Positions 1 to 27,823 are shown, counted from the first letter of the stretch. The stretch is 27,823 nucleotides of DNA from a virus (IMGVR_UViG_3300025144_000002:1-27823); one strand, 5' to 3'. Program-made: numbers and translations. The notes: a model not told the origin generated them from the sequence alone.

Positions 1-1
1 A

Positions 2-1558
2 TGGTTCGGATGTAGAACATATATGGGTGCGAGAAGGGAAGCAAACTATTGTGGATTCATAGACAAGCCAGTTACGATGCTTGACTATAAAGGAATGTAT
101 AATGTGTGTGGGCAATATCAGCCGTTACCCATTTTCAGCAAAGGCACTAGAGGAAACGAACCATATCAAACACCGTGGAAGAGGCTAACGGCCAAATTCG
201 ATGATAAGGCAACGTTGAACGAAATTCTAAAGATGGAGGGGTTTATCCGAATCAAGGGTTATAAGCACCCGCAGGGATGCCAGTTTCCTATTGTTGCCGA
301 CCAACAAGAGTATGCGAAGCGGCTGTTGTGGCCCCTAGAAGGATCAAAGGTAGACGGAGAACTGCCGTTCTTTACTATTTTTGAGTTGCGACTGGCAATC
401 GAAAACTTCGGAGTAACATTCGATGAAGTCACGGCTTATGGATTTATTCCGAGTGAAAGGGAAATCAATCACCCCGCTAGGAAATACCTCGAATATTTCA
501 ACAAGATGAAGGACGACGCCCAAGCAAGAAACGATTCATTCACTGAAAATATGGCAAAGCTATTCTCGAACGCTTTAATCGGCAAGTTCGTTCAGGCAAC
601 CGAAGACGATGACACTTTGGAAGAAATTTACGGTATTCTGAAACGAGACAAGGACTACAAAAGCACAAGGCGTCAAGGCAAACCCGAACCAAAACATAAG
701 AAACTCGCCACTTTCTTCACTCCTGAATGGGCCGCTTTGATTCTAGGGCGGGCCAGAGGTTTGTTGGGACTAACATTTGCGAGTCTCGAACCGATCACGG
801 GTCATACTGATTCAGCAGTATTTTTCAGCGGTCAGTCAAAACAGGATCAAGCAATAGCGGCGGTTGCGCCCTATGGCGGAAAACTGGAAGTCAAATGGAA
901 GGCTGATGGATTCTGGATTATGCGAAGCGCCGTCTACATTGCCCTGAAGAAAAAAGACGGGTTATGGCAAATCCTGTTGGATGAAGGCAATCCCAACCCT
1001 AAGAAGAGAAAAAAACCCCTGCTGGCGCACCACGCTATTTCGGTTTCAAATCTCGCAGAGTTCTATCAACCTGTTATTGACGCAATCAACAACAAGACAT
1101 CTTGGAAAGAAAAAGTGGTTGTTCACAAATCCAGTTTAGCGACACTCAAAACTGAATTAGATCGAGGCATTCCTTTGGGCTGTCAGTATCTCAAGGAGGC
1201 TGAAGTCAAATTGATGTGGGATTTCAAGCGAGTCCTGCCTCCGTCTTTTAACATCGAAAAGGATCTTTTCACGACGAATGTTTACTGTGGCCCCTACGAG
1301 TCAGTTCGCGCCGCACACGACGCCGAGAAGAAGTTCTACAATCTGCAACATGATATTCGCAGGGGGCGGCCGACCAAGGAGAAAGCAACTAAAACAATGG
1401 AGGATCGAGTTAAGAGGTTGAAGGCATCGGGTCAATCGGAACGACAGATAAGTGAGGCGTTGAAAATACCGAGGTCCACAGTTCATAGGATTCTGAGGGC
1501 GTGCGCCAAAAACCGTGTTTTTAACGGCGTTAAGGCCCAAATTACACAGGAAAAATAG
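2..1558 (+). CDS. Family B DNA polymerase, probably protein-primed, C-terminal part with added Hin-like HTH (5' truncated by window)
   Basis: Replicative DNA polymerase fragment. The frame is open to the window edge, and the residues before the first ATG (position 23) continue a YxGARRE-like segment that normally precedes motif A, so the gene starts upstream and its exonuclease domain is missing. Numbering from that ATG: motif A DYKGMY at D21; motif B KLFSNALIG at K179-G187 (family Kx3NSxYG); motif C HTDS at 261-264 (family DTDS). The long A-to-B and B-to-C gaps could hold the TPR1 and TPR2 insertions of protein-primed enzymes; that subclass is an inference. The region after motif C is about 250 residues, roughly twice that of phi29 polymerase as I recall it. 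It ends in a GRP arm (448-450) followed by a helix-turn-helix (about 455-495) like the Hin recombinase DNA-binding domain. The first Asp of motif C is His, so activity needs checking. Confidence 0.85.
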   Translation, partial: WFGCRTYMGARREANYCGFIDKPVTMLDYKGMYNVCGQYQPLPIFSKGTRGNEPYQTPWKRLTAKFDDKATLNEILKMEGFIRIKGYKHPQGCQFPIVADQQEYAKRLLWPLEGSKVDGELPFFTIFELRLAIENFGVTFDEVTAYGFIPSEREINHPARKYLEYFNKMKDDAQARNDSFTENMAKLFSNALIGKFVQATEDDDTLEEIYGILKRDKDYKSTRRQGKPEPKHKKLATFFTPEWAALILGRARGLLGLTFASLEPITGHTDSAVFFSGQSKQDQAIAAVAPYGGKLEVKWKADGFWIMRSAVYIALKKKDGLWQILLDEGNPNPKKRKKPLLAHHAISVSNLAEFYQPVIDAINNKTSWKEKVVVHKSSLATLKTELDRGIPLGCQYLKEAEVKLMWDFKRVLPPSFNIEKDLFTTNVYCGPYESVRAAHDAEKKFYNLQHDIRRGRPTKEKATKTMEDRVKRLKASGQSERQISEALKIPRSTVHRILRACAKNRVFNGVKAQITQEK

Positions 1559-1580
1559 GCGCTTATTCAAGTAGAGTCAG

Positions 1581-1590
1581 TATATCTATA
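1581..1590 (+). promoter_or_regulatory. Putative archaeal TATA box upstream of the 75-residue Cys-rich gene
   Basis: The sequence TATATCTATA lies in the polymerase-to-next-gene gap, about 50 bp before the start at 1639. That is compatible with a TATA box and a short leader carrying the GGGGGTGAT ribosome site. Confidence 0.4.
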
Positions 1591-1638
1591 TTTTGCGCCC
1601 GAAAACTGCGTCGGTTGAAGATCAAAGGGGGTGATTGA

Positions 1639-1866
1639 ATGACGTATGAAATTCATTTTGTATGTGAAGATTGTTGGTATAATGTTTGGCATTCCACACC
1701 CCAGTGGGGTTACCGTCTCAGCAAAGAGATCATGTATTCTGATTACGGTCCGATTCCGCAGTCAATGAAATGTCGATGCGGAAAGGCTGCCGTCCTGCTG
1801 GTAGGATTTAAGATAACCAAAGAAATAGACCGGACTAGGAGGCGAGGGAAAGGTTTAATTAATTGA
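1639..1866 (+). CDS. Small Cys-rich zinc-ribbon-like protein
   Basis: 75 residues with CEDC near the N terminus and CRC around residues 55-57, a spacing that could bind one zinc ion. The tail is basic (RTRRRGKG). A strong ribosome site (GGGGGTGATTGA) lies directly before the ATG, and a TATA-like box lies about 50 bp upstream, so it may have its own promoter after the polymerase. No family was recognised. A nucleic-acid or protein-binding role is only a guess from the zinc motif and basic end. Confidence 0.7.
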   Translation: MTYEIHFVCEDCWYNVWHSTPQWGYRLSKEIMYSDYGPIPQSMKCRCGKAAVLLVGFKITKEIDRTRRRGKGLIN

Positions 1867-1868
1867 GA

Positions 1869-1884
1869 GTTACATACGTGTTAC
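1869..1884 (+). promoter_or_regulatory. Operator-like element GTNAC-N6-GTNAC, site 1
   Basis: GTTACATACGTGTTAC. It follows a TATA-like TTTAATTAATT at 1854-1864 and precedes the ribosome site and ATG of the 196-residue gene at 1911. The two GTTAC pentamers start 11 bp apart, one helical turn. It is one of six elements of this pattern in the window. Confidence 0.65.
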
Positions 1885-1910
1885 CATTACACGTAAGGAG
1901 GTGATAAACA

Positions 1911-2501
1911 ATGAACGTGCATATACCAGAATTGGATACGTCTAATTTATACTCTCTGAAATTTCCAGCCGTGTCTATACAAGAATTTCCAGAGGAAGTT
2001 AACGGATTTTGTCATTCTGCTGTTACCATTGGAACAAAATCTTTTTTCTCCGAATCTGAACAGAATGAAATAAAAGACAAGATTTTATCGAAATATTCAC
2101 CAGAGGCCAGAACCATTCTTAAGGCGACCTTTTTCATTCGTATGGACGAAAAGAGAATATCGATTAAACGTCTTCGAAGGATTGCGTTGGAGTCGGGGCT
2201 ACCACCTATTTACGCCCGTCGTTTTACCATCATACTCGGCAAACATGAAACAACATGGGGAAAGGTAAAGGGTCGGGCTTATGTCCTTTTGTCAGTCGAT
2301 GGTAAGTCTGTTCTCTCGCCTCTAAAAGACAATGGTAAAATATTTGGTTGGCGGCAGAACTTGTTGCCAAGTGAGATTGCCGAAATTCGGGATCTTGTGG
2401 TGGCTGTGGGGTTGACTTGTCTCAGTTGCCCTTATGCTTATAGACCTAGCAAGCCGATTCTCACATGTGTTCGTCCTCGAAAAATCTTGGAAAAGAAATG
2501 A
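1911..2501 (+). CDS. Hypothetical protein (196 aa), operator-controlled
   Basis: Soluble protein of unknown function. The start is well defined by AAGGAGGTGATAAACA before the ATG. The middle section (about residues 70-120) is rich in Arg and Lys and could be nucleic-acid binding. The C-terminal part holds CLSCPY and a later single Cys, not enough for a clear zinc site. It lies between replication genes and the early-looking miniprotein cluster, and its promoter carries the GTNAC-N6-GTNAC element, so it is probably an early or regulated gene. No domain recognised. Confidence 0.75.
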   Translation: MNVHIPELDTSNLYSLKFPAVSIQEFPEEVNGFCHSAVTIGTKSFFSESEQNEIKDKILSKYSPEARTILKATFFIRMDEKRISIKRLRRIALESGLPPIYARRFTIILGKHETTWGKVKGRAYVLLSVDGKSVLSPLKDNGKIFGWRQNLLPSEIAEIRDLVVAVGLTCLSCPYAYRPSKPILTCVRPRKILEKK

Positions 2502-2580
2502 AACTGAAGGCCGTTGAGGGTTCGAGGGCAAGACCGGGGTAGAACGATGAAATACCTTCATGCGTTTCTAACCGAGTTTC

Positions 2581-2607
2581 GTTAACGCCGTTAACGGTGT
2601 TACGCGG
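2581..2607. repeat. Three tandem 9-bp repeats (GTTAACGCC / GTTAACGGT / GTTACGCGG)
   Basis: Three consecutive 9-mers beginning GTTAA or GTTAC lie 56 bp before the small membrane protein gene at 2663. The first two contain the palindrome TTAACGCCGTTAA (2582-2594). Its exact reverse complement occurs at 1521-1533 near the end of the polymerase gene. This may be an operator array distinct from the 11-bp-spaced elements. Confidence 0.45.
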
Positions 2608-2662
2608 GTGAAACACTTATTAACAGGGTCTTCGTGGTGAAGTTTCAAGAGGTGAAGCGCAT

Positions 2663-2812
2663 ATGGCAGATATGGTTGGGGCTATTGTCGATTGGTGCGT
2701 GGAAGCGTTCAACGTATTCAAGCCTATTTTTATTCTATACGGTGCGTACCATTTGGGTCGTCTGCTCGTGAAGACGATTGTTGGCTCTGCGAAGCGTTTC
2801 GTGGAGCACTAA
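2663..2812 (+). CDS. Small membrane protein (49 aa)
   Basis: An AGAGGTGA ribosome site sits 8 bp before the ATG. The product has one hydrophobic segment, about residues 16-42 (FNVFKPIFILYGAYHLGRLL), followed by a basic end (KRFVEH). It is likely a single-pass inner-membrane protein. A T-rich stretch (2908-2927) downstream could end the transcript before the convergent minus genes. Function unknown. Confidence 0.6.
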   Translation: MADMVGAIVDWCVEAFNVFKPIFILYGAYHLGRLLVKTIVGSAKRFVEH

Positions 2813-2907
2813 AACGCGCCATCTCCCCAAAAATTGTTGGAACATTAGCGAATTCTAGGGGCGTCGGCCCGGAATTTGTCGTTTGAGTTTCCGCTTTTCT
2901 TTGGAAC

Positions 2908-2927
2908 TTTTTTCTAGGCATTTTTAG
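2908..2927 (+). terminator. T-rich stretch, possible archaeal terminator
   Basis: CTTTTTTCTAGGCATTTTTA follows the small membrane protein gene and faces the end of the minus-strand pair. Archaeal termination often needs only T-runs. No strong stem was seen. Confidence 0.35.
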
Positions 2928-3157
2928 ATGCATGGGTGTAGGGAACGTGGTTGTCTTGGACAGTCCTTACAATGAACGACTTCAACAGTCTTGCCGCGAA
3001 TTTGGCATGGAGGACAGCGGTAATATTCGAGGAATTCTGTGGAGTATATTCGCTTGAAGATTCGGGGGATTTCGTAAATTAAGTGGAAAAATTGTTGAGA
3101 ACCATAGTACGCAGCATATGGGAATTCCGCTGCATGTTCCTCGTCGTATGTGGTCAA
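2924..3157 (-). CDS. Cys-rich zinc-binding-like miniprotein (77 aa)
   Basis: The TTG start overlaps the TGA stop of the upstream minus gene as TTGA, which supports both genes. The N-terminal two thirds are aromatic and charged. The C terminus has CPPC, then CKDC, then a last Cys (about residues 48-76), a probable four-Cys zinc site. It is the second gene of a two-gene unit transcribed away from the plus miniprotein operon. No family recognised. Confidence 0.6.
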   Translation of the reverse strand: MTTYDEEHAAEFPYAAYYGSQQFFHLIYEIPRIFKRIYSTEFLEYYRCPPCQIRGKTVEVVHCKDCPRQPRSLHPCI

Positions 3158-3450
3158 ATATTCTGAGTTTCCAGAGTAATATTTCGAGATTTATTTTGGC
3201 TGGACTCGACGGAATTTTCGGGCGGGTTCAGTTTTCGCGGTGTGATTTTTTCTATTCGATGATTTACAATGTGAGTGAAAGTATTCGATATATAAGCGAG
3301 GGACTTTGATTTTTTCTGTTTCAGTTTGCATGATGGACAGAGATGGTCGATTGTCCATGGCCATAGGGGTCTGGTGCATTTTTCGCAAAATCGCCCTAGT
3401 TCGGTCATTCTAGGTAATTGTCCTCTATGTGTTCGATAGAGAAAACTCAA
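3154..3450 (-). CDS. Zinc-ribbon-like miniprotein (98 aa, start uncertain)
   Basis: It contains CEKC and CPSC about 18 residues apart, followed by a Lys-rich segment and a hydrophilic tail, which suggests a zinc-stabilised nucleic-acid or protein binder. I chose the TTG at 3450 because AAGGA sits 7 bp upstream; the alternative ATG at 3408 gives 84 residues but a poorer ribosome site. A TATA-like CTATAAATG on the minus strand (3534-3526) and operator site 2 lie upstream, making a divergent promoter region with the gene at 3609. Confidence 0.6.
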   Translation of the reverse strand: MSFLYRTHRGQLPRMTELGRFCEKCTRPLWPWTIDHLCPSCKLKQKKSKSLAYISNTFTHIVNHRIEKITPRKLNPPENSVESSQNKSRNITLETQNI

Positions 3451-3506
3451 GGGTAATTCCTTGCACACATTTTTGTATTGACATCTTCATAGGTAGGATA
3501 TGCTTA

Positions 3507-3522
3507 GTTACATTGGCGTTAC
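3507..3522 (-). promoter_or_regulatory. Operator-like element GTNAC-N6-GTNAC, site 2 (divergent promoter)
   Basis: GTTACATTGGCGTTAC. For the minus gene it lies about 4 bp downstream of the TATA-like box at 3534-3526. It matches site 3 at 15 of 17 positions when the preceding A is included. An extra single GTTAC lies at 3534-3538. Confidence 0.65.
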
Positions 3523-3567
3523 TGACATTTATAGTTACTGTTTTCGCCTTGTTCGAAAAGAATAATA

Positions 3568-3583
3568 GTTACACTAGCGTTAC
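3568..3583 (+). promoter_or_regulatory. Operator-like element GTNAC-N6-GTNAC, site 3 (plus miniprotein operon)
   Basis: GTTACACTAGCGTTAC. It sits 25 bp before the first miniprotein start at 3609 and directly after an AT-rich segment (3556-3567) that could act as a TATA box. It is 61 bp from site 2, in the same orientation. Confidence 0.65.
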
Positions 3584-3608
3584 GGTTGTTCGTTCATGGT
3601 GTGTGAGC

Positions 3609-3776
3609 ATGAGCGAAGAAAAGAATGTTTGGATTTGGTGCGGTCATGCTAAGATGGGTTTAGCATTGGTCGCAAACCGTGGTAAGAGACTTTGGAGAAT
3701 GTTGGACAACTCCGAGACGACCGAGCACAAGAAAATCATGCGCAAATTCGGAGCGAGACGGAGACGGACAAAATGA
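3609..3776 (+). CDS. Basic miniprotein (55 aa), first gene of the miniprotein operon
   Basis: A short basic protein ending in an Arg-rich run (GARRRRTK). A longer frame from a GTG at 3429 exists, but it would run through the operator region, so the ATG at 3609 is preferred. Its stop overlaps the next start as ATGA. No domain recognised. The basic tail hints at nucleic-acid or membrane-surface binding. Confidence 0.6.
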   Translation: MSEEKNVWIWCGHAKMGLALVANRGKRLWRMLDNSETTEHKKIMRKFGARRRRTK

Positions 3777-3865
3777 CTTCTATTGATTCTCTCTTGTTGG
3801 CTGTGGGCTTGGTGACTCCGTTTCTGATCTTCGTAGGGATCGGAATTTGGAGACTGACAAGATGA
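3773..3865 (+). CDS. Tiny single-helix membrane protein (30 aa)
   Basis: ATGA overlaps join it to both neighbours, which is the main support for such a short gene. Residues about 5-26 are almost wholly hydrophobic (LLLAVGLVTPFLIFVGIGIW), followed by RLTR, as in a single-pass membrane peptide with a cytoplasmic C terminus. Confidence 0.55.
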   Translation: MTSIDSLLLAVGLVTPFLIFVGIGIWRLTR

Positions 3866-4053
3866 AATTCATTCTTGAGATTGACGACAAGGAACTAAAG
3901 GAATGGTGTCGGAACGAGATTAGAAAAAATCCGTCGTGTGCGAACGGTTGGGTTTCAATTCTCGTGGCTAATGCGCTCTTTGACTTCTTGGGTATTCTCG
4001 TGGATGTTTCGGTAGACGGGCCGGATAGGATAATCGGAGTAATGGCAGAATGA
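3862..4053 (+). CDS. Hypothetical miniprotein (63 aa)
   Basis: Starts in an ATGA overlap and ends in another. The N-terminal half is charged (EIDDKELKEW); the C-terminal half is hydrophobic with alternating small residues and looks like a small alpha/beta fold. Two isolated Cys do not make a zinc site. Unknown function. Confidence 0.6.
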   Translation: MKFILEIDDKELKEWCRNEIRKNPSCANGWVSILVANALFDFLGILVDVSVDGPDRIIGVMAE

Positions 4054-4316
4054 GCGAGAAACTTGTTTCGGTTGTTCGACGTGAGAAACAGATGCCGAGA
4101 TGGGAAAAATCGGTAAAGTCCTCGATGGGCGAATGTCCAAAATGCGGGCAAGAGACGATTCGAGACGTGTCAGATCAGGATGGGTATTTCGTCAAGGTTT
4201 GCATCAATGAGATTTGCGATTTTCTATCAACCGGATTCATGCCTGAGAAAAAGAATCCCAGAAAACGCGAACGATTCAGACACATTCCGCACACGAAGAC
4301 GATTGTGGTTCGGTGA
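4050..4316 (+). CDS. Zinc-ribbon miniprotein (88 aa)
   Basis: A classical zinc ribbon: CPKCG near residue 29, then a second knuckle CINEIC about 20 residues later, with beta-like sequence (GYFVKV) between. The N and C termini are Lys/Arg-rich. This fold commonly binds nucleic acid or transcription proteins; the role here is inferred. It follows the 63-residue gene with an ATGA overlap. Confidence 0.65.
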   Translation: MSEKLVSVVRREKQMPRWEKSVKSSMGECPKCGQETIRDVSDQDGYFVKVCINEICDFLSTGFMPEKKNPRKRERFRHIPHTKTIVVR

Positions 4317-4320
4317 TTGT

Positions 4321-4581
4321 ATGGCAGGAATGATTGCTAGATTTTATGCATACTTAGATCAATTTGGCGTTGAAGACACGGTACAGGTTTCGGAGATTAT
4401 TTCCCCTACCGCAAATAGCTCGGGGCAAGTTTGGTTTTTTGGTAGTAGTCAAAGATTCTCGGAGCTAGACTTAGACAAAATTGTTCGGGATTTCTTTGGA
4501 TCTAGGTATAGGGCGCATTTTCATTCTCGTGCTCCGTTTGGTAACGTGGATACAATCCCAAGGTTCGGTTATTCAAAATGA
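4321..4581 (+). CDS. Hypothetical protein (86 aa)
   Basis: GGTGATTGT directly before the ATG gives the start; a longer frame from 4180 overlaps the previous gene and is less likely. The product looks soluble, with an aromatic, mixed alpha/beta composition. It ends with an ATGA overlap into the next tiny gene. No family recognised. Confidence 0.55.
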   Translation: MAGMIARFYAYLDQFGVEDTVQVSEIISPTANSSGQVWFFGSSQRFSELDLDKIVRDFFGSRYRAHFHSRAPFGNVDTIPRFGYSK

Positions 4582-4676
4582 TCGATCAGGCGATTGTTTG
4601 GTTTTGTGTGTTTGGTGTTCCGATTCTTTTGCTGACTCTGTTTGGTGTTGTCGTGTTGTGGGGGGTTTCGCATTGA
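4578..4676 (+). CDS. Tiny single-helix membrane protein (32 aa)
   Basis: Linked by ATGA upstream and TTGA downstream. After MIDQA the sequence is continuously hydrophobic (VWFCVFGVPILLLTLFGVVV), as expected for one membrane helix. It resembles the 30-residue gene at 3773 in architecture but not in sequence. Confidence 0.55.
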   Translation: MIDQAIVWFCVFGVPILLLTLFGVVVLWGVSH

Positions 4677-4897
4677 GTCTTTGGGAACCTTCGTATTCTG
4701 ATATGGTTTGGCTTTCAAATCTAGTTAAGCGTATGGCGATTGACGGTCTTTGGTGTCTGCCAGACACAGGTTTGGTTTTCCAGAAAATCTCTGATACTAT
4801 GTTAGCGCTCGTGAATAATCCGGACACGGATGAGGCGTTTGAGTGTTGTGCTCGGACTGTTGCGGTCGGTCTGATTGCGGGGATTCTTGTTGTTTAG
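4673..4897 (+). CDS. Hypothetical protein with C-terminal hydrophobic segment (74 aa)
   Basis: The TTG start overlaps the previous stop as TTGA. The first 55 residues look helical and soluble; the last about 17 (TVAVGLIAGILVV) are hydrophobic and could anchor it in the membrane. No family recognised. Confidence 0.55.
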   Translation: MSLWEPSYSDMVWLSNLVKRMAIDGLWCLPDTGLVFQKISDTMLALVNNPDTDEAFECCARTVAVGLIAGILVV

Positions 4898-4909
4898 AGG
4901 TATGAGAAA

Positions 4910-5035
4910 ATGAAGTGCCCAAAATGTGGAGCTGACTTAGAGCTTCGCGATCATAACAATTGGACAATGGCTGTATGCCCGAATAGGGACTATGTCAGAA
5001 CGTTTCGAGGAAATATAAAGAGGTATCAAAAATGA
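4910..5035 (+). CDS. Zinc-ribbon miniprotein (41 aa)
   Basis: It begins MKCPKCGADL, a typical N-terminal zinc knuckle, with one further Cys (AVCPN) about 18 residues on, so the second knuckle is incomplete. GAGG lies upstream. The stop overlaps the next start as ATGA. Confidence 0.55.
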   Translation: MKCPKCGADLELRDHNNWTMAVCPNRDYVRTFRGNIKRYQK

Positions 5036-5169
5036 ATGAAAACGAAAATGGGAAGGACGGGGAAAATACGACCGAGACGGGTTTCTCGGACGGCCAGATT
5101 ATTGAGATTTGGCCGGGGGTTCGTTATCGGAAAATAGGTTCCGCAATCGTGAGGTTATGGGAACCTTGA
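5032..5169 (+). CDS. Acidic-to-mixed miniprotein (45 aa)
   Basis: Starts in an ATGA overlap and ends in a TTGA overlap. The N-terminal 20 residues are hydrophilic and Asn/Glu-rich; the rest (QIIEIWPGVRYRKIGSAIV) looks like beta strands. No family recognised. Support is mainly the overlap architecture. Confidence 0.45.
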   Translation: MNENENGKDGENTTETGFSDGQIIEIWPGVRYRKIGSAIVRLWEP

Positions 5170-5408
5170 CGATGGAATATCGACGTTTGGGGGGAACAGC
5201 AGAAAAAATCGAGACGCTTGAGGTGCGGAGTATTCCACAATCTCAGTTAACGTCTGAGTGTTGGGATGTTCAGTTTCGGGGTTTTCGTGCATGTGAGCGA
5301 TGTGAATACAAAGGGAAAAAGAACTGCGGGGGGAAGAACATACGGAAGACCGGAAAGAATTCTCTGGGGTTTTCGGTTCCGTTAGGAAGGGATCTGAATG
5401 TTCACTAG
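5166..5408 (+). CDS. Cys-rich miniprotein (80 aa)
   Basis: TTG start in a TTGA overlap (ATG at 5172 is an alternative). It contains a Cys, then CERC and a further Cys in a Lys/Gly-rich region (about residues 35-57), consistent with a small metal-binding site. It overlaps the next gene by 11 bp. Confidence 0.5.
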   Translation: MTMEYRRLGGTAEKIETLEVRSIPQSQLTSECWDVQFRGFRACERCEYKGKKNCGGKNIRKTGKNSLGFSVPLGRDLNVH

Positions 5409-5598
5409 GCAACACTACAAGGCAATAGCAGCGCTTTTGAGTGCTGTACCTAAACATTCTATCCCTAGTCTTTACGGTGAAAACCCCGATATTATGGTTT
5501 ACATGCCCGATCTAGTGAAGGCGTTTGAGGGGTTGTTTTCTGACGATAATTGGCGATTTGACTCGGATAAGTTTCGATCTGCCATTGGAGCGAGTTAG
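5398..5598 (+). CDS. Conserved small phage-type protein (66 aa)
   Basis: It matches a pattern I know from many tailed phages: HYxAIAxxL near the start, then a helix with DLxxxFE, then DNxRFDxxKFxxA at the end. These are small soluble helical proteins of unknown role, usually in early or accessory clusters. The start is fixed by GGAAGGGAT before the ATG. Confidence 0.65.
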   Translation: MFTRQHYKAIAALLSAVPKHSIPSLYGENPDIMVYMPDLVKAFEGLFSDDNWRFDSDKFRSAIGAS

Positions 5599-5599
5599 A

Positions 5600-5908
5600 T
5601 TGTTCAGTCTTGATTTAACGTTCTATGCGGAATGGTATCACAAACATGTTTCTCCGAATCTTTCACGAGAGCAAAAAGAGGCCTTGATACATAAAATCTC
5701 GGATTTGTCTTTAGAGAATCCTATTCACATTCCAGCCCTTGAATTCAACAAAGAGCAATTTCCTGAATTGGCTCCGTTCATGCATACTGAGAAACTTAGC
5801 GGCCGTCAATTATATGCTGTGTTCTGTGAGCTTTTCGAAGAATTACGACCGGAGCAAGCGAAGATTCTAGGTAAACCTTACATGACTTTTCCAAAGAAGG
5901 GGATCTAA
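5600..5908 (+). CDS. Hypothetical helical protein (102 aa)
   Basis: The frame is open further upstream; the TTG at 5600 is chosen because GGAG lies 9 bp before it and it directly follows the previous stop. The product is helical and moderately acidic with no Cys cluster. The next gene starts immediately after its stop. No family recognised. Confidence 0.55.
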   Translation: MFSLDLTFYAEWYHKHVSPNLSREQKEALIHKISDLSLENPIHIPALEFNKEQFPELAPFMHTEKLSGRQLYAVFCELFEELRPEQAKILGKPYMTFPKKGI

Positions 5909-6157
5909 ATGATGTCTCTTAGGATGATTCATTGCGCCATTGAAACACCAGACGGTCTTATTCACGTTCAAAACTACGTTATGGGATTGAGAGGACAGCA
6001 TCACGTTCACACTAAGGACGGTTTCAAGGCTTGGCTAAAGATTGCAAACCTTCACAAAAGAGACGTTTCGATTCAAAAAGGATCTTGTGACTGTGGATTG
6101 ACTCCTAGTGAAGTTAAGGAATATGACGGCAGAAAATGGAAAAGTGACAAGTTTTGA
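5909..6157 (+). CDS. Hypothetical protein (82 aa)
   Basis: AAGGGGAT precedes the ATG, which directly follows the previous stop. The protein has several His (QHHVHTKDG) and a late CDC pair, so weak metal binding is possible. Predicted alpha/beta. It ends in a TTGA overlap. Confidence 0.6.
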   Translation: MMSLRMIHCAIETPDGLIHVQNYVMGLRGQHHVHTKDGFKAWLKIANLHKRDVSIQKGSCDCGLTPSEVKEYDGRKWKSDKF

Positions 6158-6315
6158 CATTGAAGAAACATAAGATAGTATCGGTTTTTGACTTAGCTAC
6201 TCTGCAACCCGATGGAGAAATTTGTTGCCCCAACTGTGGATCTTGGACATACATAGATGACTTGACAGATGAAGAGTTTGAGGTTTCAAAATGTCCTATG
6301 TGCAAGAGGGATTAG
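6154..6315 (+). CDS. Zinc-ribbon miniprotein (53 aa)
   Basis: TTG start in a TTGA overlap. It has a near-ideal zinc ribbon: CCPNCG at about residues 28-33 and CPMC near the C terminus, with beta-like sequence between. It is one of the clearest ribbons in the cluster. Confidence 0.6.
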   Translation: MTLKKHKIVSVFDLATLQPDGEICCPNCGSWTYIDDLTDEEFEVSKCPMCKRD

Positions 6316-6316
6316 A

Positions 6317-6514
6317 ATGAGTTATCCAACAATCTATTTGTTGACTCCTTTACGTGGGATTTGTCGAACGTGGTTGATGCGTAATGTTTCGTCTGACTCA
6401 TCTTGGTTTGGTAAGGCGCTCGTGGTTGAACATGGGTATATCGAGGGGCTTGTCGAGACTATGCGAAGGGAAGGTTTCAGAGACGGAATTGATTTTGAGG
6501 TAGTGTCGGGTTGA
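6317..6514 (+). CDS. Hypothetical protein (65 aa)
   Basis: AGAGGG lies before the ATG. The product looks like a small alpha/beta protein with a C-terminal charged helix (GLVETMRREGF) and beta strand. It ends in a TTGA overlap. No family recognised. Confidence 0.55.
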   Translation: MSYPTIYLLTPLRGICRTWLMRNVSSDSSWFGKALVVEHGYIEGLVETMRREGFRDGIDFEVVSG

Positions 6515-6645
6515 AGAAACTAATCGAGTGTTCATTGTGCGGCAAACGAATAGACTTAGAGAAATTTCAAGAACATAGACTAGGTGAAATGGGTGACTTC
6601 GCAGTTGACGATTTGAAACGAACGATTAGGGTCTTGGATCTATGA
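6511..6645 (+). CDS. Miniprotein with one CxxC knuckle (44 aa)
   Basis: TTG start in a TTGA overlap. A CSLCGKRI knuckle near the N terminus is followed by a helix; there is a His (EHR) but no second CxxC. Ends in an ATGA overlap. The overlaps are the main evidence. Confidence 0.5.
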   Translation: MKKLIECSLCGKRIDLEKFQEHRLGEMGDFAVDDLKRTIRVLDL

Positions 6646-6722
6646 TTTGTCTAGTCTGTCATTCGAAGAATCATAGGACTAGAGAAACTTGTGTTAAGTG
6701 TGGTCATAGACTGACTTGTTGA
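6642..6722 (+). CDS. Minimal zinc-knuckle peptide (26 aa), last gene of the plus miniprotein operon
   Basis: It starts in an ATGA overlap and holds CLVC and CVKCG 13 residues apart plus a terminal Cys, a complete four-Cys site in a 26-residue peptide. Very short, so it could be a chance frame, but the overlap and Cys spacing argue for a real gene. Confidence 0.45.
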   Translation: MICLVCHSKNHRTRETCVKCGHRLTC

Positions 6723-7077
6723 ATCGTTCTATTCTAGGCCTTGGTTATCACTTTTTGTTTAACCTTTCTTCTACCTGATTTTTTATATCGTTCTTTAGTT
6801 GTCCACCTTTTCACTTTGTACCGGTAGGTCTTGCCTTTTACGTGTTGCTCGATTATCTGTGTCCACATTCAGTTATCACCACATGACATGATTAAGAGGG
6901 AAGGGGCTTTACACGCGCGGGGCAAATCAAATCACCAAGTTTGGTAGAAGAATTTGAGTTAACCTAGCTTCAAGATTCTCCTTTTGTGCTCAGGTGTCTA
7001 TCCGGCTCTCGATTGTTAGGCATTATGCGACCTTTCGAAGGCCGTTACCACTCTTAACCGTCTAGGGAAAATTCGGT
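6723..7077. other. Convergent intergenic region without a recognised gene
   Basis: It lies between the ends of the plus miniprotein operon and the minus portal operon. It has plus-strand T-rich stretches at about 6750-6758 and 6779-6786 that may terminate the plus transcript. There is a short palindrome ACCAA-GT-TTGGT near 6936-6947 and a CCTT-TCG-AAGG hairpin near 7030-7040. No tRNA, no frame above about 20 residues worth calling and no operator element were seen. Confidence 0.6.
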
Positions 7078-7311
7078 TCACTTGTAGAAGCACTCTGAAC
7101 AGACTTTGCATCCGTTGAAACCCATTTCGATCCAAGTTCTTTCTATTGCTGCGCCCGTGAAGTTTTCGAATCCCACTTTCGGTTTGCCGTCTCCAATTAT
7201 TCCATCTTCTTTTGGATTCCATGAACCGCCGCAAATATCGCATTGGTACTGATGAAACAAAACCCGTCGAATGAATTTCCAGATCCGTGATAGTATTCCG
7301 TTTCGAGTCAT
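7078..7311 (-). CDS. Zinc-binding miniprotein (77 aa), last gene of the portal operon
   Basis: An N-terminal basic helix (RIWKFIRRV) is followed by CDICGG and, about 43 residues later, CKVCSEC, forming a probable treble-clef or ribbon zinc site. The ATG overlaps the previous stop as ATGA. Confidence 0.65.
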   Translation of the reverse strand: MTRNGILSRIWKFIRRVLFHQYQCDICGGSWNPKEDGIIGDGKPKVGFENFTGAAIERTWIEMGFNGCKVCSECFYK

Positions 7312-7439
7312 GGTTCTTCAACTCTCCTGCTTTCTCTGTTGAAACACGTTCGGCACAATCTCCAATTTCCGAATGGTGTGAGATCTCTTGTGAGACACTC
7401 GCATGAGGAACAGCGTCCTTTGGGAAGTTTCTTTTTCAT
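7308..7439 (-). CDS. Zinc-knuckle miniprotein (43 aa)
   Basis: ATGA overlaps at both ends. It contains CSSCEC and CRTC about 16 residues apart in a strongly basic peptide. The Cys spacing fits one zinc ion and the charge suggests nucleic-acid binding. Confidence 0.6.
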   Translation of the reverse strand: MKKKLPKGRCSSCECLTRDLTPFGNWRLCRTCFNRESRRVEEP

Positions 7440-7603
7440 TCTTTTAACAACTCCGCGCATTCATGCATGATTCGTGATATGTCGTCTGCTCGTAGTCGTG
7501 TTAGGGTTCGTATGATTTTGTCTGCGATTCGTTTGGATTCGGTGTCTCCATAACCTTTCCAGACTTTCCCCGAACTACCCCTTTCTTCCACATGAAAGGC
7601 CAT
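7436..7603 (-). CDS. Hypothetical helical miniprotein (55 aa)
   Basis: GGTGA, which includes the upstream stop codon, precedes the ATG. The product has a long amphipathic helix (residues about 22-54, KRIADKIIRTLTRL). A longer frame to 7753 overlaps the membrane gene upstream and is not favoured. Confidence 0.6.
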   Translation of the reverse strand: MAFHVEERGSSGKVWKGYGDTESKRIADKIIRTLTRLRADDISRIMHECAELLKE

Positions 7604-7611
7604 TTTCTTTG

Positions 7612-7815
7612 TCACCGTAACAGATAGACAAGAATTAAACTCCCCCACGTTAACAAGACAAGACCGAAGAAAAGGAAGACCGAGTCTTGGGCGTCCGAGA
7701 TCCACTGGACTAAATCGTGGTATATATCCCGTATCGCCCAATAAAATACCCAACCTATTCCGACAACGATAAAAGAGATGATAAGGAGGAGGATGGAACG
7801 CGCCCAGAGGCTCAT
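7612..7815 (-). CDS. Two-helix membrane protein (67 aa)
   Basis: ATG in an ATGA overlap with a GGAAG ribosome site. There are two hydrophobic helices (about residues 7-27, ILLLIISFIVVGIGWVFYWA, and 45-66, VFLFFGLVLLTWGSLILVYL) joined by an acidic loop. Holin-sized, but a holin role is only a possibility. Confidence 0.6.
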   Translation of the reverse strand: MSLWARSILLLIISFIVVGIGWVFYWAIRDIYHDLVQWISDAQDSVFLFFGLVLLTWGSLILVYLLR

Positions 7816-7991
7816 TTCTTTTCTTCCTTCTTCAATTTCTTTCGGCAGGTTCCGCAATTGTCTGGGCTGTTGTCTTTTCCTTGTTCCAATTCTCCGAAAT
7901 ACATCCATCTTCCGCAGAGGGATCGTCCGTTTCTGAAGTAGTGGGCGACTCTCGACGCGAGGGGCCATCCCCAACCTTCTTTGTTGTTCAA
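7812..7991 (-). CDS. Basic Cys-containing miniprotein (59 aa)
   Basis: The TTG start overlaps the previous stop as TTGA, with GGTGAG 5 bp upstream. One Cys at about residue 26 and CGTC near residue 46 could bind metal. The end is Lys/Glu-rich, and the stop overlaps the next ATG. Confidence 0.55.
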   Translation of the reverse strand: MNNKEGWGWPLASRVAHYFRNGRSLCGRWMYFGELEQGKDNSPDNCGTCRKKLKKEEKK

Positions 7992-8212
7992 TATCTCACC
8001 ACGCAGGTGGAATGAATGTAGACTGTTGTGCTGTCCTGTTTGTAGTATTCCTGTCCGTCTTCGATTGGTTTGTCACAAATGAAACATAGGACTTGAAGGC
8101 GTTGGAGGCATTTGAGGGCGTATTTGTTTTTGCGGCCAACTCGTTTGTTTTTCATGTGTCCGAGGATGCATTGTCTTCGCCAATGGGTCATTGTTTTCAT
8201 CTTGGAACTCAA
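7988..8212 (-). CDS. Zinc-finger-like basic miniprotein (74 aa)
   Basis: TTG start in a TTGA overlap (the ATG five codons in is an alternative). The N-terminal half is highly basic. The C-terminal half has CFIC and, 25 residues on, HSTC, a CxxC...HxxC arrangement as in LIM-like or treble-clef fingers. Probable DNA or RNA binder by inference. Confidence 0.6.
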   Translation of the reverse strand: MSSKMKTMTHWRRQCILGHMKNKRVGRKNKYALKCLQRLQVLCFICDKPIEDGQEYYKQDSTTVYIHSTCVVRY

Positions 8213-9057
8213 ACCAAATCAATCCCTACGAGTTTCTTTCGAGTTGTGACTCGTCTTCCAAATTTTTTCGCCATGATCTCTTCAGGTGTAGCCGTTGTGA
8301 ACCAACAGGCATAGTGGAGGAAGAAGGCGATTGCACATGCTTCGACGGATGCGGTTATGTCGAACTCGGAGTCTTCAGGTGTGTTGTAGAACATGAGGGA
8401 CTGTCCATGTTTCTGAACGTCTTCGTTTTCTCCGACTTCCCATTTTAGAGCGCAGATGAGGACGATGAGAAAGATTGCGATCCATTTAGTTTTGATTCTG
8501 TATCCGGTGTCAAAGACCATGAGGGGTAGAGCGATAAGGAGGTTGGCGCATTTATGAGCGACGTATGAGTAGGCGTTGTTTGGGATTCTGATCGTTTTCC
8601 CTTCGACGATAATATCCATCGTATACCAATTCAGATTTGCTCCGACACCGATTATTGCGAGACAGAAAACCATGATCGGGATGGTGGCAAATAAGAACGG
8701 CGCAGGCGCATTGATTGGTTTTCTTCCGCCGAGCACGTTCTTCCAAGATCGCTTGAAAAAGGGGCCGCCTTGCGCGAAATAGAGGACAACCGCAATCGTG
8801 GTGACGAACGGAACTAGAGCAGGTTGAATTCCCCAGTTGAGAGGGATCAAGGATTCTGGGTGCTCTGAGAGGTAAGACCAAAACTCATCGTAATGCTTGA
8901 GGGCGGGTTGTCCATAAAAATTTGTAGGAGAAAGAGTTAGCCGCCATGCAATGAAATAACAGGCGGCGATTAGGATCAAAAGGAGGAGGGTGATTCGCCT
9001 AGCCCACTTCAACGATTTGGTGATTCGTTGAAGGAACCAAAGCGTCCTGCGGATCAT
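8209..9057 (-). CDS. Multi-pass membrane protein (282 aa)
   Basis: About six hydrophobic segments are visible (near residues 22-42, 80-97, 120-140, 165-187, 192-210 and 238-255), with a soluble loop after the first. No transporter or enzyme motif recognised. It sits in the portal operon after a 120-residue gene and ends in a TTGA overlap with a zinc-finger gene. Candidates include a membrane partner of the subtilase or a superinfection/exit factor; none can be shown here. Confidence 0.7.
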   Translation of the reverse strand: MIRRTLWFLQRITKSLKWARRITLLLLILIAACYFIAWRLTLSPTNFYGQPALKHYDEFWSYLSEHPESLIPLNWGIQPALVPFVTTIAVVLYFAQGGPFFKRSWKNVLGGRKPINAPAPFLFATIPIMVFCLAIIGVGANLNWYTMDIIVEGKTIRIPNNAYSYVAHKCANLLIALPLMVFDTGYRIKTKWIAIFLIVLICALKWEVGENEDVQKHGQSLMFYNTPEDSEFDITASVEACAIAFFLHYACWFTTATPEEIMAKKFGRRVTTRKKLVGIDLV

Positions 9058-9060
9058 TTC

Positions 9061-9423
9061 TCAGACGCTTCGTTCTGGACTTGGTTTTCCACATATTGGA
9101 TATTCAATCATCCAAAGCATGGGAACGTTTTTTGCTACCATTACTTCGATCATAAGAAGATCTATACGAGCGAGTGCTATGGCGACTGATCGAAGATCGT
9201 CGAACATTCTGAGTAGTTCTGTTTCGGTGAGGATGGAGAAGCAGCGGCCGGATAGACTTCTCCACGATTCGGCTCTTCTTCCTATGTAATCAAGTGTTTC
9301 CGTAATCGAAGCGTAAGTTTCAAGGTCGGTTTTTGGTTTCAGTGTTTCATACAATGCTATTTGGTCTGTGACGGCTTTTTTGTATTGAGTGATTTGTTCT
9401 TGTAGTTGTTTCTCGGAGATCAT
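9061..9423 (-). CDS. Hypothetical helical protein (120 aa)
   Basis: ATG at 9423 chosen; an upstream extension would overlap the tiny membrane gene. The product is almost wholly helical, with coiled-coil-like heptads in the N-terminal half (QLQEQITQYKKAV). No Cys cluster or signal. It lies between a 31-residue membrane peptide and the six-helix membrane protein. Confidence 0.65.
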   Translation of the reverse strand: MISEKQLQEQITQYKKAVTDQIALYETLKPKTDLETYASITETLDYIGRRAESWRSLSGRCFSILTETELLRMFDDLRSVAIALARIDLLMIEVMVAKNVPMLWMIEYPICGKPSPERSV

Positions 9424-9431
9424 TGTTACTG

Positions 9432-9527
9432 TCAGCCCGGTTTGAGAACTATCCAAGAGGCTACTGTCAGTGAAACGGCGGCTGCAACGAGAATTATTGT
9501 TGCGATTGCGATATCTTCTTTGTTCAA
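9432..9527 (-). CDS. Tiny single-helix membrane peptide (31 aa)
   Basis: The TTG overlaps the subtilase TGA as TTGA. After LNKEDI there is one continuous hydrophobic helix (AIATIILVAAAVSLTVASWI). This fills the gap between two real genes and repeats the overlap style of the operon. Confidence 0.5.
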   Translation of the reverse strand: MNKEDIAIATIILVAAAVSLTVASWIVLKPG

Positions 9528-11212
9528 GTTAGGTCAACTTTGACGATTTCGATTCGGTTTCCAGCGAATGCCTTGCCATCGACTGTGATTTTGTAGGTTG
9601 TTTCTGGCTCTAAGGCAAAGCTGGCTTCGCCATCTTCATTTGGCGCTAGTGTTATGTCTACTTCTTTGGTTATGTGTTTAGGGGCTTCAGCTTTGACGTG
9701 ATGTGGTCCGGGTTCTAAGTCGTAGAATCGGTAGAATCCTTGGGGGTCGGTTGCTTTTGACGTTCCATCGACCGTGATGGTTCCTTGTATTGGTTTCATT
9801 GTTGGCTTGTCGTAGATCATGCCGTGGAGTCGAGCCTTCGGCTCGGGTTTCTCGCCATAGTGAATTGCCTTATGAGGTTGGACTAACCCCATGCCTTCGA
9901 GATGCGCACCTTCCGGTATTCCATATTGTTCCTTTCCTGCTGGAAACTCTTCCCAATTACCGAGTGGTTTCGCGGTTTTCATTAGGGCTTCCCTTACTTG
10001 GGTGTTGGTCCAAGTGTAGTGAACCTCCCACACTTGGCCGCAAACACTGACAACTTCCGGCGTGGCCATGCTCGTTCCGCTGTATTTGACATATCCATGT
10101 GTTCCTCCCATGTCGGGGATTTTGCAACTCGTGATGTTCCAACCATATCCGACGACGTGAGGGCGCATAACGCCTCGTTCGTCTTTGTGTCTCGGTCCGA
10201 GACTTGAGAAATAGCAGATTGCGTTGAAGTCTTCGCTGTTTGGATCTCCAACCACTGCTCCGACCGCCATGCATCCATCGCAACGAGCGGGACAGCTACA
10301 CGTCGCGTTTGCTTTCTCATAGCCGTCCAACGGTGGATATTGATGACCGGAGTTACCCATCGCTATGATGTTCATGTGTCCGCGAGCCCAGACTTTGTTG
10401 CCCATACTGCATAGCATACAGTCCCCATGACAGAAGTCTTGGTAGCCGCCTAGGCTGATGTTGAATATTCCTACTCTATGTCCATTGAAGGACGGGGCCT
10501 TTGGATCGACCGGCAAACCCTCTATGAATTCAACGCCTCTCTGCCATCCTTCAATGATTGTGAATGCGGTTCCGGTTCCGACTCTGGTTAGAACTTTGCA
10601 GAAGGCCATGGGCGCTTTGGGGCAGCCGCCCACATATTTGCCGTCGGAGGCTCGGCCATCTCCTGCAAATATTCCTGCGACATGTGTTATGTGTCCGTGG
10701 AGGTCTTTGGTGGTTCCTTCGCCAACAATGTCGAACTCAGCGAGGATTCTGTCTTTCAAATCCTTATGTTCGGGAGCGCCTGTGTCTAATCCGACCATTG
10801 GTATATGTTCGCCCTTCCATCCTTCTGCCCAGACTTTCGGCATGTCGATCAAAGGCATTGATACGTCGAGAAACGCGTGAACTTCGAAATCTACATTTGC
10901 GTCGTAAATCAATCCCTTTTGAAGACATAAGTCAATGACCTTCAGGATCATCTCTGACAACAATCCGTTGAACTTCGGTAAGGAGAGTTGTATGATGTTT
11001 CCTAACTTGCCTACGGAAGTTCTTCCTTCTGTGGTGAACGGTAGAATTTCTCTGATGAACTTCAGTAGTTGTGGGATAAAAGTTGCGGTGGGAATTTCAA
11101 CAATGAGAGTTATGGGTTCCAAGGGGACAGCGGCGAGTCCAAGGGCTTTTGCTTTTTCCTGTCGATTGATGAGTTCCTGTTCCAGTTGTTTTCTGAGAAT
11201 TTCCAAACCCAT
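9524..11212 (-). CDS. Subtilisin-like serine protease with C-terminal beta-sandwich domain
   Basis: Peptidase family S8. The full triad is present: D143 in VGLDTGAPEHKDL, H174 in HGHITHVAG, S381 in SGTSMATPE, with oxyanion Asn N287 in AMGNSG. The usual GHGTH is GHITH here. About 110 N-terminal residues could be a propeptide; no signal peptide is visible. Two Cys-rich segments (C261-C268 and C305-C314) are unusual and could be disulfides or metal ligands. Residues about 452-550 resemble the carboxypeptidase-regulatory/PEGA type of beta-sandwich, repeatedly seen on secreted or surface enzymes. AAGGTGA precedes the ATG. It lies two genes after the portal, so roles in head maturation, entry through a protein S-layer or exit are plausible; none is proven. 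Confidence 0.9.
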   Translation of the reverse strand: MGLEILRKQLEQELINRQEKAKALGLAAVPLEPITLIVEIPTATFIPQLLKFIREILPFTTEGRTSVGKLGNIIQLSLPKFNGLLSEMILKVIDLCLQKGLIYDANVDFEVHAFLDVSMPLIDMPKVWAEGWKGEHIPMVGLDTGAPEHKDLKDRILAEFDIVGEGTTKDLHGHITHVAGIFAGDGRASDGKYVGGCPKAPMAFCKVLTRVGTGTAFTIIEGWQRGVEFIEGLPVDPKAPSFNGHRVGIFNISLGGYQDFCHGDCMLCSMGNKVWARGHMNIIAMGNSGHQYPPLDGYEKANATCSCPARCDGCMAVGAVVGDPNSEDFNAICYFSSLGPRHKDERGVMRPHVVGYGWNITSCKIPDMGGTHGYVKYSGTSMATPEVVSVCGQVWEVHYTWTNTQVREALMKTAKPLGNWEEFPAGKEQYGIPEGAHLEGMGLVQPHKAIHYGEKPEPKARLHGMIYDKPTMKPIQGTITVDGTSKATDPQGFYRFYDLEPGPHHVKAEAPKHITKEVDITLAPNEDGEASFALEPETTYKITVDGKAFAGNRIEIVKVDLT

Positions 11213-11216
11213 TTTT

Positions 11217-11519
11217 TCACCTTCTGAAAACGGTTTCTATAAATTTCTCGACAATCACAATACTACCGAGTCCTGCGAACCAAGCGACCATTGGGTTATT
11301 GACTACGGGGAAGCCCGGAAACGTTGTTAGAATCACAGAAGATAGGCCGTAAGGTGTGAGCAACCCAAAGATTGCTCCGAGGATTACATTAAGCAGAAAT
11401 CCTAGATGAACAACGTTTTTCTGCCAGTATGGAAGCGCCACGTTGCCCTTTGAGTAGAAGATATGCCATGCGAAGCCTCCTAGTGCTCCCCAAATCATTA
11501 GGATTAGAATCTCATTCAA
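11217..11519 (-). CDS. Small membrane protein (100 aa) between portal and protease
   Basis: The TTG at 11519 overlaps the end of the portal gene by 8 bp and has GGAGA upstream; a longer frame would lie fully inside the portal gene. Three hydrophobic segments (about residues 3-20, 35-62, 74-93). Function unknown. Confidence 0.6.
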   Translation of the reverse strand: MNEILILMIWGALGGFAWHIFYSKGNVALPYWQKNVVHLGFLLNVILGAIFGLLTPYGLSSVILTTFPGFPVVNNPMVAWFAGLGSIVIVEKFIETVFRR

Positions 11520-12816
11520 TTTTGATCTTCTCCTTTTCTTGTTCTGTTGGAGCCGGTTGCGGTAGGGACTTTGGTGTTTCTGGAAGGGCTTCCTCCAGTT
11601 CAATTCCAGTGAGTTTGGCGAGGTTGTTCCGAAACTCTTCGAGGGTTATGCCGGGCGCGTATGGTGCTTTTTCTGGGCCGATTGGCTGTTGTGGGAAAAG
11701 TGCGTCCAGAAGATCTCTGATCCTTATGTCAAGTTTGTCTCGTGGTTTCCATGTTAGACGGGCTTCTACTTCCTTTGGGTCGTATTTCATTTGTTGTAGG
11801 ATGGGCCAGAAGATCTCGCGTTCTGTTTGTCGCTTGATTTGTCGTTGGAGGGCGGAGACTTTGCGATCTCCAAGGAGAAGGGCGATTCTTGCGGATGCCT
11901 CCGTGAAGCCGGGGCTTGTGAAAAGTCTACCCACTGGATTTTGGCATCCTTCAAAGAAGCGATTTTCAATGTAGTCTAGGAGCGGTTCGAAACCCCGTGA
12001 GACATTTAGCGGAACAGGCGTCGTTTCAACGGGAACTTCGGTTACAGCATCTTCAAGTCCGGTAAGTGCTTCCTGATGAGTTTTCGCCCAGTCTTTCGGG
12101 AATTTCTCGCCCGCCTTTGGACTGTAGAGGACTTTGAAGTGCGCCCACCGTTTCACGGCGTAAGGTAATTCGTTTTCTATTAGGGCCTTCATTTGGAGAA
12201 AGGGAGGAACCGTTATAGTTTCTTCTTTTCCGTCTTCGTAACGCAGCGTGAATTTCCGTGTTTCAATGAGAGGGCGAATAAGGCCGATTCCAAATCCGCC
12301 TTCTTCAGAACTGTCCATCCCCCAACGCCAGTGAACGACACCGGCGGGGTCGATCATTCTGTCTGCTTCTCCGGGGATCTGTTGAATGTAAAACCTTGGT
12401 TCTGCCGTCTTCTTGTCTCTGTAGATTCCTCTGATCGTGGTGAGGGGAATAATGTTGAGCATTTCAGTTTCGTTAGGTGTTCGTTTCCATGTGAAGCTCG
12501 ACCCGGCGTAAATCATTTGTAGAACGGATTCTTGATGAATACCGTCGAGGTTTACGTCTTCACAGAAACCTTCCAAGTTGTGTTTTGCTTCTGAATTCTT
12601 GGCGCGTAAGTAGAAACCCTGTCCGACAAGGGCATCTCGAAGATATTCGGCATGATAGCGAACAGTTGGGTCTTTGAGAAACCAATTTCGTGAGGTTTCA
12701 AAAGATACAGTGGGGAATTCGCCGACGAGCGTTTTTATTCCAGAAATAGCCGCAGGTTCTTCAGGGCGGTTTCTTAGGGCTTGCACAGCCCTTGAAATTC
12801 GAACTCGAAACGACAA
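11512..12816 (-). CDS. Phage portal protein (434 aa)
   Basis: The portal forms the dodecameric vertex ring through which DNA enters and leaves the head. Diagnostic stretches include LNIIPLTTIRGIYRD, then HWRWGMDSSEEGGFGIGLI (family pattern: H-x-R, then G-x-G-x-S/I-L at the stem), and a late helical clip/crown region followed by a Pro/Lys-rich tail. Length fits the family. The TTG start has no ribosome site but lies just after a TATA-like box (12858-12847) and operator site 4, which suggests a leaderless message. It is on the opposite strand to the capsid and tail genes and leads a 12-gene operon, which is unusual. Confidence 0.8.
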   Translation of the reverse strand: MSFRVRISRAVQALRNRPEEPAAISGIKTLVGEFPTVSFETSRNWFLKDPTVRYHAEYLRDALVGQGFYLRAKNSEAKHNLEGFCEDVNLDGIHQESVLQMIYAGSSFTWKRTPNETEMLNIIPLTTIRGIYRDKKTAEPRFYIQQIPGEADRMIDPAGVVHWRWGMDSSEEGGFGIGLIRPLIETRKFTLRYEDGKEETITVPPFLQMKALIENELPYAVKRWAHFKVLYSPKAGEKFPKDWAKTHQEALTGLEDAVTEVPVETTPVPLNVSRGFEPLLDYIENRFFEGCQNPVGRLFTSPGFTEASARIALLLGDRKVSALQRQIKRQTEREIFWPILQQMKYDPKEVEARLTWKPRDKLDIRIRDLLDALFPQQPIGPEKAPYAPGITLEEFRNNLAKLTGIELEEALPETPKSLPQPAPTEQEKEKIKIE

Positions 12817-12828
12817 GGCAATTCGAAA

Positions 12829-12844
12829 GTGACACGGGTGTTAC
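12829..12844 (-). promoter_or_regulatory. Operator-like element GTNAC-N6-GTNAC, site 4 (portal operon)
   Basis: GTGACACGGGTGTTAC on the plus strand (minus: GTAACACCCGTGTCAC). It lies 13 bp before the portal TTG and 2 bp after the TATA-like GTCTTTAAATTC (12858-12847, minus). A factor bound here would cover the transcription start. Confidence 0.65.
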
Positions 12845-13003
12845 AAGAATTTAAAGACTAAGTGCTGTTTTTGCGAATATACTCCAAAAGAACACTTTTA
12901 GTCTTGTCTCCGGGGTTCCAATTGGTTCTGTATGTTCTTAATAGGCGAAAAGGTCTTTTAATTGGACGGTCGCGCAAAGAAAAGGGGGATACGCAGGGTT
13001 GCG

Positions 13004-13177
13004 TTACGGCAATATTTTCATTCGGCGCAGAAATTCTCGTACAGCCTCATTGATGACTTGTGCATTTGTGAAGAGTCCCAAGTGCTCCGCTTCCTTTGTT
13101 TCTCGAAATTCCTTTACAGCATCAAGCAGACCCTTTGCAATTCGCACTACGTCACTATGTTCTTTCTTCTTTGGCAT
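13004..13177 (-). CDS. Ribbon-helix-helix transcription regulator (57 aa)
   Basis: AGGAGGGACAATC precedes the ATG at 13177. The layout is a basic N-terminal strand (KKKEHSDVVRI), a helix, then TNAQVINEAVREFLRR, the second helix of Arc/CopG-type proteins. Such dimers bind short palindromic half-sites, often as tandem pairs one turn apart, so this is a candidate binder of the GTNAC-N6-GTNAC element, one copy of which is in its own divergent promoter. Confidence 0.7.
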   Translation of the reverse strand: MPKKKEHSDVVRIAKGLLDAVKEFRETKEAEHLGLFTNAQVINEAVREFLRRMKILP

Positions 13178-13224
13178 GATTGTCCCTCCTTTTTCTGGTA
13201 ACATGGAAGATACCCATTGGCGAA

Positions 13225-13234
13225 GATATAAATA
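13225..13234. promoter_or_regulatory. Divergent TATA box of the regulatory hub
   Basis: GATATAAATA on the plus strand reads TATTTATATC on the minus strand, a good archaeal TATA box in both directions. It could serve the minus ribbon-helix-helix gene (start 13177) and the plus one (start 13273). Confidence 0.55.
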
Positions 13235-13244
13235 CTTCCCCTAT

Positions 13245-13260
13245 GTAACCTCAATGTAAC
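13245..13260. promoter_or_regulatory. Operator-like element GTNAC-N6-GTNAC, site 5 (regulatory hub)
   Basis: GTAACCTCAATGTAAC. It lies between the divergent TATA box and the plus ribbon-helix-helix start, and just upstream of the TATA box for the minus gene. One factor could therefore repress the plus gene and influence the minus one. Confidence 0.65.
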
Positions 13261-13272
13261 GGTGCAGATGAC

Positions 13273-13434
13273 TTGAGAACCGAAGTGACTAAGATTGACC
13301 CATCTCTTATTCCCTCAATTGATAAGGCCATCAGAGAAGTGAAAGATTCATTTGGTGTTTCTCTTTATGACAGTCGGACGGATGTTGTGAATGCTGCGGT
13401 AAGAGAGTTCCTTTTGAAGCACCACCATCCGTAG
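13273..13434 (+). CDS. Ribbon-helix-helix-like protein (53 aa)
   Basis: Divergent from the minus ribbon-helix-helix gene and similar in layout: a short polar N terminus with VTKIDPSLIPSIDKAI, a loop, then SRTDVVNAAVREFLLK, matching the second helix. TTG at 13273 is chosen (weak GGTG upstream); GTG at 13285 is an alternative. The stop is 10 bp before the winged-helix gene. Confidence 0.6.
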   Translation: MRTEVTKIDPSLIPSIDKAIREVKDSFGVSLYDSRTDVVNAAVREFLLKHHHP

Positions 13435-13444
13435 GTGGTTGTGG

Positions 13445-13714
13445 TTGGGTTCTGAGCGACATACGTTTGAAGTCATAATACGTCTCTTGGAGACTGTTCG
13501 TTCTGGAACTAATAATCCGTCCAGAATGATAATTGCAACAAAGATGAGCAACCGGCAGTTCTACCACCACATGCGTTTCTGTCTTGAAAAGAATTTGTTG
13601 GTTTTGGAGTCTTCTTCTTCCGGACGCAATCAGATACAAGTAAAAACCTACGGTTTGACGGAGAAAGGACAACTTCTCCTTCAAAGTGTTGAAAAACGCG
13701 TATATTCTCCTTAA
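13445..13714 (+). CDS. Archaeal-type winged-helix regulator (89 aa)
   Basis: A DNA-binding protein with helix FEVIIRLLETV, a recognition region (SRMIIATKMSNRQFYHHMRFCLEKNLL), a wing, and a YGLTEKGQLLLQ ending. This pattern is common in small archaeal regulators (Sso10a/HTH_45-like). The TTG at 13445 has AGGTGG 6 bp upstream; the earlier TTG at 13439 has no room for a ribosome site. It lies between the hub and the structural operon and probably controls the early/late choice. Confidence 0.7.
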   Translation: MGSERHTFEVIIRLLETVRSGTNNPSRMIIATKMSNRQFYHHMRFCLEKNLLVLESSSSGRNQIQVKTYGLTEKGQLLLQSVEKRVYSP

Positions 13715-13735
13715 GAATACTATCTCTTTTTAAGG
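13709..13735. repeat. Inverted repeat CCTTAA...TTAAGG
   Basis: Six-base arms with a 15-base spacer span the winged-helix stop and the TATA-like box of the structural operon. It could be a weak transcript end or an extra binding site. Confidence 0.3.
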
Positions 13736-13736
13736 T

Positions 13737-13752
13737 GTGACATCCGTGTAAC
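13737..13752 (+). promoter_or_regulatory. Operator-like element GTNAC-N6-GTNAC, site 6 (structural operon)
   Basis: GTGACATCCGTGTAAC. It follows the TATA-like TCTCTTTTTAAG (13723-13734) and ends 13 bp before the protease ATG at 13766, which has no ribosome site. This would be the main late promoter, and it carries the same element as the other modules. Confidence 0.65.
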
Positions 13753-13765
13753 TAACTCGGTTCAT

Positions 13766-15160
13766 ATGGTATGGGAAGAAACCGACCAATATATTCGTTC
13801 CGGCCACGGCAACGTTGAAGATGCCGAGACTTGTAGAACGATAGAAATCTCTGAACCCAAAGGAATCAAAGCGATTTATTGTAAGTCGAAAAGTACGGGC
13901 AAATGGTATATTCAGTCCTACTTGTTTTCGAAGTCTGACGGTTGGACGATGGAGAAAGCCAAGGAGTGGTTCACTACTCATCGTCAGTCATTTGAGCAGA
14001 GTTTCAGTTGGACTCCGACAGATAAGATTGAAGCATTGCGGGCAATGGGACTTGGAGTAATTTACAAAGTCGCCTCACCTCACGTTGGAAGAACGTTGGC
14101 AAGAGATACTTTCGATAAAGCTCACGAAATAACACTTGACGAAGATGAAGTCAAACGGATGGCGCGCACCGCAATTGATAAACAGTGGAACTTGAACCAT
14201 GAGCGGCCCGTTAAAGCCACTACTTTTGACGCGGAATATGAGGACGGTGCGGTTGAGCAATATGTCTACTGCACCGATGAGGAAATCAACAGACTTTTTG
14301 ATGAAGGAAAAATCAATCATGTTTCTCCTGAATGGTGTCCTCGGTCCGTAGAACTCGTTGATGGTCTTGCAGCGAAAGGAATCATTCTTACCGGATTCGC
14401 CTTTCTGACAGACGATCATGTTCCCGGGGATGGTCTTAGTACCATCGAGAAGTACCAATCGTTGCCGGACATGATGAACAAAGGAGACACGGTTCTCATT
14501 TCCAAGTCATATTTGCAGAGTCTCGAAGGTAAGGGGGTGAAGAAGACGGACGAAAAAATAAAGGAATTGGTTCTCGAAAGGCTAGTTGAATTCAATGCTT
14601 GGATGGCTTGGCCTCCGGTTCCGATCACCGAGGAGAACTTCGAGAAGGGAGACTTTGCATATGCTCCGGGCGATAATTTCTCGGACTGGAAACTTCCGCA
14701 CCACGTCAAAGGAAAGTTGGAGAAGGACGGAGTTGCTGCGGCTCTCAGACGCTTCGGCAGAACAGATCTACCCGCTGGAACTAGGGACGAGGTTCTTGCG
14801 CATCTTTGCGCTCACGCGAAAGACCTTGGTGTAGAAAGCGAACAATGCGATATGCGAGAATCTATTGGCATAATCAAGGGAGTCCTTCTTGCACACGGAG
14901 TCCTTCTCAAGAACTATGGACTAGAGATTGCTAAGATGGGAGCACTCAAGACAGAAGTTCTTGAAGAATTCAAACAGTCTCTCAAAGTGGCCGGGACGTC
15001 CACTAATCTACAGGAGCCGGTTCTGGCAATAAATCCGAACGTGTTGGTTTCATCCGCTCCAAAGGAGAAACGGCCCCTTACTGCCCCGATTCGTTGGCGA
15101 ATCTTGCAGGCGATCAGAGAAAACAAAAGCGATGAAGCACTTCGGGATTTGATTGAGTGA
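13766..15160 (+). CDS. Prohead maturation protease (XkdF/HK97-like), two-domain
   Basis: Cleaves the capsid precursor during head assembly. The N-terminal domain (1-230) has the family's opening (GIKAIYCKS, then WTMEKAKEWF). The probable catalytic His is H145 in NLNHERPV and the Ser is S187 in NHVSPEW. Residues about 290-356 hold a second domain (FAYAPGD, KLPHHVKGK, AALRRFGRTDLP, LCAHAKDLGV) seen in related phage proteins. The C-terminal 100 residues may act as scaffold. First gene of the structural operon, directly before decoration and capsid genes. Probably leaderless. The catalytic assignment is by eye. Confidence 0.75.
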   Translation: MVWEETDQYIRSGHGNVEDAETCRTIEISEPKGIKAIYCKSKSTGKWYIQSYLFSKSDGWTMEKAKEWFTTHRQSFEQSFSWTPTDKIEALRAMGLGVIYKVASPHVGRTLARDTFDKAHEITLDEDEVKRMARTAIDKQWNLNHERPVKATTFDAEYEDGAVEQYVYCTDEEINRLFDEGKINHVSPEWCPRSVELVDGLAAKGIILTGFAFLTDDHVPGDGLSTIEKYQSLPDMMNKGDTVLISKSYLQSLEGKGVKKTDEKIKELVLERLVEFNAWMAWPPVPITEENFEKGDFAYAPGDNFSDWKLPHHVKGKLEKDGVAAALRRFGRTDLPAGTRDEVLAHLCAHAKDLGVESEQCDMRESIGIIKGVLLAHGVLLKNYGLEIAKMGALKTEVLEEFKQSLKVAGTSTNLQEPVLAINPNVLVSSAPKEKRPLTAPIRWRILQAIRENKSDEALRDLIE

Positions 15161-15192
15161 CGCTCACAGATAGTTTAGTGAGGGATTGGTGG

Positions 15193-15221
15193 GACACCCG
15201 ACCTGCCTTAGTGTCGTCGGG
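15193..15221 (+). other. Two mutually exclusive hairpins in the capsid leader
   Basis: GACAC (15193-15197) can pair with GTGTC (15211-15215), or CCCGAC (15197-15202) with GTCGGG (15216-15221). They share bases, so only one forms. They lie in the 88-bp gap before the decoration gene and could stabilise or switch the message. Confidence 0.3.
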
Positions 15222-15248
15222 GCAACCCTGAAAAGGGGGAATTAAAAC

Positions 15249-15674
15249 ATGGCGACGGATTTTCTATCCAAGTTCGAGACTAACTCTCTTCCCGGCGGTC
15301 GTTTAGTTCAATGCAAGGCGTCAGGAGGTATTACCCTGAACGATGTGGTGCTGCTTGTTACTGCCGCTGAAGCCGACAAATTAGTTCCAGTTGTCAAAAC
15401 TTCGGATGACAACGATTCCACATTAGTCTATGGGGTTGCATATGAAACAAAGGCTGACGGCGAATATGTTCTCATCAAGAAGGGTGGATTAGCTAAGGTT
15501 AAGATCACTTGTTCGACTGTGGCGATAGCGGTAGGAGATGCGTTGGCATCCGACAACGGTGGGGGAGCTAAAGAGGCGGCATCTGCAAGTGCGGTGTTGA
15601 CACATCTTGGTAAGGCACTTCAGGCTTCAACGGTGCAGAACGACGAGATTCTCATTGACATGGATATGCCATAG
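15249..15674 (+). CDS. Capsid decoration/cement protein (DUF2190-like)
   Basis: 141 residues, almost all beta and small residues: GGRLVQCKASGGITLNDVVLL, a central GVAYETK, then IAVGDALASDNGG. This is the typical pattern of DUF2190-like phage proteins that coat and stabilise the head. It is placed as expected, between prohead protease and major capsid protein. AAGGGGGA precedes the ATG. Confidence 0.7.
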   Translation: MATDFLSKFETNSLPGGRLVQCKASGGITLNDVVLLVTAAEADKLVPVVKTSDDNDSTLVYGVAYETKADGEYVLIKKGGLAKVKITCSTVAIAVGDALASDNGGGAKEAASASAVLTHLGKALQASTVQNDEILIDMDMP

Positions 15675-15684
15675 GTGATTGAAT

Positions 15685-16692
15685 ATGGAGAATAAAGAAC
15701 CTGTTATAACGAGGCAATCTCTATTTGAAGCGATTTCCCATGACAAAGAAGCCTTTGACAAACTTCAGCAGAGCGTCGGCGACGTTTCGAAGATGAGATA
15801 CGCAGAATACATGCGTTCTCTTGGCATAGGAAAGTTTTCAACATTGTCTCAAACAGTGACTACGACCTTGGCGGGAACCAAGGTTCTCGACGAAATTGTT
15901 TGGGGTGCAGAGTACGCGAAGCACGAGGGCAGAGTTGGACGGGAGGTAGCTCGTCCAGTCAGTTTTGACGATGATCTCGTAGTTCGGTTGCCCAAAGCAA
16001 CACCTCTTGGACATTTAGCGATTCAGCACGGTTACAAAGTAGGCCGTCCACCGCAATTCCAGCAACCTACACCCGAATATACGGAGTTCACCGTTTCCGA
16101 TGATTCGAAAATACATCGGACGGAGATAGCGGTTTCGAAAGCAATTGTTTCAGATGCCAAGTGGAATGAGGTTCAGGCACAACTGTACGCATTCGGAGAA
16201 AGCTATGGATGTCACGAAAACCGAGATATTATTCTCACTTTCGCCGGAGGCGGAAATCAGGCTTGGGCCACTGACATCTATGTGACGCTTACGAACGCTG
16301 TGAAAACCATGAAACTCGCGGGTTTCTACCCAGATATATTTTTGGTTGGGCCTACCGGAGAAAACCTATGCTTGAACAATGACAAATTCATTCATGCCTT
16401 CTACATGGGTCGGGCTGGCGAAGAAATCAGAACTGGACAAATTGGTAGATTCATCTTGGGTACAAGCGTCTTCTACTCTAGGTTCGTTGAGGATCTACCG
16501 GCAATAGGAGGCAAGGCTGTTCTTGGAGTTCTCGCTGAAAGAGAAAAGGCAGTTGGATTCGCGTTGAAGTGGGATTTACAGATAGAAGGATTCGATGACG
16601 TTCGTGAGGGAGTAGTCGGCTCGGTCGCAACATCGCGGTACGATGTGAAACTACAACACGCTGCGGCAGCCGTTCAGATATTGGCGGCCTAG
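15685..16692 (+). CDS. Major capsid protein, HK97 fold
   Basis: 335 residues from the ATG at 15685 (AGGTGA 6 bp upstream; the TTG two codons earlier is less likely). The charged N-terminal helix (about 1-45) suits a delta/scaffold segment. Then come the spine-helix and P-domain features of HK97-type subunits: VRLPKATPLGHLA, SKIHRTEIAVSKA, a long central helix, and an A-domain with LVGPTGENL and VFYSRFVEDLP. It ends in small residues (AAAAVQILAA). It follows the protease and decoration genes in standard head-gene order. Whether the N terminus is cleaved is unknown. Confidence 0.8.
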   Translation: MENKEPVITRQSLFEAISHDKEAFDKLQQSVGDVSKMRYAEYMRSLGIGKFSTLSQTVTTTLAGTKVLDEIVWGAEYAKHEGRVGREVARPVSFDDDLVVRLPKATPLGHLAIQHGYKVGRPPQFQQPTPEYTEFTVSDDSKIHRTEIAVSKAIVSDAKWNEVQAQLYAFGESYGCHENRDIILTFAGGGNQAWATDIYVTLTNAVKTMKLAGFYPDIFLVGPTGENLCLNNDKFIHAFYMGRAGEEIRTGQIGRFILGTSVFYSRFVEDLPAIGGKAVLGVLAEREKAVGFALKWDLQIEGFDDVREGVVGSVATSRYDVKLQHAAAAVQILAA

Positions 16693-16731
16693 ATCGTCCT
16701 CCTCCTTTCTTTCTTTGGAGGCGGATGAAAC

Positions 16732-16890
16732 ATGCCGACAAAAACACGAATTCAGGTCTATGTGGATCTTGAGACGGCGCAAAGACTTACTGCGATGTGG
16801 GAGAAGGACAAAGAGAAGACCGGGTACGATCTGAGTTTCAGTGAGTGGTTCGAGCGGTGGCTTAAGATGCAACTGGAACGCGAGAAATAA
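16732..16890 (+). CDS. Ribbon-helix-helix protein (52 aa) inside the structural operon
   Basis: GGAGGCGGATGAAAC precedes the ATG. It begins TKTRIQVYVDLETAQRL, the strand and first helix of MetJ/Arc-type regulators, then SFSEWFERWLKMQLE, the second helix. It sits directly after the major capsid gene, an odd place for a regulator; it may shut down early genes late in infection. Confidence 0.7.
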   Translation: MPTKTRIQVYVDLETAQRLTAMWEKDKEKTGYDLSFSEWFERWLKMQLEREK

Positions 16891-16943
16891 CTTCCCCCTT
16901 TTTGTGGGTTCAGTTTCCGATTCACGTTTCAGGAGGTGATTGG

Positions 16944-17237
16944 ATGCAATATGGAAAGATAGTTGCCATACATGGGGCAAACATATCAATTTCCGTGCAA
17001 TCGAGAGACGAGCAATCAGGGCCAGTAGTAGCTATGATGGGACAAGAGGAGCGGCGAATTTTTCACTTTGATGTTACGCTTCCCGCTTCTTCCGCCACTG
17101 ACATAGACTTCGCGGTTGAACATGTAGGAATGTCCGTTGGATTTGCAAGTGTCAATGGCAAGGTCTATTTTGAGAAGCCCGAATATTGGCAGAAAGGGTA
17201 TCCGTCTAAGGAAGCATTTGATAAAAGAGTCAAATGA
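16944..17237 (+). CDS. Hypothetical protein (97 aa)
   Basis: AGGAGGTGAT directly before the ATG defines the start. The sequence is beta-rich (GKIVAIHGANISISVQS, FHFDVTLPASS, VSVGFASVNGKVYF-like strands) and hydrophilic, which would fit a small structural or head-associated protein. No family recognised. Confidence 0.65.
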   Translation: MQYGKIVAIHGANISISVQSRDEQSGPVVAMMGQEERRIFHFDVTLPASSATDIDFAVEHVGMSVGFASVNGKVYFEKPEYWQKGYPSKEAFDKRVK

Positions 17238-17249
17238 GGAGACACAGTA

Positions 17250-18128
17250 GTGCTAGTTGCATGTTTCTCTATTTTTAATGAGGTCTGGAATATTGAGCGG
17301 AGCTTGGATTCGGTTCGAGACTGTGATCGAATCGTGGTTCTGGATGGAGCGTTTTCGGGTTTTCCGCATAAATTGGATACGGGGCAGAGTGATGATGGAA
17401 CGTTAGACGTGGTTAGTCGGTGGCTGCAAAAGTGGACTTTGGATCGTAACGACCGGGACGGATGGTTAGTTGTTCCTGAGATTCCTTGGATTAATCAGAT
17501 GATGAAGCGGTCTTTCTATTTTCGATTCGGTGAGCCGGGGGATTGGTTTTTGGTGATTGATGGAGATGAAGTCGTGGAGTCGGGACTTAGTGAGACAAAG
17601 CATTTATTGGAAAGTCTTGAGGGGCCAGCGTTTTGGGTTGAAAAGGAATATGTTCAGAAGCAGGTTGATCCTGCATTCACTGTTGAACGTCGGGGTTTGA
17701 GTCCTCGTTTGTTCTTGTTCCATGAAGGTCTACGATATGGAATCACTTACGATGATTTTCCTCACTATGTTAGGAGGTCTGTTCCTCTTCAAATGCGTCA
17801 TTTGCGGTTTCCGCCAATTAGAGATAATGAACGTCGAGAAATCAAAAGTAGGAAACAAACGAGCGCCGATTTTGCTTGTGTGACCATGATAAAGAACCCA
17901 TACAGGCGTGTTAGTGGGACTCAGATTAGACTTATTCGTTTTCAAAATGGGTTGCGGTATGGTTCGAATCATTCTCAAATTGTGGATCTAACTGGAAATC
18001 TTTTTGACGGGGAATCGCCGCTGAATGTTCCTCTAACTTTGGAAATTATACCTCGTTCGGATGATAGAGACGTTTTAATGTCTCAATATGATGAGTTTCG
18101 GACGAAGCATCATATAGAGTCCTCATGA
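17250..18128 (+). CDS. Glycosyltransferase family 2-like protein
   Basis: 292 residues. The N terminus (LVACFSIFNEVWNIERSLDS) is the nucleotide-binding start of GT2 enzymes; SDDGT at 47-51 and the metal-binding VIDGDE at 102-107 follow as expected. It would move a sugar from a nucleotide donor to a target: capsid, tail or host surface. GTG start with GAGGA upstream. It is inserted between head genes, so a virion protein is the likely target; this is inference. No membrane helix seen. Confidence 0.75.
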   Translation: MLVACFSIFNEVWNIERSLDSVRDCDRIVVLDGAFSGFPHKLDTGQSDDGTLDVVSRWLQKWTLDRNDRDGWLVVPEIPWINQMMKRSFYFRFGEPGDWFLVIDGDEVVESGLSETKHLLESLEGPAFWVEKEYVQKQVDPAFTVERRGLSPRLFLFHEGLRYGITYDDFPHYVRRSVPLQMRHLRFPPIRDNERREIKSRKQTSADFACVTMIKNPYRRVSGTQIRLIRFQNGLRYGSNHSQIVDLTGNLFDGESPLNVPLTLEIIPRSDDRDVLMSQYDEFRTKHHIESS

Positions 18129-18189
18129 GTCCTCGTGAGAACGACACCCCTTATATTCTTTTTTGCTGCACCTGTTTCGCAGATGTAAT

Positions 18190-18465
18190 ATGACGCATAG
18201 GCTAATCCGACTTCTTTTCTGGCTGTCGGTGCTCATAAGTGATGCCTTGTTTCTCGGCTATCCTATTCTTCTGGATGCGGTAGAAATCGAGAGCTTGTTG
18301 AGCGCCCATAACTGGCTTTTCACGGCAAGAATTTACCAATATCCCGGCTTCTTCATGTCCTTGTCGATAGTCCAACTTCCTAGCGTTGTCGTTCTTTTGA
18401 TTTTTGGGTACGTTTTCTACTTCTGTGTTAAGAAAGTGAGGAAGGTTCTTTTTGGCATACACTGA
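18190..18465 (+). CDS. Two- or three-helix membrane protein (91 aa)
   Basis: Hydrophobic stretches at about residues 6-28 and 55-80, with a basic end (KKVRKVLFG). The ATG at 18190 is chosen; a TTG at 18163 would add 9 residues. It overlaps the connector gene by 14 bp. A TATA-like CTTATATTC followed by a T-run (about 18149-18163) lies upstream. Possibly tied to the glycosyltransferase. Confidence 0.55.
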   Translation: MTHRLIRLLFWLSVLISDALFLGYPILLDAVEIESLLSAHNWLFTARIYQYPGFFMSLSIVQLPSVVVLLIFGYVFYFCVKKVRKVLFGIH

Positions 18466-18781
18466 TTATGAGGTAATCAAGCGTCGTCTGCGACTGAAGG
18501 ATGATAGCGAGAAAGATCTCATCACGGATCTTCAAGCGCAAGCCGAAGCCGAAATTGACCTAATTCTTAAACGATATATTTCGGTTCCTCTTGTCTTAGT
18601 TCCGTCTGTTATAGAAGAAATCGCAAACGATCTCGTTTGTGGTTTGTTTCACGAGAACCGAACTGGAAAACCAAACATTTTCTCTGTTCGAGCCAGAGGG
18701 TTGCTAGAGCGGTACATCCGCGAGACTTTTTTCGATACGATTGTTCAAAAACCAAAATCGGAGTTGATGCCTTCTGACTGA
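18452..18781 (+). CDS. Head-tail connector (gp6/gp36-like)
   Basis: 109 residues starting MAYTDYEVIKRRL (TTG start), typical of DUF1320/gp6-like adaptor proteins that bind under the portal. The body is helical (AEAEIDLILKRYISVPL, then IEEIANDLVCGLF). The position after the head genes supports this. Confidence 0.65.
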   Translation: MAYTDYEVIKRRLRLKDDSEKDLITDLQAQAEAEIDLILKRYISVPLVLVPSVIEEIANDLVCGLFHENRTGKPNIFSVRARGLLERYIRETFFDTIVQKPKSELMPSD

Positions 18782-18797
18782 AAATCCAACCGCAAGG

Positions 18798-19223
18798 GTG
18801 CGAGAGGCCATGAAAGCAATATTGGAACAAGATCTCGACCCTTCGGTTCGTATTTACTCAGAGTTTCCGTCCACTGAAGCGCCGAACCTAGCAATTCCCT
18901 GTGTGATAATTCAGGAGATCGGCGGTCGTGGATCTGGCGTCGGTCATGGCGAAGCCACGGAAGGTCAAAGGCAGGGGCAAGTTCTGCTCTTTGAAATTCA
19001 GATTGATGTTTACCACGTTTCCGGCGAGATGCGTGACGCTCTGACGGATGCCGTTTTACGATCTATCTGGAAAAATCGAGAAGTCTTTCGATCTGAGTGG
19101 GGCATTCTCGTTGATCCCGTTACGAATCCCCATGATAGGCCGCCGGAGGAACCGATTCCTAACTATCTCTTCGGCAAGAGCATGAGTTTTCCGATGACTA
19201 TTGAGATGACGCGACTTGAATAG
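18798..19223 (+). CDS. Probable tail-completion / head-closure protein (141 aa)
   Basis: It has the layout of tail-terminator proteins: an N-terminal helix, a strand with PCVIIQEIGG, then FEIQIDVYHVSGEMRDALTDAV and a C-terminal strand (MSFPMTIEMTRLE). GTG at 18798 or ATG at 18810; neither has an ideal ribosome site. The position between connector and tail tube agrees. Confidence 0.6.
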   Translation: MREAMKAILEQDLDPSVRIYSEFPSTEAPNLAIPCVIIQEIGGRGSGVGHGEATEGQRQGQVLLFEIQIDVYHVSGEMRDALTDAVLRSIWKNREVFRSEWGILVDPVTNPHDRPPEEPIPNYLFGKSMSFPMTIEMTRLE

Positions 19224-19227
19224 TTTT

Positions 19228-19267
19228 GTGGAAGAATCCACGAAATCGAGTGGTTCCCGTAAGGAAC
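19228..19267 (+). other. Two small hairpins before the tail genes
   Basis: GTGG-AAGAAT-CCAC (19228-19241) and GTTCC-CGTAA-GGAAC (19253-19267) lie in the gap between two structural genes. They may protect or process the message, or weaken transcription. Confidence 0.35.
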
Positions 19268-19298
19268 ACACAACCTCGAAAGGAGGGAAATATTAGAA

Positions 19299-19562
19299 AT
19301 GGTTGAGCGAACTGAAACCAACAAGAAGACGAGTCACTACATAAAGACATCTGAAGTCAGGAAGAAGATCATAGATTTCGATGCAATAGTTTCGACGAAC
19401 GATACGATTGTCATAGAGGACGTTACTCTTCTCGGTTCTGCGCACCTTGCCAAGAAAAGCGATGGTTCAGAGGTTGATTGCACCGTAGCTACGAATGTTA
19501 TCACCGTTACTGAGGCTGATTTGACGAACGTTCCGGTTGTCGGTTCAGCTTGGGAAGGCTGA
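19299..19562 (+). CDS. Small structural protein (87 aa)
   Basis: AAAGGAGGGAAATATTAGAA precedes the ATG. Beta-rich, Thr/Val-rich sequence (IVIEDVTLLGSAHLAKK, ATNVITVTEADLT) resembling a short tail or fibre-like domain. It ends 6 bp before the tail tube gene and is probably virion-associated. No family recognised. Confidence 0.6.
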   Translation: MVERTETNKKTSHYIKTSEVRKKIIDFDAIVSTNDTIVIEDVTLLGSAHLAKKSDGSEVDCTVATNVITVTEADLTNVPVVGSAWEG

Positions 19563-19568
19563 TAGGCT

Positions 19569-20003
19569 TTGGTCAAATACAAGGGTATTGATCTCGAAGT
19601 TCGAGTTGCAACGACAGAGGAAGGTCTGGCTACAGCCGACCCCGTTCCCTACATAGATCACGTCGAGTGGGATTCGGATCAGAGCATTGATCGTTCACCG
19701 AAGGGGCATGGATTCAGAACTCAGGAGGCGCGTGAAGGACTTCTCGCCATAGGCGGGAACATCGTTCGTTCCTACGATCCAACTGAAGTTGCAGATGATA
19801 TGAGTTGGTTTGACTTCTGGGAGGCAGATTCACAGGAGGCTCTTACGCCGAGATATGTGCAGATCAAAAACAAGCTGAACGGGCGCTTGGTGACTTTGAA
19901 GAAGGTCATAGGGTCGCTCAGTGAGAGTTCAGATACGGACGGCTTCTTGACTCAATCGTTGGATTTCGTCGCAGAGGAAGTCGAAGAGACACCGCCAGCG
20001 TAG
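19569..20003 (+). CDS. Tail tube protein
   Basis: 144 residues with the pattern of siphovirus tube subunits: N-terminal IDLEVRVATTEEG, then VPYIDHVEWDSDQSIDRSPKGHG (strand plus loop), then LLAIGGNIVRSYD, and a C-terminal strand. TTG start. It precedes the chaperone-like genes and the tape measure in standard order. Confidence 0.6.
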   Translation: MVKYKGIDLEVRVATTEEGLATADPVPYIDHVEWDSDQSIDRSPKGHGFRTQEAREGLLAIGGNIVRSYDPTEVADDMSWFDFWEADSQEALTPRYVQIKNKLNGRLVTLKKVIGSLSESSDTDGFLTQSLDFVAEEVEETPPA

Positions 20004-20021
20004 AATAACAGAGGAATAGGA

Positions 20022-20306
20022 GTGGAGGAATGTAGAAGTTTGGAGCAAAACCGCGATCAGGATGTTTATCTTAGTATCGGATTTGTTTTGCACGGCCACG
20101 AGCGAGATTTGAAGATGGTTCGTGGCCTTATTCTTGACGGCATTGGTGCTAAGATGGATAATTTTGGCATCATTCATCAAGATCCTAGACGGGACGGGGT
20201 GCGACTGATCTACCATACGATCAGTCGTCAAAACCTGTTCATCGTCAAGGAGAAAGATTGGAGAAAAATAAAGGAGAAGGAGGGAGAATCGAAGAATGAA
20301 GGATGA
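20022..20306 (+). CDS. Hypothetical protein (94 aa) in the tail module
   Basis: GTG start with AGGA upstream. Mixed alpha/beta sequence ending in a Lys/Glu-rich tail that overlaps the next gene by 11 bp. No family recognised. Confidence 0.5.
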   Translation: MEECRSLEQNRDQDVYLSIGFVLHGHERDLKMVRGLILDGIGAKMDNFGIIHQDPRRDGVRLIYHTISRQNLFIVKEKDWRKIKEKEGESKNEG

Positions 20307-20793
20307 GGAAAAAAAGCAGATTTTGGAGACTCGAAAGACCCACCAAAAACTTAGTCGAATGATTCTTCAAGGCACGGATTTTAGACAGCCCATGTCGGTC
20401 AGGGGTATCGACGGCAAGACCTACGAAATTATTCTCAGGCCTCTCGGTGAAGGAGAGCTTCTAGGATGCTTCAGTAACTCCGGGTTGGACTTCAACGAAT
20501 TCATCGAAAAGACCGGGAAGAGATGCGAGGGCTGTGAATCCGTAGACAAGCGATGCGAAAAATGTCAGAAGGAGATTCTGGATTACTTTGGGAAGAATTA
20601 CAACCAATGGATGCAACTGCGGAGAGAATTAGTGGCAGCCGCCATTGTAGATTCGGAACAGCAGTTTGCCGCTAAAGACATCGGTGAACTTCTACCGTTC
20701 GGTGAGTGTACGGAAGCCGCTACGAAGGTCATGGAAATGAGTGGGTTGTTGGGTAAACCTGTCGGTGCGGTGGAAACCTTTCGTCAACAGTAG
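20296..20793 (+). CDS. Probable tail assembly chaperone with zinc knuckle
   Basis: 165 residues, in the slot of the lambda G-type chaperone between tube and tape measure. It has a beta N-terminal part (IDGKTYEIILRPLGEGELL) and a helical rest. An unusual insert with CEGC and CEKC ten residues apart (about 76-93) probably binds zinc. GGAGGGAGAATC precedes the ATG. The next frame overlaps its end, so a frameshifted longer product is possible. Confidence 0.55.
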   Translation: MKDEEKKQILETRKTHQKLSRMILQGTDFRQPMSVRGIDGKTYEIILRPLGEGELLGCFSNSGLDFNEFIEKTGKRCEGCESVDKRCEKCQKEILDYFGKNYNQWMQLRRELVAAAIVDSEQQFAAKDIGELLPFGECTEAATKVMEMSGLLGKPVGAVETFRQQ

Positions 20794-20812
20794 ATACAGC
20801 ATTCCAATTGAA

Positions 20813-20965
20813 GTGAAGGTAATGAGATACGGCTTCAAACTGGCTGAAAATATCAAAATGCTAACTCCGTTGCAGTCGAACTACTTGATGTTTTTGGCCG
20901 CTAAGTACACTGAAGCCGAGAACGCAGCGATTAAGAAAGCAACTCGGAGAGCGAAATTCAGATGA
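20813..20965 (+). CDS. Small helical protein, candidate T-like extension of the tail chaperone
   Basis: From the GTG at 20813 (ATG at 20822 also possible) it encodes 50 residues (YGFKLAENIKMLTPLQSNYL, then a basic helix). The frame is open back to 20741, overlapping the chaperone by 53 bases in the +1 (or -2) frame, so it may be made as a frameshift fusion. It overlaps the next gene as ATGA. Confidence 0.5.
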   Translation: MKVMRYGFKLAENIKMLTPLQSNYLMFLAAKYTEAENAAIKKATRRAKFR

Positions 20966-21321
20966 GTTTCTACGTCGAGTTCGAGGTAAGGGGCTTGGAT
21001 GATTTGATGGATAGTATTAGCGAAGCGGCTGAGAAAGCGAAAAAACGTCTGGAAATTGCTGCTGACCAATCTGCTGAAATGATGCGGGAGGCTGCTGCTC
21101 GGTATTGCCCTGTTAAGACCGGATTCTTGCGCTCCTCGATTATTTGGCTTGCGCCTGAAAGATGTCTTCGCCGCATTTGGGCAATGGCTCATTACGCCTA
21201 CTTCGTTGAACGTGGAACGAGGTTTATGGCTGCTAGAGCCTTCATGCGTCGTGGTTTCTATGAGAATATTGAGAAAGTTCGGGATCTCGTCGAAGAAGTA
21301 GCAAAGGGGTTGTTTGATTAA
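20962..21321 (+). CDS. HK97 gp10-like head-tail protein
   Basis: 119 residues with the family signature: FEVRGLDDLMDSI at the start, a long helix, YCPVKTGFLRSSI (family: APVDTGxLRxSI), then HYAYFVERGTRFMAARAFMRRG (family: YAxxVExGT...ARPFL). It normally joins head and tail; here it is just before the tape measure. ATG in an ATGA overlap. Confidence 0.75.
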   Translation: MSFYVEFEVRGLDDLMDSISEAAEKAKKRLEIAADQSAEMMREAAARYCPVKTGFLRSSIIWLAPERCLRRIWAMAHYAYFVERGTRFMAARAFMRRGFYENIEKVRDLVEEVAKGLFD

Positions 21322-21323
21322 CC

Positions 21324-23426
21324 ATGCCCCCACCTGTAGACCTATACCTTCGTTTCGTAACGGAAGGCGAAGAAGTTCTCAACAAGATTAACAAGGATCT
21401 CGCCGTTTTTGGGCATGTGTCCCAAACCACAAGGGCGGAACTTCGGGACTTCAGGGCTGACAGTTTGGCGCAGGTTCGAGCCATAAGTGCTTTGGGAGCG
21501 GCATGGCGCAATGAACATCAAAGTCTTGTGCTGATCGGCCAAGCCTTCCAACAAGTTAGTTCAATGGCGTCTATGGGCGTCAGAATGATCGAACAATACA
21601 ACATCGCCATGATTCGGGTACAGCAACTAAATCAAGCCGTAACCCAATCACAGAACACATACAACGAAGCGGTTGCTCGGTACGGTGCAGCCAGTCCACA
21701 GGCCATCAAGGCCGCTGAAAACCTCAGAGAAGCCCAGACCAAACTTGCGAATGCTCAAAGACAGACAAACCTGATGTTCGCGCTGCAAGCAACCCAAATC
21801 GTCGGCATGCTGCCGCATATAATATCCTTGGGGAGATCCCTCAGTTTACTTACCACGTATCTACGTACAACTGCGGGTGCGGTCACTGTTCTCAGAACCG
21901 CGATTTATGGTTTGGAGGGGGCTGTCTCACTACTCTCCGGCGTTGCAATGGTTAAACTTCTTGACGCATTCGGTGGGCCGTTGGCTCAGAAAGCACTGAA
22001 GAGTTGGAGTCAGATTCTTAACGATGTTTACAAGTGGATGACTACTCTAGGGCAGGAGGAAACCAAGACAGTCCAAGCAACTGCGCTAGTTACGGACGAG
22101 GTTTATGCAGCCGTTGTCGCGGCGAAGGCGAACAAGGAAGCGATTGATCTTTGGACTGAAGCCTACAAGAACGGCAAGGTGATGTTGTGGTCTTTTGTAG
22201 ATGGTCTTATCAAATTGGGGTTAACTCAGGACGAAATCAAGAGAATAGTCTTAGATACTGCCGTCAAAGTTCCCAAGACATATGACGAGCTTGTTAAGGG
22301 TGCGCTTTCAGCCTACAGTGCCGAGGTGAAGTTGGAGGCAGAACTTGAACGGCTCTCAAAACTTTGGGTTGAAGGCGGGATTTCGGTCGAGTTTCTTGCA
22401 GGGGAACTTGTGAAGCTCGGACTGACTGAGGAAGAGGTTGTCAAGAAACTTGTCTCCATTACTTCTCAAGTTCCAAAGACGTTCAAAGAGCAGTTCATCG
22501 ATAAAGCTCAGAAAATCTTCGAGAACTTCAAGGAGTGTGTAACCGGGAAGTCGGCTGAACTTGGTCCTGCAATGAAATCAAGCATGGACGACGTGGTTTC
22601 CGTTACGAATCGGGCGATTCAGCAGGGTCTTATTGGAACCGCTCAGGCAGGAATGGAGGCATTTCGTGATTGTGTCACTGGCAAAATGTGGGACATGAAG
22701 GATAATGCGCAGTCGGCTATAGATGATCTCGTTAATTTGACGAACATGGCCATTAACTCAGGGTTGAAGGGCGAAGCCCAGAAAAACATTGACGCATTTG
22801 TGAAGTGTGCCGTGAACAAGGACGCTCAAATGGTCAGTCAAATAGATACACACCTGAAGTCCTTAACGGATACATACAAGAGCAATCTGAAACAGATAGC
22901 AGTATTCACGCGGAGGGGGCAACTTGATCGCGCGGAGGCGTATCGCCTTGAAAACGAATCAATCAAGAAAATCATCGACCAACTCAATCTTTGGAGAAAC
23001 GCGATCCTCACGGAGACTACTCTTCCCGTCACTCGAACTGCAACAATCGCCCCTCCCGCGCAGCCCCCCACTCTCGTCACTCCTCCGGTTGTTCCTCCGC
23101 AACCTCCACCGACTCCCGGCGGTTGTCCTCTCTGCGGCGCTCCTGCTGGCTCCGAACACAACTCTTGGTGTCCAATTCTAACAAATGAATGGTATGGTTT
23201 CCAGCGCGGAGGAGTCGTAAGCAAACCCACGTTGGCACTTCTTGGTGAGGGATACAAGAAAGAGGCAGTTATTCCCTTGCAGCGCGGTACGGGGCTTCCG
23301 GCTAATACGACTGTCTTGGTTGACATTACTATTTCATCTCTGCACACTGGCGATATTAACGAGGCTCAAAAATTCTTCAGGCAACTAGAAAGAAAGGTGG
23401 TTGAGGCCGTTCGTCAGGGGACTTAA
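21324..23426 (+). CDS. Tail tape measure protein
   Basis: 700 residues setting tail length. A coiled-coil N-terminal part is followed by a hydrophobic region (about 150-215) that may insert into the host membrane. Two LGLT...VPKT repeats (near 295-325 and 361-390) follow, then three 45-residue repeats (starting at nucleotides 22497, 22632 and 22767) with a recurrent A/F-x-x-CVTGK core. A Pro-rich linker (about 572-597) leads to CPLCG...C, then GGVVSKPTLALLGEGYKKEAVIPL-like sequence, the common C-terminal mark of this family. Confidence 0.8.
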   Translation: MPPPVDLYLRFVTEGEEVLNKINKDLAVFGHVSQTTRAELRDFRADSLAQVRAISALGAAWRNEHQSLVLIGQAFQQVSSMASMGVRMIEQYNIAMIRVQQLNQAVTQSQNTYNEAVARYGAASPQAIKAAENLREAQTKLANAQRQTNLMFALQATQIVGMLPHIISLGRSLSLLTTYLRTTAGAVTVLRTAIYGLEGAVSLLSGVAMVKLLDAFGGPLAQKALKSWSQILNDVYKWMTTLGQEETKTVQATALVTDEVYAAVVAAKANKEAIDLWTEAYKNGKVMLWSFVDGLIKLGLTQDEIKRIVLDTAVKVPKTYDELVKGALSAYSAEVKLEAELERLSKLWVEGGISVEFLAGELVKLGLTEEEVVKKLVSITSQVPKTFKEQFIDKAQKIFENFKECVTGKSAELGPAMKSSMDDVVSVTNRAIQQGLIGTAQAGMEAFRDCVTGKMWDMKDNAQSAIDDLVNLTNMAINSGLKGEAQKNIDAFVKCAVNKDAQMVSQIDTHLKSLTDTYKSNLKQIAVFTRRGQLDRAEAYRLENESIKKIIDQLNLWRNAILTETTLPVTRTATIAPPAQPPTLVTPPVVPPQPPPTPGGCPLCGAPAGSEHNSWCPILTNEWYGFQRGGVVSKPTLALLGEGYKKEAVIPLQRGTGLPANTTVLVDITISSLHTGDINEAQKFFRQLERKVVEAVRQGT

Positions 23427-23428
23427 GG

Positions 23429-26047
23429 ATGGTTCTTTTAGATCTTTATTTGAAGGGCGTTAAACGAGGATACGTTTCGCTCAATCAGATAGAAGAATGT
23501 TCTCTTCCTGCCACTTTTGAGTGCGAGGTTGATCCAACTATTGATGTTAGTGCGGGAGATTTGGTTGAAATCAAAGATAGTGATGTTTTACTTTTCAAGG
23601 GACTCGTCGAACAAAAACGTACAACCCAAAGGTTCGATGTAGCAATTCAGGGACGGGACAAAGCATCTATCAAACTTGCGAGGTTTACAACAGGCGATCA
23701 TAGGTTCAAACAAACTGAACCCTTTGAGATTCTTAAGGTTTTGATAACACCAAATGTGGAGTGCGCGGCGGGAACGATTCATGAGGACGGTTTTGAGGCC
23801 GATGACGGTTACTGGTTTGCGCGACCACGAACACCGCCTTGCACAAAGGAGATAAGCAAAGGCAGAATGTATGTCGCCGACACCATGGAGGGCGACGAAA
23901 TTGAAGACCTTGTTCTTTGGGTTTACAGATCCTTTGACGTGGTGGATAATTCGAAAGTTCGTGCTCTAGTTAAACCTCTCTCTCTTTATGACGGAGCCAA
24001 ATATATCGAATACGACGGTGAGAAAGATCCCTATTACAGAGTTGCGATTGGTCTGGTGCAGAGGTTTGACAACACTCCATTGGGTTTCTTTCTATACATT
24101 GGTTCGGAGGACGGTGAACCTAGCAACCGAAAGTTAACGCTGGCTAGGTGGGTAGGGGATTATCTTGTGGTTGATGACGAGGTTCCTTACATGTTTCAGT
24201 GGGATACTACCTACGAGATGGAGTTGATTTGTATTGAAGACCAAATAATCGGAAAAATCCGGGAGTCGGGGCAAGCGGAATGGACCGTCGTAAGCACCGA
24301 CAATCCTTACATAAACACTCACGGCTCTCCGGGACTTTTGTGTGGTGGCGCGAGGGCGGAATTCAGGTCGTATCGACATGTCAGATACGGAGACGCCTCG
24401 GCTACATCTTACCCCGAAAAGGCGTGGAAGGCGATTGATGAAGATCCTGAAACTGAGTGGGTTTCCGGCACGGGAAACCCTGTAGAGGAATGGACCTATT
24501 ATGTGGGCGACGGAGTTCAAGACGTTTGTCGCGTCAGTGTTTGCCAGAAAAGAGCGACTAGAGTTCAGATTCAAGTTGCGTTGACGCCAGACTATTATGT
24601 TACCGTCTACGATGAAACGCCCGTCTGTCCGAACATTGAAGCAGTTTTTTCCCCTTCTATATTGGGCGGAACTCTCAGATATTTCAAAGTTAGACTGTTC
24701 AAGTCTCCAAATGAAACCGTTGCTGTTTCTCATTTTGGTTTGCATAAAGCCACTGAAGGCGGCTCACTTGTCGATTTAGGTACTCAGACACGATACGAAA
24801 AACCCGTCGATTTCGAAGTTAGATATGATCGTACAACTGAGGCGGTAAAGAGACTCGCTGATGCAGTGAATTTTGATGTTTGGACGACCCCGGACGGAAA
24901 ACTACATTTCGGTCAGAGAGGATCAGAGAAATCCGTTACGTTTCAACGGGGCGATAACGTTTACAGTCTTGATAAGTCTGTTGAGACGGATCAACTTCTT
25001 TACAAAGTTAGGGCGCTTGGTTTTGGTGAAACCTTCGATCAGGTCAAGGTTGAGTCTGTTGATGAGTCTGTAAGGGAGACTTACCCGGAACTTGCCGGAG
25101 AGCAAACCTTGGACATGAAAGACATCTCTGATCCGACCCTCTTGAAAGAAGCGACCGATAAGGTTTTGAACGCCCGAAAGCAACCACGCGAAATTCTGGA
25201 TGTTCTTGGAGACGACGATGTTTATTCTCGAACGAGTTGGAATGTTGGAGATACTATAACAATAAAGGATTCTGAACAAGAAATTGATGGGTCATATCGT
25301 CTCACGCAAATCAACAGACATGGATTTCCTCCGGTTGTTGAGTTTGAGGCAGGAATTCCAGTTCAAACAAGGTATAAGGGAACAACCCTCAGAGATATTA
25401 TTTTACAACTTCGTCAGGGCATTAAGAATTTCGAGCGGATGGGTAAATCAGCAACAGAAGCTCCGTTCACCAAAGCTCTCAGCGAAATCGTGGGTGGACT
25501 CGGTGGAGGTGGAGGCGGAGGCGAACTCAAACTAGGTCCTTCAACGAAGGAGTGTGATCTCGTCCAAATCAACGAGGTAAGTTACGAGGCGCAGAACGTT
25601 CCAGCTTGGTCCTACAAGTCCAAGTGTATTGCGAAGCTCGCCGATCCAATGTCCGACGCTTTCAAACTCTCAAAGGTTGCTTTCGCCCTATGGGGCGTTA
25701 TGGAAACAGAACTCAAGGTGCAAGATTCGGGTGACGCCGTGAGGGTTATGGTCATAATGACCGAGCGTGAACCCACGGTTGGCGAGGAATTCGCCAATAC
25801 GCCTGCAAATAATTTCACGGTCCATGCGGAATTGAGCACAGGCGACATTTGGGCAACAGATTACTACACGGCGACAGGAAAAACAATTGGAACGCAGGCA
25901 TATTCGGTCACTCCTGGGAACAAGCTCTGGATGAGTTTCTGGCTCGTTGTTTACAACGGATATGGAACCGAAAGGACGGTCAAAGGCTACTCTCGCAACA
26001 TGAGATCAAGCTACCTCATATCGACATCATGCTACGACACGGAGTAG
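23429..26047 (+). CDS. Large baseplate/tail-hub protein with inserted carbohydrate-binding-like domains
   Basis: 872 residues, right after the tape measure as expected for a distal tail or hub protein. The N-terminal 90 residues form a beta domain (CEVDPTIDVSAGDLVEI, then VAIQGRDKA) like the gpD/gp27 hub. Residues about 110-320 look like a LamG-type sandwich and 320-455 like a discoidin-type domain (AWKAIDEDPETEWVSGTGNP). The hub fold then resumes (LADAVNFDVWTTPDGKLHF, SYRLTQINRHGFPP). A Gly run (about 690-700) leads to a C-terminal beta domain of 170 residues. Host binding is likely. No cell-wall lytic motif seen. Confidence 0.7.
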   Translation: MVLLDLYLKGVKRGYVSLNQIEECSLPATFECEVDPTIDVSAGDLVEIKDSDVLLFKGLVEQKRTTQRFDVAIQGRDKASIKLARFTTGDHRFKQTEPFEILKVLITPNVECAAGTIHEDGFEADDGYWFARPRTPPCTKEISKGRMYVADTMEGDEIEDLVLWVYRSFDVVDNSKVRALVKPLSLYDGAKYIEYDGEKDPYYRVAIGLVQRFDNTPLGFFLYIGSEDGEPSNRKLTLARWVGDYLVVDDEVPYMFQWDTTYEMELICIEDQIIGKIRESGQAEWTVVSTDNPYINTHGSPGLLCGGARAEFRSYRHVRYGDASATSYPEKAWKAIDEDPETEWVSGTGNPVEEWTYYVGDGVQDVCRVSVCQKRATRVQIQVALTPDYYVTVYDETPVCPNIEAVFSPSILGGTLRYFKVRLFKSPNETVAVSHFGLHKATEGGSLVDLGTQTRYEKPVDFEVRYDRTTEAVKRLADAVNFDVWTTPDGKLHFGQRGSEKSVTFQRGDNVYSLDKSVETDQLLYKVRALGFGETFDQVKVESVDESVRETYPELAGEQTLDMKDISDPTLLKEATDKVLNARKQPREILDVLGDDDVYSRTSWNVGDTITIKDSEQEIDGSYRLTQINRHGFPPVVEFEAGIPVQTRYKGTTLRDIILQLRQGIKNFERMGKSATEAPFTKALSEIVGGLGGGGGGGELKLGPSTKECDLVQINEVSYEAQNVPAWSYKSKCIAKLADPMSDAFKLSKVAFALWGVMETELKVQDSGDAVRVMVIMTEREPTVGEEFANTPANNFTVHAELSTGDIWATDYYTATGKTIGTQAYSVTPGNKLWMSFWLVVYNGYGTERTVKGYSRNMRSSYLISTSCYDTE

Positions 26048-26054
26048 AGCGGAA

Positions 26055-26405
26055 ATGGTGAAGTTTGGAGACTTTGTTTTTCCTCATGTGCTAGAGATTG
26101 AGCGCGTTAAGCCTCGAATCTTCGACGAGAAACCTATTATTGGCTCGGAGCTTGCTGCGCGTCGAGATGCAGGTGGACTCGGAAGGGACTTTGTGATTCG
26201 CGGGGAAATCAGGGGAACTCCGACTGAAATCAAGGAACAAACGGAGAACATTGAGGCGCTGGCTGACGGAGTGAAGAGACTGTTAGATTTGGAAGATGGA
26301 ACCCCAACAGTTCTTTGTTTGGCTCTCGATCCACGGTTTACTGATGACGTTGTGAAATACCGAATACGAGAATATGAGGTTGATTTCACGGAGACGAATC
26401 CATAA
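26055..26405 (+). CDS. Tail-tip protein, short paralogue (116 aa)
   Basis: It begins MVKFGDFVFPHVLEIERVKP and shares its layout with the first 115 residues of the next gene: K/R-x-RIFD, a GGxGR-x-F motif, a helical middle and a C-terminal strand. The stop overlaps the next ATG by one base. Probably a baseplate component; gene duplication is clear from sequence. Confidence 0.65.
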   Translation: MVKFGDFVFPHVLEIERVKPRIFDEKPIIGSELAARRDAGGLGRDFVIRGEIRGTPTEIKEQTENIEALADGVKRLLDLEDGTPTVLCLALDPRFTDDVVKYRIREYEVDFTETNP

Positions 26406-27322
26406 TGGTAAAGTTTGGTGATACAGAACTTCCTCATGTTCAGGGTATTCGTCGTTCTAAACGACGAATATTTGACACCAAAACGGTTGTTGGTGCGACT
26501 GTTGCCGCCAAGAAAAATGGCGGAGGGTTTGGAAGAGAATTTACTGTTAACGGCATGATTTGGGGTTCTGACATTGAGGCGAAGATGCTTGAGATCATGG
26601 CATTGGCCGGACAGGCAAAGAAATTGGATTTTGAGGATTCTACGCCGCCCTTTTTATGTCTGATGTTGACTCCCCGGTTCAGGGAAATTGTTGAAGAACC
26701 AAATATGTTTTTCTATGAGGTTCCATTCGTTCAAATCGAATCTGTAAAGCAGCGTTGGCTCTGGGATTCTGCGATAATCAGCGAGATCCTTTCAGGCTTC
26801 CTGCGACCTGAAATCAGAAACCTTAGTGACGCACCCATAATCGCCGAGTTACTTGCAGGATATTTGCGGCCAGAGATCAGAACACTCAGCGATTCGTCCG
26901 TTATAACCGAACTACTGAAATGGATTGGTAACTACACTACGACTTTACAGGACTCGCCTGTAATAACCGAGATTCTATCCTATGAAACAGGGGGATACCG
27001 CGAACTCTTCGATTCTGCCGTGATAAGCGAAATTCTGTCGGGAATGCTGATCTATAAAACGCCTGTCACAGCTAACATTGTGGTCAAGAGGCGTCAATCT
27101 CCGTCCTACGCCTATCAGGCCCAAAGTACCACGCCGTTCAAAGAGGCAGTTTCGCCATCATATGCTTATACGGTGGTTACGCGCATCGCCCGAGTTCTAC
27201 GACCCGATCCGCCGCTTCCGCTTGGTATGTATTGGTTCATTGACGCGATTTCGCCTTCATATGAATACGCTGCGCTTGCTCCAAGCTCTCCGGTTCGAGT
27301 TGCCAAAGTTGCCGTAACTTGA
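26405..27322 (+). CDS. Tail-tip protein, long paralogue with two repeat arrays (305 aa)
   Basis: Residues 1-115 repeat the fold of the previous gene (MVKFGDTELPHVQGIRRSKR). Then five degenerate repeats of about 20 residues follow (core D-S/A-x-I-I/T-x-E-I/L-L-x-x-x-L-R-P-E-I-R), about residues 120-220. Three SPSYAY-type repeats (about 230-295) end the protein. The arrays suggest a fibrous, receptor-binding or assembly part. Confidence 0.65.
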   Translation: MVKFGDTELPHVQGIRRSKRRIFDTKTVVGATVAAKKNGGGFGREFTVNGMIWGSDIEAKMLEIMALAGQAKKLDFEDSTPPFLCLMLTPRFREIVEEPNMFFYEVPFVQIESVKQRWLWDSAIISEILSGFLRPEIRNLSDAPIIAELLAGYLRPEIRTLSDSSVITELLKWIGNYTTTLQDSPVITEILSYETGGYRELFDSAVISEILSGMLIYKTPVTANIVVKRRQSPSYAYQAQSTTPFKEAVSPSYAYTVVTRIARVLRPDPPLPLGMYWFIDAISPSYEYAALAPSSPVRVAKVAVT

Positions 27323-27325
27323 TGG

Positions 27326-27347
27326 TCCTTTCTTTATTCGGAAAGGA
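27326..27347 (+). terminator. Hairpin between tail genes
   Basis: TCCTTTC (27326-27332) and GAAAGGA (27341-27347) can pair with an 8-base loop. There is no T-run after it, so it is more likely an mRNA hairpin or weak attenuator than a full terminator. Confidence 0.35.
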
Positions 27348-27370
27348 TAGGAAAGAGGTGAAAAAAGAAA

Positions 27371-27823
27371 ATGCCGTTTAGAAACCAGATGATGTATCAG
27401 GGCTTCACAGGTTATCTTCTATTGGAAATTCTGAACCCGACGGGCGGCCTCGTAACCGACGCACGCGCAAACACCGCCATGCTGAATTACTATGGCAGTA
27501 TTGAGCAGCCGGGAGCAGGTCCCGGCTGGGTTCACAAGAGGTGGCAGGCAGGAACCTACTGGTATCCCCCACTCATCGCCAAAACGAACACGAACGCGGT
27601 CATCAAAACAAAGGCAGGAATCCTAGTATGCGACGGGCAGAACTACAGCATTAGCCCACTCTATCTTGCATCTGTCGCAACAATTCCGAAGATATACGCG
27701 AAGTACACTTACGTCAAGTATCGTCCAGCCACCTCAAACACCGTCATATCAGTGGATCTACGCACAATCTTCTCAAACATAATCTTCGAACCTTGGACAA
27801 GCAACATGGAAGGAATCTTCATC
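27371..27823 (+). CDS. Structural or host-interaction protein, 3' truncated by window
   Basis: AAGAGGTGA precedes the ATG, and the frame stays open to the window end (151 codons). The sequence is beta-rich and aromatic (GSIEQPGAGPGWVHKRWQ, then VISVDLRTIFSNI). Position after the tail-tip proteins suggests a tail fibre or appendage. No family recognised. Confidence 0.65.
   Translation, partial: MPFRNQMMYQGFTGYLLLEILNPTGGLVTDARANTAMLNYYGSIEQPGAGPGWVHKRWQAGTYWYPPLIAKTNTNAVIKTKAGILVCDGQNYSISPLYLASVATIPKIYAKYTYVKYRPATSNTVISVDLRTIFSNIIFEPWTSNMEGIFI

Follow-up and report, generated by a model that had tools for sequence, protein, structure and literature searches.

The window considered here, that is the whole stretch of 27,823 bases that was analysed, carries six copies of a 16-base element, GTNAC-N6-GTNAC. 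Which protein reads this element, and which genes does it bring under common control? Our sequence-based answer, to which we assign a probability of about 77%, is that the six elements are operators of two small viral proteins, RHH1 and RHH2, which would control their own genes as well as the operons of the portal-like protein and of the capsid and two more on the left side.

A paired element with fixed spacing

A preliminary description of this DNA had reported six such 16-mers, and all were found where it placed them, namely GTTACATACGTGTTAC (1869..1884), GTTACATTGGCGTTAC (3507..3522), GTTACACTAGCGTTAC (3568..3583), GTGACACGGGTGTTAC (12829..12844), GTAACCTCAATGTAAC (13245..13260) and GTGACATCCGTGTAAC (13737..13752). 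Dinucleotide shuffles of the window lead to an expectation of 0.28 +/- 0.57 copies (the earlier estimate was approximately 0.4), and six or more copies were obtained in none of 100 shuffles. The reversed control pattern gave 0 matches versus 6 for the exact operator. The window contains 78 GTNAC pentamers, of which six pairs are 11 bp apart, while any other spacing up to 60 bp is represented by at most two pairs; the 11-bp distance described before is therefore the only enriched one in that range. When the 16 palindromic pentamers of the form XYNY'X' were compared at spacings of 5-40, GTNAC at 11 bp likewise reached the highest count (6). The G at position 10, described as frequent, is present in five of the six elements; the A at position 6, described as common to all, is also found in five.

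Non-coding sequence makes up 9.7% of the window according to a manual gene list, and the scan of coding versus intergenic sequence located all six exact copies in it, as had been proposed (chance of about 8e-7), provided that the gene downstream of 3507 and 3568 starts at 3609 and is not the longer mechanical ORF 3429-3776. Two additional intergenic sites with one mismatch were scored well by a position weight matrix, one at 13198..13213 and a possible weak operator at 2599..2614 (GTTACGCGGGTGAAAC). The remaining one-mismatch matches (2011, 6087, 16271, 17062) are located inside coding sequence. That the six elements form a genuine operator family at promoters is thus supported.

Location at viral promoters

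In a scan oriented toward the downstream gene, octamers that resemble a TATA box and score 7-8 of 8 precede 1869, 12829 (- strand), 13245, 13198 (- strand) and 13737 by 2-11 bp, i.e. at five of seven sites with the near-match 13198 included, whereas a score that high is found within 20 bp of 4.2% of random positions. The first operator lies 7 bp after TTTAATTA and 26 nt before the ATG at 1911, and the fourth separates TTTAAATT from the start of the portal-like gene (11512..12816, - strand), its expected target. The fifth follows TATAAATA by 10 bp and precedes the RHH2 gene (+ strand); the near-match, 20 nt before the ATG of RHH1 (- strand), faces it across the TATA region. The sixth is placed 2 bp after TTTTTAAG and 13 nt before the ATG at 13766 that opens the capsid operon. 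The operators at 3507 and 3568, 61 bp from each other, are paired on the 5' side of the ORF with its ATG at 3609; no clear TATA-like box is close to the former and a weak one accompanies the latter. In archaea the usual distance from TATA box to transcription start is about 25 bp, so sites located 2-11 bp downstream of the box would cover the stretch between box and start. Most sites are thus directly downstream of a TATA-like box, as the preliminary description held, and its proposed overlap with transcription starts agrees with operators that lie over or next to the starts expected from the TATA boxes.

The site at 12829 belongs to the promoter of the portal-like gene, those at 13245 and 13198 to the promoters of the RHH genes and the one at 13737 to that of the capsid operon, while 1869 and the 3507/3568 pair belong to two left-side operons. 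Of the portal and structural promoters named before, the capsid/cement operon 3' of 13737 is the better supported. Its first gene (13766..15160, + strand) has a homologue in a provirus (G074), and the predicted major capsid protein (15679..16692, + strand), itself a weak PHROG match, has a homologue there that matches PF05065. The portal assignment of 11512-12816 comes from a weak PHROG match. The idea that one factor governs the whole viral programme is an extrapolation, as the window is a fragment in which numerous genes lack an operator of their own.

Two short divergent genes

Two short, divergent genes located between the portal-like operon and the capsid operon encode candidate operator-binding regulators: RHH1, of 57 aa (13004..13177, - strand), and RHH2, of 49 aa (13285..13434, + strand; GTG start, with TTG 13273 possible). 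The operator at 13245 and the near-site at 13198 flank the TATA region common to both. Profile comparison indicates that the two proteins are paralogous (HHalign probability 97.2%), and both sequences follow a (T)VRIP-helix-G-x(n)-helix pattern. In AlphaFold2 monomer models the helices appear where expected (pLDDT 88-90) and no strand is formed. Pfam matches to RHH_1, RHH_3, VapB_antitoxin, RHH_8 and 56B_RHH stayed below threshold for both proteins. Foldseek comparison with solved ribbon-helix-helix (RHH) proteins listed ParD2, PrpA, E73 and SvtR at non-significant levels (E 6-9, TM about 0.55); RHH proteins made up four of the eight matches of RHH1, none of them significant. Searches of PDB sequences with RHH1 and RHH2 as single queries gave no matches, and a profile search returned nothing meaningful. 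With sub-threshold Pfam and non-significant Foldseek matches, the fold call rests mainly on the sequence pattern and the family comparison, which make RHH1 and RHH2 likely RHH-type proteins.

Linkage of the operator to RHH genes in relatives

When IMG/VR was scanned for pairs of operators within 25-55 bp, many unrelated matches turned up along with one relevant virus contig (L041). In this contig, fetched solely for its paired operators, homologues of RHH1 and RHH2 flank three operators that overlap or adjoin one another. The four RHH proteins from the window and L041 were aligned, and the alignment identified another such divergent pair on a contig of a Bathyarchaeota metagenome-assembled genome (MAG; L128), and HMM searches of 257 genomes of the Bathyarchaeia class provided further RHH genes. 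In the provirus G074, found by protein, GTTACATGTTTGTTAC is present between divergent RHH1 and RHH2 genes; this provirus also contains homologues of the portal-like protein (30%, E 6e-32), of the 13766 protein (E 1e-27) and of the capsid protein. Scanning by protein alone, with the RHH2 alignment as query, led to another virus contig, L174, for which an operator between the RHH genes had been predicted before inspection. The prediction was borne out by GTTACAATATTGTAAC, 14 bp before the RHH1 start. L174 and L041 share neighbouring genes and are fairly close, and are for this reason not fully independent.

Outside the window, divergent RHH1/RHH2 pairs occur in two virus contigs and two MAGs of the Bathyarchaeia class, with an exact operator between the genes in three of the four; counting the window, four of five pairs have one. 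The fifth pair, G001:C35, shows palindromic GTSAC half-sites at another spacing. An exact site is also found 35 bp upstream of an RHH start in G035, and on G001:C65, whose PolB is 56.6% identical to that of the window over 479 aa, an exact operator is situated 82 bp from an RHH2 homologue that is preceded by a degenerate 11-bp array. In G242 the GTNAC pair has a spacing of 10 bp, and in G037 the site is more than 300 bp from the nearest RHH start. Together with G001:C35, these exceptions indicate that the 11-bp rule is not universal. When the 200-bp stretches preceding 12 HMM-derived RHH genes were pooled, GTNAC was the most enriched of 256 gapped pentamers, with 31 observed versus about 6 expected (5.3-fold, p = 7e-12, somewhat optimistic since the set contains related genes). 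A search of 398 genomes of the phylum with RHH2 added weak matches and no creditable operator.

The operator is accordingly conserved at RHH genes in L041, L174, G074, G035 and G001:C65, and short palindromic half-sites 11 bp apart (10 bp in G242) recur in the promoter of the RHH regulator itself. Computation shows the sites and where they lie, the RHH pair, and the repeated linkage of GTNAC to homologous RHH genes elsewhere. Because the element is repeatedly found beside the RHH pair, it is very probably the docking site of RHH regulators. In G074, L041, L174 and G001:C65 exact operators are present only at or near RHH genes, so control of structural operons is suggested by the window alone. 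The operator described as virus-wide thus occurs at several promoters in the window, but this multi-promoter distribution is not conserved in these four relatives.

Candidate binders and known systems

RHH dimers are themselves two-fold symmetric and recognise short palindromes, and binding is cooperative when two of them share one face of the DNA. Palindromic pentamers one helical turn apart are hence better explained by RHH dimers than by a dimer of helix-turn-helix proteins, which provides no reason for the palindromy of each pentamer. A winged-helix protein of the HTH_45 type (13439..13714, + strand) is nonetheless encoded between the operators at 13245 and 13737 and exceeds the PF14947 cut-off. 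Its two recognition helices could contact sites one turn apart, as an 11-bp dyad suits HTH dimers too, and RHH1 and RHH2 would then act elsewhere. A tblastn search with the window genes returned no homologue of it in the operator-carrying loci of L041, G074, G001 and L174; we regard this explanation as improbable, and the RHH1/RHH2 pair as the likely operator binder. Still less probable is recruitment by the virus of an archaeal host regulator with the same box. The motif is identical to the GlnR box published for Streptomyces venezuelae, GTnAC-n6-GTnAC (PMC10704036), and the window operators agree with this GlnR/AfsQ1 consensus of actinomycetes. However, GlnR and AfsQ1 are OmpR-type winged-helix regulators from another domain of life, and no OmpR-type or response-regulator domain was detected among the window proteins scanned. 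Moreover, four related host MAGs contain 42 copies of the motif versus 61 of the reversed control pattern (3 versus 0 in the L041 virus). This lack of genome-wide excess argues against a host factor, as does the clustering of the motif at viral RHH genes, and the identity with the GlnR/AfsQ1 box is taken as convergence.

RHH proteins also act in plasmid partition, where the ParR protein of R1 depends on two 11-bp repeats and that of pB171 binds 10-bp repeats (PMC9426499), the spacings of the window and of G242. The sites could by analogy be partition or replication iterons, all the more as many viral contigs have tandem GTNAC arrays: such arrays with an 11-bp period occur in unrelated IMG/VR contigs, and L041 encodes a ParB-like protein. 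Yet the ParR-bound parC sites are centromere arrays beside parM, whereas the window has separate pairs scattered across 12 kb, at promoters with TATA boxes, and ParM was not found, which leaves the iteron explanation very unlikely. The tandem 11-bp arrays (L019, L047, L069, L076, L095, L101 and others) were set aside as a different phenomenon, their neighbouring ORFs having no evident RHH or ParM protein by eye. Given the GlnR box and these arrays in unrelated viruses, a motif match without the RHH pair means little.

Spacing precedents for cooperative RHH dimers are provided by ParR (10-11 bp) and by YefM, with TGTACA palindromes 12 bp apart (PMC4803016). F55, SvtR and AvtR set a precedent in archaeal viruses for RHH proteins that act at further promoters besides their own, and the operators of the window, like those of such repressors, overlap the TATA/start region, as placed by the expected starts, at RHH and other viral promoters. 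F55 is a small RHH protein of the Sulfolobus spindle-shaped virus SSV1, with repeated sites that overlap the starts and BRE of several promoters, its own included (PMC5569661). The predicted arrangement in the window is similar, except that F55 recognises ATAGATAG tandem repeats and is encoded by a single RHH gene in a virus of another family and host. In AFV6 (gp29/gp30 region), the footprint of the RHH protein AvtR extends over the DNA that separates its own promoter from the promoter of another predicted RHH gene; in contrast to RHH1 and RHH2, AvtR has two fused RHH motifs, and it recognises ATnnTnnTAnnACnTT. SvtR of SIRV1 is an RHH repressor of its own promoter and of a structural gene, to which the RHH2 model is weakly similar (TM 0.57, not significant in Foldseek). 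It differs by its operator, by a binding site that lies some 80 nt away from the TATA box and by the rod shape of its virus.

Identity of the virus

The virus is a tailed archaeal virus, probably of Bathyarchaeia, a host assignment based on the similarity of PolB and of the provirus to MAG contigs, among which there may be misbinned virus. No relatives were found when viral contigs were searched with PolB, capsid, tape measure and the 13766 protein, or genome contigs with the capsid protein. Among phages, neither a DNA search with 13700-23700 nor protein searches with capsid, portal-like, PolB, baseplate and the 13766 protein returned any. The Methanofastidiosa virus vir520 (L008), one of the subtilase matches, was rejected as a relative, the subtilase being all that it has in common with the window. 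In text searches of two publications on tailed viruses and proviruses of Bathyarchaeia, neither mentioned RHH regulators, the first had nothing on promoters and the second nothing on operators or repressors; transcription control in tailed viruses of this group appears to be unstudied.

Proposed mode of action

In the arrangement that we favour for RHH1 and RHH2, one RHH dimer would occupy each palindromic GTNAC pentamer, and the centre-to-centre spacing of 11 bp would bring two dimers side by side on one helix face, one turn apart. Seated between TATA box and transcription start, the dimers would deny RNA polymerase access to the promoter. RHH1 and RHH2 would in this manner regulate their own divergent promoters through 13245 and 13198, and would also repress the operons of the portal-like protein (12829) and of the capsid (13737), together with those on the left side (1869; 3507/3568). 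Physical binding, and repression rather than activation, are what we infer here, and the same holds for which paralogue binds where and for the infection stage that is regulated. It may be speculated that the paralogues compete for shared operators as a two-regulator switch between dormancy and virion production in tailed viruses of Bathyarchaeia, an archaeal counterpart of CI/Cro built from RHH proteins; we consider this rather doubtful.

The locus offers a concrete candidate pair of regulator and operator with a small regulon, kept across virus contigs and a provirus, and a testable protein-DNA code of one RHH dimer per GTNAC with 11-bp phasing. It also gives a handle for the search of proviruses in a class of archaea of which few members have been cultured, and it suggests that a motif identical to the bacterial GlnR box can arise independently.

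Additional domains, repeats and neighbouring genes

RHH1 homologues on four contigs (L041:2752-3189; L137:1276-1683, minus strand; L138:118-534; L174:5443-5865, minus strand) carry a conserved C-terminal domain with the motif HFNVYEDHV...C..C....CDH that is lacking in RHH1 of the window. In the Bathyarchaeota MAG G001, an RHH2 homologue (contig C35, identical to L128; 9045-9827, minus strand) is fused to a C-terminal domain resembling by eye a MEDS/DcmR-type sensor, which suggests a ligand- or signal-responsive version. Another contig of this MAG contains two GTTACAATAT(G/T)GTAAC sites 36 bp apart (C37:8566-8617).

GTNACNNNNNN was also found repeated in tandem, with a period of exactly 11 bp, in unrelated viral contigs (L076:9964-10292, L019:1429-1750, L047:8054-8365, L069:4403-4496, L095:1357-1450 and L101:6155-6237). 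These arrays may be iterons or centromeres; their adjoining ORFs comprise no evident RHH protein or ParM.

Within the window, a subtilase with a CarboxypepD_reg domain (9524-11212, minus strand) adjoins the portal-like gene and has a distant relative in Methanofastidiosa virus vir520. The truncated family-B DNA polymerase (DNA_pol_B_2; 1-1558) bears a C-terminal HTH, and a protein of G001 contig C65 shares 56.6% identity with this polymerase.
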